Shown here in pieces: positions 1 through 64,000 of a DNA stretch of 64,000 nt. The DNA lies in NCBI GenBank assembly GCA_003054655.1, contig QAYZ01000015.1, positions 1-64,000 on the forward strand, written 5' to 3'. The DNA is from Spartobacteria bacterium LR76. Its GTDB lineage: Bacteria; Verrucomicrobiota; Verrucomicrobiia; Chthoniobacterales; Terrimicrobiaceae. The stretch's first letter is position 1. Each line of letters opens with the position of its first letter. The notes beneath the pieces were generated by a model that was not told the origin of the DNA, did no database searches, and saw nothing but the letters and a program-made list of their open reading frames with translations. A program made the translations under genes and the position numbers.

Positions 1-47
1 TCCTATGCAAACAAGCCGCTTAATTATCCATCGCGCTTGTCCAAACA

Positions 48-2030
48 TCAGGGGGACACTACAGTACGCCGCTCGAACGATTCAACCACGGTTGTCGCGT
101 CCGTAATGAGATCCAAAGAACAGCCAGGCTCAAGCTGCAGTTCGGCGAGCGATACTTCCACCTCACTCGTTCCCGGCTCACCATTGAATCCCGCAATCCA
201 CCAGCGCCCGTCGGCTGCCCGCCGCGCAATAACCACCTGCCGCCCGGGATACCCGCCCAGAAACCGCGACTCCTCCCATGTCACGGGAAGCTCGCGCAAG
301 AACTCCCGAATATAGCCAGGCTGCTTCGCCATCACCTCCGGAATCTCGACATAGTGTTGCAAGCCCGAGGTGAATAGGACGGTGGTCGCCAGTTCTCCGC
401 CAAGTGTCGTCCGGCGCTTGATTTTTCCCGGCCCCTCCAGACAGAGCGGCGTGAAATCCATTGGATCGAAAACATTCCTTGTAAAAGGCTGCATTGCCAT
501 ATGTGTCGGCGCCCGATCCGCATTGCTCTGCTGGAAGGTTATAAACTCGAAACCTCGGACAGCCTCGCCGGTCATAAGATTCGGATATGTCCGCTCCCAG
601 CCGCGAGGCAGCGTTGTCCCATGAAAATTCACTAGTAGTCCAAACGAAGCCGCATCCTCCAGAAGGTCATGGTAGAAGTCGATAAATGGTCGGCCATCTC
701 CTCCGAAGAAGTCGATCTTTACCCCCGCAACGCCCAACTTGCACAATTTCGTAAACTCAGCAACCCGCGTCTCATGCGAGAGCAGACGATCCTTCGGTGT
801 TTGCGGTGCATCGTTCCAATCGCCATTGCTGTTGTACCAGACAAGAATCTTCACGTTCTTCGTCGCCGCATACGCTGTCAACTCAGCCAGCTTTTCCTCT
901 CCGATTTGTTGATCCCATAGCGCATCGATAAGGCAATATCCCCAGCCCATCTCCGCTGCATAATCGATAAAACGGCGCTGTACGCTGTATACTGTCATCC
1001 TGTCACCGAGTTTTGGCCAACTCCACGACGCCTTGCCAGGATTTCCCAGGAGCTTCACCCCTTGGACCTCCCGGGCGGCCAGATCCGTACCGAGCGTCGA
1101 CTCAACCACGGTCTTCAGACTACCGACGGCTATCACCCTCCAGGGAGTGGTGTAGGGCGAGGCAAAACGTGGATTCACCGGTTCAGAGCCCATGGTTTCG
1201 CGCCAATCTGGAAACCCGATCCGATACTCTCCACCAGATGATTCATTACGCAGACGGGAGGCGCAATAACCTCGCCCGAGATCTGCTTCCGTGATGAGAA
1301 TCCACGTCTGATCATTCGTGCTGAAGAGCGCCGGGAAAACCCATCCCGCACCGAACTTGGAAGGCGTACCGACGGGAATCTCCTGCTCGTGATACTCTTC
1401 ATAAGAGGGATTGGTTTTCGCGAATCCGGTCTTCGCAACAGCCATCGGCTGCAGCCATGCCTTCACGTCCGGAGCGAACCGAAATGACGTCGCCTCCTCA
1501 CTCACCGCACGAATCGTCGCGTCGCTCTCTGGAAAAACATATCGAAAGGCCGCACCGTCATTTGAAATCTGAAAAATGATGTTGAGCCGGCGCCCTTTTG
1601 CATCCGCCAGAGAGAAAACCCGCCGCGTAGCGCGGTAATCGTGCAGGCGGCGTTTCGACCCTGTCAATGCATAGTGATCTTGCACGCATTCCTCGGGAGA
1701 TTCCGAAAGCAGGGTCAGCTGTCGGGAAAAATCGGCGTCCTCCCGTACCAACCCGAGGCGTGATTCGCCCAGGACCGGCTGGCCATTCCTGCTCAACATG
1801 TAGACTGGCGCGCCATCTGCATTCAGATGGAAATCCAGCGTCAGGTTTCCGTCGGGACTCTTCACCTCGGTCGCACCGAGTGCGCCGACCATCGCAGGAG
1901 TCGTGCCGAAAGTATCCCAACTATTCCAGCCCATCGGTGGCAACGGGGCGCATGTATAATGATCGGCCGACACGGGTAAAATAAGACACGCGGTTAATAG
2001 GAGGGTGAACCAGGGAATATCAATTCTCAT
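48..2030 (-). CDS. GH97 glycoside hydrolase, retaining alpha-galactosidase-like, with GH27-like N-terminal scrap
   Basis: Exported enzyme of 660 aa expected to cleave terminal alpha-galactosides (or alpha-glucosides). I start at the ATG at 2030 because it opens directly into a signal peptide (residues 1-22); the upstream ATG at 2078 would add 16 charged residues in front. The GH97 N-domain begins near residue 54 (VKSPDGNLTLDF). The barrel has a KIDFF motif with Asp440, the position of the nucleophile in retaining GH97 alpha-galactosidases, and TGEAVRG with Glu489 as acid/base. Odd: residues 29-44 (PLPPMGWNSWDTFGTT) are the signature first strand of a GH27 alpha-galactosidase, not GH97. Last gene of a minus-strand run after GH35. 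Family is secure; exact substrate is inferred. Confidence 0.9.
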   Translation of the reverse strand: MRIDIPWFTLLLTACLILPVSADHYTCAPLPPMGWNSWDTFGTTPAMVGALGATEVKSPDGNLTLDFHLNADGAPVYMLSRNGQPVLGESRLGLVREDADFSRQLTLLSESPEECVQDHYALTGSKRRLHDYRATRRVFSLADAKGRRLNIIFQISNDGAAFRYVFPESDATIRAVSEEATSFRFAPDVKAWLQPMAVAKTGFAKTNPSYEEYHEQEIPVGTPSKFGAGWVFPALFSTNDQTWILITEADLGRGYCASRLRNESSGGEYRIGFPDWRETMGSEPVNPRFASPYTTPWRVIAVGSLKTVVESTLGTDLAAREVQGVKLLGNPGKASWSWPKLGDRMTVYSVQRRFIDYAAEMGWGYCLIDALWDQQIGEEKLAELTAYAATKNVKILVWYNSNGDWNDAPQTPKDRLLSHETRVAEFTKLCKLGVAGVKIDFFGGDGRPFIDFYHDLLEDAASFGLLVNFHGTTLPRGWERTYPNLMTGEAVRGFEFITFQQSNADRAPTHMAMQPFTRNVFDPMDFTPLCLEGPGKIKRRTTLGGELATTVLFTSGLQHYVEIPEVMAKQPGYIREFLRELPVTWEESRFLGGYPGRQVVIARRAADGRWWIAGFNGEPGTSEVEVSLAELQLEPGCSLDLITDATTVVESFERRTVVSP

Positions 2031-2091
2031 AGCTGGGATGCGGAAGCAGAGTCGTCGACGTACCGGGAGGATGCCCACACAGGTGGCATCT

Positions 2092-4437
2092 CTAGGGAAT
2101 ATCTTCCGTGCTGTTTCCCACGAGGGCGCGAAAGTGTTTCAGACGGCCAATGGCGTCTCTGTCGGCGCCTTGTCGAGGAGTGTAAATAAATCCTGAAAGC
2201 GTTTCCTCTCGGCCCAAGTCCAGTGTGATCCAGTGTGGATAACCAGATGTCGGACTCTTCCACCGCGAATGCCAGTAGTTGGATATCTGACCGTCGATGG
2301 CGTTTCCCGCGCCACCCGCCTCTGCAACAGTCTCTTCGCTACTGGCGCCCGCTATCGTCAGGTTCTGCGTATCCAATGGGTCTCCAGCCCCGCCTAAAAG
2401 CGAAATATCGGCGATCGCGGCATGAGGCCCGCCGTCTTGGGCATCGTCGGCCATCAGAGTAAAATAACGACCGCGGATATTTTGAGGAAAATGGATCTCC
2501 TGGACATTTCCACCTTGCGGGAAGCTGCCTTCGACGACAGAAGCGCCCGGGACTCGCACGCGTGCCAGAGTACGATGCCCGGAAAGGGTATCCAGTTCCG
2601 GGCGGAGCTGATCCACGACCGGTTTTTCCAACCCGGCCAGTTTGGGAGCGCCGTCGTCACCCAGGAGATCAAGCACCACGAACTTGTTGCGGCCCGGGTG
2701 CAGCCAGGGACCAGGCACAAACAATGTTTGCTGCGGGCCGATATTCCAGAAGCGTCCAAGGTTATGTCCATTGACCCAGACCATGCCTTTACCGAACGGA
2801 CGCAGGTCAAGAAAGGTGTCACCGGTTTCCTTTAGCTCGATGTCAAAGTGGAAAAAACCGGGGCCATGATTTTCCGGCAGCGAGGCATAGGCCAGATGTT
2901 CAAGCTGCTCGGCATCCAGCGGGAGTAAGAACATTTCCCATCCAGTCAGTTCACTGTCGCCGAGGAAAACCGGACCGTGCAGACCTTTGCTGTCATGAAT
3001 CTCTTGTCCGAAATTCACACGCCCCATGGCTTCAACGAGAATTTCCAGCACGGTGGGATTCGCCCTAGAGGGCAGGCCGAGCGCAAAAGTGCGCGAGCGA
3101 CGATCAAAGGCACCCACGCGCACGCCGCCGAGGGAAACGATGCCGATATCATGCACCGCCGCCGCGCGCAGTTGGACGGCGGGACCGGCCGGCACGATGG
3201 TGCTGTAAAGAACGAGACCGTAAGGTTGGTCGAGTTGCTCAAAGCTGAGAGGGTGCTTCGCCTCGACAGCTTTGGGCAGGCAGGCGAGCAACGGCGCAAA
3301 GCCTGCGGGGGACTCTAGCGCAAACGTGACTACAGGAGGCGCGGGAGGCGGCTCGGTGAGAGTTTCACCAGGTTGCAGATAGCGGGAAATAAGCGCTCGG
3401 GTTTTGAAGAATTTGTCCGTGGCCCAACCCGCCTCACTTATTGGGGCATCGTAGTCGTAGGAAGTCGTGTCGGGCTTGAACGGACGGTCCGCTCCCGCAG
3501 TGAAGCCAAAGGAGGTGCCGCCATGTGCCATGTAAATGGAGAAGGACGCTTTCATTTTTAGCATCGTCTCCAGATCTCGGAGGTAGCGCATAGCATCACC
3601 ACGATGGTGAGGCTGCCCCCAGGTGTCGAACCATCCGGGATAGAACTCGCCGCACATTAACGGTCCGGTGGGAAGAATCTGGCGAAGCTTGCTAAACCCG
3701 CCCCCGGGATCGCTGCCAAAATTCACCACTGGGAAGACGTCAGGGCGATATCCGTTGCGAAGGGAATTGACGGGATTGCACGAAAAGATCGGGACTTCGA
3801 AGCCGGCGTCGAGCAGAGCCTGACGTATTTCCCCCATATACTCAGCATCCTTGCCAAAAAATCCATATTCGTTCTCTGCCTGCACGAGAAGGATCGGCCC
3901 CCCTCGGGTCACCTGCAGAGGAGCGAGATTGCGCCCGACATCCTTCAGGTAGCGACGAGCGGCCACTAGGAACCGCCCGTCGCGGCTGCGCAACTTCATT
4001 CCTTCATGTTTGAGAAGCCACCAGGGCAGCCCGCCCATCTCCCATTCTGCGCACGCGTAAGGGCCCGGGCGGAGAATCACCCAAAGTCCCTCCTCTTGCG
4101 CAATACGACAGAAATCCGCGATGTCGGCGCGGTCGGACCAGTCAAACACACCTTCGCGCGGTTCGTGCTGATTCCAAAACAAGTAAGCGCAAACAGTATT
4201 AAGTCCCATGGCCCGCGCCATTTGCAGGCGATGGCGCCAGTATTCGCGGGGGATACGCGCTGCGTGAACTTCGCCGCACCTTATGATAAAGGGCTTCCCA
4301 TCAAGAAGAAACGCATCACGACCGATCTCAAATTTATGGATATCGGTCGCGACAGCAGGCCGAAGAAAAAAAAGAACGCCGAGAATGACTGCCCATTTTC
4401 GACGACTTTCAAAGAGAAAGGAGCACATCAAAGACAT
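2092..4437 (-). CDS. GH35 beta-galactosidase with C-terminal discoidin-like domain
   Basis: Secreted retaining exo-beta-galactosidase of 781 aa. The ATG at 4437 is chosen because a signal peptide follows within a few residues (hydrophobic WAVILGVLFFLRPAVA); ATG 4494 would place it too deep. The barrel runs from about residue 35 to 340, with acid/base Glu190 in AENEYG and nucleophile Glu264 in CGEFYPGW. After the GH35 beta-sandwich domains the last ~130 residues contain a discoidin-type module in which a strand set resembling the domain's tail comes first and the NYWHSRW/ITLDLG part last, so it looks circularly permuted. It lies 61 bp upstream of the GH97 gene, probably cotranscribed, and fits removal of galactose caps from hemicellulose or arabinogalactan. 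Confidence 0.9.
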   Translation of the reverse strand: MSLMCSFLFESRRKWAVILGVLFFLRPAVATDIHKFEIGRDAFLLDGKPFIIRCGEVHAARIPREYWRHRLQMARAMGLNTVCAYLFWNQHEPREGVFDWSDRADIADFCRIAQEEGLWVILRPGPYACAEWEMGGLPWWLLKHEGMKLRSRDGRFLVAARRYLKDVGRNLAPLQVTRGGPILLVQAENEYGFFGKDAEYMGEIRQALLDAGFEVPIFSCNPVNSLRNGYRPDVFPVVNFGSDPGGGFSKLRQILPTGPLMCGEFYPGWFDTWGQPHHRGDAMRYLRDLETMLKMKASFSIYMAHGGTSFGFTAGADRPFKPDTTSYDYDAPISEAGWATDKFFKTRALISRYLQPGETLTEPPPAPPVVTFALESPAGFAPLLACLPKAVEAKHPLSFEQLDQPYGLVLYSTIVPAGPAVQLRAAAVHDIGIVSLGGVRVGAFDRRSRTFALGLPSRANPTVLEILVEAMGRVNFGQEIHDSKGLHGPVFLGDSELTGWEMFLLPLDAEQLEHLAYASLPENHGPGFFHFDIELKETGDTFLDLRPFGKGMVWVNGHNLGRFWNIGPQQTLFVPGPWLHPGRNKFVVLDLLGDDGAPKLAGLEKPVVDQLRPELDTLSGHRTLARVRVPGASVVEGSFPQGGNVQEIHFPQNIRGRYFTLMADDAQDGGPHAAIADISLLGGAGDPLDTQNLTIAGASSEETVAEAGGAGNAIDGQISNYWHSRWKSPTSGYPHWITLDLGREETLSGFIYTPRQGADRDAIGRLKHFRALVGNSTEDIP

Positions 4438-4553
4438 ATATGCGCTTACCCCAAGAAGGCGGTCGCAGCAGCCGACAGCAAACAAAATATCCAAGTGAAG
4501 AGGAGCATTCCTGATGAGCGAAGTGATGCAAAGAGTCGTTAATGAATGATGTC

Positions 4554-7091
4554 CTATTCAGGCAGGCTACAGCCTTCCTCCCACTGAGATGTTGAAATGG
4601 CCGCGGCTTCAACAAATTGAAGGCCAAACGTCCCTGAGCGCCCATGGGTTGCGACTACCCTGACAGTAACCTCACGCTTGTCTCGGGTGACCTTGGGAGG
4701 GATGGCGTATGCCGCTTGGAAAAACCCATCGCGGCGGCCGGGGCGCAATGTCACGGGAATACGGTAATCGTCCACCCACAACTCGTACGAACGGCCGCGA
4801 TCCCCGCCCCAGTGTTCAGCGACGAGGGCCACGGGTTTGTCTGGACTCACGGTCATGCGGTACGAGAACCAGCCTCCCGGCAGAGCGTCGCGCCATTTTC
4901 GGCTGCGGAAGTCACCGGTCTCGCTCCGGTCGGAGGCGAACTTGTGCTCCACCTCGGACTGCTGGAAACCTGGCTCGATACGGTCAATGGTGGCAGCTTC
5001 GAGCGCCGCCCGGGCGGCCTCCTCAGCGCGGACCGCAGCTTCGCGATCGGCCCATTCACCCGGCGTGTAGAATGGGAAATAGGCTGCATAGTGCTCGCGA
5101 TAAACACGGTGAAATGGTTCGAGCAACAAATCGGGGCGCAGGATACCGGGAGCGCGAAACGCACCGAAACCGGAGGCGGGCTGAGCCGAAGCTGAAATCG
5201 CCGAGGTATCGGCAGCGACGAGGACGGGAGGAGTGCCGTCCACCCGCCCCGGTGATTTCAAGTGGTCACCGTAGCGGCGGAGAGCAGGATCGGCCTTCCC
5301 ATCGGCGGCAGGCGGCACGACGGCGACGAGTTGCATCGGCCCGTACATGAGCGCAACGATCTTCCCGTCGGACTCGGGCAACGGTTCGGTGCGCAAAGTC
5401 ATGGGCAGCCTGACGTCAATGGTGTCGCCATCCCTCCACTCACGCTCCAGGGTGAAACAGGATGATGGGCGCGAGTCAACGGCTACGGCATTCCCATTGA
5501 CCTTCACCTCGGGCGCAGAGCACCAGTAGGGATGACGCAGCTTGAGAGCGAGTCGCACGGGGTTCTTCGCTTCCACGACAAAGTGCACCGAATCAGAGTC
5601 AGGAAAAGCCGTCTCCTGCCGCAAAGTGAAGCCGCGCTCCCGCCAATCCAGACGCGACGCCATATAAAGGTTCACCCACAAGGTTTGATCATGATGAAAG
5701 TAAACCTGTTCGGCATAACGCTGCGGGTTTTCCATGCCGGTGCCGACACAGCACCACCAGGATTCGTCTTTCGACGAAAACGTCTTGTAAGCGATGTTGC
5801 CCATCGGAAGGAAGTAGCCGAACTCACCGGGTTCGTGACCGATATTGGCAAGCAGATGGTTCACAAGGCCGCGTTCGACGAAATCCATGTCGCCCGCATT
5901 CGGCGCCCAGGAGAAACGCATTCCGGCAAGCTTGATCATGTTGTACGTGTTGCAGGTCTCGGCGTTCTGGCTGCCTAGCTTTTGCGGGAACTGGCGGGAC
6001 GGAAAAAAGTGCTCATGGTCTCCGTGGCCGCCATTGGAGAAAGATCGTCGATTGACCACGGAATCCCAAAACGTGTCCACACCGCGAAGGGAGGCAGGGT
6101 CACCGGTCAGAAGGTAGACGCGAGCGAGTCCCACGATCTTGGGGATCTGCGTGTTGCCATGTTTGCCATCGAGTTCATCACGCCCCGCCTCCAGCGACCC
6201 CAGGATGGCATCGTGATGGAAAACGGTCTCGGCCAGCCGCAGGTATTTTTGGTCGCCAGTGTCGATGGAGAGGTCGGCGAATACTTCGTTGAGACCGCCG
6301 AACTCCGCCTTCAGGATCTCCTGGGCCTGCGAGGCAGAGAGATTCTGGTAGATACCAGCCATGTAATCGGCAAGGCCGCGTTCGACCGCGAGAGCCTGTG
6401 TGTTGCCGCCTAAACGGTAGGCGTCTCGCAAACCAGCGAGCACCTTGTGAAGGGTATAGTTGGGCACCCACTCACCGTTGAGATTGAAAGCGGTAGCCTT
6501 AATGCTGCCTGCGCGCAGGTCTTCGTAGACTCTTTTATCGACGGGCAGGACATAGCCGTCGCCGTTGGCCTGCTGACACGCGGCGAGTTCCGCCACGATC
6601 TTGTCCACGCGCTCCTTGGCACGTTGTTTAACGGTCGAGTCTTCCGCTGTTGCCGAGAGGGCAGAAACTGCCGAGAGATAGTGCCCCAGGCTGTGGCCAT
6701 TGATCCCGCGGGCTTCCCAGCCTCCGTAGCGTTCGGCGTTTTTGGGCAACCCCGCCTGTTGCCGAAAACCCGCGAGGAGTCGATCAACGTCCACTTCGTC
6801 CAGCAGATACCGCGCGTTGATATCTGCGCGAGTCTTGAAAGGTCCGGGAAGAAGCCGCACCTCCTCGAGAGGAAATGGCTGGGCAAGCAGTTCTCCTGAG
6901 GCAGCGCTGCACCAAGTTACGGAGGCCATGCAGCTTGAGACCCATAACAAACGGAGCAGGATGGAGCGAAACAGCCGGGCAAGGCCGAGGTCTCCAGAAA
7001 GACTGGAACCCCCTAAGGCTGGGCTCCCTTCGGCTATCCTGTCCTGGACGGGCAATGGAAAGGGGGTTGAAAAACAGGGGCCAAGCGGCAT
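4554..7091 (-). CDS. GH127/GH146 beta-L-arabinofuranosidase family protein
   Basis: 845 aa protein of the former DUF1680 family, whose characterised members release beta-L-arabinofuranose using a zinc-bound cysteine nucleophile. The (alpha/alpha)6 region starts around residue 75. The metal and catalytic set is visible: Glu378 and Cys380 in AETCNTYN, Cys447/Cys448 in WWCCVGTGMENP, and Glu360 (GDHEHFF) as likely acid/base. The C-terminal third is beta-rich. The annotated ATG at 7091 gives an unusually long leader before a hydrophobic stretch (about 40-65), so the true start is uncertain; export is likely. First gene of the leftmost minus-strand run, divergent from the GPH transporter, with an operator-like palindrome 65 bp upstream. 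Confidence 0.88.
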   Translation of the reverse strand: MPLGPCFSTPFPLPVQDRIAEGSPALGGSSLSGDLGLARLFRSILLRLLWVSSCMASVTWCSAASGELLAQPFPLEEVRLLPGPFKTRADINARYLLDEVDVDRLLAGFRQQAGLPKNAERYGGWEARGINGHSLGHYLSAVSALSATAEDSTVKQRAKERVDKIVAELAACQQANGDGYVLPVDKRVYEDLRAGSIKATAFNLNGEWVPNYTLHKVLAGLRDAYRLGGNTQALAVERGLADYMAGIYQNLSASQAQEILKAEFGGLNEVFADLSIDTGDQKYLRLAETVFHHDAILGSLEAGRDELDGKHGNTQIPKIVGLARVYLLTGDPASLRGVDTFWDSVVNRRSFSNGGHGDHEHFFPSRQFPQKLGSQNAETCNTYNMIKLAGMRFSWAPNAGDMDFVERGLVNHLLANIGHEPGEFGYFLPMGNIAYKTFSSKDESWWCCVGTGMENPQRYAEQVYFHHDQTLWVNLYMASRLDWRERGFTLRQETAFPDSDSVHFVVEAKNPVRLALKLRHPYWCSAPEVKVNGNAVAVDSRPSSCFTLEREWRDGDTIDVRLPMTLRTEPLPESDGKIVALMYGPMQLVAVVPPAADGKADPALRRYGDHLKSPGRVDGTPPVLVAADTSAISASAQPASGFGAFRAPGILRPDLLLEPFHRVYREHYAAYFPFYTPGEWADREAAVRAEEAARAALEAATIDRIEPGFQQSEVEHKFASDRSETGDFRSRKWRDALPGGWFSYRMTVSPDKPVALVAEHWGGDRGRSYELWVDDYRIPVTLRPGRRDGFFQAAYAIPPKVTRDKREVTVRVVATHGRSGTFGLQFVEAAAISTSQWEEGCSLPE

Positions 7092-7156
7092 GGGGTAAGA
7101 AGATTTGGGAAAGCTTCATCGTAATTGCATGGAAAGCCCGCCGCGAGCTCTCGCCA

Positions 7157-7174
7157 AACTGATCCGGTTTAGTT
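7157..7174. promoter_or_regulatory. operator-like CCGG-centred palindrome, copy 1
   Basis: AACTGATCCGGTTTAGTT pairs at 7 of 9 positions around its centre. It sits between the divergent GH127 gene and the GPH transporter, 65 bp from the first and 159 bp from the second. The same core recurs near 10792, 15965, 23320, 45764, 45906 and 56460. The even palindrome with a central CG resembles LacI-family operators; that assignment is an inference. Confidence 0.5.
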
Positions 7175-7333
7175 CACGTGGACTATCAGTCTGCAATTGC
7201 TTGTGGAAGGCTCTTGGGAGAGAAGCTTTTCAAGAGATTCCCCCTGATTGCAGCCATCGCGAGGTGATCAATATCGAGCAACCCACCTCGGTCGATCAGT
7301 GGAGAGTTTTACCCCGCCTATTACGTCAAACCC

Positions 7334-9157
7334 GTGAAAGAACACCCATCGCAAAAGCCATACACTGCACCTCGCGGGCAGATCTGGGGCTGGGGATGCG
7401 GACGTATCGCCGAGTTCAGCCTCGTCGCGATGTTTGGACAGGCGATGAATATTTTCTCCGTGGGCTTCGGCCTGGATCCGGTGATTCTGAGCTGGTGCAT
7501 CATGCTGCCGAGGCTCGTGGACGGAATCGTGGATCCCATGATCGGTCACTGGTCCGACAACATGCACAGCAAATGGGGACGGCGTAAGCCCTTTCTCTTC
7601 GTCGGAGCAATCCTCGGAGCATGCTTCCTTTCCGCGCTGTGGTGGGCCAGCCCGACGTGGCCACATGCCATTCAATTTCTCTTCCTCGGGATCGTCGGGA
7701 TGTGCCTCTATCTGTGCTACGGCACCTACACCATGGCGTGGAATGCCATCGGGTACGAATTGAGCGACGACTATCACGAGCGCTCTCGCATCCAGGCGGT
7801 ATCGGGATTGTTTCTCGCGGTCATGGTACTGCTCAACAGCTGGGTGTACTGGCTGGCGTTGCGACCGACGTTCGGCGGAGTGGTATGGGGCATGCGCTGG
7901 ATCGGCTTGATTATCGCCGCGATGATCGTGGCGTCCGCACTGGTCGTGCTGATGTCGACCAGGGAGCGGTTTACCGAGACGAACCGGACGCATGTCGCAC
8001 TGATACCAGCCCTGCGTGCGACGATCAGGAATCGACCGTTCGTGATTCTCCTGCTGATGAAGCTCTTCGAGGTCTTTGGCGGGAGGTTGACCTCCGGGGT
8101 CCTGTTCTTTCTTTCGATCTACTATGTGTGCCGGGGCGATCAGGATCTGGGCACCCGCATTGCGGGGATCGCAGCCACCCTCGGCGCGATCTGGAGCTTC
8201 GCAGTGCTGCCTTTCGTGAAATCCGTGAGCGTGTGGATCGGCAAAAGGGGAGCTTTGATTGTGGGAGCGGGATTCAACTTTGCCGCCGCGCTCGCCTCCC
8301 CGTTCCTTACCACGCCTGAGCATCCGTATTGGAGTCTCATTCCGGCATTGGTCATCACCCCCTTTCTGGCTCTGAGCGCCCTTATTGCCAACGCCATCGT
8401 TCCCGACATCTGCGATCTCGATGAGTTGCAGAGCGGCCAGCGCCGGGAGGGACTTTTCACCTCGGTGATGGCCTTTGTCTCCAAGATCGAGATTTCCCTC
8501 GCGGTGATGCTGGTCGGTTATCTGGTGGCATGGTCTGGCGTGGACACCGGCATCTCTCTCCGCTGGCAGGAGGCTGCGTCGGGACACGGCGGAGACAAGT
8601 TCGCCGCAGGAGAACGCGCCGTATTTGCCTTTCACGACACCGCTCCCGCCTCATTCGAAACCTTCACGCTACGCGGCAATGCCCGGTCGGTGGAGCTGTT
8701 CGTTGGCGACGAATCGCCCACAAAAGGCTTCCGATCGCTGGGAAAACTTTCGATGACCGCAGACGGCACGCAAAGCTGGAAGCTTCCTCCCGCCACCGCG
8801 AAGTACTTCAAAATCGAGCTGTCCGGCGAGCCTTCGCAAGGAACGTTTCGCGTCGAGGAAATCGGTCTCTTCGCGATTTCCGGTGGAGCAAACTTGCTGA
8901 CGACCGCCGCTGGAGGCCAATTGGTGGCAGCCGAGCCTCCGACGGTCGTCAGCCACCGTCTCTATTGGCTGGTCATGATTCCGGGCATCATTTTTACCGG
9001 GCTGACGCTTGCCATGGCCATCCTCTTCCCGCTCCGGGAAAGTTCGGTCCGGGAAATCCATGAAAAACTGGAGCGAATCCGACGGAGTAACGAGCTGGCT
9101 GGACTCCCTGCCGCATCGAGCCCCGCTCCTGATACCAAGATACCGGCTCAGACATAA
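7334..9157 (+). CDS. GPH-family (MelB-like) sugar:cation symporter with inserted discoidin-like domain
   Basis: Inner-membrane secondary transporter of 607 aa, predicted to import a glycoside or oligosaccharide with a cation. The start is GTG; no better start lies between it and an upstream in-frame stop at 7265. Family signs are the D-x-x-x-G-x-x-x-D motif near 63-74 (LVDGIVDPMIGHWSD), KWGRRKPF at 80-87 and about 12 hydrophobic helices. Unusual: between the penultimate helix (about 384-400) and the last (about 544-566) lies a ~140-residue soluble segment with discoidin-like strands (VELFVGD, WKLPPATAKYFKIEL, FRVEEIGLF). Ordinary GPH carriers lack it. Followed 75 bp later by the fucose symporter gene. 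Confidence 0.88.
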   Translation: MKEHPSQKPYTAPRGQIWGWGCGRIAEFSLVAMFGQAMNIFSVGFGLDPVILSWCIMLPRLVDGIVDPMIGHWSDNMHSKWGRRKPFLFVGAILGACFLSALWWASPTWPHAIQFLFLGIVGMCLYLCYGTYTMAWNAIGYELSDDYHERSRIQAVSGLFLAVMVLLNSWVYWLALRPTFGGVVWGMRWIGLIIAAMIVASALVVLMSTRERFTETNRTHVALIPALRATIRNRPFVILLLMKLFEVFGGRLTSGVLFFLSIYYVCRGDQDLGTRIAGIAATLGAIWSFAVLPFVKSVSVWIGKRGALIVGAGFNFAAALASPFLTTPEHPYWSLIPALVITPFLALSALIANAIVPDICDLDELQSGQRREGLFTSVMAFVSKIEISLAVMLVGYLVAWSGVDTGISLRWQEAASGHGGDKFAAGERAVFAFHDTAPASFETFTLRGNARSVELFVGDESPTKGFRSLGKLSMTADGTQSWKLPPATAKYFKIELSGEPSQGTFRVEEIGLFAISGGANLLTTAAGGQLVAAEPPTVVSHRLYWLVMIPGIIFTGLTLAMAILFPLRESSVREIHEKLERIRRSNELAGLPAASSPAPDTKIPAQT

Positions 9158-9232
9158 AGAATACCCACGGGTTACCTCACCAGCGATCCTCGAGAACCAC
9201 CAACCCATCCTTTTCCGCCCTCCCGCCACCCC

Positions 9233-10729
9233 ATGAAAACATCGTCCAAGCCAGGATTGTTCGCCGGACCCGGCGGCCAGAACTTCGCCTTCACCTTCGT
9301 CCTCGTCAGCTCGCTGTTCCTCCTCTGGGGATTCTGCAACGGCATGATCGACGTGATGGACAAGCACTTTCAGAACGAGCTGAAGCTGTCCCTGTCCCAA
9401 TCCGCGTGGGTACAGTTCGCGCACTATCTGGGGTATTTCCTGATGGCAATGCCTGCGGGCTGGCTGGCTTCCCGGCTGGGATACCGTGGCGGTATCGTGG
9501 TGGGATTGCTCATGGTGGCGGCGGGGGGCTTCTGGTTCATTCCCGCCACCCAAATCTCCGCCTTCTGGGCTTTCCTGCTCGGAGTCTGCCTGATCGCTGC
9601 CGGTCTGACTTTTCTCGAGACCGTGGCCAATCCCTACACCACAGTGCTCGGCCCCAAGCAATATTCGGCGACCCGTATCAATCTCGCCCAGTCTTGCAAT
9701 GGTATTGGCTGGATATTCGGCCCGCTCGCAGGCGCCGCGTTCTTTTACTCGACCAATGCCGAGGGTCAACACACCGGCGGCGAGACGCTTTGGATCCCTT
9801 ATGCCGGCGTCGCTGTTGTCGTGGTGGTCCTAGCGGTCGTGTTTCTAAAGGCTCCCATGCCGGACATCGCCTCCCAGGATGAATATCATCTCGATGACGA
9901 GGATGCGGACGCTGCTCCAGCTGCCGTGCCGAATCGCCCACTAGCCTTGGCTCTGCTGTGGGCCAATCTCCTCGTGCTCTCCGCCTCATTCGGAATGATC
10001 GTCACCGCCATTGCGATGATCTTCGATGCCGATGAGTCGCACGGTCTGCATGTGTTTCTGGGAAGTTCGATCACGGTGTTAATCATCGCCACCATCGTGT
10101 TCTTCGTACGCCGTAACGCCCTGACTTCGCACAGCATCTGGTCACACCCTCATTTTTCCGGCGCAACATTGGCGCAGTTTTTCTACGTAGCAGCCCAGTC
10201 GGGCATCTTTGCCTATTTCATCAATTACATGACCTCTGCGGCACCCATCGCAATCAGCGACAAGACCGCGTCCTCCCTCGCCTCCGTGGGCTTTCTCTGC
10301 TTCCTTGCGGGCCGCTTTTCGGGGGCCGCCATTCTGGCAAAATTCTCCGCCCACACGGTCGCCGCGTTTTACGCCCTTGCGAATATCCTCGGCTGCCTTT
10401 TGGTCGTTCTCAAATTGGGCTGGATTTCCATGATCAGCGTCTTCGCGATCTATTTCTTCATGTCGATCATGTTTCCGACCATTTTTGCGCTCGGCATTCA
10501 CGGATTGGGGGCACGCGCGAAAAGGGCCTCCTCCTATATCGTCATGGCCATCATGGGCGGCGCCATCGTGCCCAAGCTCATGGGCCATATCGGAGATCAT
10601 TACGGCATCGCCACCGGCTTTCTCGTTCCCCTCACCTGCTTCGGCTTTGTCGCCGCCTACACTCTTTTTTGGCCACGCCTGAGCGGCGCGAAGCACGTCG
10701 TTGCGCCTGTCAAGGTCGGCTCGCATTGA
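9233..10729 (+). CDS. fucP: FucP-type L-fucose:H+ symporter (MFS)
   Basis: Major facilitator of 498 aa predicted to import L-fucose or a close analogue with protons. Twelve hydrophobic helices are evident. The family-defining acidic residues seen in E. coli FucP have counterparts: Asp40 in NGMIDVMDKHF and Glu129 in TFLETVANPY; ATRINLAQSCNGIGW is a further family signature. It lies just upstream of the GH95 alpha-L-fucosidase, which supports fucose as substrate, although the family also carries other hexoses (glucose/galactose GluP types). About 60 acidic residues (DDEDAD...) sit in the central loop region between the two six-helix halves. Confidence 0.85.
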   Translation: MKTSSKPGLFAGPGGQNFAFTFVLVSSLFLLWGFCNGMIDVMDKHFQNELKLSLSQSAWVQFAHYLGYFLMAMPAGWLASRLGYRGGIVVGLLMVAAGGFWFIPATQISAFWAFLLGVCLIAAGLTFLETVANPYTTVLGPKQYSATRINLAQSCNGIGWIFGPLAGAAFFYSTNAEGQHTGGETLWIPYAGVAVVVVVLAVVFLKAPMPDIASQDEYHLDDEDADAAPAAVPNRPLALALLWANLLVLSASFGMIVTAIAMIFDADESHGLHVFLGSSITVLIIATIVFFVRRNALTSHSIWSHPHFSGATLAQFFYVAAQSGIFAYFINYMTSAAPIAISDKTASSLASVGFLCFLAGRFSGAAILAKFSAHTVAAFYALANILGCLLVVLKLGWISMISVFAIYFFMSIMFPTIFALGIHGLGARAKRASSYIVMAIMGGAIVPKLMGHIGDHYGIATGFLVPLTCFGFVAAYTLFWPRLSGAKHVVAPVKVGSH

Positions 10730-10783
10730 CTTGTCCGGTCTCCACGAATTCCCAACGATTCATTGTGCAGGCGATCAATTCAA

Positions 10784-10801
10784 GGCTCAACCGGATCAGT
10801 C
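10784..10801. promoter_or_regulatory. operator-like CCGG-centred palindrome, copy 2
   Basis: GGCTCAACCGGATCAGTC, 6 of 9 positions paired, in the 288-bp gap between the fucose symporter and GH95 genes, 216 bp before the GH95 start. Shares AACCGGATCAGT with the copy at 45898-45915. A separate GH95 promoter is possible here. Confidence 0.42.
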
Positions 10802-11017
10802 CAGGAAAACTGGAGAAACTCGATTGCTGCCGCAACTTTGAGTGTCAGGATCCCTCCCATTTCCCATCGATGTCTCGTCTCTCCCCATTCGCATTTGTGC
10901 TGGCGTCTTCACCGATAATCGGCGGTGATGCGTTTAGCGAACCGCCGCCCGGGCTTTCGGGCTCCGCTGCGAAAGGGATTCCTCCCCGCTGAATCCGCGA
11001 AGGTTATCTTCACTTCC

Positions 11018-13471
11018 ATGCCCATTCCCCGTCTCTTCTCCGTGGCTCTGCTTTTCGCTTCCCTTGTTGGACCCATGCACTCCCAGGCGACCGACATTGA
11101 TATCGCTGGCAGGCAACTGGATCCCGCCACCGCACTGTGGTATGACAAACCGGCCTCCCAATGGGTCGAAGCGCTCCCTTTGGGCAACGGCCGCCTGGGA
11201 GCGATGTTCCATGGCTCGCCAGCGAACGAGCGCATCGTGCTCAATGACATCACCGTCTGGTCTGGCGGACCGCAGCCTAACGCCAACCGGCCGGATGGAT
11301 GGAAGCATCTTCCAGAGATTCGTCAGGCCATCCGCGAAGGGCGGTACAAAGATGCCGAGGGCCTGTGCAATCGCTTCCTCACCTGCCAGGCCAATTACGA
11401 CGAGAACAAATACCAGATGCTGGCCGACCTGGAGCTGAACTTCGACCTGCCGCCGGGAACCATTGATCACTATCGCCGCTGGCTGGATCTGGAAACCGCC
11501 CAGGGTGGAGTGGAGTTCAAAATCGGCGATGTCACCTTCCGACGCGAGCTCTTCTGCAGCGCGCCTGACAAGGTGCTGGTCCAGAGGCTCACCGCCGACC
11601 GCCCGGGAGCGCTGACTTTCACCATGCGGCTCAGCCGGTCTGAGAAAGCAACCACCCAGTTCCGCCCTCCAGCGACGCTCGAGCTGACCGGCTCGACCGG
11701 ATCCAGTCTCGACTATCAGGCCAACGCCCGCGTCCTCGCCAAGGGCGGCCGCGTAAGCGGAGAAGGTGATACCATCAAGGTCGAAGGAGCCACCGAGGCG
11801 CTCATCCTCGTTTCCGCCAGCACATCCTATGCGATGGACTCTGAAAAAGGATATCGAGGAGCCGACCCTGCGGAAGCCAGCCGACAACTCGACGCCGCTG
11901 CGGCCAAGAGCTTCGACGCCCTTCAAGCCGCACACCTGGCCGAATATCAGAAGTACTTCAACCGGGTAAAACTCGACCTCGGTTCAACACCCGCCGCGGA
12001 AAAACCCACCGACGAACGTCTGCGCGCCTATGACAGCGGCAAGGACGATCCCGCGCTGGCTGCTTTGTTTTTCCAATACGGCCGCTACCTCCTCATTTCA
12101 TGCAGCCGGCCCGACAATCCCGCTCCAGCCAATCTCCAGGGGGTTTGGGCCGATGGGATGCGGACGCCATGGAACGGGGATTACACGCTCAATATCAACT
12201 TCGAGATGAACTACTGGCCCGCTGAACCCACCGGACTCAGCGAGATGCACACGCCGATGCTGCGCCACATCCAAAGCCTGGCGGAGCCCGGAGCAATCAC
12301 TGCGAAGGCGTACTTTGGCCCCGATACCGCAGGCTGGGTCTCCTCAGCCAAAAGCAATGCGTGGGGCTGGACAAGCCCGGGCGCCCGCCTGCCATGGGGC
12401 GTGTGGTTCGGCTCCAATGGCTGGCTGTGTCAGCACCTCTGGGAGCACTACGCTTTCACTCGCGATAAAGACTACCTCCGCTCCGTTTATCCGACCATGA
12501 AGGGCGCTTGTGAATTCTGGCTCTCACAACTCGTAGAGGGCCCTGATGGCCGACTCATTACGTCGCCCTCGTCGTCGCCGGAAAACACCTTCCGTACCGA
12601 TACCGGGGAAGTCGCCTCGGTGTGTGAAGGCGGAGCCATGGAAAAGGCCATCGTCTGGGACCTCCTCGACAATACCGCCCGGGCGAGCGCGGTTTTGGGC
12701 ATCGACGAGGGATTTCGCCAAAAGCTGAAGGAAACGCGAGATCGTCTCCGCCCTCCCCAGATCGGCAAGGCCGGTCAGTTAATGGAATGGGGCGGCGACT
12801 GGGACTTGAACGCGCCTGACGCAGCTCACCGCCACAATCATCTCTTTGCCTTGCATCCCGGGCATCAGATCACACCCCTCGGCACGCCGGAGCTCGCCTC
12901 CGCCGCCCGCAAGTCCATTGAGATGCGCGGCGATGGAGGCACCGGATGGAGCAAAGCCTGGAAGATCAACATCTGGGCCCGCCTGCGTGACGGAGACCGC
13001 GCCGCGAAGTTGCTCGCCGAGCAGTTGCGGCCCACTGACGAGCTCAAGGTAGTAATGAGCAAGGGAGGCACCTATCCGAATCTGTTCGATGCTCACCCGC
13101 CCTTTCAGATCGATGGAAATTTCGGGGCGACCAGTGGCATCGCCGAGATGCTCCTGCAAAGCAACCAGCCCGTCTCCGCGTCATCAAAGGCGGGGGCAGA
13201 CCAGTACTATCTTGATCTGTTGCCAGCTCTGCCGTCCCTGTGGCCGAATGGCTCGGTCACCGGTCTCCGCGCTCGCGGTGGATTCATCGTCGACTTGAGC
13301 TGGCAGGATGGACGGCTGGTCCATGCGGTGCTGCACAGTTCCACCGGAGGTCGCGGCACAGTCCGCTATTCTGAAAAACAATTCGACCTGTCGCTCCAAC
13401 CAGGGCAGTCCGTCATTCTCGACGCCTCCCTCAAGCCAGTCTCCAGCCTGCCTGCTAAACCCCGGAGCTAA
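11018..13471 (+). CDS. GH95 alpha-L-fucosidase
   Basis: Exported inverting fucosidase of 817 aa; characterised relatives remove alpha-1,2-linked fucose (some act on L-galactose). ATG 11018 is preferred over 10925 because it begins a clean signal peptide (MPIPRLFSVALLFASLVGP). Residues matching the catalytic set of Bifidobacterium AfcA are present: Asn392 and Asn394 in LNINFEMNYW, Glu522 in SSPENTF and Asp699 in QIDGNFG. Domain order is the usual N-terminal beta-sandwich, linker, (alpha/alpha)6 barrel (about 300-720) and C-terminal beta domain. Follows the fucose symporter and precedes a GH43 gene by 35 bp, suggesting an operon for fucosylated hemicellulose or pectin. Confidence 0.93.
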   Translation: MPIPRLFSVALLFASLVGPMHSQATDIDIAGRQLDPATALWYDKPASQWVEALPLGNGRLGAMFHGSPANERIVLNDITVWSGGPQPNANRPDGWKHLPEIRQAIREGRYKDAEGLCNRFLTCQANYDENKYQMLADLELNFDLPPGTIDHYRRWLDLETAQGGVEFKIGDVTFRRELFCSAPDKVLVQRLTADRPGALTFTMRLSRSEKATTQFRPPATLELTGSTGSSLDYQANARVLAKGGRVSGEGDTIKVEGATEALILVSASTSYAMDSEKGYRGADPAEASRQLDAAAAKSFDALQAAHLAEYQKYFNRVKLDLGSTPAAEKPTDERLRAYDSGKDDPALAALFFQYGRYLLISCSRPDNPAPANLQGVWADGMRTPWNGDYTLNINFEMNYWPAEPTGLSEMHTPMLRHIQSLAEPGAITAKAYFGPDTAGWVSSAKSNAWGWTSPGARLPWGVWFGSNGWLCQHLWEHYAFTRDKDYLRSVYPTMKGACEFWLSQLVEGPDGRLITSPSSSPENTFRTDTGEVASVCEGGAMEKAIVWDLLDNTARASAVLGIDEGFRQKLKETRDRLRPPQIGKAGQLMEWGGDWDLNAPDAAHRHNHLFALHPGHQITPLGTPELASAARKSIEMRGDGGTGWSKAWKINIWARLRDGDRAAKLLAEQLRPTDELKVVMSKGGTYPNLFDAHPPFQIDGNFGATSGIAEMLLQSNQPVSASSKAGADQYYLDLLPALPSLWPNGSVTGLRARGGFIVDLSWQDGRLVHAVLHSSTGGRGTVRYSEKQFDLSLQPGQSVILDASLKPVSSLPAKPRS

Positions 13472-13506
13472 GCAGAGAGCCTATCAATATCTCCGAAATT
13501 TCAGAT

Positions 13507-14895
13507 ATGATCCTTAAACAGGTAAAAATCCTCTTTTTCCTCGTCATGCTCACCGGACTTCGTCCTGCCATTGGGGAATCCTACTCCGCCCCTCACGCCG
13601 CCAACCCCATCCTCCCCGGCTACTATGCCGACCCATCAATCGTCCAATACGGGGGAAAGACTTATATCTACGCCACGCTCGATCCCTGGGGAGGCCAAAC
13701 CTTGGGCTGCTGGGAATCCCCGGATTTCCGCAACTGGACCTATCGTCCTCTTAACTGGCCAACCAAGGAAGCATGCACAAGCCCCACCTCAAAGTCGGCC
13801 GGCGTCTGGGCGCCCTCTGTGATGGAGGGGAAGGATGGAAAATTTCACATGGTCGTATCGGTGGGGAACGAAGTGTGGGCCGGCATAGCCGATCAGCCGC
13901 TCGGCCCATGGCGCGATGCCATGGGAGGCAAGCCCCTGATACCGTCAAATTTTCGTCCCGGCTTCCACATGATCGATGCGGAGTATTTCCTCGACGATGA
14001 TGGCCAGGCGTATCTGTATTGGGGCTCAGGCCTGAATTGGAAGAACGGACGTTGCTGGGCGGTGAAGCTGAAGCCTGACATGGTGACGTTTGACGGAGAG
14101 GTGCAGGACGTCACACCGACCAATTACTTCGAAGGCCCCTTCATGCTCAAACGCCACGGGCTCTACTTTCTGATGTATTCCGCAGGGAACACCATGAAGG
14201 AGGATTACCGGGTTCACTACGCGGTCGGAAAAACGCCTTTCGGTCCGTTCACCGAGGGTCCCGGAAGCCCGATTTTGATAAGTGATCCCGAGGCAAATGT
14301 CGTGAGTCCCGGGCATCACGCTGTCTTCAGCTTCGAGGGCCGAGACTATATTTTGTACCACCGTCATAGCATCCCTCGGGATGCCAAATTCATGGGACGG
14401 CAGGTGTGCGTCGATCCTATCGTTTTTACGCCCGATGGAAAAATCGAGCGAGTTTCTCCCACGCATGCCGGGCCATCAATTATTCAGGGCCGCGAGGAAT
14501 CTTTGGCAGCGATCTCGGCGGGTGCGGTCGCGTCGGCCAGCAGCGAGGAGTCACCAGCCAGAGCGGCATCTCTGGTACTCGACGGAAACTACGCCACCCG
14601 CTGGGCGCCCGCTCGCGACACAAACGGCGTCTGGCTCCAGCTGGATATTGGTGCCGAGAAACCGGTGACCCGTCAAATCATACGCCCCGAGTATGCCTGG
14701 AAACCCTATCGCTTTACCATCGAGGCGTCGTCCGATGGCAAAACCTGGAAGACGCTCGCCGATTTCCTGAAAGAACCAGCGATTGGCTCACCCATCGTCA
14801 TTGCCCAGCCTGTTACCGCCCGTTACCTGCGCCTCGTCTTCCCGGAAGATGTCCCGGGTTCCGCGATTTCGCTTTTCGAGTGGTCTGTCCAATAA
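13507..14895 (+). CDS. GH43 arabinofuranosidase/xylosidase with C-terminal F5/8-type C domain
   Basis: Secreted five-bladed beta-propeller hydrolase of 462 aa, with signal peptide over roughly residues 1-23. The GH43 triad is recognisable: base Asp42 in YYADPS, pKa-modulating Asp157 in MIDAEYFLDDDG and acid Glu209 in FEGPFM. Residues ~325-462 form a discoidin domain (ASSEESPARAASLVLDGNYATRW, LQLDIG, ARYLRLVF) likely binding polysaccharide. Starts 35 bp after GH95 and is followed after 18 bp by the next GH43-like gene. Within GH43 the substrate (arabinan, xylan or galactan side chains) cannot be fixed from sequence alone. Confidence 0.9.
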   Translation: MILKQVKILFFLVMLTGLRPAIGESYSAPHAANPILPGYYADPSIVQYGGKTYIYATLDPWGGQTLGCWESPDFRNWTYRPLNWPTKEACTSPTSKSAGVWAPSVMEGKDGKFHMVVSVGNEVWAGIADQPLGPWRDAMGGKPLIPSNFRPGFHMIDAEYFLDDDGQAYLYWGSGLNWKNGRCWAVKLKPDMVTFDGEVQDVTPTNYFEGPFMLKRHGLYFLMYSAGNTMKEDYRVHYAVGKTPFGPFTEGPGSPILISDPEANVVSPGHHAVFSFEGRDYILYHRHSIPRDAKFMGRQVCVDPIVFTPDGKIERVSPTHAGPSIIQGREESLAAISAGAVASASSEESPARAASLVLDGNYATRWAPARDTNGVWLQLDIGAEKPVTRQIIRPEYAWKPYRFTIEASSDGKTWKTLADFLKEPAIGSPIVIAQPVTARYLRLVFPEDVPGSAISLFEWSVQ

Positions 14896-14913
14896 GGCCG
14901 ATCATACAACCAA

Positions 14914-15885
14914 ATGAAAAAAGCACTCATGTCACTGCTCTCGCTCCTAGCCTTCGACGCCTTCGCGGCCGACGGAGGCTTCTTGTTTGTCACCTTCCGT
15001 GGCGAAAGCGATCCCATGGCCGAGCAGATCTATTTCGGCATCAGCCATGATGGTCGTGAATGGCGTGCCCTAAACGGCGGCAAACCTGTCCTCGTCAGCG
15101 ATGTCGGAGAAAAGGGTATGCGAGACCCCTTCCTGTTGAGATCGTCGGATGGCAAAAAATTCTACATCATTGCCACCGATCTTTCGATCAATCGGAACCG
15201 CAATTGGAAGCGCGCAGCGCAGCAGGGTAGCCGCAGCATCGTCGTCTGGGAATCGGATGATCTGGTTCATTGGGCCGGACCTCGCCTGGTCGAAGTGGCT
15301 CCGCCCGAGGCCGGCTGCACCTGGGCGCCTGAGGCCATCTACGATTCAGCGAGCCAACGCTATCTGGTGTACTGGGCTTCACCGACAAAGAGCGACAATT
15401 TCGCAAAGCATCGGATCTGGGCGGCATGGACAAACGATTTTCAGAAGTTTAGCGCCCCATTCATTTATATTGAGAAGCCAGCCTCGGTGATCGACACGGA
15501 TATCGTCCACGGGACCGATGGAAAATATTACCGATTCACGAAGGACGAAAGTGCGAAGAAAATCCTCATGGAGGCGAGCGACGCAATCGAGGGCACGTGG
15601 ACGTCGGTGCCCGGATTCTCTCTGGCCGACCTCGACGGATACGAAGGGCCTCAGTGCTACCTCGCCTCACCAGCGTCGGGCAACAAGCCTGCCTCATGGT
15701 GTCTCGTCCTCGACCGGTATAGCAAGGGGACGGGCTACCAGCCATTTGTGACCACCGATCTCGCCAGCGGCGACTTCACGCCTGGCGAGGGCTTCCGATT
15801 TCCTTTCCCGTTCCGGCATGGTTCCATCCTTCCACTTACGGAGGCGGAATATCGTCGCCTGGAGGCAGCTTTTCCGGAAAAATAA
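14914..15885 (+). CDS. GH43-like secreted beta-propeller, single-domain paralogue of the 58-60 kb gene
   Basis: 323 aa exported protein (signal peptide MKKALMSLLSLLAFDAFA). A GH43-like triad can be placed at Asp71 (MRDPF), Asp194 (VIDTDI) and Glu244 (GYEGPQ). It is strikingly similar, from GGFLFVTF to the C-terminal RHGSILPLTEAEYRRLEAAF, to the N-terminal half of the tandem protein encoded at 58227-60389. Last gene of the fucosidase operon, 18 bp after the previous GH43. Substrate is unknown; members of this GH43-like group sit in loci for arabinose- or xylose-containing glycans. Confidence 0.78.
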   Translation: MKKALMSLLSLLAFDAFAADGGFLFVTFRGESDPMAEQIYFGISHDGREWRALNGGKPVLVSDVGEKGMRDPFLLRSSDGKKFYIIATDLSINRNRNWKRAAQQGSRSIVVWESDDLVHWAGPRLVEVAPPEAGCTWAPEAIYDSASQRYLVYWASPTKSDNFAKHRIWAAWTNDFQKFSAPFIYIEKPASVIDTDIVHGTDGKYYRFTKDESAKKILMEASDAIEGTWTSVPGFSLADLDGYEGPQCYLASPASGNKPASWCLVLDRYSKGTGYQPFVTTDLASGDFTPGEGFRFPFPFRHGSILPLTEAEYRRLEAAFPEK

Positions 15886-15897
15886 AGCGTCAAAAAA

Positions 15898-15927
15898 GCA
15901 AGATCCCCCCTGGATTGCCTCTTTTAT
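15898..15927 (+). terminator. possible terminator after the GH95-GH43 operon
   Basis: An imperfect stem (GC..ATCC paired with GGAT..GC, 15898-15918, two bulges, C-rich loop) is followed by CTCTTTTATT. It begins 12 bp after the GH43-like stop codon and separates that operon from the pseudopilin cassette. The stem is weak, so this is tentative. Confidence 0.35.
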
Positions 15928-15956
15928 TCTCGTGAGCCCGATTCTGAGCTTCCCTC

Positions 15957-15974
15957 CGCTTAACCGGATCACTA
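15957..15974. promoter_or_regulatory. operator-like CCGG-centred motif, weak copy
   Basis: CGCTTAACCGGATCACTA lies 109 bp upstream of the cassette's first gene. It shares TTAACCGGATCA with the 45898 copy but pairs at only 4 of 9 positions. If real it would place the pseudopilin cassette under the same control as the enzymes. Confidence 0.28.
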
Positions 15975-16083
15975 GCCTGGACATAGCGCTTTCCCCAAAA
16001 CGCTCTTAGGCTACAGCCAAGAAAGTGCATCTACCATGTAGATACACGCTGAAGACTCCCCCAACATTCCACCAGCGAACACA

Positions 16084-16797
16084 ATGAAGACATTTCGTTC
16101 CTCGTCTCTTTCTGGACACCGCGCCGCGTTTTCGCTCATCGAGCTTCTGAGCGTGATGGCGATCATCGGTATGCTGACCGTTGCCGCAGTGCCCGCTCTG
16201 AATTCGATCAATTCGTCCGGGGGGGTAACAAAAGCCGGGTATGATATTGGCGGGTTGTTGGAACAAGCCAGGGCGTTCGCTATGGCACGGAATACGTATG
16301 TCTTTGTCGGAGTGGCAGAGGTCGATGGCGCTCAGCCCGAATCCGCTGTTCAAACCTCGGCAGGAGTGGGGCGCGTCGTGGTGGCCGCAGTTGCCTCCAA
16401 GAGCGGACGCAAGAACATGGATCCGTCAAACCTCGTTCCGGTTTCCAAAGCATTCCGATTTGATAACATTCATCTCGCAGATCAGCTCAGTACGAGCGGT
16501 AATCTGGCCCGCCCGACCGTAGACTCCAGCAACAAGGTCGGAAGCGACAGCTTCATTGCAAACACTTCTTATGCCTTCCAGTGGCCCGTGAGCGGCAATG
16601 CCAAGTACTCCTTCAAGAAGGTGATTTGCTTCAGCCCCTCCGGTGCAGCCTCGAATGACATCGCCACAGGTGATTTTGCCAGGTGGATGGAAGTCGGCCT
16701 CGTCGAAGCCCGAGGCAACAGTATTCCGGTCACACTGAATGCCGCGGCGGTTCAGCTCGACGGAGTGACTGGCTCTGTGAATATCTATCGCCCGTAA
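16084..16797 (+). CDS. Verru_Chthon cassette protein D, GspH-like pseudopilin
   Basis: 237 aa protein with a class III prepilin-type N-terminus: a short basic leader, then AFSLIELLSVMAIIGMLTV with the processed Phe16 and conserved Glu at mature position 5, followed by one hydrophobic helix. The residue before the cleavage site is Ala15 rather than the usual Gly. The rest is a small beta-rich globular domain as in GspH/FimT pseudopilins (assembled in the inner membrane, exposed to the periplasm). First of four tightly packed genes whose N-termini match, in order, GspH, GspI, GspJ and GspK. Function of the cassette is undescribed. Confidence 0.83.
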   Translation: MKTFRSSSLSGHRAAFSLIELLSVMAIIGMLTVAAVPALNSINSSGGVTKAGYDIGGLLEQARAFAMARNTYVFVGVAEVDGAQPESAVQTSAGVGRVVVAAVASKSGRKNMDPSNLVPVSKAFRFDNIHLADQLSTSGNLARPTVDSSNKVGSDSFIANTSYAFQWPVSGNAKYSFKKVICFSPSGAASNDIATGDFARWMEVGLVEARGNSIPVTLNAAAVQLDGVTGSVNIYRP

Positions 16798-16815
16798 ACT
16801 CGCTGAGGCGAGCCC

Positions 16816-17316
16816 ATGCGCGTCCCTGTGAAAACTCCCTCCCGAAAACTACCAGTTCGTAGGCGCCGGAGCGCATTCAGTCTGGTGGAAATCACGATCG
16901 CGCTCGCGATCGCAGGGTTCTGTTTATTAGCCGTGGTCGGTCTCCTGCAAACCGGACTGACCAGCGAGCGGGATACGCTGGATCGCACCGTCGGTACGGA
17001 TATCCTTTCGAGAATTTATCAGGATCTGACCGGGATGCAGCAAACCAACACTCTGTCTTCAGAGTTTAAATTCGATCCGGAATCCACCGCCGTGCAGACG
17101 ATCTGGTTTGCGGATGCCTCTACGACGAACAGTACCGCGGCCAACTCCCGCTATCGGGCTTCTGTCACGTTCAGTCCTCCCACAGGATCGAACCGCACGG
17201 CGACGCCAGCGCGTCTGCTTGTCACGTGGCCCGCGGCGGCTGATCCGGCTGGAAGCGCCCTGCCGTCGAAATATTCGGGCTCAATCGAAGTCGCCACCTC
17301 CCTGCAGCGTCGTTAG
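16816..17316 (+). CDS. Verru_Chthon cassette protein B, GspI-like pseudopilin
   Basis: 166 aa with a basic leader (RRRRSA) and a prepilin motif AFSLVEITIALAIAGFCLL; Phe21 would be the first mature residue and Glu25 the conserved Glu5, with Ala at -1 instead of Gly. The VEITIALAIAG pattern matches minor pseudopilin GspI, which forms part of the pseudopilus tip. Start ATG 16816 lies 18 bp after the first cassette gene. The globular part is short and rich in Ser/Thr. Confidence 0.8.
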   Translation: MRVPVKTPSRKLPVRRRRSAFSLVEITIALAIAGFCLLAVVGLLQTGLTSERDTLDRTVGTDILSRIYQDLTGMQQTNTLSSEFKFDPESTAVQTIWFADASTTNSTAANSRYRASVTFSPPTGSNRTATPARLLVTWPAAADPAGSALPSKYSGSIEVATSLQRR

Positions 17317-17341
17317 GAAAACGCCTCCGAACCCGATCGAG

Positions 17342-18274
17342 ATGCTCCCCTCTTCCTCCCTCCCAGCCATGAGCACGCAGGTGCACCCATCGGATCGCAC
17401 TGTCAAGGTATCCCCTGGGTTCACCCTTATCGAGCTTTTGGTCGCGGTCTCGGTGCTGGTCCTTTTGCTGCTGCTGGTGATGGAGATTGTCCAAAGCGGT
17501 ACGCTCGTCATCGGCGGCAGCCGCAAACATCTCGCAGCGGATGCCGAGGCACGGGAGATGTTCAACCGGTTTGCCATCGACCTGGCCGGGATGATCCGAC
17601 GGGCTGACATGGACGCGGTTTTCACCAACGCAGCTGGCACCAATGCGGCAATGATTTTCTACAGCGAATCCCCAGGCTTTTTCGCCTCGGGCGTGACGGC
17701 GACTAATCGCAGCCCGCTTTCCCTGATCGGTTATCGCGTGAAAGATGCGAAGCTGGAGCGTCTGGGCAAGGGCCTGGCGTGGACAGGCAATTCCGATACG
17801 CCGGTCTATCTCACCTACGCCACGAATAACCTCGCTACGAATTCGACGCCCGTTAGCGGCAGTACCATCACAGACGTGTGGGGGACTCTTTCCTCGAGCA
17901 ACGACCCCGATTATCATTTGCAGGCCGACGGGGTGTTTCGGTTTGCCTTCTGCTTCCGCAAGAAGGATGGCACGTATTCGCTCACCTTACCTACTGATCC
18001 GGTCTCCGGCGCATTTTCCACCGTGTCCTCTGTAGTATTGACGCTAGCCGTGCTCGACGACGAGTCGCGCAAGATCGTCAAGGATACGAGCAAGTTGGCA
18101 ACGGCGCTGGACAACCCCACGGAGGCCAACATGGCGGCAGGCACTCTGCCCGGCAAGATCTGGCAGGAAAACGTGGCGGACGCCCAGACTTTTGCTTCTA
18201 AAGCCGGAATCCCGGTATCCGCGGCCTCGCGGGTTCGGATTTATCAGCGTTCCTTCCCCCTTAATACGCCATGA
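17342..18274 (+). CDS. Verru_Chthon cassette protein C, GspJ-like pseudopilin
   Basis: About 310 aa. The open frame extends upstream to 17108 but that overlaps the previous gene, so I start at ATG 17342 (25 bp after its stop); ATG 17369 is equally possible. The prepilin motif is canonical: SPGFTLIELLVAVSVLVLLLL, with Gly26 before Phe27 and Glu at mature position 5. The long hydrophobic helix and the following MEIVQSG resemble GspJ. A beta-rich periplasmic domain follows. Its last four bases overlap the start of the next gene (ATGA), indicating translational coupling. Confidence 0.8.
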   Translation: MLPSSSLPAMSTQVHPSDRTVKVSPGFTLIELLVAVSVLVLLLLLVMEIVQSGTLVIGGSRKHLAADAEAREMFNRFAIDLAGMIRRADMDAVFTNAAGTNAAMIFYSESPGFFASGVTATNRSPLSLIGYRVKDAKLERLGKGLAWTGNSDTPVYLTYATNNLATNSTPVSGSTITDVWGTLSSSNDPDYHLQADGVFRFAFCFRKKDGTYSLTLPTDPVSGAFSTVSSVVLTLAVLDDESRKIVKDTSKLATALDNPTEANMAAGTLPGKIWQENVADAQTFASKAGIPVSAASRVRIYQRSFPLNTP

Positions 18275-21200
18275 TCGCGAATTCCCCGTTCCGCAAATTC
18301 CATCGAAAAGCGCGAAAAAGCAGCCAGCGCGGCATGGCTTTGGTGGTGATCCTCGCCTGCGTCGTACTGCTCACGGTGATGGTAATGGCCTATTTTTCCT
18401 ACTCCTCGCTACAACGCCAGATCTCCAGCTCCAGCGCAAACCAGACCTCGGCTAATGTCTTTGCCATCGGAGCCGTCAATACTGTGCTGGGCGACCTGAA
18501 GCAGGAAATCGCAGCAGGGTCGAGGATTACGAATTTTACGGCGGGGGCGACGACCGTGACGAACTATTTCCCGGCGACCGCCTCGGCAGCCATTCCCGCC
18601 CTATCCGGATTCGCAACAAACAATGGATTGGAGAACCTGATCAAGATCAGCCGATCTGGTTCGAACTTTTTCCCTGACACCTACGCCAACGCGAGCACAT
18701 TTCCCCCTTCCAGCCGGGCCATCAATCTATCAACAACAAACGCGTCAAAGAACGGGCGCTATGTCAGCGCGGAAGACTGGAATCGTCCGCTCCTTCTGGC
18801 TCGCCAAAACTCAAACATCACCAGTGACGACACGCCGGTCGCGTCCTTCGTACCGCCCGACTGGATCCTCGTTAACCGGAGCGGCGCCAACCCGTCCAAT
18901 CCGACTGCCTCCAGCGTTCAGTGGACACAAGACGTCTCCAAGACAAACACCGTAATCGGGCGATACGCCTACGCCATTTATGACGAAGGGGGACTGCTCG
19001 ACGCCAATGTCGCCGGCTATCCAAGCGGCTTGGCCGTCACCAATGCAGCCTACAAAAATGCCCAGGCGTACGCTGATCTTACCCGCATCGGCTTGAAGAC
19101 GGGAAAAATCGACCAACTCGTGACCTGGCGAAACCAGGCCACGCTCGAAGGAGGCGCCAAGGTGACGAATTATCCGGCGTACATCACTGAGAATACGAGC
19201 GGATTTCTGCGTACGGCCAATACGAACCTCTTTTCCGGAAAAAGCGATCAACTCTTCGTCAGTCGGAAACAACTCATCGCTTACTTCAACAAGGCATTGG
19301 GAGGCACCAATGATGCGGACGTGCGGAACTCCCTGCAATATCTCACGCATTTCAGCCGCGACATCAACCAACCCGTCTATGTCGCTCCCGTGCAGACGAA
19401 CAGTGCCGCGCCTGTGGTGCTCCCCGCCAGCCTCGGCGGCAACAGTGCGACTGGCGGCGACAAGCTCATCAACCCCAGCTTTCCCGCCACTCGCGTACAG
19501 GCGGCGTTCACCCGCAACGATGGCACCATCGCCAAAGCCGGAGAACCTCTGGTAAACAAGCGGTTCCCGCTCAATCGCCTGGCCTGGGTCACCTATAAAG
19601 GACCTAGCGCTTCGCGGAGCCAGTCGGACGCCGACATCAAGGCCTTGATCGACAATGGTATTCCCTGGTCCTACCTTCAGCAGGGAACCGCCCAGAACAT
19701 TGAAAAGAACTTCGGCCTGACATGGGATTCCTCGCGAGATCGCTGGGTTTACAATGTCCATACCGGGGGGACATCGGGAAATCGCATCATCAAACTCGTC
19801 GGTCGCCCCGACGGAACCTCACCCGATTCGCAGCGGTTTGTTCAGGATTCCGGCCGAGATCCGGACTTTTTTGAATTGCTCAAGGCTGGAATTAGTCTGG
19901 GCTCACTCGGCAAGGTGGCCACCCCTTCGGATACGAGTGTTAATGGCAGCATGGTTCCTGCCGGTTATGCCGCTGCCGAAGTACCGGCGAACCTCGCCTA
20001 CAATTTTGACGCCTCGGTCGACTATCACATTATTCAGATAGGAGCCAATATACTCAGTGCTGTGAACCCGACCAGCTACCCGATACGGATCGCGTTCGAT
20101 GACGGGAGCGCTCGTGGTCTCTGGGAGTTTCAAGGCGTCACCGACCTCCCCTATCTGAGCTATGTCTTCAATGGCGTGCTTCGTACGCGAATGTCCAGCC
20201 CGGCAGTGGTAGGAGGCGCCGCCGGCACGACGCAACCGGCAGAATATCCTCTTGCCAAGCCCGGAGTCGTTACAGATCAAGGCAACGCGTACGCCATTCA
20301 GGTACCCGCAGTATGGAATCCTTATGATCCAAACGGAGCTTCGGGCGTACTTCGCCCAAAGAATTTCAGAATCGTGGTGGACAGCAATGACCCGGTCTCT
20401 CTCTCAAAAGGACTCGCAAATCATTCCATCTGGTGCGCAGCGCAAGCGAGCCCAAGGAGCACGCCGATCGGTGGTCAGAATCATGGCCTGGGCGCTCCGT
20501 CGCGACCGGGCGGGGTTTTTTCGTTTGATGCGACGACGGCTCCGACCTCAAAAACCGGAACGCCGATCAGTGATGCGGTGACGTTTAATGATGGCAACGG
20601 CAATCTTTATCGGGAGCCAACGCTGATCTTCCGGACATCGGTGGGCGGTGCTACGCGCACCGGCACGCCCGGAAATATCACTTCCATCGACGCAAATCCG
20701 CTTCCGAATGCCTCAGATCCCGTGGGCACGCAGTTCGCCCCCCTCGTCTTGGGCCAGTTTCCTCTGGCGTTTATGTTTAGCGGGATCATCAAGGTGGTGG
20801 AAACATACGATACCACGACCACTCCCGTCATGTACGCCGGATCAGGCGTGATCGGGCCTGGCGGCGTGACCTCGAGCAACCGAGTGTATCTCACCTATCG
20901 TCTGCAATATCAAGACGAAGGGGGAAACTGGGTCACTTACGACACCAAGTATGGACGGACGACTTCCGGGCTCTTTTCCTATCAAGGCCGCTTTGACGAT
21001 CCCACTCCCACCATGTCCCCCACCGTCATTCATGGTCCCAATAACTTCAGCGCTTACAGTTGGGCAGGGTGTATCGATCCTCGTACCGCACGCTTTGGCA
21101 TGCTCATGCAGGTCGCGAACGATCAAAAGGCCGGAGCATACCTCAACCAACCCCCTGCTTTCGGTGGCTGGGTATGGGGAGCAAACGGCAGCCCGGCGAT

Positions 21201-22512
21201 CTCCGATGGTATTACCTTTCCTATCCGCCCGGACAATATGGCGGGGTTCTTGTTTAGTAATTTTGATGAAAACGATCAGGTCAACGTCTGGTCCCTGAAC
21301 AACAATGCAAAATCGCTGGACCTCCTGCCCTCCCCGATGACCGATGTCCCGTTTCCATCCTTCTCGGCGGGATGGACGAGGCCTATCGCAAAGGCACGAC
21401 AAGCATGGGTGCCCACCTTTCCTCCTGGGATGTATGCGCAGAACAATCCCAATGTCCCCTTCTACTGGGGACGGTTCACGGGGAAGGACACATTTTCCGG
21501 CTCCCCGATACAACCTGCGTACTATGCCGATGCCGATGGCGTGGTGCGACGTAGCGCCGGGGCCTATGTGCCAGCGGGCACAAATGTCAGCGCGTCTACT
21601 CCGGTGGGCTTGCCTACCTCGAGCATCCAAGGTTTCAGCGGCAAGGCATCGTCGTTGGTCACCCCCGCAAGTTCGTCACCCTTCACACAATCTCAGAGCA
21701 GGCCGCTTTTGTTGCACCGACCATTCCGGACCGTCGCCGAGTTAGGCTCCGTTTTCCGCGATCTTCCGTGGAAGAACCTAGATTTCTTCACGCCGGAGAG
21801 CGGCGATGCGGCGCTCCTCGATCTCTTTTGCATCAATGAGACCTACACGCCAAACAGTCTCGTCGCCGGCAAGGTCGACCTGAACACACGCCAGGCCCCC
21901 GTGATCGAAGCCATCGTCAGCGGGGCCTACGCGGACGATCCCAAGGTCAACAACGCCACCGTGGGAACCATCTCTCCGACACTGGCGAAGGCGATCGGCG
22001 TTGCGCTCGCAGCCCGCACCACATCTGCGGCGACCGGTCCGCTCCAAAATGTCTCGGAACTGGTGGGCAAATGGACGTCTGCCAAGGCGATATCGCCGGG
22101 CATTCCCTATTCGCCAGCGGTACCCGGCAATGGCTCTGGGATCGACCTCCCCTTTCCGAACTACAAGGACGGACAATCTTCCTATTCCGGATTCAGCGGG
22201 CAGGACTTGAGCAATGCCTTCGCGGCGACAGGAAACTTCGGAGGAAATGCCGCGCTACAGACCAGCATGTCGCAGATTCAGCGATTCCGGGAAGCTCCTG
22301 TACGGGCGCTGGCTGCGGCGGGGCAGACCCGTGTTTGGAATTTATTGATCGACCTCGTAGCCCAGGTCGGGCGCTACCCAGCGGGAACCGGCGGCGCGAA
22401 TCCCCTGGCCGCCTTTGTCGTGGAAGGCGAAGCTCGTTTGTGGGTTCATGTATCCATCGATCGATACACAGGAGATATCCTGGATAAACAGATCGAGGTG
22501 GTGAAGGAGTGA
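18271..22512 (+). CDS. Verru_Chthon cassette protein A, giant GspK-like protein
   Basis: 1413 aa, starting in an ATGA overlap with the preceding gene. The N-terminus has a basic leader, then RGMALVVILACVVLLTVMVMA, a PilX/GspK-type entry helix without the Glu5 of other pseudopilins, as in GspK. A very large Ser/Thr/Asn-rich beta region follows (about 60-1150). Near the C-terminus, GKVDLNTRQAPVIEAI (about 1200-1215) and, after a gap, SPTLAKAIGVALAARTT..GPLQNVSELVG (to about 1264) copy the pattern of the GspK alpha domain (NxNTA...VL; GPF.s..eL). By family analogy it would cap a pseudopilus; substrate or adhesin role is unknown. Confidence 0.8.
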   Translation: MIANSPFRKFHRKARKSSQRGMALVVILACVVLLTVMVMAYFSYSSLQRQISSSSANQTSANVFAIGAVNTVLGDLKQEIAAGSRITNFTAGATTVTNYFPATASAAIPALSGFATNNGLENLIKISRSGSNFFPDTYANASTFPPSSRAINLSTTNASKNGRYVSAEDWNRPLLLARQNSNITSDDTPVASFVPPDWILVNRSGANPSNPTASSVQWTQDVSKTNTVIGRYAYAIYDEGGLLDANVAGYPSGLAVTNAAYKNAQAYADLTRIGLKTGKIDQLVTWRNQATLEGGAKVTNYPAYITENTSGFLRTANTNLFSGKSDQLFVSRKQLIAYFNKALGGTNDADVRNSLQYLTHFSRDINQPVYVAPVQTNSAAPVVLPASLGGNSATGGDKLINPSFPATRVQAAFTRNDGTIAKAGEPLVNKRFPLNRLAWVTYKGPSASRSQSDADIKALIDNGIPWSYLQQGTAQNIEKNFGLTWDSSRDRWVYNVHTGGTSGNRIIKLVGRPDGTSPDSQRFVQDSGRDPDFFELLKAGISLGSLGKVATPSDTSVNGSMVPAGYAAAEVPANLAYNFDASVDYHIIQIGANILSAVNPTSYPIRIAFDDGSARGLWEFQGVTDLPYLSYVFNGVLRTRMSSPAVVGGAAGTTQPAEYPLAKPGVVTDQGNAYAIQVPAVWNPYDPNGASGVLRPKNFRIVVDSNDPVSLSKGLANHSIWCAAQASPRSTPIGGQNHGLGAPSRPGGVFSFDATTAPTSKTGTPISDAVTFNDGNGNLYREPTLIFRTSVGGATRTGTPGNITSIDANPLPNASDPVGTQFAPLVLGQFPLAFMFSGIIKVVETYDTTTTPVMYAGSGVIGPGGVTSSNRVYLTYRLQYQDEGGNWVTYDTKYGRTTSGLFSYQGRFDDPTPTMSPTVIHGPNNFSAYSWAGCIDPRTARFGMLMQVANDQKAGAYLNQPPAFGGWVWGANGSPAISDGITFPIRPDNMAGFLFSNFDENDQVNVWSLNNNAKSLDLLPSPMTDVPFPSFSAGWTRPIAKARQAWVPTFPPGMYAQNNPNVPFYWGRFTGKDTFSGSPIQPAYYADADGVVRRSAGAYVPAGTNVSASTPVGLPTSSIQGFSGKASSLVTPASSSPFTQSQSRPLLLHRPFRTVAELGSVFRDLPWKNLDFFTPESGDAALLDLFCINETYTPNSLVAGKVDLNTRQAPVIEAIVSGAYADDPKVNNATVGTISPTLAKAIGVALAARTTSAATGPLQNVSELVGKWTSAKAISPGIPYSPAVPGNGSGIDLPFPNYKDGQSSYSGFSGQDLSNAFAATGNFGGNAALQTSMSQIQRFREAPVRALAAAGQTRVWNLLIDLVAQVGRYPAGTGGANPLAAFVVEGEARLWVHVSIDRYTGDILDKQIEVVKE

Positions 22513-22513
22513 T

Positions 22514-23293
22514 ATGAAACCGACTATTCTTTGTCTGACTGCCATCATCGGTTTGTCAGCCCTTCAGGCGCAGGATGCGCAAAAGCCGCCCCTGCCAGCG
22601 GGTCCTCTGCTCAAGCGGACGGGAGAGTATTCCGCCTGGACTGTCATCAGCCAGAATACCGCGGCGTCCAAATCCCCGACGGATGGATCAGCAGCCGCGA
22701 ATACGGACCCAAGCAAAAAGGATGAGATACCGGCTGAATCTCGTTACGTGAAGACCGGAGACACAATCTGCGAAGCAACGACCAGTACGAAAGGCGTCCG
22801 CCAGGAAATCTGGCGAGTGGCAGGATTGCGTGTGACGATAGGCGCAGACCATGCCCCGCTGGTATTTCCAGACTTTGGTGGCGATGACATCTATTCCGTC
22901 GATTTCAAGACATCCGACTTTGCAGGACTGAATTGGATCTCGCCGACGAGCTATGCTGGCATCCAAAAATGGCAGGGCCGTGATTGCATCGTATTCCAGG
23001 GAAAAGTCAGCCCGTTCAGCGTCATGCAACGCCAGGGCCAATCTCAAGGAGAGATTACCATGGGAGAAAAGGGAGATATGTCGGCAGACGACATCATGGT
23101 TCCGGCCACGGCCTACATCGACGTGGAAACGCGGCTCCCCCTGTTTGCCCAGTTTGGGGACGAAAAAAGAACCTATCAATACGGCCCCGCGCCGACAGCT
23201 GCGCAGCAGCTCCCGGCAGAGCTTGCCAGCCAGGTGAAGGAGTACGTGGCACGCATTCAACGGCTCTCGGCCCCTCCTACCAGGCCGTTTTGA
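22514..23293 (+). CDS. secreted protein of unknown function at the end of the pseudopilin cassette
   Basis: 259 aa with signal peptide (MKPTILCLTAIIGLSALQA). It begins one base after the stop of the giant GspK-like gene behind a good ribosome site (AAGGAG), so it belongs to the same transcript. After a low-complexity Ser/Thr/Asp linker (about 45-75) the chain alternates strands ending in AYIDVETRLPLFAQFGDEKRTYQY; the pattern is faintly like LolA-type lipid- or ligand-binding sheets, but this is only an impression. No catalytic motif, transmembrane anchor or lipobox is visible. Confidence 0.7.
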   Translation: MKPTILCLTAIIGLSALQAQDAQKPPLPAGPLLKRTGEYSAWTVISQNTAASKSPTDGSAAANTDPSKKDEIPAESRYVKTGDTICEATTSTKGVRQEIWRVAGLRVTIGADHAPLVFPDFGGDDIYSVDFKTSDFAGLNWISPTSYAGIQKWQGRDCIVFQGKVSPFSVMQRQGQSQGEITMGEKGDMSADDIMVPATAYIDVETRLPLFAQFGDEKRTYQYGPAPTAAQQLPAELASQVKEYVARIQRLSAPPTRPF

Positions 23294-23311
23294 TGACACA
23301 CGCGTTCGTCG

Positions 23312-23329
23312 TCATGAACCGGTCTACTT
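23312..23329. promoter_or_regulatory. operator-like CCGG-centred motif, weak copy
   Basis: TCATGAACCGGTCTACTT ends 44 bp before the SSS symporter start. TGAACCGGT.TA.TT matches the 56452-56469 copy at 13 of 15 positions, though it pairs with itself at only 4 of 9. Confidence 0.28.
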
Positions 23330-23373
23330 GGGAAGTGGCATTGTGACTTTCCCGCCCGGCAACTGATTTTACC

Positions 23374-25113
23374 ATGACACCACTGTTCTCGTTTCTAGCC
23401 ACCGCCGGACTTTCCGTAGGTGGCACTGTTTCCTCTGCTTCCATTCATCTCGGCCTGATCGATTACCTGATATTGGCTATCTATATTATCGTCGTGGTCG
23501 GAGTAGGGTTCGCCCTGCGGGGAAACATTCGGAACGCCACGGATTTCTTTCTCTCCGGTCGCTCGATCCCGGTCTGGGTGACAGGGCTCGCGTTCCTTTC
23601 GGCCAATCTGGGCGCCCAGGAGGTCATCGGAATGGCTGCGTCCGGAGCCAAATACGGAATCATGACAAGCCACTTCTATTGGGTAGGGGCGATCCCGGCC
23701 ATGCTGTTTCTGGCGATTTTCATGATGCCTTTTTATTACGGTTCCCGGGCACGATCGGTACCGGAGTATTTGAAGCTGCGGTTTGATGAAAAGACGCGCG
23801 CGCTCAATTCGCTCACCTTTGCACTCATGACGGTCATCTCCTCGGGAGTGTCCCTTCACGCTCTGGCCTCCCTCATGGGACTGCTCCTGGGATGGAACTA
23901 CGAGGTCTCCATCGCAGTATCCTCGCTGGTCGTGATGATCTATGTCTTCAAAGGCGGCCTCACCAGCGCGATCTACACCGAGGTGATGCAGTTTTTCCTC
24001 ATCGTGCTCGGGTTTTCCCCGCTCGTACTCCTGGGCCTTCGCGACCTCGGCGGCTGGGAAGGCATGATGAGCCGCTTGCCGGAAACTTTCACCCACTCGT
24101 GGAAATACATGGGCACCACAGACAACCCCATGGGGGTGGAGTGGATCGCCATGGTCTTTGGCCTCGGGTTTGTCCTCTCGTTTGGCTACTGGTGCACGGA
24201 CTTTCTGGTGGTGCAGAGAGCGATGGCGGCGAATTCCATGTCCGCCGCACGGCGCACCCCGATCGTCGGGGCGGTGCCGAAAATGTTCTTTCCGCTGATC
24301 GTCATCATTCCCGGCATGATCGCCGTGGCCCTCATGGCCAAGGAGGGATCAGGCTATGCAATCCCGGCAAACTCCGCGGGAGCGCCCGACTACAACATGG
24401 TCATTCCCTCGCTGCTGGCTCATTACTGTCCAACCGGCCTCCTCGGCTTGGGGCTAACGGCGCTAATGGCCTCATTCATGTCCGGCATGGCTGGCAATGT
24501 CACCGCATTCAATACGGTTTGGACGTATGACATCTATCAGTCCTACATCGGTCGGAACAAGAGCGACGCGCATTACCTGGGCATCGGAAAAATCACCACC
24601 ATCTTCGGCATCCTCGCGTCCATTGGATTCGCGTACTTTGCCAAGTCCTTCAACAACATCATGGATGCGCTCCAGTTGGTGTTTGCCTTCGTCAATGCCC
24701 CGCTTTTCGCGACTTTCCTTCTCGGCATGTTCTGGAGACGCGCCACAGGAAACGGCGCTTTTTTGGGTCTCTTGTCCGGCACCGTCGCCGCCATGATCTT
24801 TCATGGTTTGTCGCTGACGGCGGGAGGTTCTCCCGGAATGAAAGGCGGATGGCTCCACCCGGTCTTTTCCTTCAGGTCGGAAATGGCGTTGAATTTCTGG
24901 CTGGCGATCGTTGCCTGGACGACTTGCTTTTTGATCACGATCAGTGTTTCGCTGGCCACGAAGCGCGAAAAATCGGACAGTGAGTTGAAAGGCCTGGTGT
25001 ACTCGCTGACCCCGAAAACCTACGATGATGAGAAGCATTGGTACAAGCGCCCAGCCATCCTGGGCCTGCTGGTGCTCGGCATGACCGTGCTGCTCAACAT
25101 TCTCTTCTGGTAA
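23374..25113 (+). CDS. SSS-family sodium:solute symporter
   Basis: Inner-membrane sodium-coupled carrier of 579 aa with about 14 hydrophobic helices. The first helix contains DYLILAIYIIVVVGVGF, followed by NATDFFLSGRSIPVWVTGLAFLSANLG, a standard SSS opening; GGLTSAIYTEVMQFFLIVLG is the family's helix-6 signature. Sugar-type SSS proteins in CAZyme loci import monosaccharides such as galactose, xylose or uronates; the substrate here is not determined. Forms a pair with the 77-aa gene that follows after 4 bp, and a weak operator-like motif lies just upstream. Confidence 0.88.
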   Translation: MTPLFSFLATAGLSVGGTVSSASIHLGLIDYLILAIYIIVVVGVGFALRGNIRNATDFFLSGRSIPVWVTGLAFLSANLGAQEVIGMAASGAKYGIMTSHFYWVGAIPAMLFLAIFMMPFYYGSRARSVPEYLKLRFDEKTRALNSLTFALMTVISSGVSLHALASLMGLLLGWNYEVSIAVSSLVVMIYVFKGGLTSAIYTEVMQFFLIVLGFSPLVLLGLRDLGGWEGMMSRLPETFTHSWKYMGTTDNPMGVEWIAMVFGLGFVLSFGYWCTDFLVVQRAMAANSMSAARRTPIVGAVPKMFFPLIVIIPGMIAVALMAKEGSGYAIPANSAGAPDYNMVIPSLLAHYCPTGLLGLGLTALMASFMSGMAGNVTAFNTVWTYDIYQSYIGRNKSDAHYLGIGKITTIFGILASIGFAYFAKSFNNIMDALQLVFAFVNAPLFATFLLGMFWRRATGNGAFLGLLSGTVAAMIFHGLSLTAGGSPGMKGGWLHPVFSFRSEMALNFWLAIVAWTTCFLITISVSLATKREKSDSELKGLVYSLTPKTYDDEKHWYKRPAILGLLVLGMTVLLNILFW

Positions 25114-25117
25114 CCTT

Positions 25118-25351
25118 ATGAAGCTCGATCTCCGACTCCCGATTGGAATTCTCTTCCTTGCTCTTGGCGGTCTTCTGGCTGGCTATGGGGCGCTGACCTT
25201 CGGAAGCGAAATGTACAAGCGATCGCTCAATATCAATGTCAACTTCTGGTGGGGGCTCCTGCTCATGCTTTTCGGCGGGCTGATGTTGGTGCCTGCCCTG
25301 CTCAAGGCAAAAGGCGACGACAAATCGACCCGCCCGCCTGAGGCGGATTAG
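25118..25351 (+). CDS. small two-helix membrane protein partnered with the SSS symporter
   Basis: 77 aa with two hydrophobic segments (about 8-28 and 43-63) separated by a short polar loop, GSEMYKRSLNINVNFWW, and a charged C-terminal tail. It starts 4 bp after the symporter stop, so it is almost certainly cotranslated. Comparable tiny partners accompany some SSS carriers. No known domain is recognised; a role in assembly or coupling of the transporter is inferred from position only. Confidence 0.75.
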   Translation: MKLDLRLPIGILFLALGGLLAGYGALTFGSEMYKRSLNINVNFWWGLLLMLFGGLMLVPALLKAKGDDKSTRPPEAD

Positions 25352-25414
25352 CCGCCAGCTTACTTGCCGCTTGGCGAAAGGCGGGTGCCGTCATGATCAC
25401 GGTACCCGGCAACA

Positions 25415-25443
25415 GGAAGATCCCGGATTGGGGATTATCTTCC
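25415..25443. terminator. bidirectional hairpin between convergent genes
   Basis: GGAAGAT (25415-25421) pairs perfectly with ATCTTCC (25437-25443), with CCC/GGG inside the arm. It lies between the plus-strand SSS pair and the minus-strand lyase gene, where a shared terminator is expected. There is no long T-run on either side. Confidence 0.4.
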
Positions 25444-25476
25444 GAACCTAACTCGGCAATCCTCAAGCATCCCGAA

Positions 25477-28400
25477 TTAGTCCTGTCTCATCTCTCCATG
25501 GAATCGGACCTCGGAGATGTTGCAATACCAGTTATTCTTATTAAAAATCCGCAGATAGCGATAGGCTGCGCTCGGAGATTTCATGGCTAGAGTCTGCCAT
25601 TCCTTTGATGAGGCGGCTCCTTCTGTCAATGTCGTCCAGTTCGTCCCATCGTTTGATCCCTCGACCACAGCGCCAGCGACTCGATCCGGGTATCCGGGGC
25701 GAGCCAGAAACTCCACACCCGAAAGGCGAATGCGTTTTCTTTCCCCAAAATCGAAAAGCAAAAAAGCTCCCGTCCCAAGGCTATTGACCGTGAATTCCGA
25801 AAAGGTGCCCGGATTGCCATCGAACAAGGCATCAAGCAGCCGCCTGGACTGCGATGCCACGTGACCGGTGGAGGGATCAATGATCTGGGCGATCTTTGGC
25901 ACGTCCCGGATCAGTCTGGATTCATCGACAACCCTCAGCGAGGAGCCATCGGTGGTCACGGAGACGGGATCGCCAGGTTTTCCGTCCTGACGTCGATAAT
26001 CAACGGAAAACTCCAACGGACCGCTCCAGGCCTGCGGTGGCCGCATCACAGCCTCGGCAATATACGACGTATCGCCCGTGCTCTTCACCATGGCATCAAC
26101 CCCCTGGATACGAACACGAACGTCGTCCAAAGGCTCGCGCCCCTGGATATTCACCCGAACAGTTTCACCGAAGGCAACGCGCACGCCATCGTTCTTTTCC
26201 GAGCTCAATGTGACAGACTCGATCCTGTTTCCGCTCTCGTGCCGACGGCCGTAGATCCGCATTTCGGAAAGCTCCAACAGTCCTCCGCTATTCTTTTGGA
26301 CGCGCAAAAATCTGAACGGCTCCTCGGCCAGCTGATCCGCCACTTTTATGGTCGCCAGATCCTGGGTTCGTTGAGTTGGTTCCGGTGTGAGCTCCGTCCA
26401 ATGCCTACGATCATTTGAGCCGTACAGCTTCAAGCGTTCCATCCGGTCTTCGAAGTTGACTCGTCCTCCGATACCAAATGCGGATGCGGAGAATTTAAAA
26501 TCCGGCCCGAAGTCAAAATCCATATAACGATCCGGCACCAGATAGAACCCGGCAAAGGTATCCGTGTTACCATCGACGAGCACACTCGCAGCCACGGGGC
26601 CGATAGTGGAGGAAACAACGGCTTTGGGAAAATTCAGGCTTCCATCGGGCAGCAAGGGAGTCAATGGTTCCAAGGCCAGACAGGCTTGAGTCAGCTCGAC
26701 AAGAAGCGGGAAAAACTCCTCATCCGAGGTGGAGTTCATCGCGTGGAGGACTCGGGCGTAAAGATCCATGCAGCGCCGCTCAGCAGACTGCACATAGACC
26801 GTGGCCGGATCATGCAACGCCCTGATCTTTTTGACAGCCTCGGCGCGGTCAGCGACTACCGAGATCGCGACCTTCCTGGGAGTCACCGTTTCGCCATCCG
26901 TCGCCTCGACCACGAAGACATGGTCTCCTGTCTCGGTGGGCTTCCAGGTAAAGCCCCCTGTTTTCTGATCCAGTATCGCCCCGTCCGGCTGGTCGAGGCT
27001 GCGGAATGAGACGGGCCTGCCTTCCGAGCTGGATGCGGAAAAGTCCAGACGGATTGGAGCGCCGGGATAAGCCACAAGGCTGAGCGGTGCATCGCCCGAG
27101 GTAAAGGCGGGTCCGCGTCGTTCCGGAGAACGGAATAACTGGTCGATATCGACGACCGTTCCGGGGTCCGCTTTGACTTGAAAATAGACGATATCTCCAA
27201 ACCGCTCGAGCGGACTCATCGAGTAAAATACGTTTCGCCACCCCCCCTCCGTATTGGGAAGCAGCCAAGGCTTCTCGAAACCCGACATGGCCAGCTCCGC
27301 CACGCCCGTCGTGCGAATACGCAAGCCGATCGTCTTGCTCTCCGTGCTGCAGCTCAGGATGGAAAGACGCGGACCTGCAGGCGAAGCCGCGATGCGGACA
27401 TATGACGTGTCGCCGTCGTGTTGAACGGATGAGCCCTGGGGCAGATTCGCGGAGCGCAGTTCTACTTCGACGATCGCCGGCTCCTGCTCCGATGGCGGAA
27501 TGCGGAGAGCCTCGCCACTTGCCTCCTTGGGAATATAAAGCCAGTCATAGTCATCACTGACAATCCGCTTGCAAAACGTCTCATTGTAGAAGGGGGCCCT
27601 GCGGGAAAGATCCACGCCCTTGCGACAGGCGTAATAATAATAGAGGTCCCAAATCTTGTGCTGCCGGATGCGGCCGCGATAATTGTCGGCAATTCGTGAA
27701 TAGACCTGGCGGATAGTGCCATCCGCAGCGATGTCCGACGGCGTTGGAATCCAGGCCGTGTCATACCCGAGCATGAAGCGACAGAAATAGTCGGCTGCGG
27801 TAAGGATGCGGTCATCAAGAAACTCGTAAACCCCAACCGCATTTGCGGCCTCGGAAACTGTCCCATTCACAGGATCAACCCTCGTGCCCTGGGAATTCAG
27901 GATGCGGGCGATGGCCGTGAAGATCGTCAGGTCGTCTCCGGCGTGAGCCTGATCCCGCCCCATTTCCACAAGCTGCACCTGAGGAGACACGACCTTCTCA
28001 CCGGTTTGAGCATTGACGTCGACGAGCCGCGCAAGGTCCCGAATGGAATAGCTCCAACCCTTGTTCGGGGCATCCTTGTTCATGGTGAAACGCTCGACCC
28101 GCTTTGCATAGTCCTGCGCGTCGCTACGGAAGATGGCGCCGGCAATGGCTGGCGCATAAGCAAAGCCGTTCTGGTTCATGAACCAGCCGTTGTAGTCGAA
28201 GAAGTTGGTCACGCCGGGCCGGACAAAGTTGTCCGAAAAGGCAGCGGTGTCCGACTGTGTCCAGGCGAGCCCGGCATCCGGCGAGTCCATCGCGCGCAAC
28301 AACTCGGCGGCCATGATCATATCCCGGAACGCAAAAGAGCAATGGATGTAGACCTCCCGATAGGCCTTGAATCCGGCAGGATTCATCTTCGACCACAGAC

Positions 28401-28857
28401 GGACAATGCGGAGCGCGTTGGCCCGGTAGGTCTCGTCGCCCGTGAACCAATACATCAGGACCTGCCTCAATGCGGTGTCGGAGTCCACCTTGAGACGGCC
28501 CTCCACGGCCCCGCTGTCAAAGGCCTCCACGGCTGGCCGGGTCGAGTCTTCCTTGCTTTGATTCTGGATGGAGATGCTCTTTGCCGAGCGCGGACTCGAC
28601 GCAAATTTGACGAAAGCGGAATACCATGGCTCACGCCTGGCCATCACTTGAGCCCTTGCATTTTCAAGGATCTCCTTATTCAAGCCGATCCCCGGATGGA
28701 CGAATCCATCTACCGTCGTCGTGTGAATCTGCACCCTGTCGGTCGCCTCAATCGATGATTCTGCACGTGCGGCAGCGGCTTGCACCATGAGCCCCGCACA
28801 GAACACGCAACCAGCCCTTCGCATCCATGAACTGACTTCACCCGCTCGCGATTTCAT
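25477..28857 (-). CDS. secreted alginate-lyase-like (alpha/alpha-barrel) protein with Ig-like and two discoidin domains
   Basis: 1126 aa. After a signal peptide (ends near AAAARA, residue ~32) an alginate_lyase-type helical domain spans about 40-450, including FMNQNGFAYAP and VEMGRDQAHAGDD, blocks typical of that polysaccharide lyase fold. A putative-Ig/cadherin-like module (SFRSLDQPDGAILDQKTGGF) lies near 600-670, followed by two F5/8-type domains (about 725-870 and 985-1120). Substrate is probably an acidic polysaccharide, but alginate itself is not implied. Third gene of the GH2-lyase-lyase run, 59 bp after its paralogue, and similar to it across the whole catalytic part. ATG 28824 (MRRAGCVF) is an alternative start. 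Confidence 0.8.
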   Translation of the reverse strand: MKSRAGEVSSWMRRAGCVFCAGLMVQAAAARAESSIEATDRVQIHTTTVDGFVHPGIGLNKEILENARAQVMARREPWYSAFVKFASSPRSAKSISIQNQSKEDSTRPAVEAFDSGAVEGRLKVDSDTALRQVLMYWFTGDETYRANALRIVRLWSKMNPAGFKAYREVYIHCSFAFRDMIMAAELLRAMDSPDAGLAWTQSDTAAFSDNFVRPGVTNFFDYNGWFMNQNGFAYAPAIAGAIFRSDAQDYAKRVERFTMNKDAPNKGWSYSIRDLARLVDVNAQTGEKVVSPQVQLVEMGRDQAHAGDDLTIFTAIARILNSQGTRVDPVNGTVSEAANAVGVYEFLDDRILTAADYFCRFMLGYDTAWIPTPSDIAADGTIRQVYSRIADNYRGRIRQHKIWDLYYYYACRKGVDLSRRAPFYNETFCKRIVSDDYDWLYIPKEASGEALRIPPSEQEPAIVEVELRSANLPQGSSVQHDGDTSYVRIAASPAGPRLSILSCSTESKTIGLRIRTTGVAELAMSGFEKPWLLPNTEGGWRNVFYSMSPLERFGDIVYFQVKADPGTVVDIDQLFRSPERRGPAFTSGDAPLSLVAYPGAPIRLDFSASSSEGRPVSFRSLDQPDGAILDQKTGGFTWKPTETGDHVFVVEATDGETVTPRKVAISVVADRAEAVKKIRALHDPATVYVQSAERRCMDLYARVLHAMNSTSDEEFFPLLVELTQACLALEPLTPLLPDGSLNFPKAVVSSTIGPVAASVLVDGNTDTFAGFYLVPDRYMDFDFGPDFKFSASAFGIGGRVNFEDRMERLKLYGSNDRRHWTELTPEPTQRTQDLATIKVADQLAEEPFRFLRVQKNSGGLLELSEMRIYGRRHESGNRIESVTLSSEKNDGVRVAFGETVRVNIQGREPLDDVRVRIQGVDAMVKSTGDTSYIAEAVMRPPQAWSGPLEFSVDYRRQDGKPGDPVSVTTDGSSLRVVDESRLIRDVPKIAQIIDPSTGHVASQSRRLLDALFDGNPGTFSEFTVNSLGTGAFLLFDFGERKRIRLSGVEFLARPGYPDRVAGAVVEGSNDGTNWTTLTEGAASSKEWQTLAMKSPSAAYRYLRIFNKNNWYCNISEVRFHGEMRQD

Positions 28858-28916
28858 CTTTTTTCGCTCCGAAATTTCTCCAAGGGTTGTGTCGCCACTT
28901 TCCGGGATGGCAGGGT

Positions 28917-31900
28917 TCAGTGCCCCGGAGCTGTCGTCCCCATGGCCACCGGTGACGGATAGGTAGACGCAGCCTTCATGATCTCCTCACAGGCCCAGTG
29001 CGAGGCTGGGACGTCCGAGAAGGACGGCGTGCCGCTGTGCGGCGACCCGGTCCGACCGGTCATCCTGTTCGCTGCCACGACAAACTCTGCCCGCGTCACC
29101 GGATCGTCAGGGCGGAACGCGCCAGATTCATCCGCCTTTACCCAGCCCTCTTTCACCACGCGGCGAATCTCGTCGGCGTACGCTGTATTGACACCGACGT
29201 CTTTCAAAGCAGGCATATCTTTCCCTTTCAGCCCCTGCATCCGCGCCATGATGGCAGCCAGCTCGCCACGCGAAATGGGGTTGTCGGGATGAAATCGTTT
29301 CGCGTCGTCCCCTGCTACAAGCCCCTTGCTCGACATGTAGGCCACGTCGTCGAAATATGGCGCATCACGCTTTACGTCGATGAAGGAGCAGTCATAGGCG
29401 CCCTTGTCCGTGTAGTCGTCCACCAGGCCTGCGAGTAATGACACCGCTTCGCCCCTGGTCAGCTTTTGATTCGGACGAAATGTCCCGTCGGGATACCCGC
29501 TGATGTAGGCCAGATAAAGGTCCGGGCTCGGGTCTTCGATGCGCTCGCCGACGATCCGCAGTTCCGCGATTTCAAAAATCGCATAAGGTTTCGCCGGCAT
29601 AAAGAAGCGCAGATACCGATAGGCTCTGGCCCTTTCCCCCTCTCTGACCACCAGGGTCTGGAGTTCCGGTGTTGCCTCGGCTTTGTTCTCCGTCAGGAGC
29701 GTCCAGTGTTTGCGGTCGTTTGACCCATAGACCACAGCCTCCGCAATACGAATCGGAAAGCCGTCGCGAGCCTTGATACGGAACGCTTCAGATTTCACCT
29801 TGAAGCGATTGCCAAAATCCATCGTGATGTTTTTGTCGAAGCCCCACAGCCCGCCAAAGGTCAGCGGATCACCATCGGCCATCCGGGCACTTCCCTTTTC
29901 TGTCGAGGACCACGCCTTGCAATAGTCCAGCGTACCATCGGGCAGGCGCGGCGTCAGAAGCTCCAACCCATCTGCCGCCTGCTTTAATGCGCGCAGATTC
30001 CGTGCGGTCAGTGCGGATTTAAAGGCCTGCTCCGTCACGGAAACATAGCGTTGCGAGGGATCGTAGGCGCGCGCCACCGAGTCCAGCGCAGCCTGAAGAT
30101 CCCGGGCCACAGGGATGTCGACCCGAAGCGTCCGGATGGTGTCACCATCCCGGGCTGTGACATAAAGCGTATGATCACCAACCTGCTCCATGGTGGGAGT
30201 CCATGACAGCACACCGGTCTCCGCGTCAAATTTCGCCCCGGTCGGCAGATTATCCGTCCGGTAGCTCACGTCGCTCGAAGGATGGCCGGAGGCTATTACC
30301 TCTTCCAAATGTCCGCCCGCAAAGGCAGGGATCGAAATCCTGTCGCCCTGGCAGGCAAACTCGGGAGATCGAAGGAGGGAAGCATCCGTCTCGATCCGAT
30401 CAAAATCAACGACTGCACGGCCCGCCAGCGCTGTGGCTTCAATATAAATAAGGCCGCTGCGCTGAAAGGTCGTGGTCACATAATTCCAGCGTCGCTCGGT
30501 GTCGGGAACAGAGATTTCCTGAAGACAGCCCTGGCGTTCAAAATCCTCATCAGCATAAAAACGCAATCTGACCAGAGAGTCCGAGCGAATGCGGAAACCT
30601 GCGCCCTCGGCCAACCGGCCGGAGACCACCATGGAACGAGAAACCCCAGGATCGAGCACCATGCGGACAAAGCCAGTACCGTCTGGGTCACGCACGATCT
30701 GGAGAGGCTTATCGTTCGGTGAACCGGGATAGCGATCTCCTGCCGCCGCATGGCTGGAAAGATCCATGAACTGATATTCGATCTGCTGCCCCTCCACCGG
30801 CACGCCATCCCGGACGACTTGCAATGGCGGAAGCTCGGTCGCCAGCGCGCGCCTCGCCTTCTCCGGGTTTGGCGAGGAATCCGAAGCCGAAGCGGGAAGC
30901 CCAATCCAGAAATCAAAGGCATAATTATGGATTTGATCGAGATACTTCCCGGATCTCGCCAGAATTTCCCGACCCACCGCATTGGAGTCGTAGGCCGCCT
31001 TGATATATTGATATGGCCCGGACTCCAAATCGAACCCCATCGCTTTATAATAATGATAACCAGCGGGGATGCCATTACCTCCGATGGCTCCGCGGCCAAA
31101 ATAGCTAATCTGGTCATATCGGGCCTTGTAGTCCGGCTGCTTGGGGTCGGTCTCTGAAAACACCGAAACCCAGGGCTCCAGGCCGAAGCCGATATTGTAT
31201 TTTGCGAAAAGAGCCGCGCCCCTGGGCAATCGATCGTCAAGGAAGTGCAGAGGGGATACTCCATCCTTCGCTTTGGTGACCGTACCGTTGACTGGATCCA
31301 GCCTGGTCCGCTGAAACTCGATGGTCTTTGCCATCATGAGCAGATTATCGATGTTGCCGCCCGCATGAGGCTGATCTCTGCCCATTTCCACCACCTGCAA
31401 GCGGGGCTCCACGGCCTCTCCGGTTTTGTCGTCGCGAGTGACCATGCGGATCTGCTGCTTGATGGAGCCGTTGCGACCTTGATTTGGTGACGTCGCATTT
31501 ACGGTCGTCCACTCGACAGCCTGCTTGTAGTCCTCGGTTTCATTCCCGAGGATTGTCGAGGCCAGATAGCCCATGATCGCATAGGAATGCTGATTCATGA
31601 AATAGCCATTGCGCTCGATGCAGTTTTTTCGAATCGGATAGATACAGTTTTTCTGCAACGCATCCACCATGTCGCCGGTCACGGCCAGTTGCCGATTTCC
31701 TGGCGTCGTCGAGCGAAGAATGTCCACGGCGCTACAGAGAGTGTAGACGTATTTCCCGATCTTGATGTGACTGTCGGGAAAAGCCTGCGGGAAAAAACTC
31801 TCATCGGTGCGCGACCCGTACCACCGGATGATCTCAACCGGAGTCTTCCGATAGTCTTCATTCCCGGTGACAAGGTAGAGAATCGTATGCACCCATGCCA

Positions 31901-32237
31901 GATGGGCGTCATGGGCAAGGTTGGAAATGCCGCCGTCATTGGTTATCTGTCGGACCAGTTTCGGTCGACAATTCAGGTCGGCAAACCTGGTGCGGCGCAT
32001 TCCTTCGAAGTAGTCGACCCACGGGGATACGCCCGCCAGCACTTTCTCCCGCATGACATTCAGCGTCTCCGCGTTGCAACTGATGCCTGGATGTACAAAG
32101 CCTTGCGGCGAGATGGTCTCACGCACATCCACGACATTTTTCGTCAGAATGGAGGAATCACTTTCCGGGGCCGACGCAGCCAACGAGAAAAGCGCACAGA
32201 TCGAAAACAGCGGTATAGCGACAGCGAACTTCTTCAT
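28917..32237 (-). CDS. alginate-lyase-like protein with Ig-like, discoidin and S-layer homology domains
   Basis: 1106 aa, exported (signal about 1-22). The lyase-type helical domain (about 35-460) has FMNQHSYAIMGY and VEMGRDQPHAGG; an Ig-like module (YRTDNLPTGAKFDAETGVLSW) and an F5/8-type domain follow. Residues 907 to ~1095 hold three S-layer homology repeats (ISGYPDGTFRPNQKLTRGEAV; GDDAKRFHPDNPISRGELAAIM; DESGAFRPDDPVTRAEFVV) plus part of a fourth (FSDVPASHWACEEI). SLH repeats normally bind wall or outer-membrane-linked polymers, so this paralogue is probably surface-attached whereas its neighbour is not. Starts in a 4-bp ATGA overlap with the GH2 gene. Confidence 0.82.
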   Translation of the reverse strand: MKKFAVAIPLFSICALFSLAASAPESDSSILTKNVVDVRETISPQGFVHPGISCNAETLNVMREKVLAGVSPWVDYFEGMRRTRFADLNCRPKLVRQITNDGGISNLAHDAHLAWVHTILYLVTGNEDYRKTPVEIIRWYGSRTDESFFPQAFPDSHIKIGKYVYTLCSAVDILRSTTPGNRQLAVTGDMVDALQKNCIYPIRKNCIERNGYFMNQHSYAIMGYLASTILGNETEDYKQAVEWTTVNATSPNQGRNGSIKQQIRMVTRDDKTGEAVEPRLQVVEMGRDQPHAGGNIDNLLMMAKTIEFQRTRLDPVNGTVTKAKDGVSPLHFLDDRLPRGAALFAKYNIGFGLEPWVSVFSETDPKQPDYKARYDQISYFGRGAIGGNGIPAGYHYYKAMGFDLESGPYQYIKAAYDSNAVGREILARSGKYLDQIHNYAFDFWIGLPASASDSSPNPEKARRALATELPPLQVVRDGVPVEGQQIEYQFMDLSSHAAAGDRYPGSPNDKPLQIVRDPDGTGFVRMVLDPGVSRSMVVSGRLAEGAGFRIRSDSLVRLRFYADEDFERQGCLQEISVPDTERRWNYVTTTFQRSGLIYIEATALAGRAVVDFDRIETDASLLRSPEFACQGDRISIPAFAGGHLEEVIASGHPSSDVSYRTDNLPTGAKFDAETGVLSWTPTMEQVGDHTLYVTARDGDTIRTLRVDIPVARDLQAALDSVARAYDPSQRYVSVTEQAFKSALTARNLRALKQAADGLELLTPRLPDGTLDYCKAWSSTEKGSARMADGDPLTFGGLWGFDKNITMDFGNRFKVKSEAFRIKARDGFPIRIAEAVVYGSNDRKHWTLLTENKAEATPELQTLVVREGERARAYRYLRFFMPAKPYAIFEIAELRIVGERIEDPSPDLYLAYISGYPDGTFRPNQKLTRGEAVSLLAGLVDDYTDKGAYDCSFIDVKRDAPYFDDVAYMSSKGLVAGDDAKRFHPDNPISRGELAAIMARMQGLKGKDMPALKDVGVNTAYADEIRRVVKEGWVKADESGAFRPDDPVTRAEFVVAANRMTGRTGSPHSGTPSFSDVPASHWACEEIMKAASTYPSPVAMGTTAPGH

Positions 32238-34945
32238 TCCTTTCCACCTTTCCGTGAAACCTGAGACACCGCGACGCTGTCGATGGATGACGAGGCTGGC
32301 GCCAAACCGTCGGCCTCGGCGTGCAAGGTGAGCTTGCCAGGCTGACCGGCCTTTGTCCGCACGATGACCAGAGCGCGTCCATTGAAGGCATGACGTTTCG
32401 GCGCCTGGAAGGACTCGAAGCTCGTGGCATCGCCATTATCGGTGGCTACGATGGTCCCTGGACCATCGAGAGTGAAACGCACCAGATCCTTGGCTCGAGG
32501 AACGAGAGTCCCTGCGGCATCGCGGATCGCGACGGAGAAATACGCGAGGTCTTTGCCATCGGCGCGGACCGACGAGCGGTCCGGCTCAAGCGAGATGGTC
32601 GCCGCCGGTCCGGCCGTTTTCTGAGAGTCCTCCGCCCACTCCTTGCCATCGCGATATGCAACCACCTTGAGCTCCCCCGGCTCGTACTTCACATCGTCCC
32701 AGCGAAGACGAAACTGCCCGGCCTCCTTTTTTTTGCGGCCAAGCGAGCGACCATTGAGGAAGAGCTCCGCTTCGTCGCCCGACGTGTAAACATGCACCGG
32801 CGTGATCTGCCCGACACGCTCGGGCCAGGTCCAGTGAGGCAGGATGTGCGCCATGGGCAGGTCAGGCCGCCAGCGCGACTGATAGAGGTAAAAGCGGTCC
32901 TTGGGGAAGCCCGCAAGGTCGATGATCCCGAAGTAGGAACTCCGGGATGGTACGTTGATCTTTCCCAGCTCCGCCAATTGTCTGGCCATACGATCCGCAT
33001 CGGCAGGGTTGGAGAAGTTGAGGAGATTGGTCGCATCATCGTTGTACGGCGTCGGCTCCCCCAGGTAATCAAAGCCAGTCCAGACAAATTCCCCCGCATA
33101 CCCCGGCGTCGCATCCGCAGCTCGCCATTCCTCCTCCGGGGTCGTGGCCCAGGGCGCGGCCGCGAGATCGTAGGAGCTGACCTGGAAGTTCGTCCGCATC
33201 ACCGGGTCAATCTTATTGTCGCTCAGAGGAAAGAAATATTCGCCACGCGAGCTGATGGTGGAGGCCGTTTCGCTTCCATAGAGCGGGATCGATGGAAAGG
33301 CATCGCGGAACGGAAGGTAGCGCTCCACCCGGTAGTTGTAGCCCATCGCATCCATGACGTTCTGGTGGCCGTTGAATCCGGACTCCCCTTCGTTGAAGGC
33401 TCCGGTGATGATGCGGGTGCGATCCTCCTCCCGGGCGATGCCGGCAAGGTGCGAGCCGATCTTCCAGCCCAGAGGGCCGTCGTCGCGCCATTGCTCAATG
33501 ACTTCATTGCCGATGCTCCACATCACAACGCTGGGATGATTGCGGTCGCGGCGGATGGCTGCGCGCAGATCCGCCTCATGCCAGTCGCGGAAAAGGCGGT
33601 GATAATCGTTGCGATTTTTCCCCTTTTCCCAGCAGTCAAACACCTCGTCCATCACAAGAAACCCGAGGCGGTCGCAAGCATCGAGCAGTTCCGGAGCCGG
33701 AGGATTGTGCGAGGTGCGGATGGCGTTGCAGCCCATGGAGCGAAGGATCTCTAGCTGGCGCTCAATGGCGCGAGAGTTGATGGCCGACCCGAGCGCACCG
33801 AGGTCGTGATGCATGCACACCCCCTGAATGCGAAGGGCCTCGCCGTTCAGGACAAATCCTCGCGCAGCATCAATCTCGATGGACCGAATGCCAAAGGTCG
33901 TTTCCACCCGGTCGATCACCTTGCCATCCTGAATCAAGGAGGTGACTGCCAGATAGAGGTTCGGCTCCTTGGGACTCCATAGCCGAGGCTTCGGAACGGG
34001 CACCTCGCTCGTCGCCAGTGTGTCACGAGACGAGGGAATACGAAAATCGTAAGGCTTCGTAGCGACGACAGGCTCGCTGCTCCGTTTTCCCGTGCCGTCC
34101 AGCGTATAAATCTCGTTGCGCAGTTCGAGGTTGACCGAAGCAGGCGTCGGGTTGTCGGCCAGCACCTGTATCGAGACGATCGCCGAGTCCTGACTCACCT
34201 TGGGCGTGGTAACGTAGACTCCCCAAGGAGAAATGTGCACGGGTCCCGTTTTAGTCAGCCAGACATTGCGGTAGATGCCGGAGCCCGGATACCAACGCGA
34301 AGACTCCGGCGGATTATCGAGTCGAATGGCGAGGACGTTCCTGCCACCGGGGCGGATGTATGGAGTGAGATCGAGCTGGAAGGACGTGTAGCCATTGGGC
34401 CAGCCGCCAACGAACTGGCCATTGAGCCACACCATCGAGTAAGCCATCGCGCCATCCACTTCGAGCATGAACCGGCGACCGGCGTCGCTCGCAGGAATGT
34501 CGAACGTCTTGCGGTACCAGCCAATGCCTGCCCAGGGGAGCTTGGCGGTGCTGCCGGGCAGTTCCTGCCGAAAGGGGCCTTCGATGCCCCAGTCGTGCGG
34601 CAGATCGAGGGCACGCCACTTCGAGTCATCATAGTCCGGATCGACATACGCAATGTCGCTTCCCAAATTTCCTTTGGGGCGCATCGGACTTTCCGTGCCA
34701 GGTCCCAGGAGCGGAGCGGCGGTGGGAAGAAGCCAGCTCCTGATCGCGTCGTAGTCGAGATGAGGCGCGAGGCGCGTCGGATCACCGCCAGCAAACCGCC
34801 ACCCACTATTGAATGAGATTCGCTCTCTCGGCTTGTCGCCCTTTTCATCGGCAGAACTGACGATGGCGGTCCCCAAAAGAGCAGCAGCCGCCACTATCCA
34901 CAGCAGAGCAACACGGAATCTATAGGAAAAATGGTTCAGAATCAT
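32234..34945 (-). CDS. GH2 beta-galactosidase-type hydrolase
   Basis: 903 aa exported retaining hydrolase; the signal peptide covers about 1-32 (ALLWIVAAAALLGTAIVSSA). Family order is the jelly-roll N-domain (LPHDWGIEGPF, WYPGSGIYRNVWL), an Ig-like domain, a TIM barrel and Ig-like C-terminal domains. The acid/base is Glu481 in WSIGNEVIEQW and the nucleophile Glu559 in LYGSETAS. GH2 covers beta-galactosidase, glucuronidase and mannosidase; the overall pattern and partners favour beta-galactosidase or uronidase. Head of a three-gene run with the two lyases, its stop overlapping the next start. Confidence 0.9.
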   Translation of the reverse strand: MILNHFSYRFRVALLWIVAAAALLGTAIVSSADEKGDKPRERISFNSGWRFAGGDPTRLAPHLDYDAIRSWLLPTAAPLLGPGTESPMRPKGNLGSDIAYVDPDYDDSKWRALDLPHDWGIEGPFRQELPGSTAKLPWAGIGWYRKTFDIPASDAGRRFMLEVDGAMAYSMVWLNGQFVGGWPNGYTSFQLDLTPYIRPGGRNVLAIRLDNPPESSRWYPGSGIYRNVWLTKTGPVHISPWGVYVTTPKVSQDSAIVSIQVLADNPTPASVNLELRNEIYTLDGTGKRSSEPVVATKPYDFRIPSSRDTLATSEVPVPKPRLWSPKEPNLYLAVTSLIQDGKVIDRVETTFGIRSIEIDAARGFVLNGEALRIQGVCMHHDLGALGSAINSRAIERQLEILRSMGCNAIRTSHNPPAPELLDACDRLGFLVMDEVFDCWEKGKNRNDYHRLFRDWHEADLRAAIRRDRNHPSVVMWSIGNEVIEQWRDDGPLGWKIGSHLAGIAREEDRTRIITGAFNEGESGFNGHQNVMDAMGYNYRVERYLPFRDAFPSIPLYGSETASTISSRGEYFFPLSDNKIDPVMRTNFQVSSYDLAAAPWATTPEEEWRAADATPGYAGEFVWTGFDYLGEPTPYNDDATNLLNFSNPADADRMARQLAELGKINVPSRSSYFGIIDLAGFPKDRFYLYQSRWRPDLPMAHILPHWTWPERVGQITPVHVYTSGDEAELFLNGRSLGRKKKEAGQFRLRWDDVKYEPGELKVVAYRDGKEWAEDSQKTAGPAATISLEPDRSSVRADGKDLAYFSVAIRDAAGTLVPRAKDLVRFTLDGPGTIVATDNGDATSFESFQAPKRHAFNGRALVIVRTKAGQPGKLTLHAEADGLAPASSSIDSVAVSQVSRKGGKE

Positions 34946-35156
34946 TGGTATGGGGAAGATAAGGACAAGTCATTGCACTCAGGGAGGACGACCATGTTTC
35001 CCCATTCTTACATTGGGTCCATGGCCCTCTCCCTATCCGGGGGAGGCGCGTTCGATTACAGTCTAGCGAGAGATCGGAAAACGGCAGTCAAAACTTTGTC
35101 CGCCACCATCTCTTCTCTGGCAATCGAGAGAGAGCCTGGCGATCAAAAGCCTCACA

Positions 35157-35963
35157 CTACTTGGTTTTTGGCGCATACAAAAATTGAGAAGGCGACAACG
35201 CCACATCGCTAAAGCGCACTTCGTCGATGGCTCCTGTCACGAAATCCGCGGCTCTTCCATTGTACTGGCCACGTCCAAACGTCCAAGAGGAGCCGCCCTC
35301 GGGAATGTAGAGACCGGTATATCCGGTTCCATAACCCTCGGCGGTTCCGTTTACAAACAGCGTGATGGTTCCCGCTTTCGTATCCCCCACTACGGCCACA
35401 TGATACCAAACACCTGCGTCCATGACGGTCGTCGTGTTTGCGAAAATGCTCTGTCCGTCGCTGTTTATGATCTCCAGTCGGAGACTCCCCGGATTTTCGG
35501 CGCCTTTCGCATTCTCCGGAGTCCGGGAAAGATAAAAGAGAGAGACGCGTCCGAGATTGCTCGCCGCGGCATTCTTATCCCTGCCAATAATCGTCTGGTA
35601 GGCTCCCTCTATCGTGTCAAAGCGAACCCACGCTTCAATCGTAAAATCGGTAAACCGATGTGTGTTGATCGCGCTATTCGGATCCGAGAATATGTCCCCC
35701 TTTCTGCCTTCCGCCGGAAAGGAAATCGCTCCCGTATTCGCCTCTCCAGTCTGGGGAATCACTGCCAGGGGGACATCCGATGAGTAGACAACATTCCACG
35801 ATCCCTTGGCAGAGCTCTTGCCCGCGGAATCCTTCACATTTTTGACGGGAGCTCCGGCACCCTCTCCCTCAAAGCGAAAGTAGGCCAGCGTCTCCGCTGA
35901 GGCCACTGATGAAAGGGAAATCAGGGCGAAACCGATCCAGGGGAGAATGTCATATCTGATCAT
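35157..35963 (-). CDS. secreted LamG-like (concanavalin-fold) protein
   Basis: 268 aa with signal peptide MIRYDILPWIGFALISLSSVASA. Residues ~30-260 form a laminin-G-like jelly roll: FTIEAWVRF, WYHVAVVGDTKAGTITLFVNG and GAIDEVRFSDVALSPSQ are classic LamG_3 signatures. No catalytic domain and no PEP-CTERM tail; it probably binds glycan or acts as a surface module. It stands alone, downstream of a 314-bp gap and divergent from the cytoplasmic GH43 gene. Role unknown. Confidence 0.78.
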   Translation of the reverse strand: MIRYDILPWIGFALISLSSVASAETLAYFRFEGEGAGAPVKNVKDSAGKSSAKGSWNVVYSSDVPLAVIPQTGEANTGAISFPAEGRKGDIFSDPNSAINTHRFTDFTIEAWVRFDTIEGAYQTIIGRDKNAAASNLGRVSLFYLSRTPENAKGAENPGSLRLEIINSDGQSIFANTTTVMDAGVWYHVAVVGDTKAGTITLFVNGTAEGYGTGYTGLYIPEGGSSWTFGRGQYNGRAADFVTGAIDEVRFSDVALSPSQFLYAPKTK

Positions 35964-36277
35964 GGAACACGAAGATGCATAAAGGTTCTTCTTGGGCTGC
36001 GTAGATGCAACGCGATTGCTTCTGAAGCGGATAAGTTGGATTCGACGGGAGGGACATCGTATTTTGCTAGACTGGCAGAGAGAGGGAATGCCCTACTACA
36101 AATGCTGTTGTCGGATCTGATGCAATTTCGAATTCCGTTGAGCCCTATGTTGGGTATCCCATTACCTCCTTCCAACCACTGCGGCCTTGGGGGACCAAGC
36201 AAGGGCATCGCGGCGGAATCACTTTATCCCACGGCGAAAAATCGGCTCCCGGCCAGCATTAACGAGGTGTCTCTTCC
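35964..36277. other. 314-bp divergent intergenic region
   Basis: Holds the promoters of the LamG-like gene (leftward) and the cytoplasmic GH43 gene (rightward). No convincing -35/-10 pair, riboswitch or small gene was recognised. A GCAA-N5-TTGC inverted repeat at 36007-36019 with CGCG in the spacer could be an operator but is short. Confidence 0.4.
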
Positions 36278-37921
36278 GTGAAAATTCACAATCCAGTCCT
36301 TCGAGGCTTCCATCCAGATCCGTCGTTTGTGCGAGTAGGCGATGACTTTTATCTCGCGAACTCGACCTTTGAATGGATGCCTGGAGTCCGGTTTCATCAT
36401 TCCCGTGATCTGGTCCACTGGCGCGTGGCAGGTCACGCCTGCCCGGCACACATCGACCTCAAAGGCGTCGCGGATTCAAATGGCGTATGGGCGCCATCGC
36501 TCAGCTATGCCGATGGGCTGTTTTGGCTCATTTACACGAATGTCCGTACCTCCGGCATGGGCCGACCGTTCAAGGACAGTCACGCCTATTTGATCACCTC
36601 CCCCGCGATCGAGGGACCATGGAGCGATCCCGTTTATCTCAACGCGATCGGATTTGACCCCTCGCTCTTCCATGATGATGACGGGCGCAAATGGCTGCTT
36701 AATATGCAATGGGACTTTCGCAAGGGGCACTTCCGTTTTGCCGGGAATGTCATTCAGGAATACGATCCGCAAAGCGGCCGACTCGTTGGCCCCGTACATG
36801 AACTGCTCCGCAAGGAAAACATCCTGTGCGAAGGACCCAACCTCTACAAACGCGATGGCTGGTATTATCTCATGATGGCGGAAGGTGGCACCGGCTGGAA
36901 TCACGGCATCTCAATGGCGCGGTCGCGGTCCATCCTGGGGCCCTACGAACTGGATCCCGAGGAGGCGATATTAACGACCCGGCACGCTCCATTGCATCCT
37001 CTCCAAAAGGCCGGTCACGGAGAGTTGATAGCACTCGCCAATGGCGAGTGGTGGCTAGCACACCTCTGCAGCCGTCCTTTGCGAACTGGAGCCGCACCGG
37101 ACCCACGCTCGGCGGATCAATCAGAGGCCGGTAAAGAGCATGCCGGAGACCGTTGCATGTTGGGCAGAGAAACCGCACTCCAACCCGTTCACTGGACTGC
37201 GGATGGCTGGCTCCGTTTGAAATCGGGAGGTGTACTTCCGGAGCTCGATGTCGATGCTCCCGATGGTCTCGCCATCCACCCATGGCCGGAGATTCCGGAG
37301 CGCGACGACTTCGAGGAACCGACACTCGGACCCGATTGGGCTACGCTGCGCAATCTACCCGATCCCTCTTGGCTTAACCTCACAGAACGCCCGTCCTGGC
37401 TGCGGATGAAAGGCCGCGAGTCTCCTTCCTCGCTTCACGAACAAAGCCTGATCGCGAAACGTGTCGCAGCATTTCACATTTTTGCCGAGACCCAAATCGA
37501 CTTTTCACCGCAGCGGTTCTCACAGTTCGCAGGACTCGTTGCATGGTATGACACGCGAATGTTCTATCTGCTGCGAGTGACCAACGACGAGTTGCGCGGC
37601 AAAGTCATCGACATAGCATTGATGGACGACGGCCTTTACGATGAAATCAGCGACGGTCGCCTCCTGGTCAACGACTGGCAGGAGGTCCACCTCCGCGTGG
37701 AGATCAACCGGGAGCGATTGCAGTTCTCAGCCGCCCCGGACGGAACAAACTGGAAGCTGGTCGGCCCGGAGCTCGATGCCAGTAAACTTTCTGACGACTA
37801 TCACCAAGGACTTCACTTTACCGGTGCCTTTGTCGGTCTAGCCTGCTACGACCTCGCCGGCCAAGGAATCAAAGCTGATTTTCAACATTTTACTCTCCGG
37901 GCGTTTGACACCTGTATCTGA
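36278..37921 (+). CDS. cytoplasmic GH43 beta-xylosidase/alpha-L-arabinofuranosidase with C-terminal beta-sandwich
   Basis: 547 aa, GTG start, no signal peptide, so it acts on imported oligosaccharides, unlike the other GH43 enzymes here. The N-terminus NPVLRGFHPDPSFVRVGDDFYLANSTFEWMPG cut down to its core (FHPDPS, STFEW) is that of GH43 subfamily 11/12 beta-xylosidases. Triad: Asp14, Asp127 (GFDPSLFHDDDG) and Glu185 (CEGPNLY). A GH43_C2-type concanavalin-like domain occupies about 330-540 and normally completes the active site. Divergent from the LamG-like gene and convergent with the membrane-anchored lyase. Confidence 0.9.
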   Translation: MKIHNPVLRGFHPDPSFVRVGDDFYLANSTFEWMPGVRFHHSRDLVHWRVAGHACPAHIDLKGVADSNGVWAPSLSYADGLFWLIYTNVRTSGMGRPFKDSHAYLITSPAIEGPWSDPVYLNAIGFDPSLFHDDDGRKWLLNMQWDFRKGHFRFAGNVIQEYDPQSGRLVGPVHELLRKENILCEGPNLYKRDGWYYLMMAEGGTGWNHGISMARSRSILGPYELDPEEAILTTRHAPLHPLQKAGHGELIALANGEWWLAHLCSRPLRTGAAPDPRSADQSEAGKEHAGDRCMLGRETALQPVHWTADGWLRLKSGGVLPELDVDAPDGLAIHPWPEIPERDDFEEPTLGPDWATLRNLPDPSWLNLTERPSWLRMKGRESPSSLHEQSLIAKRVAAFHIFAETQIDFSPQRFSQFAGLVAWYDTRMFYLLRVTNDELRGKVIDIALMDDGLYDEISDGRLLVNDWQEVHLRVEINRERLQFSAAPDGTNWKLVGPELDASKLSDDYHQGLHFTGAFVGLACYDLAGQGIKADFQHFTLRAFDTCI

Positions 37922-38123
37922 CGTGTGAGTGGGACGTCACCGTCTCCACACTGCATCAAGCAACGCCTCTATCGCCACACCACATTTGATAACGCAGGGG
38001 GCAGCGTCAGAAACATGCTCCCTGGCACCCAGTTTGTGCAGATACCCCTCGGTAAGGAGTATCGTACCGAGGGAATCCGGTCGTGGCTGGAGGATCCCGC
38101 AGAAGGAGACTCCGGCTACGCTG

Positions 38124-41100
38124 TCATTTCTGGGACTCCCTGGCTTTCTGAAGAGCGAGCGCACGCACTCTATCCACATCTTCATTGGTTCTCCAATGAA
38201 GCATGGATGGCATCGGCGCATTCTGCATTGGAGTGTCGGATAGCAACTTGATGTCTGCGACATGCAGATCTTTGTCGCCATTGTTCGCGGTAACATTGAG
38301 ACGGAAGAAGCGGTAGGCAGCAGGCTTGCTCAGGGCATACTCCATCTCATAGCAACGAAAGGGAAACATCTGCGCGCTCTGCGTGTCGAGCGTGGTCCAG
38401 TTCATGCCGTCATCCGATCCCTGGAGCTGCCAATCCTTTGGATCGCGCTCCGGCTTGAGGCTGGGGCTGGTAATCGTGTAACGCCCGATCACTGGCGAAA
38501 GGTTGGAGCCGAAGTCGTATTGAATGGTCCCCGCACCGCCGGAGCCGCCGGCAAACCACAGCGTGTTCGAATTGCTGTCGAATGCGTTCGCCGCACTTTC
38601 CTCTCCGATGTTGGCCGCAGCCTTCCCTCCCAATGCGACATTCCACATCGCAGCGCGGGGCGTGGCATCGTCCTCTGGGGAATTCGGACTTTCGCCGGCA
38701 GAGTTCACCGCACTCACGACGTAGCGGAAGGTGACACCATTTTCCACCGTGGCATCTATAAAACTGGTGGCGGTAATGCCTGAGGCGATTGCTTCAAAAG
38801 GACCATCCATGGAGGCTGCGCGTTTGATGGTATAAGTGTTTGCGCCAAAAGATGCCTGCCACCGCAAAACCACCGCACCATCACCTGGCGCGGTGAGTAA
38901 AGCAGAGGGGGCGGACGGAGTGACACTAGTTTCACGTCCATCTCCGCCAGTGATCTGGACATTGCGGAAGGTCGATGTATTCAGCGTACCATTTACGGCC
39001 GAGCAAACCACCAGACCGAGATAGATCTTCGGCGGAACGGGCTCCTCAATGCGTCCCACGTCTGTAGCTGCCCAGTTGGTGCCATCGGGCGATACATAAC
39101 CGGTAATGATGTTCCCAATCCGCTCGAGTTTCACCCAATACGAAATCACGGAGCGGGCGAGAACTTTGTTGCCATAGTTCGTTCCGCCGTACACCGCGAG
39201 ATTCGGCATGTTTTGTTCGATATTGCCCCCGCTGATAGCCATCCAGGCACGGGACGCGCTTTCACTGAGGCTCGTGCGCATCATCACGCCCGCCTTGGCA
39301 GATGGGCTGGTATCCCCCACGGATTCAACCTTCGCGACAATGGCGCAATCGCCTGTGATCACTTTGTAGGTGAAGTGACAACTGTCAGCCGCTTTCCAGA
39401 TGTCCGCTCCCCCTCCTCGCACCTTCCAAATACCGTCCGAGTAGGAGGCGCTGCCTGCGGGAGCAGCTCCGCCGATATCAACATTGCTGAAGTCCGTAGT
39501 AGTCGATACGGTCGCCGGGATCGGAGGTGGAAGCATGGGCGTGGCTTCCGAACTGTCGGTCTCCTTGATGAACATAAAGCTCCCTCCACGCACGGGCATC
39601 GATTGGCGGCTTCGATCCGTGCAGGGAGCTGGCAATCTCTTGCGCACAACGTAGGCGCCATGAATAAGATTGAGCGCCACATTTCCGCCTCCCCAGCCAT
39701 GATTGGTATTGTCGTTCAGATAGTAGGCATCGGTAGTCCCGAACGGAATAAACGTTGTGGGAGTGAGGGCATTTATACGGGCGAAGTACTCACCCGCAGC
39801 AAGAAGGCGGTTGTCGTAATCGGAATAAATATCAATGCCCTGCTTCCAAAGTGCCTCGGCAAGCATTGCCAGCGAAAGGAGCTGGCCGTGAGCATGGCCC
39901 TGGTCCCGGAGGGAGTCGCCAAGCATGCCGATATCGTTGGAGCTCCTAAGGCCGATATGCGCAAGTGTACGGATCTGATACACCACCGTCTTGAGCAGCG
40001 GCGTATCTTCGTTGAAGATTGCCATCAGACCTTTCGCAACGAGGGCTAATGCACCTTTGTTTGCCGCCCCAAACATGCTCTCTCCATAGGGATTGCTTGC
40101 CGGGATAAGGACATCGTTGAAGTATTTTTTCACCGTAGCGGTGTCTGCAGCCGTCCAGCCCGGCCAGGTGCCGCGCAGGATGTCGGCTCCGCCCACAAAT
40201 GCAGCAGCATAATCTCCGAGATCCAGCATCGACTCGCGCCCTCCAAAAGAGGTGTGCGTTTTTGCCCACGCGAGCAGGATATCATGCGCCTTCTGCGCGT
40301 AGGCGGTATCACCTGTGAAATACCACATCAGCGAGAGGTTCCAAATCGCAGACATATCGTTGCGCCAGGGCCACAGATTGACATTCGGCGCGCGCTTTAC
40401 TTCCTCGAATGGGCCGGCCATTTTATAATCGAGCTTTGAGCGCCCCTCAGCGACCAGGGCCGCGAAGCCGCTCTTCCATGGCTCGCGATCGAGGTTGGTT
40501 TTAACGGTCTCAAGGTCCGCACGATTCAATATCACTCCAGGGGTCTCAAATCTCGGTGTTGGAAATTCCACCGCCTGCTTAACGGATGGTCGCTGAGTCG
40601 TCGACGGGTGAACGTCTGCCACAATCGTTGATTTTTCCTGCTCGGCCTTTGCCAGATCCTGAATATTCGTCGCATCCACCGGAATCTCGCCGACGGCATC
40701 TTCCACCCGAACCTCAACTGATTCTGAGTCGAACCGCACCACCTGTGCTTTTACCCCTGCCGAAAATGTCACAAAGCCAACTTCCTTCCCCTTGACTGAA
40801 ACCCAAAGCTTCGCCGGATGCTGGAGGATGATCTCCTTCGGAGCACGCTCCTTGTGCTCAAGCAGCCATATGAGTGGATCGACAGGCTTCGCGGTCTCGA
40901 CAGGCACGGCAATTTTCTCCTTCGCAGTATCCGGAACCGATGAGAGCAGTGGAGCAACCTCCGGCATCGACTCGAGAGCAGGCTTAGTCGTTGTAGAAGG
41001 CATGGGCGTCGATGGTGCCGCAGCTCTCGTCATTCCATCCAGGGAATCTGTCAAACGCTTCCAAACCTGTTGGGGAGACTCGTTGAAGCGCACCATCATA

Positions 41101-41387
41101 TATCCGAATCCCGCAACTGCCACGGCGATCAGCACCATTAAGAATCTCCCGAATCCTCCGCCCCCGCGAGGCGAGCGCCTCATTGGCCCAGAACTCCTCC
41201 GCGACGCAGATCGCGGTATTTGTGATGACGTTTTCGCAAAAGGTCTGGGAATCGCGTTCACCATCGAAACCGCAGGCATCGAGGGGACGGTAAACGGCTG
41301 CTGACAGCCGGGGCAGTCCACGACAGATCCCGCCCATTCGCTAGAGATCTCGAGGTTTTGACTACAATGCGGGCACGCGAACTTCAT
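38124..41387 (-). CDS. zinc-ribbon, single-pass membrane, SH3-like, alginate-lyase-like protein with FN3 and discoidin domains
   Basis: 1087 aa with a most unusual order. Residues 5-28 form a CxxC-16-CxxC zinc ribbon (CPHC, CPGC). A Ser/Arg/Pro/Gly linker leads to one hydrophobic helix at about 80-99 (FGRFLMVLIAVAVAGFGYMM). Next come a small SH3-like domain (about 180-245, LWVSVKGKEVGFVTF), an alginate_lyase-type helical domain (about 285-600, SNDIGMLGDSLRDQGHAHG), a DUF1349/concanavalin-like domain (about 645-815), FN3 (825-910) and F5/8 type C (925-1060). The ribbon would face the cytoplasm and the lyase the periplasm. Start is the only in-frame ATG preceding the ribbon. Stands alone. Confidence 0.78.
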   Translation of the reverse strand: MKFACPHCSQNLEISSEWAGSVVDCPGCQQPFTVPSMPAVSMVNAIPRPFAKTSSQIPRSASRRSSGPMRRSPRGGGGFGRFLMVLIAVAVAGFGYMMVRFNESPQQVWKRLTDSLDGMTRAAAPSTPMPSTTTKPALESMPEVAPLLSSVPDTAKEKIAVPVETAKPVDPLIWLLEHKERAPKEIILQHPAKLWVSVKGKEVGFVTFSAGVKAQVVRFDSESVEVRVEDAVGEIPVDATNIQDLAKAEQEKSTIVADVHPSTTQRPSVKQAVEFPTPRFETPGVILNRADLETVKTNLDREPWKSGFAALVAEGRSKLDYKMAGPFEEVKRAPNVNLWPWRNDMSAIWNLSLMWYFTGDTAYAQKAHDILLAWAKTHTSFGGRESMLDLGDYAAAFVGGADILRGTWPGWTAADTATVKKYFNDVLIPASNPYGESMFGAANKGALALVAKGLMAIFNEDTPLLKTVVYQIRTLAHIGLRSSNDIGMLGDSLRDQGHAHGQLLSLAMLAEALWKQGIDIYSDYDNRLLAAGEYFARINALTPTTFIPFGTTDAYYLNDNTNHGWGGGNVALNLIHGAYVVRKRLPAPCTDRSRQSMPVRGGSFMFIKETDSSEATPMLPPPIPATVSTTTDFSNVDIGGAAPAGSASYSDGIWKVRGGGADIWKAADSCHFTYKVITGDCAIVAKVESVGDTSPSAKAGVMMRTSLSESASRAWMAISGGNIEQNMPNLAVYGGTNYGNKVLARSVISYWVKLERIGNIITGYVSPDGTNWAATDVGRIEEPVPPKIYLGLVVCSAVNGTLNTSTFRNVQITGGDGRETSVTPSAPSALLTAPGDGAVVLRWQASFGANTYTIKRAASMDGPFEAIASGITATSFIDATVENGVTFRYVVSAVNSAGESPNSPEDDATPRAAMWNVALGGKAAANIGEESAANAFDSNSNTLWFAGGSGGAGTIQYDFGSNLSPVIGRYTITSPSLKPERDPKDWQLQGSDDGMNWTTLDTQSAQMFPFRCYEMEYALSKPAAYRFFRLNVTANNGDKDLHVADIKLLSDTPMQNAPMPSMLHWRTNEDVDRVRALALQKARESQK

Positions 41388-41584
41388 TAGCTTTCGTAGA
41401 TTGACTTACGGATCATTGCTGCACACCCGCAGTTTTAGGGATTCAAGGCGAAGCCACGGCCAGTATCAAAGCCTTGGGTTATCGCACGCTTTTGGGTCGC
41501 CTCTACGGTGACAGCAAGGAGGACACAGGAAGCAACAAAGACAAATCCAAAACGCATGGAAGGATCCTCAATGGCTATTAATAT

Positions 41585-43045
41585 CTAATAGACGCGAAAT
41601 TCCCAAATGCCAGGTTCGCCAGCGAGGATCGTGAGACGCAGGTACCGTACACGTGCCGGCTTTTTGTCCACGTGGGGCGAACGAAGCGCGATGTCGGGGT
41701 GTCCGCCATAGGGCGACCAGGTCTCCCCATCCAGGGACGATTCCAGTTTGTAAGCGTGACCCGCGGACGGTTTTACAAAATAAACCTCGGTCCCGACGAT
41801 ATCCCTCGGTGCGCCGAGGTCGATCTGCCACCAGGGCGACGTATCCCCGGCTGCGGCCATCCAACGACTGCCGTTGGAATAATCGATCGCCAATGCGGGT
41901 GCAAACGTCTCGATACGGGGAGGCGACGGCGGCGTAAGTTTAACCCCCATATCCTGGCGGACGGAGGATGCGGTTGCGACACCGCCGAGCGCAAGATTCG
42001 GGCGACTCGCAGCGACCTGATGTATCGCGCCTACCCCCTGATTAGTCAGTGTGATCGGTTTGATCGTACCATCTTCATTGAACGTCATCTTTTGCGCAAA
42101 GGTCTGCCTGTTCGTGCTGCCGCGCCCATACTCCAGATGGATGAAGTACCAGTCGTCGGTGCCTGGAGGATTCAGAAAACATCCATGCCCCGGGCCGAGA
42201 ATGCCGACCGAGGCGTCTGTCTTTGCGATGATTTTGTCCTTTGGCTGGATCCATGGCCCCAGTATGGACGTGCGACTCATCACATAGGCATAGGCGTAGG
42301 TTTCACCTCCGCCGAGAGTATAGAGATAGTAGTAGATTCCATTGCGTTTAAAAACACATGGACCTTCGGAGTAAGCCGTCTCACCCGTGTCGATCGTCTG
42401 CACTGGCCCATCTGGACCAGACAGGTCGGGCTTGAGTTTCACCACGCGGCGACGGGAATAAAACATGTAGGCCTGCCCGTCGTCGTCGCGAAATATCTCC
42501 GCATCGATCGCCGATTTCTGTTCAATGGGAAACGGAACCCAGTTCTCCCCGGACAAGGGATGGAAAGGCCCCTTCAAGCTGTCGGAAACAGCCGCTGTAA
42601 TTTTCCCATCGAGGGTCGGAAACAGGTAATACCGCCCATCGAGCTTCACCGGAGCACTGGGCGCCCAGTACTTGAGTTTGAAATCGGCGGGAAAGATCGA
42701 TCCTTCGAAGCTCCAGTTGACAAAGTCGCGAGAGGTCCAGACCACTGGCGTACCAGAGGTGGAAAGATGCTGCCCCCACCCATCCGTCGTGGCGTAACAA
42801 TAAAAGATACCATCGATTTCAACAACGCTGGCATCCGCAATCATATCGGGAATGAGAGGACGCCCGAATGGCTGCGACGCCTCTTCGGCATTCGCCAGAT
42901 AGCCGAACGCGAGCAAACTTCCCGCAAGAAGCAGAGAACGTCGCCGGAACCCACGCCTGCACCGCCGATATACGCTATTTGAAAATAGACTGATCCGCTT
43001 CGGCAGGCTTCCGAAAGTTGGAGAGCATTTATTGAAGTATTTCAC
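41585..43045 (-). CDS. GH43 family hydrolase with C-terminal F5/8-type C domain
   Basis: 486 aa, GTG start inside a 4-bp overlap (GTGA) with the upstream GH51 gene, so the two are coupled. A basic stretch (RRCRRGFRRR) precedes a signal core, LLLAGSLLAFGYLANA. GH43 triad: Asp71 (MIADASVVEIDG), Asp181 (AIDAEIFRDDDG) and Glu227 (YSEGPC). Discoidin domain at about 350-486 (ATASSVRQDMG, SRWMAAAGDTSPWWQIDLG, ARVRYLRLTIL). With GH51 it points to removal of arabinofuranose from arabinan or arabinoxylan. Confidence 0.88.
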   Translation of the reverse strand: MKYFNKCSPTFGSLPKRISLFSNSVYRRCRRGFRRRSLLLAGSLLAFGYLANAEEASQPFGRPLIPDMIADASVVEIDGIFYCYATTDGWGQHLSTSGTPVVWTSRDFVNWSFEGSIFPADFKLKYWAPSAPVKLDGRYYLFPTLDGKITAAVSDSLKGPFHPLSGENWVPFPIEQKSAIDAEIFRDDDGQAYMFYSRRRVVKLKPDLSGPDGPVQTIDTGETAYSEGPCVFKRNGIYYYLYTLGGGETYAYAYVMSRTSILGPWIQPKDKIIAKTDASVGILGPGHGCFLNPPGTDDWYFIHLEYGRGSTNRQTFAQKMTFNEDGTIKPITLTNQGVGAIHQVAASRPNLALGGVATASSVRQDMGVKLTPPSPPRIETFAPALAIDYSNGSRWMAAAGDTSPWWQIDLGAPRDIVGTEVYFVKPSAGHAYKLESSLDGETWSPYGGHPDIALRSPHVDKKPARVRYLRLTILAGEPGIWEFRVY

Positions 43046-45591
43046 TGTTGTTTAGTCAGGTTGGCGCCGGGGCTTTGGGTTATGCGAACGATGGAAAGAG
43101 AGTTGGCAGGCGCCTCGTAATTGAAAACAGGCCCAACCGGGATGTGCGACGCACGAGGAAGCACGGCGCCTGGATTTTCAAAACTGTTCACCTCTTTTGG
43201 ATTTGGACCCGCGAGCACAATGGTCTCGGCAGTTGTCGGCAGGTTCCTTGCCCCGGATATCTCGACGTTTACCGGCATCGGCGAGTCGCAGCCATTTACG
43301 AGCTTGAGGATCACTGTGTTGCCGGCTGAGTCTCTTACGCAGGAAGCCGCAAACCTCACCTCAGGCGAATCGAGCAGATTGCCCACCTCGTGAACGAGAT
43401 TCCCGTCAAGATAGAATCGGGTATGCTGGCCATCGGCCTCGATTTTGATGTCATACCACCGATCCTGCTCGATCCGGCCTGGAACGGCGCTACCGACGAG
43501 GCTACGAACGCCGCCCGATGTGCGCTGGACTCCATGCTGCGTATTGCCCCAGCCACCGAGGTTCCACCAGTAATAGTCGTCGCTTGCGAACGTTCCGACC
43601 CCGACCATGATACCCTCACCACCTCCCGTCTTGCGAGCCTTGAGCGCAAGCGTATAGACATCTCCATCGAGAGGAACCTGCAGACAGGCAAGAGCCGGCC
43701 TTGCGAGGGAACTCTGGCGAAAGCGACCATCCGCGCGATCCCACGTTCCGGAGTCGATCTTCCATTCCGCTCCGTTAACGTCGAAAGTCTCGGACGCCAG
43801 AGTCTCAGCCCCACGGGCAAGGCGGATGTCATCAACCTCACATTGACTGCCCCATGTCCCAAGGATGATGGAGCGCTGGCTCGACACTACCGGGAGAGAA
43901 ACGCTCGTCGGCAGGCTGACATCCCCGCCATTCCAGCTGAACAGCTTCTGAACCTGATAATTAATGGTCGGGCAGACTTCCGTATTGCTGAAATAGATAA
44001 GATTTGGGTTCCAACTGGGATGCTCACGTTTCGCGAGCAGTGGCGCATAGGATGCGAAACGCACAAGGTCCGCGTTACGCTCCAGGGCGGTGAGGTACGC
44101 CGCCTCGGAGATCGCGGATCGCAAGGTGGGACGCCGCTGATCATCGAAGGAGGCCCACTCTCCCAGGTAGACTTGCGACTTGGATCGATCGTACGCATCG
44201 TAACGCCGAAGGTTCTTCCAGAACCAGTGTGGCGATTTATAACAATGCTCATCAACCATGGGCAATCGAAGCTCATCGGCGAATTTCCAGCCATTGTCAT
44301 AGTCCGCACCAGTAGGCATGGGTCCCGCCGTCCCAATTACCGTGATCTCCGGGTGCTTCGCCTTTACCGCTTCGTAAATCATCTGGAAGCGCTCGCGAAA
44401 GACCGGCGTGATCTGGTCTTCGTTACCGACCGCAAGATATTGCAAACCGAACGGTGCGGGATGGCCGGCGGCTGCGCGCTTTGCACCCCACGTGGATGTG
44501 GCAGGTCCGTTGGCATACTCGATAAGGTCAAGGACGTCCTGAATATATCCCGGCATCTGGTCCATGGGCAATCCCTGCTGTCCACGCCCGTATTTCCCGG
44601 TCACCGACGCATTGGAGTTCTGACAGCACACCCCTGCTGCGACCACCGGGAGGGGCTTCGCGCCAATGTCTTCACAGAATTGAAAATATTCGAAATACCC
44701 CAGCCCGACGGATTGATGGTACTTCCAGATGTTGCGCTGCCCCTTGCGTTGTTCTACGGGACCAATGGAGTCTTTCCAATGATAGATATTCCCGAGACCG
44801 TCGCCATGCACAAGACAGCCTCCCGGGAAGCGCATGAATTTCGGCTTCAAATCGGCTATCACCTGGGCTAGATCGGCACGCAGCCCATTTGCCCGGTTGC
44901 GGAAGGTTTTTTCGGGGAAAAGGGAGATGAAATCCAGCGCCGTCCTGCCCGGTCCAGATGTCAATATTACAAGATGAGCCCGATCATCAGGGGAGTTTGC
45001 AGTGATAGTTGCGCCAGATTTCGTCCACGACTCCTTGGGAGCGGGCAGCCTCACCTCTCCCAGGAGTTTGCCGGTCGCGCTTTCGAGCCGGACCGTGATC
45101 GGAAAGCCCGCACCATCAATACGCCGGGTGAACATGGAAATGTCATAACGCTCGCCAGTTTGGACAGGGATACCGTCGAAGCCCTCGTTCTGAAGTCCGA
45201 CCAGACCGGATTGCGACTCCACGGTAAGCTCCGCGTAATGCGGCGTCGCAGAGTTGAGCGGGTCGCTGGAGGCGATGGCGAGCATTCCGCTCCCCCCCTC
45301 GCGTTCAACCAGTTCCCATGAGGTCAGCGGATTCCACCCGGCACGATCAGCGGACGTATACTCGAAATCCCGGTTCTGCACGAGTTCCGCATACAACCCA
45401 CCGTCAGCCGCATTACTAAGATCTTCGAAGAAAATGCCGACGAGGTCAGGACTGATCGGTTTGCCCTGAGATACAGCATCGACCTTGACCGAAACTGCCT
45501 GGCCAAATGCACCCAAGTCGCTGATCCAAAGCATGGCACAGGCGGCTGTGAAAACGCGTACAGACCAGGATATGCGGAGAGAAGGTTTCAT
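43042..45591 (-). CDS. GH51 alpha-L-arabinofuranosidase with inserted LamG-like module
   Basis: 849 aa, exported. ATG 45591 is chosen since MKPSLRISWSVRVFTAACAM begins a signal peptide; the ATG at 45720 would prepend 43 unrelated residues. A carbohydrate-binding-like sandwich (about 85-225) precedes the catalytic barrel, with acid/base Glu391 (YLAVGNED) and nucleophile Glu478 (VYLGEWAS). Within the C-terminal beta domain, at about 605-755, sits a concanavalin/DUF1080-like insertion (ASETFDVNGAEWKIDSGTW, WYDIKIEADGQHTRFYLDGN). Cotranscribed with GH43, divergent from the aldo/keto reductase, with two operator-like sites in between. Confidence 0.92.
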   Translation of the reverse strand: MKPSLRISWSVRVFTAACAMLWISDLGAFGQAVSVKVDAVSQGKPISPDLVGIFFEDLSNAADGGLYAELVQNRDFEYTSADRAGWNPLTSWELVEREGGSGMLAIASSDPLNSATPHYAELTVESQSGLVGLQNEGFDGIPVQTGERYDISMFTRRIDGAGFPITVRLESATGKLLGEVRLPAPKESWTKSGATITANSPDDRAHLVILTSGPGRTALDFISLFPEKTFRNRANGLRADLAQVIADLKPKFMRFPGGCLVHGDGLGNIYHWKDSIGPVEQRKGQRNIWKYHQSVGLGYFEYFQFCEDIGAKPLPVVAAGVCCQNSNASVTGKYGRGQQGLPMDQMPGYIQDVLDLIEYANGPATSTWGAKRAAAGHPAPFGLQYLAVGNEDQITPVFRERFQMIYEAVKAKHPEITVIGTAGPMPTGADYDNGWKFADELRLPMVDEHCYKSPHWFWKNLRRYDAYDRSKSQVYLGEWASFDDQRRPTLRSAISEAAYLTALERNADLVRFASYAPLLAKREHPSWNPNLIYFSNTEVCPTINYQVQKLFSWNGGDVSLPTSVSLPVVSSQRSIILGTWGSQCEVDDIRLARGAETLASETFDVNGAEWKIDSGTWDRADGRFRQSSLARPALACLQVPLDGDVYTLALKARKTGGGEGIMVGVGTFASDDYYWWNLGGWGNTQHGVQRTSGGVRSLVGSAVPGRIEQDRWYDIKIEADGQHTRFYLDGNLVHEVGNLLDSPEVRFAASCVRDSAGNTVILKLVNGCDSPMPVNVEISGARNLPTTAETIVLAGPNPKEVNSFENPGAVLPRASHIPVGPVFNYEAPANSLSIVRITQSPGANLTKQQ

Positions 45592-45755
45592 TTGGCTGCG
45601 GCGCGATGAACTCTCCCCATGCGCGCCCGACCCAAAGGCCGGATGCCCGAAAAGTTGCAATAGAGAAGGCGGAAAAAACTCATGGAGGGAACGACGCTCA
45701 ATGACAGTCGATCCGCTCACTATCGCATGAGCTGAATTCCAAGCATTACTGAACA

Positions 45756-45773
45756 GCCTGATCCGGTTCAGAA
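45756..45773. promoter_or_regulatory. operator-like CCGG-centred palindrome, copy 3
   Basis: GCCTGATCCGGTTCAGAA, 6 of 9 positions paired; 164 bp upstream of the GH51 start. CTGATCCGGTT is shared exactly with the 7157-7174 copy. Confidence 0.45.
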
Positions 45774-45897
45774 AATCTTATCAACGCATTACCAGCGTTT
45801 AGGATACTTTTCGGTCGCTACGTCAATGATCCGCAAGGAATCGAAGACCGCTTCCATCGCCATGAAACCAAGTTGGTGGCGCCTCACGGTCCGACTC

Positions 45898-45915
45898 GAA
45901 TTAACCGGATCAGTT
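45898..45915. promoter_or_regulatory. operator-like CCGG-centred palindrome, copy 4
   Basis: GAATTAACCGGATCAGTT, 5 of 9 positions paired; 62 bp upstream of the aldo/keto reductase start, where a repressor could block its promoter. Its right half is the exact complement of the left half of the 7157 copy. Confidence 0.42.
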
Positions 45916-45977
45916 GAGCCCAGTTCGTGGTTCACTTCATCGTGGTCTAAGTTCCTTTCACCACCCTTTGTTTCTTC

Positions 45978-46958
45978 ATGCTTTACCGCCCCCTCGGCCA
46001 AACCGGCCTTAATGTTTCCGTCCTGAGCTTCGGCGCATCATCGCTCGGCGGCGTTTTCCATTCCGTCAAACTCGACGACTGCATCGAGACAGTGCATGCC
46101 GCGCTTGATGGCGGCATCAATTTTATCGACGTATCGCCGGCCTACGGCGGAACTCGCGCCGAAAAAGTCCTGGGTCGCGCGTTGGAAGGCGTGGATCGCA
46201 GCCGGTATATTCTTGCCACGAAGATCGGCAGCTACAGCGAAGCTCGCGGCGACTACGATTATTCACGGGCAAGCACGGAACGCAGCGTGGAGCACAGCCT
46301 GGTGCGACTCGGGGTTGACTATGTGGATCTCATCCAGTGCCACGACATCGAGTTTGCAGATCATGATCAGCTCGTCGATGAAACCCTGCCTGCCCTTCAG
46401 CGGCTCAAGGAACAGGGCTTGGTGAGGCATATCGGCATCACGGGACTGCCACTCAAGGTTTTCCCCAGCATCCTCGACCGCGTCGAGCCCGGCGTGGTGG
46501 AAACGATTCTGTCGTTCTGCCATTACGAACTCAACGACACCTCGCTGGCCGAGCTTTTGCCCTACTTGCAACGCAAAGGCATCGGCATCATCAATGCCTC
46601 CCCCACCGGCATGGGCTTGCTCACACCGCAGGGCGCCCCGGCGTGGCATCCCGCCGATGAGGCCCTCAAGGAAGGCTGCCGCAAGGCCGTAGCTCATTGC
46701 CAGGCTCGCGGGGCGGATATCGTCAAACTCGCGGTCCAATTCTCCTGCGCCCATCCCGGGATCGCCACCACCCTCGTGGGCACGGCGCGACCGCAGAATA
46801 TCCGCGCGAATATCGCTTATGTGAACGAGCCGATCGACGAACAGCTCCTCGACGAAGTCCTGGAGATTCTGGAACCGGTTCACAATTTCAACTTCACCCG
46901 CGGCCTGCCCGAGCATCGCGACCCGATCCTGACCAAAGAGACTGCGACGGTCCCCTAA
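45978..46958 (+). CDS. aldo/keto reductase, L-fucose/L-galactose dehydrogenase-like
   Basis: 326 aa cytosolic NAD(P)-dependent oxidoreductase. The AKR tetrad is complete: Asp51 and Tyr56 (DVSPAYGG), Lys82 (LATKIG) and His122 (IQCHDIE). The sequence style (GQTGLNVSVLSFGASSLGGVF, HYELNDTSLAELLPYLQRKGIGIINASP) matches the L-galactose/L-fucose dehydrogenase branch, which oxidises the sugar C1 to a lactone. It opens a three-gene module with a cyclase-family hydrolase and a zinc dehydrogenase. A fucose role is inferred from the branch and from FucP, GH95 and GH29 in the window. Confidence 0.85.
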   Translation: MLYRPLGQTGLNVSVLSFGASSLGGVFHSVKLDDCIETVHAALDGGINFIDVSPAYGGTRAEKVLGRALEGVDRSRYILATKIGSYSEARGDYDYSRASTERSVEHSLVRLGVDYVDLIQCHDIEFADHDQLVDETLPALQRLKEQGLVRHIGITGLPLKVFPSILDRVEPGVVETILSFCHYELNDTSLAELLPYLQRKGIGIINASPTGMGLLTPQGAPAWHPADEALKEGCRKAVAHCQARGADIVKLAVQFSCAHPGIATTLVGTARPQNIRANIAYVNEPIDEQLLDEVLEILEPVHNFNFTRGLPEHRDPILTKETATVP

Positions 46959-46969
46959 GAGCAAAAGCC

Positions 46970-47626
46970 ATGCGCATCTTCGATCTCTCCCAACCCGTGA
47001 CTGATGGCGGGCCGAACTGTCCGGCGCACCCGCCCGTGCAGCTCGCGCGCATTGCGGATCATCCGGCGGATGGTTGGAGGATGGAACTCGTCCACTTCGC
47101 TTCCCACACCGGCACCCACCTCGATGCGCCTCTGCACAAGCTCGCCGACGGCGTCAGCATCGATGCCTTTCCGCTGGAGGCGTTTGCCGGGCGCGCGCTG
47201 GTCGCCCATTTCAACGGCCTGGAAGCCGATCATCCCATCGGGCCGGAGGACCTTGCCGCAAAGTTGCCGGATCAACTTGCCGGTGGGATCGTTCTGTTGA
47301 ATACCGGCTGGGGGGCGCGCCGCGCCAGGAGCGAGGAATGGCTCCACCACTCCCCATTTCTGTCACCCGCTGGTGCGGAATGGCTGGTGAACCGCGGGGT
47401 AAAGGGAATCGGCATCGACCATTACTCCATCGGCGGAAGCCGCGACCCCGACAACACCCGCACGCACGAAATCGTCCTCGGGGCTGGCGTCTGGGTGGTC
47501 GAGGACCTCTGTTTTCGCGAGGGCTGGCGCGAAGCGTCCGAGGACGCCGTCTTTCAAGCGCTGCCCCTCCACATGCCCGGCCTGTCGGGGACCCCGTGTC
47601 GCGCCGTTTTCGTTCGCTATCCTTAG
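46970..47626 (+). CDS. cyclase-family (kynurenine-formamidase-like) metal hydrolase
   Basis: 218 aa. The frame is open from 46697 but that part lies over the preceding gene; ATG 46970, 11 bp after its stop, starts the recognisable domain. The cyclase signature HTGTHLDAP (His46, His50, Asp52) binds the metal; IGIDHYSIGG is a second family block. Family members hydrolyse cyclic amides, lactones or formamides. Placed directly after a sugar-lactone-forming dehydrogenase, it may open the lactone to the aldonate, replacing the usual lactonase. That function is an inference. Confidence 0.82.
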   Translation: MRIFDLSQPVTDGGPNCPAHPPVQLARIADHPADGWRMELVHFASHTGTHLDAPLHKLADGVSIDAFPLEAFAGRALVAHFNGLEADHPIGPEDLAAKLPDQLAGGIVLLNTGWGARRARSEEWLHHSPFLSPAGAEWLVNRGVKGIGIDHYSIGGSRDPDNTRTHEIVLGAGVWVVEDLCFREGWREASEDAVFQALPLHMPGLSGTPCRAVFVRYP

Positions 47627-47673
47627 TTTTTTATGGCTTCCGCCAATTCCGTGACCCCTCACCCTCTACGCCT

Positions 47674-47723
47674 AGCGTTTCTTCGCGGTTCGGTGGGAAC
47701 TCCGGAGGTCGGGAGCAAACGCT
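47674..47723 (+). other. possible structured leader upstream of the zinc dehydrogenase
   Basis: AGCGTTT (47674-47680) is complementary to AAACGCT (47717-47723), with smaller repeats inside (GTTC/GAAC, CTCCGGAG). It lies in the 217-bp gap before the dehydrogenase gene, about 120 bp upstream of its start. Could be an RNA fold or chance; no known riboswitch was recognised. Confidence 0.22.
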
Positions 47724-47843
47724 GCCAGACCTTAGGGCCAGGGCACCTCGCAGATTCCCGGGCGACCCGTTCCAGACACCGCTGGTGAACTTACGATCGA
47801 AACGGGCCCTTCAGCGGCCATCCCCTCCCAACAATTAATCGAA

Positions 47844-48866
47844 ATGAAAACCCTTACTCTCGAAGAACCTGGTAAAATCACACTTAGCGATGGGCCCGGT
47901 CCCGAAGAGGCGCTCTCACCAGGCGAGGCGCTCGTGAAAATCCACCGCATCGGCGTGTGCGGCACGGATATCCATGCCTTCAACGGCCGTCAGCCCTTTT
48001 TCTCCTACCCACGCATCCTGGGACACGAGCTCGGGGTTGAGGTCATTGCGGTGGCTCCCGACGTGACTGGCGCCGCGCCGGGCGATCGTTGCGCTGTCGA
48101 GCCCTATCTCAATTGCGGGCAGTGTATTGCCTGCCGACGCGGCAAGGGCAATTGCTGCACGAGCCTTCAAGTCCTCGGTGTTCACGTCGACGGCGGTCAC
48201 CGCGAACGCATCGTCATTCCCGCCGCGATACTCCACCGGTCACACCGCCTGACGCTGGATCAACTCGCGCTCGTCGAGACTCTCGGCATCGGCGCGCACG
48301 CCGTCGATCGCGCCCAACTCGAAGCTGGCGAGACGGTTCTCGTCATCGGAGCCGGCCCGATCGGCATGGCGGTCATTCAATTCGCCCGCGCCGCTGGCAC
48401 CGAGGTGATCGTCCTGGATGTCAACGACGCGCGCCTCGCATTCTGCCGCGAGACGCTCGGAGTGACGCATACCGTGAAGGCGTCCACCCAAAACATCGCC
48501 GCCGAACTCCAGGCTCTCACCAATGGCGACATGCCGACCGCCGTATTCGACGCGACCGGAAATCCGAAATCCATGGCGGCATCATTCGACTGGCCGGCCC
48601 ATGGCGGACGGCTCATCTTCGTCGGGCTGTTTCAGGGCGACGTCAGCTTTCATGATCCGGGCTTTCATCGGCGCGAGCTCACGCTGATGGGCAGCCGCAA
48701 CGCGCGGAGCGCGGATTTTCCACGCATCATCTCGCTGATCGAAAATGGCGCCGTGGACACGACGCCCTGGATCACGCACCGCGCGCCGTTCGACGCTGTG
48801 CCGGACGAATTCCCGAAGTGGGTGAAACCGGAAACCGGCGTCCTGAAGGCCATGATCGAACTGTAA
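47844..48866 (+). CDS. zinc-dependent medium-chain alcohol/polyol dehydrogenase
   Basis: 340 aa cytosolic NAD(P)-dependent MDR enzyme of the threonine/galactitol/L-gulonate dehydrogenase type. Catalytic zinc ligands Cys39, His61 and Glu62 (GVCGTDIHAF, GHELGVEV), structural zinc Cys91, Cys94, Cys97 and Cys105 (NCGQCIACRRGKGNCC) and a Rossmann motif VLVIGAGPIGMAV are present. Relatives oxidise sugar alcohols or deoxy-sugar acids. In this context it could act on a later intermediate of the fucose or galactose route, for example 2-keto-3-deoxy-fuconate, but no dehydratase or aldolase is in view. 217-bp gap upstream suggests its own promoter. Confidence 0.87.
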   Translation: MKTLTLEEPGKITLSDGPGPEEALSPGEALVKIHRIGVCGTDIHAFNGRQPFFSYPRILGHELGVEVIAVAPDVTGAAPGDRCAVEPYLNCGQCIACRRGKGNCCTSLQVLGVHVDGGHRERIVIPAAILHRSHRLTLDQLALVETLGIGAHAVDRAQLEAGETVLVIGAGPIGMAVIQFARAAGTEVIVLDVNDARLAFCRETLGVTHTVKASTQNIAAELQALTNGDMPTAVFDATGNPKSMAASFDWPAHGGRLIFVGLFQGDVSFHDPGFHRRELTLMGSRNARSADFPRIISLIENGAVDTTPWITHRAPFDAVPDEFPKWVKPETGVLKAMIEL

Positions 48867-49017
48867 CCTCCGGGAGTAGATTTCACCTCGAGCGGTCGAC
48901 CGGAACGGCGTCACCCTCAACCCGCCCGCAGTTTTTTCAGACTAGAGCCGCTTGCAAGAAGCGATCAGCTTTTGACCTGCCCATTCCCGGTCGGGCATTC
49001 CGACGAACGCGCTCACT

Positions 49018-51663
49018 TCATGATCCGACCGGAGCGGCAAGACGTTTTTCCACGGAGCGCCCGTCGTAACGCACGTCAATGGTGTTGGTCGCAGGTTCGA
49101 TGCCCGTGCCTGCGCCGGGAGCGACGAGCACAATGCGGAACGTACGAGTTTTCAACATACCGGGGAATTTTCCCTGACGCGGGCCGATGACGAGCGTGCG
49201 GGTGCGATCATTCCAAGTGAAGGGGATCGTAGCGTAACGCCCCTTTTCGTAGCCATAGCCGTCGCCCTCGTCTTCATAAAGGGTGAAGGAGCCGTCGGCG
49301 CCAGGATAGACGCGCAGTTCGATGGGGTCGGCGGGTTTTTCATTGGCGTACTGAACGTCGGGACCAAACGGGACGATGGAACCGGCTCGCACCAGGAGCG
49401 GCATCTGGGAGAGCGGAGCAGCGACGGTGATCGTCTGCCCGCCTTCATGAGTCTGGCCGGTCCAGAAATCCACCCAGCGAGTGCCGGCGGGCAGATAAAC
49501 CTCCCGGCTGGTCGCCTGAGGCTGGGTGACTGGTGAGACAAGAAAGGCAGGGCCGAAGAGGTACTGGTCGGCAACATCCCAGGCCTTGGGGTCTTTCGGA
49601 AAATCCATGCCGAGGGGGCGCATGAAGGTGTCGTTCTGAAAGGTCACCCTCGAGGCCACGGAGTAGTTATACGGCAGAAGCCGGTAGCGCAGGCGGTCGT
49701 AGGCGAGCAGATGCTCTTGCGTGTCGGGCAGCCATTTCCAAATCTCGGTCTCCGATCTGAAACCGTGGACGCGAAGGATGGGACAGAAGGTGCTCCACTG
49801 GAACCAGCGGACGAGAAGCTCGTTGAAGTCGGCGGATTTGTATTGGTCCGCGGGATGAAAAAAGCCCGCGCAATCCGTGGTCCAATAGGGCTGGCCGGTG
49901 AGGCTGACGTTGAGGCCCGCCGGGATTTGTCGGCGGAAGGTTTCCCAGTCGCCATTGATATCGCCGGACCACGTGGCCGCGGCATAGCGTTGCTGGCCGG
50001 GGAAGGCGGAGCGAGTGAGAGTAACGACGCGTTTGTCGGAACCCGAGGCGCGCTGGCCTTCGTAAAGTGAGCGGCTGGCAAAAAGCGGGTAGGCGTTGGT
50101 GAACTGGTCGCCGGGGCCGATCGAGAGCGGTTTACCGAGGAGATCGGTGCCAGCGTCGCCGGGTTCGGTGGCGTCCCCCCACCAGCCGTCAGCGCCGATG
50201 GAGAAGAACGCTTCATCGAGGAATTTCCAGCGGATCTCGCGCCCTGTGGCGGAGAACACGTCGATCCAATCGCCGACGAGCGCGTTGTTGGCCTTCAAGG
50301 CTTCGCGGGTTTTCCCATGCGGATTGCACCAGACGGAGATCATGAACTTGAAGTGCAAATCATGGAGGCCTTTGATCAGCTCGGTCGGGTCGGGGTATTG
50401 CTTTGCATCCCATGCATAGCTGCCCCAACCGTTGGGCCCCCAGTATTGCCAGTCCTGGATGATGAGATCCACGGGGATGCCGCGGCGGCGAAACTCGGCG
50501 GCGGTATCGAGCAGATGTTTGGAACTGGTGTACCGTTCGCGGCATTGCCAAAGGCCGAAGGCCCACTTCGGCCAGAGAGGTGCCGAGCCGGTGGCGGTAC
50601 GATAGGCGGCGATGACGTCATCGAGCGCGGGTCCGTAGAAGACGGTGTAGTCGATGTCCTGGCCGTAGTCGGAGCGGAAAGTCGAGGTATCTCCGAGGGG
50701 ACGGGCGAAGAGCTTCACATCCTTGCCACCGCCACGCACGGTGAGCGCAACTTTGGTATGGGCGGGAAGGGTGACCTTCCCAACGATAGCACGCGGAGTC
50801 CACATGTTGGTAACACCCGCAATCTGGCGGCCGTCCAGAAGAATCGCCACGTCGTTGCGACGGTCAGCATCGCGGAGGCTGAATACGTACTCGCCAGCTT
50901 CGCCAGTAGTATAGGAACCCTCGCGGAAAGGGCCGTTGCCGGAGGGCGCCTTCGGCGCCGAGGTGAGCTGCTCGGTGGCAGTGGGCGCAGCGGAATGATT
51001 GTCGGTGGATTCGGACGGCTCTGAGAGTGCGACCGGGTCGCCCGGGAGATTGAAGTCGGTGCGCGAGGCATTGTTCCAGAGCAGTCCGTAGCCCCTGCTG
51101 GAGACGAGCACTGGGATGGCGATCTGGGTATTGAGCTGTCGCATCTCCACCGGGATGCCCCGCCAGTTCCAGAGTCCATCCTGATATTGACCGAGACCAT
51201 AGAGTTTTTCGGAGTCCGGGGACTGGAAGGTCTGGCCGACGCTGAAGGATGGCTTGCCTTGCAGAGTAACGGGCTGAAGCACACGGCTGCCCGGTTGTTC
51301 CGTGAGGAATACGCGGCCCTTCGCATCCTGGAAGCTGAGGGCCCCGGTGGCGCGGTCCACGACCGCCTGCAGTTGAGAGGTGGCGACAGTAATCCTGCTT
51401 GAATCCTCCTGGACGGTGAAGGTCGGAACAGGCAATTCCTCCTTCAGCACAAAGCCCGGCGTATCGGCCGTTTTGCCGTCGGAGAAGCGCACCCTGATGG
51501 CGCGATCAGCGATGGGGCGGAGTTCGAGCTGTCCGCCGGCAACAGTGATGGTCACTTGATTCGGCTGGCGCTGGACGGAAACAACGGCGTCCTCCGCATT
51601 GGCAGCCAAAGCGCTGGCGGCAAGCATGGTGGGGATGCATAGGAGCGAGCGAAGTGGGCCCAT
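49018..51663 (-). CDS. GH31 alpha-xylosidase/alpha-glucosidase with PA14 insertion
   Basis: 881 aa exported enzyme (signal MGPLRSLLCIPTMLAASALA). The N-terminal GH31 sandwich is interrupted at about 225-345 by a PA14 module (FREGSYTTGEAGEYVFSL, DVAILLDGRQIAG), an arrangement typical of bacterial alpha-xylosidases acting on xyloglucan oligosaccharides. Barrel landmarks: IQDWQYWG, nucleophile Asp497 (WWGDATEP) and acid/base Asp568 (TWSGDINGDW). Last gene of the rightmost minus-strand run, 41 bp after GH29; the GH31-GH29 pair fits fucosylated xyloglucan. Confidence 0.92.
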   Translation of the reverse strand: MGPLRSLLCIPTMLAASALAANAEDAVVSVQRQPNQVTITVAGGQLELRPIADRAIRVRFSDGKTADTPGFVLKEELPVPTFTVQEDSSRITVATSQLQAVVDRATGALSFQDAKGRVFLTEQPGSRVLQPVTLQGKPSFSVGQTFQSPDSEKLYGLGQYQDGLWNWRGIPVEMRQLNTQIAIPVLVSSRGYGLLWNNASRTDFNLPGDPVALSEPSESTDNHSAAPTATEQLTSAPKAPSGNGPFREGSYTTGEAGEYVFSLRDADRRNDVAILLDGRQIAGVTNMWTPRAIVGKVTLPAHTKVALTVRGGGKDVKLFARPLGDTSTFRSDYGQDIDYTVFYGPALDDVIAAYRTATGSAPLWPKWAFGLWQCRERYTSSKHLLDTAAEFRRRGIPVDLIIQDWQYWGPNGWGSYAWDAKQYPDPTELIKGLHDLHFKFMISVWCNPHGKTREALKANNALVGDWIDVFSATGREIRWKFLDEAFFSIGADGWWGDATEPGDAGTDLLGKPLSIGPGDQFTNAYPLFASRSLYEGQRASGSDKRVVTLTRSAFPGQQRYAAATWSGDINGDWETFRRQIPAGLNVSLTGQPYWTTDCAGFFHPADQYKSADFNELLVRWFQWSTFCPILRVHGFRSETEIWKWLPDTQEHLLAYDRLRYRLLPYNYSVASRVTFQNDTFMRPLGMDFPKDPKAWDVADQYLFGPAFLVSPVTQPQATSREVYLPAGTRWVDFWTGQTHEGGQTITVAAPLSQMPLLVRAGSIVPFGPDVQYANEKPADPIELRVYPGADGSFTLYEDEGDGYGYEKGRYATIPFTWNDRTRTLVIGPRQGKFPGMLKTRTFRIVLVAPGAGTGIEPATNTIDVRYDGRSVEKRLAAPVGS

Positions 51664-51704
51664 GAGTAGTGGGTGGAAAACAGGAGAATTGAGGAAATTC
51701 CCGT

Positions 51705-53381
51705 TTAGTTAAACTGGATCTTGAAGACGACGGCCGCGTCGGAGGCGAGCTTGTCGACAACGGGATTCACGGTCAGAGCGTCGTCGCCCGCCGACCAGGT
51801 GATCGCATCGTTCGTACCGAGTTGCTCGACCTTGGCAATGGGCCGATCGAGCAGCGCAGCGCTCTTGCCGAGGGATTTGATGACCACTGGTCCGGAAGGC
51901 CGACCGCAGACGATGGCATAGAGCGAACCGTCCTTGCCGACCGTGAAGCGAATATCTTCAGCCGTGAACGGCTTGCCCTTGCCCTCGTTGAACCCCTGCG
52001 CTTTGAGCTCGACTCCCGCACTCGCGGGGCCTTCTCCGAAGACCTTCCAGGGACGCGTGGCAAAGATGCTTTCCTGGTTTGTGTTCATCCAGGCGGCGAT
52101 GCCTTCGAGAATGGCTTCCTCCTTTTCGTCGATGGTGCCGTCGCCGCGCACGGGAACATTGAGAAGGAGATTGCCGTTCTTGCTCACGATGTCGGCGAGC
52201 ATGTGAATGACGTCTTTCGCGCTCTTGTAGCGGTTCCTTTCGTATTCGAACTTGTTGTAGTGCCAGCCGCCGAGGCAGGTATCGGTCTGCCATGGGTAAG
52301 GCAATATGCGATTGGGCACGCCGCGCTCGATGTCCCAGACGAGACATTTGAGCTGCTGGTCGTCGAGGACCTTGCCAAACAGGACGCCGTCGCTTTTGCC
52401 GCCGGTCTTCGAAAGGTTCGTATTGTAAAAGTCCGCCGCAATCTTCAGCCCGGCATCACTGACCGGCCACAGAGGCAGCGCCGTGTCGTCGAAGTAGATG
52501 AGGTCGGGCTGATATTTCCGGATAAGTTCCGCCGTGCGGTTGTAGAACTTGTCGCAGTAAGCCTGGTCGGGCTGGCTTATGCCCCCGCCCCAATTCCAAC
52601 GCGCATGGACCGAGGTCGCACTTTCGAAGCCCCGGGACGGCTCGTGACGCTGTTCATAGAGATCCTGCGGATCGAGGCCATCCCACCACTTGCCCTTGCC
52701 GTCGGCTTTGGTCAGCTTGCCGTCGTAGGGCACGCCCGCCTTGGGGCCGTCCTTGTCCGAGGCTTGCGCTGTTTCATACCAGGACCACGCATGGGCGGCA
52801 TGGACACTCACGCCAAAGGGCAGGCCTTGCTCCTTGGCGGCCTTGGCCCAGCCGGCGATGATGTCCTTTTTGGGACCTATCGCCGCCGAGTTCCACGGCT
52901 GGTATTTACTGTCCCACATGTCGAAGTTGTCGTGGTGGTTGGCCATGGCAAAAAAGTATTTCGCCCCCATCCGCTTGTAGAGAGCGACGAGCTTCTCCGG
53001 CTCCCACTTCTCAGCCTTCCATTCGTTGATCACGTCCTTGAAGCCGAACTCCGAAGGATGTCCGTATTTCGCCAGGTGCGCTTTGTATTGGCCGTGGCCC
53101 TGCACATACATGTGCCGGGCATACCAGTCTCCCTCCGCAGGCTGACATTGCGGACCCCAATGGGCCCAGATGCCAAATTTGGCATCTCGAAACCATTCAG
53201 GGCATTGGTATTGCGAGAGTGATTCCCACGTGGGTTGAAACTTCCCAGGCATGATAGGCTCCGCACTGGTGCTGACGGTTACCCCAGGCGTTTCTGTGAC
53301 GGGAATGGATGATAATGCCTGGCTGAGATGTGGTAGAATGCAGGTAATACCTACGAAGGCAACGAGGCGGTTTGTGCTCAT
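51705..53381 (-). CDS. GH29 alpha-L-fucosidase
   Basis: 558 aa exported retaining fucosidase (signal about 1-22). Signatures: WFRDAKFGIWAHWGPQC, FFAMANHHDNFDMWDS and the nucleophile Asp298 in DLIYFDD; NGNLLLNVPVRGDGTI closes the barrel. The C-terminal ~100 residues form the usual beta-sandwich. Second alpha-fucosidase of the window after GH95, differing in mechanism and usually in linkage range, so together they could remove most fucose caps. Precedes GH31 by 41 bp; the upstream gap holds a strong hairpin at 53438-53457. Confidence 0.93.
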   Translation of the reverse strand: MSTNRLVAFVGITCILPHLSQALSSIPVTETPGVTVSTSAEPIMPGKFQPTWESLSQYQCPEWFRDAKFGIWAHWGPQCQPAEGDWYARHMYVQGHGQYKAHLAKYGHPSEFGFKDVINEWKAEKWEPEKLVALYKRMGAKYFFAMANHHDNFDMWDSKYQPWNSAAIGPKKDIIAGWAKAAKEQGLPFGVSVHAAHAWSWYETAQASDKDGPKAGVPYDGKLTKADGKGKWWDGLDPQDLYEQRHEPSRGFESATSVHARWNWGGGISQPDQAYCDKFYNRTAELIRKYQPDLIYFDDTALPLWPVSDAGLKIAADFYNTNLSKTGGKSDGVLFGKVLDDQQLKCLVWDIERGVPNRILPYPWQTDTCLGGWHYNKFEYERNRYKSAKDVIHMLADIVSKNGNLLLNVPVRGDGTIDEKEEAILEGIAAWMNTNQESIFATRPWKVFGEGPASAGVELKAQGFNEGKGKPFTAEDIRFTVGKDGSLYAIVCGRPSGPVVIKSLGKSAALLDRPIAKVEQLGTNDAITWSAGDDALTVNPVVDKLASDAAVVFKIQFN

Positions 53382-53437
53382 GGCGGGGAGATGTGTTCGG
53401 GGACAGGGTCAGAAACCTTTCGCAGCCGGTAGACGCA

Positions 53438-53457
53438 GATCGCCTCGGACGGCGATC
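53438..53457 (-). other. perfect 7-bp hairpin in the GH29 leader
   Basis: GATCGCC and GGCGATC pair perfectly around a 6-base loop (TCGGAC), 57 bp before the GH29 start codon. No T-run follows on either strand, so a simple terminator is unlikely; an mRNA leader structure or protein-binding site is possible. Confidence 0.35.
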
Positions 53458-53507
53458 GTGAGGCAGATCTCGTACCTTTTCACACGAATAACCATCCGGC
53501 CTTGGAG

Positions 53508-53520
53508 AAAAAATGACTCC
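53508..53520. repeat. 13-bp direct repeat, left copy
   Basis: AAAAAATGACTCC, identical to 54540-54552. The two copies flank the PEP-CTERM gene. Read on the minus strand both become GGAGTCATTTTTT and lie 127 and 80 bp before a start codon. Confidence 0.5.
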
Positions 53521-53569
53521 ATGAAGCTTTATATCACAGTATGGAAGCGATCTGAGCTAGACGGAACAA

Positions 53570-54460
53570 TCATCCGCCGATCCGGCGACGGAAGAACATC
53601 AGGGCGCAAAGTCCGGCGGATAGCAATGCCATCGACCCAGGTTCTGGGACGACAACAACCGAACTCAACTGGTTTAATGTCGGCGTAGATCCGTATCCAT
53701 GGATGGTGGATATCTCGCCAGCAGTGAGGGCTCCGGTATACATCATAAACGATGTAATATTCGCCCCAGCCGCATTGTCTCCGTAAGCCGGATTTTGAAT
53801 GCCGCCGATGGCGAATCCGCTCGTAAGAGATTTTAACCCACTAAAGTATGGGACACTCATGCTACCTCCCGTTACGGCCACACCGTTCAAATAGGCGGTA
53901 AACGTGGTACCCGAGTAGGTGATGACATAGTCATACAATGTGCTCCCAGTCGCAGCCGTACCGTTCGGGGAGGAGCCAACCGATCCGTATTGACTGTTAT
54001 TACTTACCACGGGACGGAGCCGAAGATTTGTATTTGTATACGAGGCAAAGAGCGCTTGATCGCCGACCATCGTGTTGTCCTGCGACGCTGAGGTCGTTCC
54101 GCCGAAAAGTGCTGTATTGCCGCCGATGGCTGCTGGCGTGGTAAACCACATCTGAAGGGTGAAACTTCCGGTAAAGCCGCTGAGGGAAGAACCAGAAAGG
54201 CTGACGCCGGTCGTCCCGGCGTTGCTGCCGGCTGTTATGGAAAGACCGGAACTGGTCAGCGCCGTGGCGGTCGACTTGACTGTCGCACTAGCGCCAGTAA
54301 CTCCAGCAGCAGTAATCGCCCCCCCTCCGGCCACAGTACCGTAGCTTGTGAAGTTAAAGTAATTCTCCAGGATCGGGGCCGCATGAGCTGTGGAACCAAG
54401 TGCGATCGAGGAAATGATGATTGCAGCGCCCGTCCGAATGTGAAGTGGGGATATTTTCAT
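53570..54460 (-). CDS. PEP-CTERM sorting-signal protein with LamG-like domain
   Basis: 296 aa. ATG 54460 is chosen over 54502 since MKISPLHIRTGAAIIISSIA starts the signal peptide. The mature part is a Gly/Ser/Thr-rich LamG-like jelly roll (FTLQMWFTTPAAIGG, YDYVITYSGTTFTAYLNGVAV). The C-terminus is a textbook exosortase signal: VPEPGSMALL, a hydrophobic helix, then FFRRRIGG. It should be handled by an exosortase encoded elsewhere and anchored or shed at the surface. It interrupts a run of enzyme genes and is flanked by 13-bp direct repeats. Function unknown; perhaps a surface or exopolymer component. Confidence 0.87.
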   Translation of the reverse strand: MKISPLHIRTGAAIIISSIALGSTAHAAPILENYFNFTSYGTVAGGGAITAAGVTGASATVKSTATALTSSGLSITAGSNAGTTGVSLSGSSLSGFTGSFTLQMWFTTPAAIGGNTALFGGTTSASQDNTMVGDQALFASYTNTNLRLRPVVSNNSQYGSVGSSPNGTAATGSTLYDYVITYSGTTFTAYLNGVAVTGGSMSVPYFSGLKSLTSGFAIGGIQNPAYGDNAAGANITSFMMYTGALTAGEISTIHGYGSTPTLNQLSSVVVVPEPGSMALLSAGLCALMFFRRRIGG

Positions 54461-54539
54461 GTGTTCTTGTTTGCTCTGTTTCTTTCGAGCGGCATCACGC
54501 ATGCAAATCGGTGCATCATCGAGATTTTCACCAGTTATT

Positions 54540-54552
54540 AAAAAATGACTCC
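54540..54552. repeat. 13-bp direct repeat, right copy
   Basis: AAAAAATGACTCC, identical to 53508-53520 and 1032 bp away from it, upstream of the PEP-CTERM gene. Confidence 0.5.
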
Positions 54553-54647
54553 GCCAGAAAGCTCAACAACATCAGCGTATGCGAGGTAAGAACTTGGGCT
54601 CAACAAGCTTTCAACTTATGCGATTAAGTTGCCGCATGGCCGCACCT

Positions 54648-56282
54648 TCACCTCTTCGGAGCCGGAACTCTTTCCTCGCCAAGACGCCTCGCTGGCGACT
54701 CATATGCATACGTAAAAGAATCACAGTCCACATACCCGGCGTCGGCTTTGTTGTTGAAAGTGAAGATGCCGAGGCGATCTCCGCGGTAATCGCCCCAGGA
54801 GAGTTGATAGGGCTCGCCGAATGGCGTGAAAGTGTTGCCGTCGGTGCTGTAGGACCAGCGGCTTAGCCCGTCTAGCCCCCACGTGGACCGTAGCCAGAGA
54901 TGATTGGAGGTGATGCGCGGACCGGTAGTGAATTTCCCACTGCGAGAAACATCGAGCGTGGTAACACCGCCTTCCCGCCGCACACCGATGGTGGACGTGT
55001 CCTTCGCATAGTGAGCGAGGCCCGCGACCTGGCCGTCGGCCATGCCGGAGAGATCGAGCGCGAGGGTGGCGACATTTTCCGATGTACGCATGGTGCGCTG
55101 CGTCAGTGTATTGCCTGCGGCTTTGAGGTCATCGGACCTGAGCGGCTTGAAGGCATATAGGCGGAGAAAACCGGAGCGTTCGGTCAACGACCATTTGTCC
55201 ATCCGCGGCTGGTAATTCCAGGACCATTGCAGTCCCAGCTTCGGGCCATTGAATTCGTCGCTCGACTGAGGGGCGGCTGGAGCTGTGTTTTGGACGGGCT
55301 TCTTCGCGCTCCACACCATGCGCCCGACGCCGTCCTCACCGACGCCGCCGAGGATCGGCCAACCGTCGACCCACGTGACGGGGAGCAGGCTGGCAGGTCG
55401 GCCCTCCCAATCACCGCTGCCATGATGGGTGAGAAAATACCAGTTACCGGCCTCGGTCTGCACGATGCCTCCCTGGTTTGGCTCGTGGAACTCGCGTTGG
55501 GTATGACTGAGGCGGCGCTTCTCCGTATAGGGACCTGTGATGTTCTTCGAGCGCTGCATCATCACGTACCGCCCTCCGTCCGCGAATTCGCTGTAGAAGT
55601 GATAGTAGGTGTCGCCAATCTTGAAGAGCTTGTTGGCTTCGCGCTTCGCGCCCTCGTTGATCACGACGCCGGAATCGGGAATGATGTCGCGGCCGTCAGG
55701 AGTCAGCTTGTAGAGCCATGTCTTGTAGCCGTCCTTGAAATGCGTGCCGACAAAATACCCCTGGCCATCATCATCCCAAAACGGACAGCAATCATCCCAG
55801 CCGCCTTCCTTGATCATGCGATGAAGCGGCTCCCAGGGACCGGCGGGACCAGGCGCCGTGGTCATGAAATACCCTTCATCTGGAGTGCCGAAGTACACCC
55901 AGAATTTTCCTGCATGGTAACGGATCGCGCCTGCCCAGACCCCTCGTGCGTACCGCCTCATGCGATCCCAGTTGAGCTCGGGGCTGATCTCGGTAACGTC
56001 GTTGACGGCGTATCCCGCGATGGTCCAGTTGACGAGGTCCTTCGAGTGCAGGATCACCATGCCTGGCGAATACTGAAAAGTTGACGAGATGGCGTAATAA
56101 TCGGAGCCGACCCGGATGCAGTCGATATCGCTGTAATCACCCGGCAGAACCGGATTTCGATAGGTTCCGTCTCCCTGGTCTCCCCAATGCGGCCAATCAC
56201 CCCATTTCTGTGGGGCGTCTTGAGCGAGCAATGACGATGTCATGACTGTGACGGTGATGATGCAGGGGCCGAGGAACTTCAT
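54648..56282 (-). CDS. GH43 subfamily 12-like arabinofuranosidase/xylosidase
   Basis: 544 aa, exported; ATG 56282 is used because MKFLGPCIITVTVMTSSLLA is a signal peptide and ATG 56324 would add 14 polar residues. The opening GTYRNPVLPGDYSDIDCIRV and ISSTFQYSPGM (base Asp52) typify GH43_12, whose members remove arabinose or xylose. WDDCCPFWDDDG (near Asp163) and NEGAKREANKLFK (Glu210/Glu215) supply the other two carboxylates. A concanavalin-like C-terminal domain (about 340-530) contains DEFNGPKLGLQWSWNYQP. Preceded by an operator-like palindrome 169 bp upstream. Confidence 0.9.
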   Translation of the reverse strand: MKFLGPCIITVTVMTSSLLAQDAPQKWGDWPHWGDQGDGTYRNPVLPGDYSDIDCIRVGSDYYAISSTFQYSPGMVILHSKDLVNWTIAGYAVNDVTEISPELNWDRMRRYARGVWAGAIRYHAGKFWVYFGTPDEGYFMTTAPGPAGPWEPLHRMIKEGGWDDCCPFWDDDGQGYFVGTHFKDGYKTWLYKLTPDGRDIIPDSGVVINEGAKREANKLFKIGDTYYHFYSEFADGGRYVMMQRSKNITGPYTEKRRLSHTQREFHEPNQGGIVQTEAGNWYFLTHHGSGDWEGRPASLLPVTWVDGWPILGGVGEDGVGRMVWSAKKPVQNTAPAAPQSSDEFNGPKLGLQWSWNYQPRMDKWSLTERSGFLRLYAFKPLRSDDLKAAGNTLTQRTMRTSENVATLALDLSGMADGQVAGLAHYAKDTSTIGVRREGGVTTLDVSRSGKFTTGPRITSNHLWLRSTWGLDGLSRWSYSTDGNTFTPFGEPYQLSWGDYRGDRLGIFTFNNKADAGYVDCDSFTYAYESPARRLGEERVPAPKR

Positions 56283-56451
56283 TGGCTTCTTCTTATCATA
56301 TTCCCATCGCGGGGATTCAGCCATCCGTGAAAGATTGGCGCGGCAGATACGCTGAATATCGTGAAACCCGAATCCTTCGGCGGCAACGCTAGGGCGAACA
56401 TGGCTGGAGCCAAAAGTTCGCCTTCCCTCGTTTGAATGGAAACGGCAACGC

Positions 56452-56469
56452 CACTGAACCGGTTTAGTT
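56452..56469. promoter_or_regulatory. operator-like CCGG-centred palindrome, copy 5
   Basis: CACTGAACCGGTTTAGTT, 7 of 9 positions paired, in the gap upstream of the GH43_12 gene. ACTGAACCGGTTTAGT is the cleanest version of the motif in the window, and GGTTTAGTT is shared exactly with the 7157 copy. Confidence 0.48.
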
Positions 56470-56508
56470 CGGACACTGCCGCAAATGGGGATACAAGATT
56501 ATGTGCAC

Positions 56509-58161
56509 CTACGGCAACTTGGGGAGTGTGACTTTGAGGGGATGTAGTTCCGCTCCTTCAATCACGATTTCCACTTGGGGAGTCGACGCACCGGGGGTGA
56601 GTTCGGCTGGGATTCGGAATGTCAGATTCTCCGAAACATAAGGAGCGAGCGCGGGCAGTGCCGCCGTAGTGGTGAAGGGCTCATGACCTTCCGCCCGGAG
56701 CTGGAGCATGACCTGGGTCGCGGCGGATTTCGCGAGACCAAAGTTTTCAACTTCCACAGTCAGTTCACGGGAGCCGTTTTCGATGCCACCGGCCTTGATC
56801 GCGCCATTTGCGCTAAGCAAAGGGTATTCCGCAGGTTCGTCGGGAAGAGCCGCATAACCGAAGACCAACCCGCCCTTGCGATCGCGCGCCAGCAGCTTGG
56901 CGGTGCGGTCGGGAGCCTGGAACCCGCAATCGACCGCGGAAAATTCCGCGACGAGGTCCAAGCCATGCGCCTGGGAGGAAAGCGGGGCGGACGTTTTTCC
57001 GAAATCCACGCGGGACGGAGCCCCGAATCGAAGACTGGCCGGATCGATGTCCCTGGCCGGGTTGAATCCTTCCTCGGCCTGCAGGGTGGCTAAAAAATGA
57101 TCGCCTTGCTGGCGGATGAGGACCGTGCGCGGAGGCACGATTCCAACTCCAATGGCCTTGGAACTGTGGATATCATTGGGTTTGTCCGCTTCCTTGGCAT
57201 CATCGATGACAGCGAAGAGCATGTGTGTGGCGCGCCCGCGCGCATCCTGGAACACGCGAGGACGTTCGATCTTGTGCCAATCCTCCACCCGACCGTCCTC
57301 GTGGCGGAAGATACCGGGACCATAGGCCAAGCCCTGGTCCCAATCCCAACGCTGTCCATCGCGCGACCGTAAGTAATAGGCGGCGCGGCCGAACCAGTCG
57401 TTGACGATCAGATTGTATTGCACGTCGTCCTTCCACACGACTGGATCCTCGAAACGGGCTTTGCTCACAGGCGGATAGGCGGAGCGGTTCGAAACGCGGC
57501 GGTAGGGATCCTTGTTGCCGTCCTTGCTGATCCACACATCCCCACTGCGGTTGACCATCAGGTAACTGCCGTCGCTGCGCTGCGCGAAAGTGCAGTTGGT
57601 CATGTCCACCGGAGCCCGCCCGCGAGTGTCGAACTCCAGATTGCCGCGCGTCCATGGACCGTCCAAAGAAGGACCGCGATAGCAACCGCCAATGATGTAA
57701 AGAATCCAGGTGCCGTCCTTCGCTTGATACGCAGTCACGTTATGGCCTTTGCCGATCTCCTGCACGATTTTGAAGGGACCAGTCGGGCTGTCGCCGACGG
57801 CGTGGACCACATCGGAGTTGGGCCATTCAAAATGCCCCTTCGGCGAGTTTTCTGGCCAGCGGACAACGAAGTTATGATATTTGCCGTCGGAACCTTCCAC
57901 CACCGAGGTGCACCAGTAGGAGAACTCGGCGTCCTCCACTCCATTGGCCACATCGCGCGGCTTGACCGCGTCCACACCCCACACGTCGGAGCGCAGCGGG
58001 CCATTGGGTTTCATGGGCAGAAATCGATCGATGAATTGTCCGCCCTGCACCAGACCTTCCGGAACGACATAGGTTGATTGCCCATGCTGGGCGTGCGCAA
58101 CGGACGCGAGAAATGGAAGCATGGCGAAAACAGTAAGGATGGAGGATGATTTGCGGCTCAT
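56509..58161 (-). CDS. exported GH43-like beta-propeller protein of unassigned family
   Basis: 550 aa; ATG 58161 begins the signal peptide (MSRKSSSILTVFAMLPFLASVAHA), while the longer frame to 58320 has no signal. Residues ~60-370 show propeller-type repeats (FSYWCTSVVEGSDGKYHNFVV, TWILYIIGGC, RFEDPVVWKDDVQYNLIVND), with candidate acids in FEDP and WHKIERPRVF. The rest (about 380-545) is a beta-sandwich ending in a CARDB-like stretch (LTVEVENFGLAKSAATQVML). I cannot place it in a numbered GH family; the context argues for a glycan-active enzyme. 65 bp separate it from the tandem GH43 upstream, and an operator-like site lies downstream. Confidence 0.75.
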   Translation of the reverse strand: MSRKSSSILTVFAMLPFLASVAHAQHGQSTYVVPEGLVQGGQFIDRFLPMKPNGPLRSDVWGVDAVKPRDVANGVEDAEFSYWCTSVVEGSDGKYHNFVVRWPENSPKGHFEWPNSDVVHAVGDSPTGPFKIVQEIGKGHNVTAYQAKDGTWILYIIGGCYRGPSLDGPWTRGNLEFDTRGRAPVDMTNCTFAQRSDGSYLMVNRSGDVWISKDGNKDPYRRVSNRSAYPPVSKARFEDPVVWKDDVQYNLIVNDWFGRAAYYLRSRDGQRWDWDQGLAYGPGIFRHEDGRVEDWHKIERPRVFQDARGRATHMLFAVIDDAKEADKPNDIHSSKAIGVGIVPPRTVLIRQQGDHFLATLQAEEGFNPARDIDPASLRFGAPSRVDFGKTSAPLSSQAHGLDLVAEFSAVDCGFQAPDRTAKLLARDRKGGLVFGYAALPDEPAEYPLLSANGAIKAGGIENGSRELTVEVENFGLAKSAATQVMLQLRAEGHEPFTTTAALPALAPYVSENLTFRIPAELTPGASTPQVEIVIEGAELHPLKVTLPKLP

Positions 58162-58226
58162 GGCAGAGTCAGAGTTCTGGCTAAAAATCAGAAGAATGCT
58201 GGATGACGGTGGTTGGCAGAGCAGCT

Positions 58227-60389
58227 TCAGCGCGGAAGGCGAACCGGCTGGATTCCGGCAAGGGTCGGCATGATGCGGCGGATGGCACCGTCCGGGGTGA
58301 AATCCATCCGGTCGACACAAACCTCACGATGATAGCCAGCGTCGCGTCCCATGCCGATACCATTTGGGTAATTGAACCGATGATATACGATATACCACTC
58401 GTCGCGACCAGGCACCTGGATGACGGAGTTGTGGCCTGTGGCGAAAATTCCTGCCGCGGGGTCCTTGGCGATAACCAGATTGTCCTTCGGAATCTCGAGT
58501 GGCCCGAGCGGCGAGCTGGCTGTGGCGTAACGCACGCGGTAGTTTTCACTTCGAGTGTCATCCTCGGACCAGAGAAAGTAGTAACGCCCGTCACGGAAGA
58601 AAACGGTGACACCCTCGCGGAACGTTTTGTCGGGAGTCAAAATCCGGGTCGTCTCTTCTTTGATCGAAAGCATATCGTCGGAAAGCTCCGCGACGGCGAG
58701 GTAGTTATTTCCCCAATACAAGTAGTATTTACCAGTCTTTGGATCGCGGAACACCGCAGGGTCGATTTGCTGGCCGCCGGTTGCACCGGGCGGACGGCTG
58801 GCAACGATCGGGCGACCGCTGTCCTTGAAGGGGCCGACAGGATCGAAGGCGGTCGCGACCCCGATCTTTTGGTCGGCGCAGAAGTAATAGTAATAGCGAT
58901 AGCCGGAAGGCGTCTCCTTCTCGATAATGCAGGGAGCCCAGGCGCGACGGTCGGCCCAGGACACATCGGGTCCGAGGTCGAGAATAACGCCCTCGTCCTT
59001 CCAGTCCACGAGGTTCTCGGAAGAGAACGCGTGGAAAACCGAACCGTTCCAGTCGACGACACCATCGGTGGTAGGATAAAGATAAAAGCGCTTGTTCTTG
59101 TGCGAATAGATGGTCTCAGGATCGGCAAAGTAGCCGGTGATGACAGGATTATTGCGGGGTTCCACCGTTACTTTGACAGTGCGGGTCGGACCGCCATCAG
59201 CAGGGGTAAGTGTATAGGCTACGGGACCGGCGGAGAAATCCTGTGGGCCCGAAGGAGAGAGCTTATAACCTGGCACCTGGGCGAAGCTTGGGTCGAAGGC
59301 ACGCAGGTTCGTGTTGTGCTGCACGGGGAGCAAAACGCTCCCGGGCGAGGTTTCCACATTGATAGGCCTGGCCTCGGAGGCCGTCGGCACGAGGTCGAGC
59401 GGCTTAAAGGCCTGCTCAACGCGGCGGTATTCGTCCGCCGTCAGGGGGAGGACGGAACCATGGCGAAAATGAAATGGAAAGGTGAAGCCATCACCCGGAG
59501 CAAACTGACCGCTCGCCAAATCGGAGGTTACAAAGGGATGATAGCCGCTTCCCTCGGCGTAATGGTCGAGGATGAGACACCAAGTAGCGGGCTTGGCAGG
59601 CGTCGCCGCGTCGATGGTGTAGCACGCGGGTCCCTCGTAGCCGTGGAGACTGCCAAGGGAAAAGCCAGGAATGTCCGTCCATGGCCCCATCAGCTTGGGA
59701 CTGGTTTCGAGCGTGTTGACCTTGAATTTTTCGTCCTTGGTGAAGCGATAGTAACTATGGCCGTCGTAAATGATGGTGGTGTCAATGACGGCTGTGGGCC
59801 TTTCGATGTAGATGAATGGAGCGCCGAATGTCTGAAAGTCCTTGGTGCGGGCAGCCCAAATGCGGTGCTTGGCGAAATTATCACCCTTCGTCGTGGAAGC
59901 CCAAAAGACGAGGTAGTCGCCGGTTTCCTCATCGTAAACAGCCTCGGGTGCCCACGCGCATCCGGCTTCCTCAGGGGCGACCGCGACGAGCCGAGGTTCG
60001 GACCATTGGACCAGGTCCGTCGATTCCCAGATCACGAGAGAACGACTGCCCGCTCGGATTGAGCGGCTGACACTTCGGTCAAGAGCCCAGGAAAGATCGG
60101 TCGCAATGAGGTAGAATTTCTTGCCGTCGTGTGACCGCAACAAGAAAGGGTCGCGGACTCCCTTCTCGCCGAGTTTGCTCACGAGGACAGGATTGCCGTT
60201 GTTGAGGGCCGTCCAGTTGCGTCCATCTTTGCTAATTGCAAAGTAAATCTGTTCGTCCATCGGGCCTTGCTGCCCTTTGAAAGTCACGAACAAATAGCCA
60301 TCTGCGGCAACGGCTTGAGACAAAGACACGGCAAGCATCATGGCAAGACCCGTGGCGGCGGCAAGCAAAGGAAATTGAAGAAGCATCAT
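58227..60389 (-). CDS. tandem GH43 protein: two beta-propellers joined by an Ig-like module
   Basis: 720 aa, exported (signal about 1-29). The N-terminal propeller (30-330) carries Asp80 (VRDPF), Asp203 (VIDTT) and Glu252 (GYEGP) and closely matches the free-standing protein at 14914-15885. A beta-rich linker (about 335-412, AYTLTPADGGPTRTVKVTVE) leads to a second GH43 domain with Asp423 (GYFADPETI), Asp543 (QIDPAVF) and Glu592 (FREGVTVF). Both triads look intact, so it may be bifunctional. Its start codon overlaps the upstream GH97 stop (TAATG), implying coupled translation. Confidence 0.87.
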   Translation of the reverse strand: MMLLQFPLLAAATGLAMMLAVSLSQAVAADGYLFVTFKGQQGPMDEQIYFAISKDGRNWTALNNGNPVLVSKLGEKGVRDPFLLRSHDGKKFYLIATDLSWALDRSVSRSIRAGSRSLVIWESTDLVQWSEPRLVAVAPEEAGCAWAPEAVYDEETGDYLVFWASTTKGDNFAKHRIWAARTKDFQTFGAPFIYIERPTAVIDTTIIYDGHSYYRFTKDEKFKVNTLETSPKLMGPWTDIPGFSLGSLHGYEGPACYTIDAATPAKPATWCLILDHYAEGSGYHPFVTSDLASGQFAPGDGFTFPFHFRHGSVLPLTADEYRRVEQAFKPLDLVPTASEARPINVETSPGSVLLPVQHNTNLRAFDPSFAQVPGYKLSPSGPQDFSAGPVAYTLTPADGGPTRTVKVTVEPRNNPVITGYFADPETIYSHKNKRFYLYPTTDGVVDWNGSVFHAFSSENLVDWKDEGVILDLGPDVSWADRRAWAPCIIEKETPSGYRYYYYFCADQKIGVATAFDPVGPFKDSGRPIVASRPPGATGGQQIDPAVFRDPKTGKYYLYWGNNYLAVAELSDDMLSIKEETTRILTPDKTFREGVTVFFRDGRYYFLWSEDDTRSENYRVRYATASSPLGPLEIPKDNLVIAKDPAAGIFATGHNSVIQVPGRDEWYIVYHRFNYPNGIGMGRDAGYHREVCVDRMDFTPDGAIRRIMPTLAGIQPVRLPR

Positions 60390-62254
60390 TAGCGTTTTTT
60401 GAAGTTGATCAGCACACATGCGCCTCCGCCCGGTGCGAGCTTCAGGTGTAAAATATCCGCGGCTGTGACCACTCGCTTCTCGGCTTGATAATCTTCGGCG
60501 TGGGTGCGGAAATCGGACTTCGGCCCGTCCTGGAGGATGAGCGCGTCGTAGGTCCCGTCGGGGAGGAAGGACAGCGGCACTTCAATCTCCCGGGACGACT
60601 CATTCGTGGCCGCACCGACCAGCCAGGTGCCGTCGGCCGCCTGGCGGGCCATTACGATGTATTCGCCGATCTCGCCAGCGAGCGTCTTGCTCTCGCGCCA
60701 CGGCATTTGCTGGGCTGCCAGGAAGCGGAGCAATTCCGGATGTTTCCTGTAGTATTCGGGAATATCCGGGATGACCGTGGCGCCGGAAAAGACAATCAGC
60801 GTACGCGCCGCTTCGCCAGCCAGGGTGGATGGGACAGGCACCCCGTGATCCACGCGCCCGGCCTGAGTGAGGTCCGCCAGGCCATTGTTCATATCGAGCG
60901 GACCGGCGAGCATGTTGACGAACACGCTTGTGACGAAGGTCCCGGGTTGGAAGACCTTGTGGCCGTCAAGCTGGGACTGGCAATACTCGCGCGTCACCGC
61001 GTTGGGCCAGGTGCGCATCTGGCCATACGGATGGACCGGACCGTCGTGGAAGTCGCAGAGGAGCTTATTCTTCGCACACAACTCGGTGATGAGACGGGTG
61101 CGGCGATTTTTCTCCTCAGGTGCCCCCTTCATGAAACCGTATTTCACGCCAACCGCCCCCCACTCGCCGTATTGTTTAAGCGTCTCCTCGAGCGGAAATT
61201 TACGTCCTCCGATGTCATTCAGATAGAGCCAAACGCCCACGTTCTTCGTCTTTCCGTAAGCAATGATCTCCCGTACCTGATCGACCTTGCCACCCTTCAC
61301 GGGGTCCGATTCGTGGCCAAATTCCGGTCCATACCAATTCGCATCCAGCACGAGATGGGGAATGCGGTTCTCAGCCGCGAAATCGATCATTCGTTTCCAC
61401 GACGGCAGGGACATTTCGTATTTGAAGCCATCGACCTTCGCCCCATTGATGCGCCAATCCCAGACTGCCAACCCGGGTTTCACCCAGGAAAAATCCATCT
61501 CCGCAGGCGGCGGCGGATTCAAAAGTTCGATGAGGTGAGAGTCCACCAATGCTCCGGGACTGCAGCCGACCATCACCACCCGCCACGCCCCGCTGGGCTT
61601 GGATGCGACGCGAAGCGAAGTCTTGCCGGGCATTCCTTCCAGGATCAGCGGTTCGCCATCGACCAGATCAGCCTCGTGCAGGGCAAGGTAAGCTCCAATG
61701 TCGGTCCGGATCGTCGCGACAGGTAGACGCTGACCATTAGCCAAGCTAAGTTTTTCCGGACCGATATTAGGCTTCTCGCCATTATAATACCACGCCGTGT
61801 AGTCGCCTGCGAATTCGAAGGCGGTCGCCTCGGCGCCGATGGGTTTCGATCCGGAGAATAAATAGCGAAAAGCGACGCCCTCGTCGTAGGCACGAGCCTG
61901 AATCCGATAGCTGCCGAAGTCTAATGTTGCTTCATTGTAGCGATCGGACACCTCCGACCTTTTCCCCCAAAGAGGTTTCCACACGGAGTTTTCCTCCCGC
62001 CGTTCCACGCCCTCGAAATGCCCTCCAGCAAAGCCGACTGGCGAGGGCAAAACAACCGGCTTCCGGTCAACGGTCAGCGCGTGTGTCACGCCGCCGTCAG
62101 CGGCGACCTCGAAGATCAGCTTAAGACGGCCGTCGGGAGAATCGAGCTGGACGGTTTCGGCGAAAGCGGCCGAGGCGCCCAGCAAGGTGGCGATGAGGAC
62201 GGGGGCGCGGCCGAGGGGGGCGAAGGGCTTGAGGGATGAGCTGACGATGTTCAT
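60389..62254 (-). CDS. GH97 glycoside hydrolase, Gly-type (probably inverting) active site
   Basis: 621 aa exported; ATG 62254 opens a signal peptide (about 1-32) and sits in a 4-bp ATGA overlap with the GH2 gene. N-domain VQLDSPDGRLKLIFEV and barrel motifs identify GH97. At the site of the retaining-type nucleophile it reads VKYGFMKG (Gly373 instead of Asp), followed by CDFHDGPVHPYGQMRTWPN and TREYCQSQ (Glu423). This differs from the KIDFF-type paralogue at 48-2030 and suggests an inverting mechanism and another alpha-glycoside substrate. Middle gene of a coupled GH2-GH97-GH43 unit. Confidence 0.9.
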   Translation of the reverse strand: MNIVSSSLKPFAPLGRAPVLIATLLGASAAFAETVQLDSPDGRLKLIFEVAADGGVTHALTVDRKPVVLPSPVGFAGGHFEGVERREENSVWKPLWGKRSEVSDRYNEATLDFGSYRIQARAYDEGVAFRYLFSGSKPIGAEATAFEFAGDYTAWYYNGEKPNIGPEKLSLANGQRLPVATIRTDIGAYLALHEADLVDGEPLILEGMPGKTSLRVASKPSGAWRVVMVGCSPGALVDSHLIELLNPPPPAEMDFSWVKPGLAVWDWRINGAKVDGFKYEMSLPSWKRMIDFAAENRIPHLVLDANWYGPEFGHESDPVKGGKVDQVREIIAYGKTKNVGVWLYLNDIGGRKFPLEETLKQYGEWGAVGVKYGFMKGAPEEKNRRTRLITELCAKNKLLCDFHDGPVHPYGQMRTWPNAVTREYCQSQLDGHKVFQPGTFVTSVFVNMLAGPLDMNNGLADLTQAGRVDHGVPVPSTLAGEAARTLIVFSGATVIPDIPEYYRKHPELLRFLAAQQMPWRESKTLAGEIGEYIVMARQAADGTWLVGAATNESSREIEVPLSFLPDGTYDALILQDGPKSDFRTHAEDYQAEKRVVTAADILHLKLAPGGGACVLINFKKR

Positions 62255-64000
62255 TGTGAGAGGAGTCCAGAAACGGTAAATTCGGAAAGGGCTGCGGGTT
62301 TTCCGGGCGGCGTGCCGGTGAAGGTCACGCGCACGAAACGCCCGATCGTGCCGGGGACGGCGGTGTCGACGCGCGATTGCGCGGCGGCGGTGGATTGCGT
62401 CTGATCGACGGCGAGTTTCCAGTCGGCGGCGTCGTTGGAAACTTCGATGCGATAGCGCCAAGGGCCCTCCTCGGGAAACGTGAGGGCAAATTTCTCGATC
62501 ACAATGATTCGCTCGAGGTCGAGTTGCCACCAGGCGTTCTGCATCGCGCTAGCCGCCTGCCAGAACGTCGCGGGATTGCGATCATTTGCGAGACCGCCGC
62601 TGTGCCCGGTCGCCTCGCTGCTCGCGCGCGTCGGGTTTTGCGCGCCATGGGCGGTCGCGGTGCCCTTCCCATTCCGTTCGGTCACCGGATGATATTCGCG
62701 CGGCTGCACGGGCGGAGTCTCGCCCTGCACATAAGCCGGGCCGCCTTTCGACGTGATCGTGAGGGTCGCGTCTTTCAAACCGGCCGAGGTGGCGCGGATG
62801 ACCGTAGTACCCGCGTAATACGAGCGAAACTCGATGGCCGCCTGGCCATCGCGGATCGCGATGTCGGAATTGGACGCGAAGGTGATCGCCGGGCCGGTGG
62901 GGAACTCGCCCGGGCCCGACTCGATCGCCAGCGTGACGGGCGCGGAATTGCTGATCGGTTTTCCTGCGGCGTCCACCACCGTGGCCACGAGAAGCGTGTC
63001 GTCGGTGCCATCCACGTGAGCGAGCGTCGTCTGACCTGCCTCCAGCTTGAGACCGACCGGAGTGCCCTCCTTCGGCCACTCGGGCGGCGGGATGTGGCGG
63101 TATTCATTGCGATACCAATACCACGAGCGCTTGGGCAGGCGGTGGTAATCGATCAGCCCCATGCCGCCGAAGCGGCGTCCGGCGATGCTGCCGTGGTCGA
63201 AGCCGCACCAGATGACCTCGCCGCTGCGCCAAGGCAGCCGCCACGAGCCGATCGCCTTGGGATCGATGCCGGGCGTGTTCGTCAGGTCGCCCCAGCCCGC
63301 CTCGTATTTGCCGGGACGGTCCACCATGGCGGAACCGTATTCGCTCACGACAGATGGCAGGCCGGGGTTCTGGTATTCTCTCAACCGCGCGCCATCGCCA
63401 TTGTAGCCGGCCACGTCGCCGAGCTTGTCGATATCGCCACGCTGGCTGCCACCGATGGCGGCCGCCCGCGTCGGATCAAGCTCGTGCGAATACGTCACCA
63501 ACTCCTTCAAAAACGCCCGCACCTTCGGCATGACCGCCGCGTCCGAAAAGAACGGCTCGTTGCTCATGCTCCAAATCACGATGGAAGGGTGGTTGCGGTG
63601 GATGCGGATCATGTCGCGCAGACTCGCCTTCACGCTTTCCTCGAACGGTTTTTCGTCCTCCGGCTTTACTGGATAGGCGCTGCAATCCCAATAGCCGTCG
63701 CCCTTGAAGCTGCCCGTGCCCCAGAAACAGTTTTCCGACCAGAACATCACGCCCTTCTCGTCGCACGCCTGCGTGAACGCTGGCGCGTGCGGGTAATGCG
63801 AGCCGCGAATAAAATCGAAACCCGCGTCCTTGATCATCTGCACATCGCGCGCGGCCGCAGCGCTGGTAACCGCATCACCCCAGCCGGCATGGTCCTGATG
63901 AACGTTGGCGCCTTTGAAATAGCGGTGTTGACCGTTGAGAAAAAAGCCGCGGTCAGCGGTCCACTCGATCCAGCGGAAGCCGAAGGGCGTTTCGAAGCGG
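62251..64000 (-). CDS. GH2 beta-galactosidase-type hydrolase, 5' part cut by the window edge
   Basis: At least 582 residues; the frame stays open to 64000, so the start and N-domains lie outside. At the edge one reads FETPFGFRWIEW, then RGFFLNGQHRYFKGANVHQD and DFIRGSHYPHAPAF, the GH2 barrel entry. Acid/base is in IWSMSNEPFF and the nucleophile in VVSEYGSAM. After the barrel come an Ig-like module (SNSAPVTLAIESGPGEF...) and a C-terminal F5/8-type domain (ASSEATGHSGGLANDRNPATFW, WWQLDLERI). Its last four bases overlap the GH97 start. Confidence 0.9.
   Translation of the reverse strand, partial: RFETPFGFRWIEWTADRGFFLNGQHRYFKGANVHQDHAGWGDAVTSAAAARDVQMIKDAGFDFIRGSHYPHAPAFTQACDEKGVMFWSENCFWGTGSFKGDGYWDCSAYPVKPEDEKPFEESVKASLRDMIRIHRNHPSIVIWSMSNEPFFSDAAVMPKVRAFLKELVTYSHELDPTRAAAIGGSQRGDIDKLGDVAGYNGDGARLREYQNPGLPSVVSEYGSAMVDRPGKYEAGWGDLTNTPGIDPKAIGSWRLPWRSGEVIWCGFDHGSIAGRRFGGMGLIDYHRLPKRSWYWYRNEYRHIPPPEWPKEGTPVGLKLEAGQTTLAHVDGTDDTLLVATVVDAAGKPISNSAPVTLAIESGPGEFPTGPAITFASNSDIAIRDGQAAIEFRSYYAGTTVIRATSAGLKDATLTITSKGGPAYVQGETPPVQPREYHPVTERNGKGTATAHGAQNPTRASSEATGHSGGLANDRNPATFWQAASAMQNAWWQLDLERIIVIEKFALTFPEEGPWRYRIEVSNDAADWKLAVDQTQSTAAAQSRVDTAVPGTIGRFVRVTFTGTPPGKPAALSEFTVSGLLSQ

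Follow-up and report, generated by a model that had tools for sequence, protein, structure and literature searches.

A cassette of GspH-I-J-K-like minor pilins with an enlarged K subunit in a Spartobacteria bacterium, a candidate set of exchangeable type 4 filament tips

Several described systems resemble the locus reported here. One is the minor pseudopilin set GspH-I-J-K (XcpU-V-W-X) of the type II secretion system (T2SS). According to the cited portion of one report, Myxococcus xanthus has three paralogous FimU-PilV-PilW-PilX-PilY1 clusters for one motor (PMC7541494). Streptococcus sanguinis PilB and PilC are modular minor pilins, and the PilC module is a glycan-binding lectin (PMC9934059, relevant passages). 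In the cited part of another report, the Acinetobacter T2SS protein GspN is an AsmA-like beta-taco protein of the inner membrane, and the authors speculate on a LolA-similar chaperone (PMC12802150). Verruconatronum alginivorum has 67 homologues of a PulG-like pseudopilin from its alginate cluster, and one pseudopilin is among the genes over-expressed on alginate (PMC13274419, relevant passages). Finally, the four-protein Verru_Chthon cassette occurs in several copies per genome in Verrucomicrobiota.

I analysed a window of 64,000 nucleotides of Spartobacteria bacterium LR76 (contig QAYZ01000015.1, positions 1 to 64,000). The ORF list and translations gave four co-directional ORFs on the plus strand, named D, B, C, and A, at 16084-22512 in the order gspH-I-J-K. 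Profiles and hhalign identified D (16084..16797, 237 aa, AFSLIELL) as a GspH/FimU-like, B (16816..17316, 166 aa, AFSLVEITIALAIAG) as a GspI/PilV-like, and C (17342..18274, 310 aa from the start used, GFTLIELLVAVSVL) as a GspJ/PilW-like minor (pseudo)pilin. A (18271..22512, 1413 aa) is an oversized GspK-like subunit, as judged by hhalign, conservation, and an orthologue model. The D/B and B/C gaps are 18 and 25 nt, and C overlaps A by 4 nt. The start of a fifth gene, E (22514..23293, plus strand), lies 1 nt past the end of A, giving a five-gene unit D-B-C-A-E. The preliminary description ended the unit at 22512 and overlooked this conserved gene.

The carbohydrate setting noted in that description was confirmed: a GH95 and two GH43 genes (10925..15885, plus strand) lie upstream in the same direction, with gaps of 35 and 18 nt and then 198 nt to D, and a sodium:solute symporter gene (23374..25113) starts 80 nt after E on the same strand. 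GH97, GH127, GH2, arabinofuranosidase, and GH43 genes are also present in the window outside the cassette flanks. It had also been stated that no gspD/E/F/G lies nearby. Indeed, the window has no match to a secretin or a GspE/PilB-family ATPase, its N_methyl matches are D, B, and C and no others, and the GspF-family matches of the genome lie elsewhere (C13:210 kb, C9:37 kb, and C11:27 kb). A search for an operator common to the cassettes showed that the palindrome before D is absent from the 219 loci searched and from the inverted repeats preceding other cassettes of this genome. Promoter and terminator scans gave counts inside the range of shuffles.

The prepilin-type N-termini of the four packed genes are real: D, B, and C score 22.3, 24.1, and 21.5 bits with Pfam N_methyl (cut-off, 21.2), and A has a leader and a helix. 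The leaders of D, B, and C carry Glu5 while the K-like A does not, as in GspH-I-J-K. In hhalign against T2SS subunits, D has GspH as its top partner (97.6 %; GspG second, 95.4 %), B has GspI (94.6 %; GspH second, 91.3 %), and C has GspJ (94.8 %; GspH second, 93.3 %), the margins being small for B and C. The top partners D-GspH, B-GspI, C-GspJ, and A-GspK were the same in 8/8 rows, including the canonical Verru_Chthon cassettes. Thus, order, motifs, and top partners agree with the proposed collinearity, although the likeness of B, C, and D is confined to the N-terminal helix and disappears after trimming. D against GspH (21.2/80 bits), C against GspJ (19.6/64.85), and A against GspK (23.3/130) miss the NCBIfam equivalog cut-offs, and B has no GspI match. 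Likewise, the GspH and GspK of the resident T2SS are under the NCBIfam cut-offs, and its GspJ has no family match. In summary, the cassette shares with GspH-I-J-K the collinear order, the leaders, the K subunit lacking Glu5, and the GspK fold (described below). In contrast, it lies outside the T2SS operon, has a K subunit about four times larger and an additional protein of predicted LolA fold, and occurs in genomes without a detected T2SS.

Is this a Verru_Chthon cassette, as the preliminary description named it? This naming was rejected. The scores against the curated cut-offs of TIGR02596/98/99 are 25.8/70 bits for D, 40.1/51.4 for B, and 27.6/256.5 for C, and A scores 31.0/332.3 against TIGR02600 (39.1 in the genome search). 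Since all four proteins are under the cut-offs, these families do not formally name them. The genome has 22 A genes, of which 10 are similar to the window A (Dv type), 11 are canonical, and one is an outlier (Dv11). The Dv type has the same four-protein make-up. After trimming, its D and B profiles still match their canonical counterparts (97.6 % and 94.0 %), whereas C and A match only weakly (15.1 % and 26.0 %). Most Dv cassettes have the order D-B-C-A, while most canonical ones have B-C-D-A or B-C-A-D, and the 11 canonical A genes have no E behind them. Judged from these profiles, D-B-C-A is a sister type of the Verru_Chthon cassette, a distinction which had been overlooked. Across nine Dv cassettes, r is 0.89-0.93 between the distances of A, B, C, and D, and 0.51 between those of A and E; the outlier Dv11, which lies outside the A1-profile matches, was excluded from this correlation test and from the alignments A1 and A2. 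The correlations are lower in canonical cassettes (r of 0.34-0.60). Amplification of pseudopilins is shared with V. alginivorum, but its family is PulG-like and the cited part of that report describes no H-I-J-K cassette (PMC13274419).

A structure model of an A orthologue with 34 % identity to the window A (pLDDT, 81.2; pTM, 0.85) was compared with known structures. XcpX/GspK took ranks 1-3 of 983 aligned chains in VIA (Z of 14.1, 14.0, and 13.4, where values below about 13 may be non-specific for helical models), the alignments spanning 233/261, 228/259, and 270/295 residues; the next structure had a Z of 5.1. Foldseek alone gave no match at E <= 1e-3, and GspK was found in this second look by VIA. 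Nothing was found when A was searched against the PDB by sequence, the PilX N-terminus (PF14341) had no match in A, and no Pfam family matched at E <= 0.1. The K fold nearest to the model of A is that of T2SS GspK, not of a pilus subunit. Without the N-terminal helix, the A-GspK match of the Dv type persists (85.6 %, E of 5.6e-6), and that of canonical A is lost (0.2 %). According to the model, a variable insertion, several hundred residues long, interrupts the GspK fold of A. The insertion lies approximately at residues 371-1143 (19381..21699, plus strand), the boundaries being inferred from the profile gaps left by short natural homologues (702-933 aa), in which it is much reduced. Conservation is also lower there: the surrounding core has a mean identity of 42-47.5 %, compared with 28.3 % for the insertion and 20.6 % for its beta-sandwich. 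The insertion has structural matches to generic beta-sandwiches only, with a Z of about 5. A tip pilin bearing a large extra module recalls S. sanguinis. However, the module there is C-terminal, on another subunit, and in a monoderm, as far as the cited passages describe it (PMC9934059).

E encodes a secreted protein of 259 aa without a named family, characterized from profiles, linkage, and a model. It is predicted to adopt a LolA/RseB/LprG-like fold: Foldseek matched the model to LprG (3mha; E of 1.1e-5, prob 1.00, TM 0.38-0.47), and VIA gave a Z of up to 11.7, with 10.8 for RseB and 10.0 for LolA. Family searches with the window E matched no family, and the PDB searched by sequence gave no LolA, only weak ion-channel and lectin matches. 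Linkage to A is strict. It was found that 48/49 E matches, from 15/58 genomes, lie <=100 nt behind an A gene; E is present behind 48/58 A C-termini and follows A at 46/60 foreign A ends, and the Dv02 cassette lacks it. E was found with 0/3 short A proteins versus 48/54 others (p 0.003), the three coming partly from one family (two proteins) and one partial C-terminus being excluded. E may be a periplasmic partner that is co-produced with A and most likely acts on the A insertion as a chaperone or ligand carrier. Like GspN, it would be an accessory of a type 4 filament machine and have a fold of the lipid-handling type, but E has a soluble-type LolA-like fold in the prediction and GspN is an inner-membrane beta-taco protein (PMC12802150, cited part). 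No description of a dedicated LolA-fold component for a GspK-fold filament tip was found in the search listings and passages covered, all from open-licence PMC papers.

The preliminary description regarded the cassette as a possible tip complex for a machine encoded elsewhere. Such machines are present: the genome has a T2SS operon that includes a G-H-I-J-K set (C9:28.2-38.7 kb), one PilB plus PilC (by phmmer), a prepilin peptidase (C9:498 kb), and a third secretin system with its own pilins (C11:16-36 kb, seven N_methyl matches). No H-I-J-K set was seen beside the type IV pilus genes. The 133 N_methyl matches comprise 60 from 20 cassettes (three per cassette), 4 from the T2SS, 7 from the C11 system, and 62 singles, so that no further pilin cluster was seen for the pilus. 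PilC-type GspF is present in 29/29 cassette carriers versus 14/29 other genomes (p 5e-6; within the family p 0.007, outside p 0.001), including 20/20 Dv-type carriers; this counts GspF across genomes, PilB being known from this genome. Bit scores defined the GspF classes, with a check on two proteins. PilC is the best PDB match of T2SS GspF too (166.9 bits versus 302.7 for pilus GspF). PilY1 matched in 0/58 genomes and likewise in none of the control genomes.

I give a probability of about one half to the reading that D-B-C-A-E encodes exchangeable minor-pilin tips of a type 4 filament, a pilus likelier than a T2SS, deployed with polysaccharide loci. The unit would be one among about twenty interchangeable kits. 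As minor pilins of H-I-J-K type, D, B, C, and A would prime the filament and remain at its tip, as in known systems, and the large, fast-varying A insertion may project from the extreme tip. The motor would more probably be PilB/PilC of the type IV pilus than the T2SS. M. xanthus is comparable in having four minor pilins, a K subunit without Glu5, and a fifth secreted component; the differences are that the kits here number about 20 and are scattered among sugar genes across the genome, that the K subunit itself contains the large module, and that the fifth protein is a small one with a LolA-like fold (PMC7541494, cited portion).

Exclusive assignment to the T2SS was considered at first and demoted after the comparison of co-occurrence across genomes. 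That each kit replaces the resident GspH-I-J-K on the one T2SS pseudopilus, where it would select the polysaccharide-degrading enzymes encoded with it as secretion cargo, is now rather unlikely. The GspK fold of A, the resident T2SS operon, T2SS parts in 16/20 Dv-type carriers, and the CAZyme neighbours speak for it. However, across genomes the T2SS is not associated with the cassettes, it already owns a tip set, and 4/20 Dv-type carriers (71, 97, 93, and 94 % complete) have no T2SS GspD, T2SS-class GspF, or small GspK among the matches listed. The earlier interpretation was partly supported: the GspH-I-J-K-type set and the machinery elsewhere stood, and the T2SS gained no support as a specific partner. 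Use of the kits by several machines, the C11 system among them, or by whichever type 4 filament motor each genome has, is improbable. C11-type GspF is found in all four T2SS-less carriers and the system exists in this genome, but that GspF is missing from 9/20 carriers and the system carries its own pilins. Least probable are single membrane-anchored surface or periplasmic scaffolds instead of filament tips, with A and E as the core (an orphan A or an A-E pair) and the leader for processing only: A-E without D-B-C occurs as Dv07 of this genome and in several of the 11/60 foreign A genes lacking D-B-C upstream, but D-B-C lies immediately before A, in that order, at 44/60 foreign A starts with enough sequence, and the D, B, C, and A distances co-vary.

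Verrucomicrobiota are polysaccharide degraders of soil and water. If the kits are exchangeable pilus tips, each may be expressed together with the adjoining polysaccharide genes, so that a pilus or short pseudopilus touches the glycan which those genes degrade. One filament engine may then carry different tips depending on the sugar. More specifically, and tentatively, one type IV pilus engine would have about twenty tip kits, each specific to a sugar and regulated along with the polysaccharide locus beside it. The Dv-type tip would end in a giant adhesin of GspK fold, and the dedicated LolA-fold protein would mature its variable insertion or load it. If the tips are exchangeable, substrate choice would be read out at the filament tip, and GspK-type subunits would also serve to carry large modules. 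A LolA-fold protein would moreover join the components of pili and T2SSs, for which a chaperone resembling LolA was found only as speculation in one paper (PMC12802150, cited part).

Two neighbours per side of 22 cassettes gave 88 places, or 82 after removal of three without a callable gene and three duplicates. The 25 of 82 families listed include Peripla_BP_3 (8), PEP-CTERM (8), PATR (5), GH130 and AXE1 (3 each), and GH38, GH43, GH5, GH16, and Hepar_II_III (2 each). Compared with a partial control of random genes, these neighbour statistics point weakly to a location among carbohydrate genes. Not every cassette adjoins an enzyme: CAZymes are the nearest genes in 5/21 cases (10 Dv cassettes and Dv11) versus 1/20 controls (p 0.18). 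The control comprised 88 of 107 random-region genes with 25 of 183 families listed, so that most singletons lie outside the families listed. The first 20 control genes, scanned fully, contained a single GH and a single regulator of the GntR type, the latter bearing a sugar-binding domain.

Four packed ORFs with prepilin-type starts were indeed found in the window, namely D (16084-16797), B (16816-17316), C (17342-18274) and A (18271-22512). By their coordinates they are separated by gaps of 18 and 25 nt and a 4-nt overlap. Scores for D, B and C are above the cut-off of Pfam N_methyl, and A has a prepilin leader and helix with Glu5 absent. A fifth gene, E (22514-23293), lies directly behind A. 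The surroundings agree with the preliminary description of a CAZyme locus, as the cassette belongs to a same-strand run with GH95, GH43 and GH43 genes upstream and a symporter gene 80 nt downstream of E. A near-perfect palindrome, GTGCATCTACCATGTAGATACAC, occupies 16025-16047, 37-59 nt before D, and was not found before the other cassettes of this genome. Inside the sugar locus, the opposite strand (28917-32237) encodes a large protein carrying three S-layer homology domains.

The naming of the cassette by the Verru_Chthon families was not upheld, since D, B, C and A all score below the NCBIfam cut-offs. A TIGR02600 search of the LR76 genome yielded 11 A genes above the cut-off (canonical cassettes Ch01-Ch11) and 11 below it, among them the window A; two of the places listed correspond to the two parts of a single gene. 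With the A1 profile, 10 of the 11 lower-scoring A genes form one type (Dv01-Dv10, hereafter Dv) and the remaining one is an outlier (Dv11). In Dv11, at C9:263412-266015 (L057), an 867-aa ORF is lodged between C and A, and the gene behind A, which encodes a secreted protein, shows no similarity to E by BLAST. All three Glu5 pilins lie near 20 of the 22 A genes, the A genes of Ch07 and Dv07 being without them; in Ch04, C and D come about 5.5 kb after B. The genome has 133 N_methyl matches (E <= 1): 60 in cassettes, 4 in a T2SS, 7 in a third system on contig C11 and 62 singles.

Are these genes truly counterparts of gspH-gspI-gspJ-gspK? Reference sets of GspG, H, I, J and K (14-20 sequences each) were drawn from the T2SS operon of this genome and from relatives' operons. 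In all eight profile-profile rows, Dv and canonical, the best partners were D-GspH, B-GspI, C-GspJ and A-GspK, which supports the proposed correspondence, beyond the N-terminal 35 residues for the Dv A alone. When these residues were trimmed off, Dv A-GspK was the sole surviving match, via the motif NRPFRSV..ELG...VNLNT...VL.AL; it reached 90.7 % with a larger alignment and 92.7-93.7 % with an insertion in A omitted. A structure model was made on the orthologous A of locus L118 (1096 aa; pLDDT 81.2, pTM 0.85). Foldseek by itself returned nothing at E <= 1e-3 for this model. With a structural aligner, the top three of 983 chains were GspK/XcpX (Z 14.1, 14.0 and 13.4; next 5.1), aligned over model residues 54-1095, 54-1096 and 18-1096. 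Thus, A is predicted, through this orthologue, to have a GspK fold. The insertion contains a beta-sandwich (residues about 554-780) with generic structural matches only. Mean identity is 20.6 % in the beta-sandwich and 28.3 % across the entire insertion; in the core on its two sides it is 42.0 and 47.5 %. Natural short A proteins of 793, 702 and 933 aa (L192, L193, L194) lack most of the insertion and still have D-B-C ahead.

The linkage of E to A is evident. Nine Dv cassettes out of ten share a homologous ORF immediately after A, that of Dv10 being only weakly similar, and no E-like gene follows any of the 11 canonical A genes in this genome. Searching 58 genomes with an E profile produced 49 matches, spread over 15 genomes and including nine from LR76. 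For 48 of them the start lies at most 100 nt past an A gene, and the one left over is a tandem copy that follows one of these 48. E is present at 48 of 58 A C-termini; the A proteins without it are the three short ones, six others and one partial C-terminus. Tandem duplicated E genes follow a single A at G027:C12:93105-94420 and L090:12218-14234. The start of E reads as signal-peptide-like. The window E matched no Pfam or NCBIfam family, and two of 48 E proteins gave one weak unrelated NCBIfam match each. The E model (pLDDT 86.6) has a LolA/LprG/RseB-like predicted fold; together with the tight coupling to A, this fold suggests that E may be a chaperone or carrier.

The relatives examined were the best 80 of 148 from one scan of genome contigs, representing 76 distinct loci; their record titles name Verrucomicrobiota groups, with one exception titled Proteobacteria. 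Where upstream sequence sufficed (60 foreign A starts), exactly D-B-C preceded A in 44 cases, variants in 5 and none in 11. E follows 46 of the 60 foreign A ends with enough downstream sequence. Rearranged orders are A-E-D-B-C (L128, L136), A-E-D-C (L098) and C-A-E-D-B (L101).

The idea of a machine encoded elsewhere was supported. A T2SS operon with its own tip set lies at C9:28.2-38.7 kb; GspG exceeds the cut-off for its family, GspH, K, M, D, E and F were identified by best matches that stay below theirs, and GspI, J, L and one further gene were named from position. For the type IV pilus, two tandem PilB-type ATPase genes (C11:583565-586931, L048:15565-18931; one of the two checked by phmmer) lie about 3 kb downstream of the canonical cassette Ch09, PilA-PilC lies at C13:210 kb, and two ATPases at C1:20-22 kb were taken for PilT/PilU from size and tandem position. 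Some secretins were taken as PilQ-like, and one prepilin peptidase is present. No further H-I-J-type cluster for the pilus was seen among the 133 N_methyl matches, since the 62 singles, outside cassettes and machines, have no other single within 3 kb; divergent clusters could evade the profile. The third secretin/GspE/GspF system (C11:16-36 kb; L059, L060) has pilins of its own, among them the product of an 871-aa ORF whose N-terminus is pilin-like.

Across the 58 genomes, cassettes co-occur with PilC-type GspF, found in 29/29 carriers versus 14/29 others (p 5e-6; split by family, 0.007 within and 0.001 outside), these p-values being rough because GspF classes were assigned by bit score and the genomes are related. 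At least one of three T2SS parts (T2SS GspD, T2SS-class GspF and, among the matches listed, small GspK) occurs in 25/29 carriers versus 26/29 others. Genomes G004, G005, G009 and G036 have Dv cassettes without these three parts, small GspK again among the matches listed; assembly incompleteness could lie behind this in some of the four carriers, less easily in all four.

The carbohydrate setting was supported at the level of the neighbourhood and not as something that holds for every single cassette. Among the families listed, the sugar-regulator-type Peripla_BP_3 accounts for 8/82 cassette neighbours in this genome versus at most 1/88 controls (p 0.015), and the surface-type PEP-CTERM and PATR proteins for 8/82 and 5/82 beside Ch01-Ch11 and Dv01-Dv11; several glycoside hydrolase families occur too. 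The 81 nearest neighbours at 47 foreign loci, counted without a control set, include GH38 (5), Peripla_BP_3 (5), sugar MFS (3), SASA (2) and CBM domains. At the very nearest positions of the Dv cassettes and Dv11, CAZymes number 5/21, window GH43 included, versus 1/20 controls, which is not significant.

H-I-J-K minor pilins are described as priming type 4 filaments and located at the tip, and M. xanthus as having one motor and three such clusters with PilY1 (PMC7541494). In S. sanguinis, a lectin module is carried by a minor pilin that a model places at the tip (PMC9934059). By analogy with these minor pilins, the D-B-C-A-E kit could be an exchangeable filament tip; I infer its tip position, its motor, its glycan contact and the action of E. 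Loss of XcpV (GspI) or XcpW (GspJ) is reported to abolish type II secretion in P. aeruginosa (PMC6211770), and a LolA-like chaperone for T2SS lipoproteins appears as speculation in PMC12802150. Among openly licensed PMC papers, none was found on Verru_Chthon, and the listings for minor pilins with Verrucomicrobia held nothing that looks related. For pseudopilins, PulG-like expansions are described in Verruconatronum alginivorum (PMC13274419).
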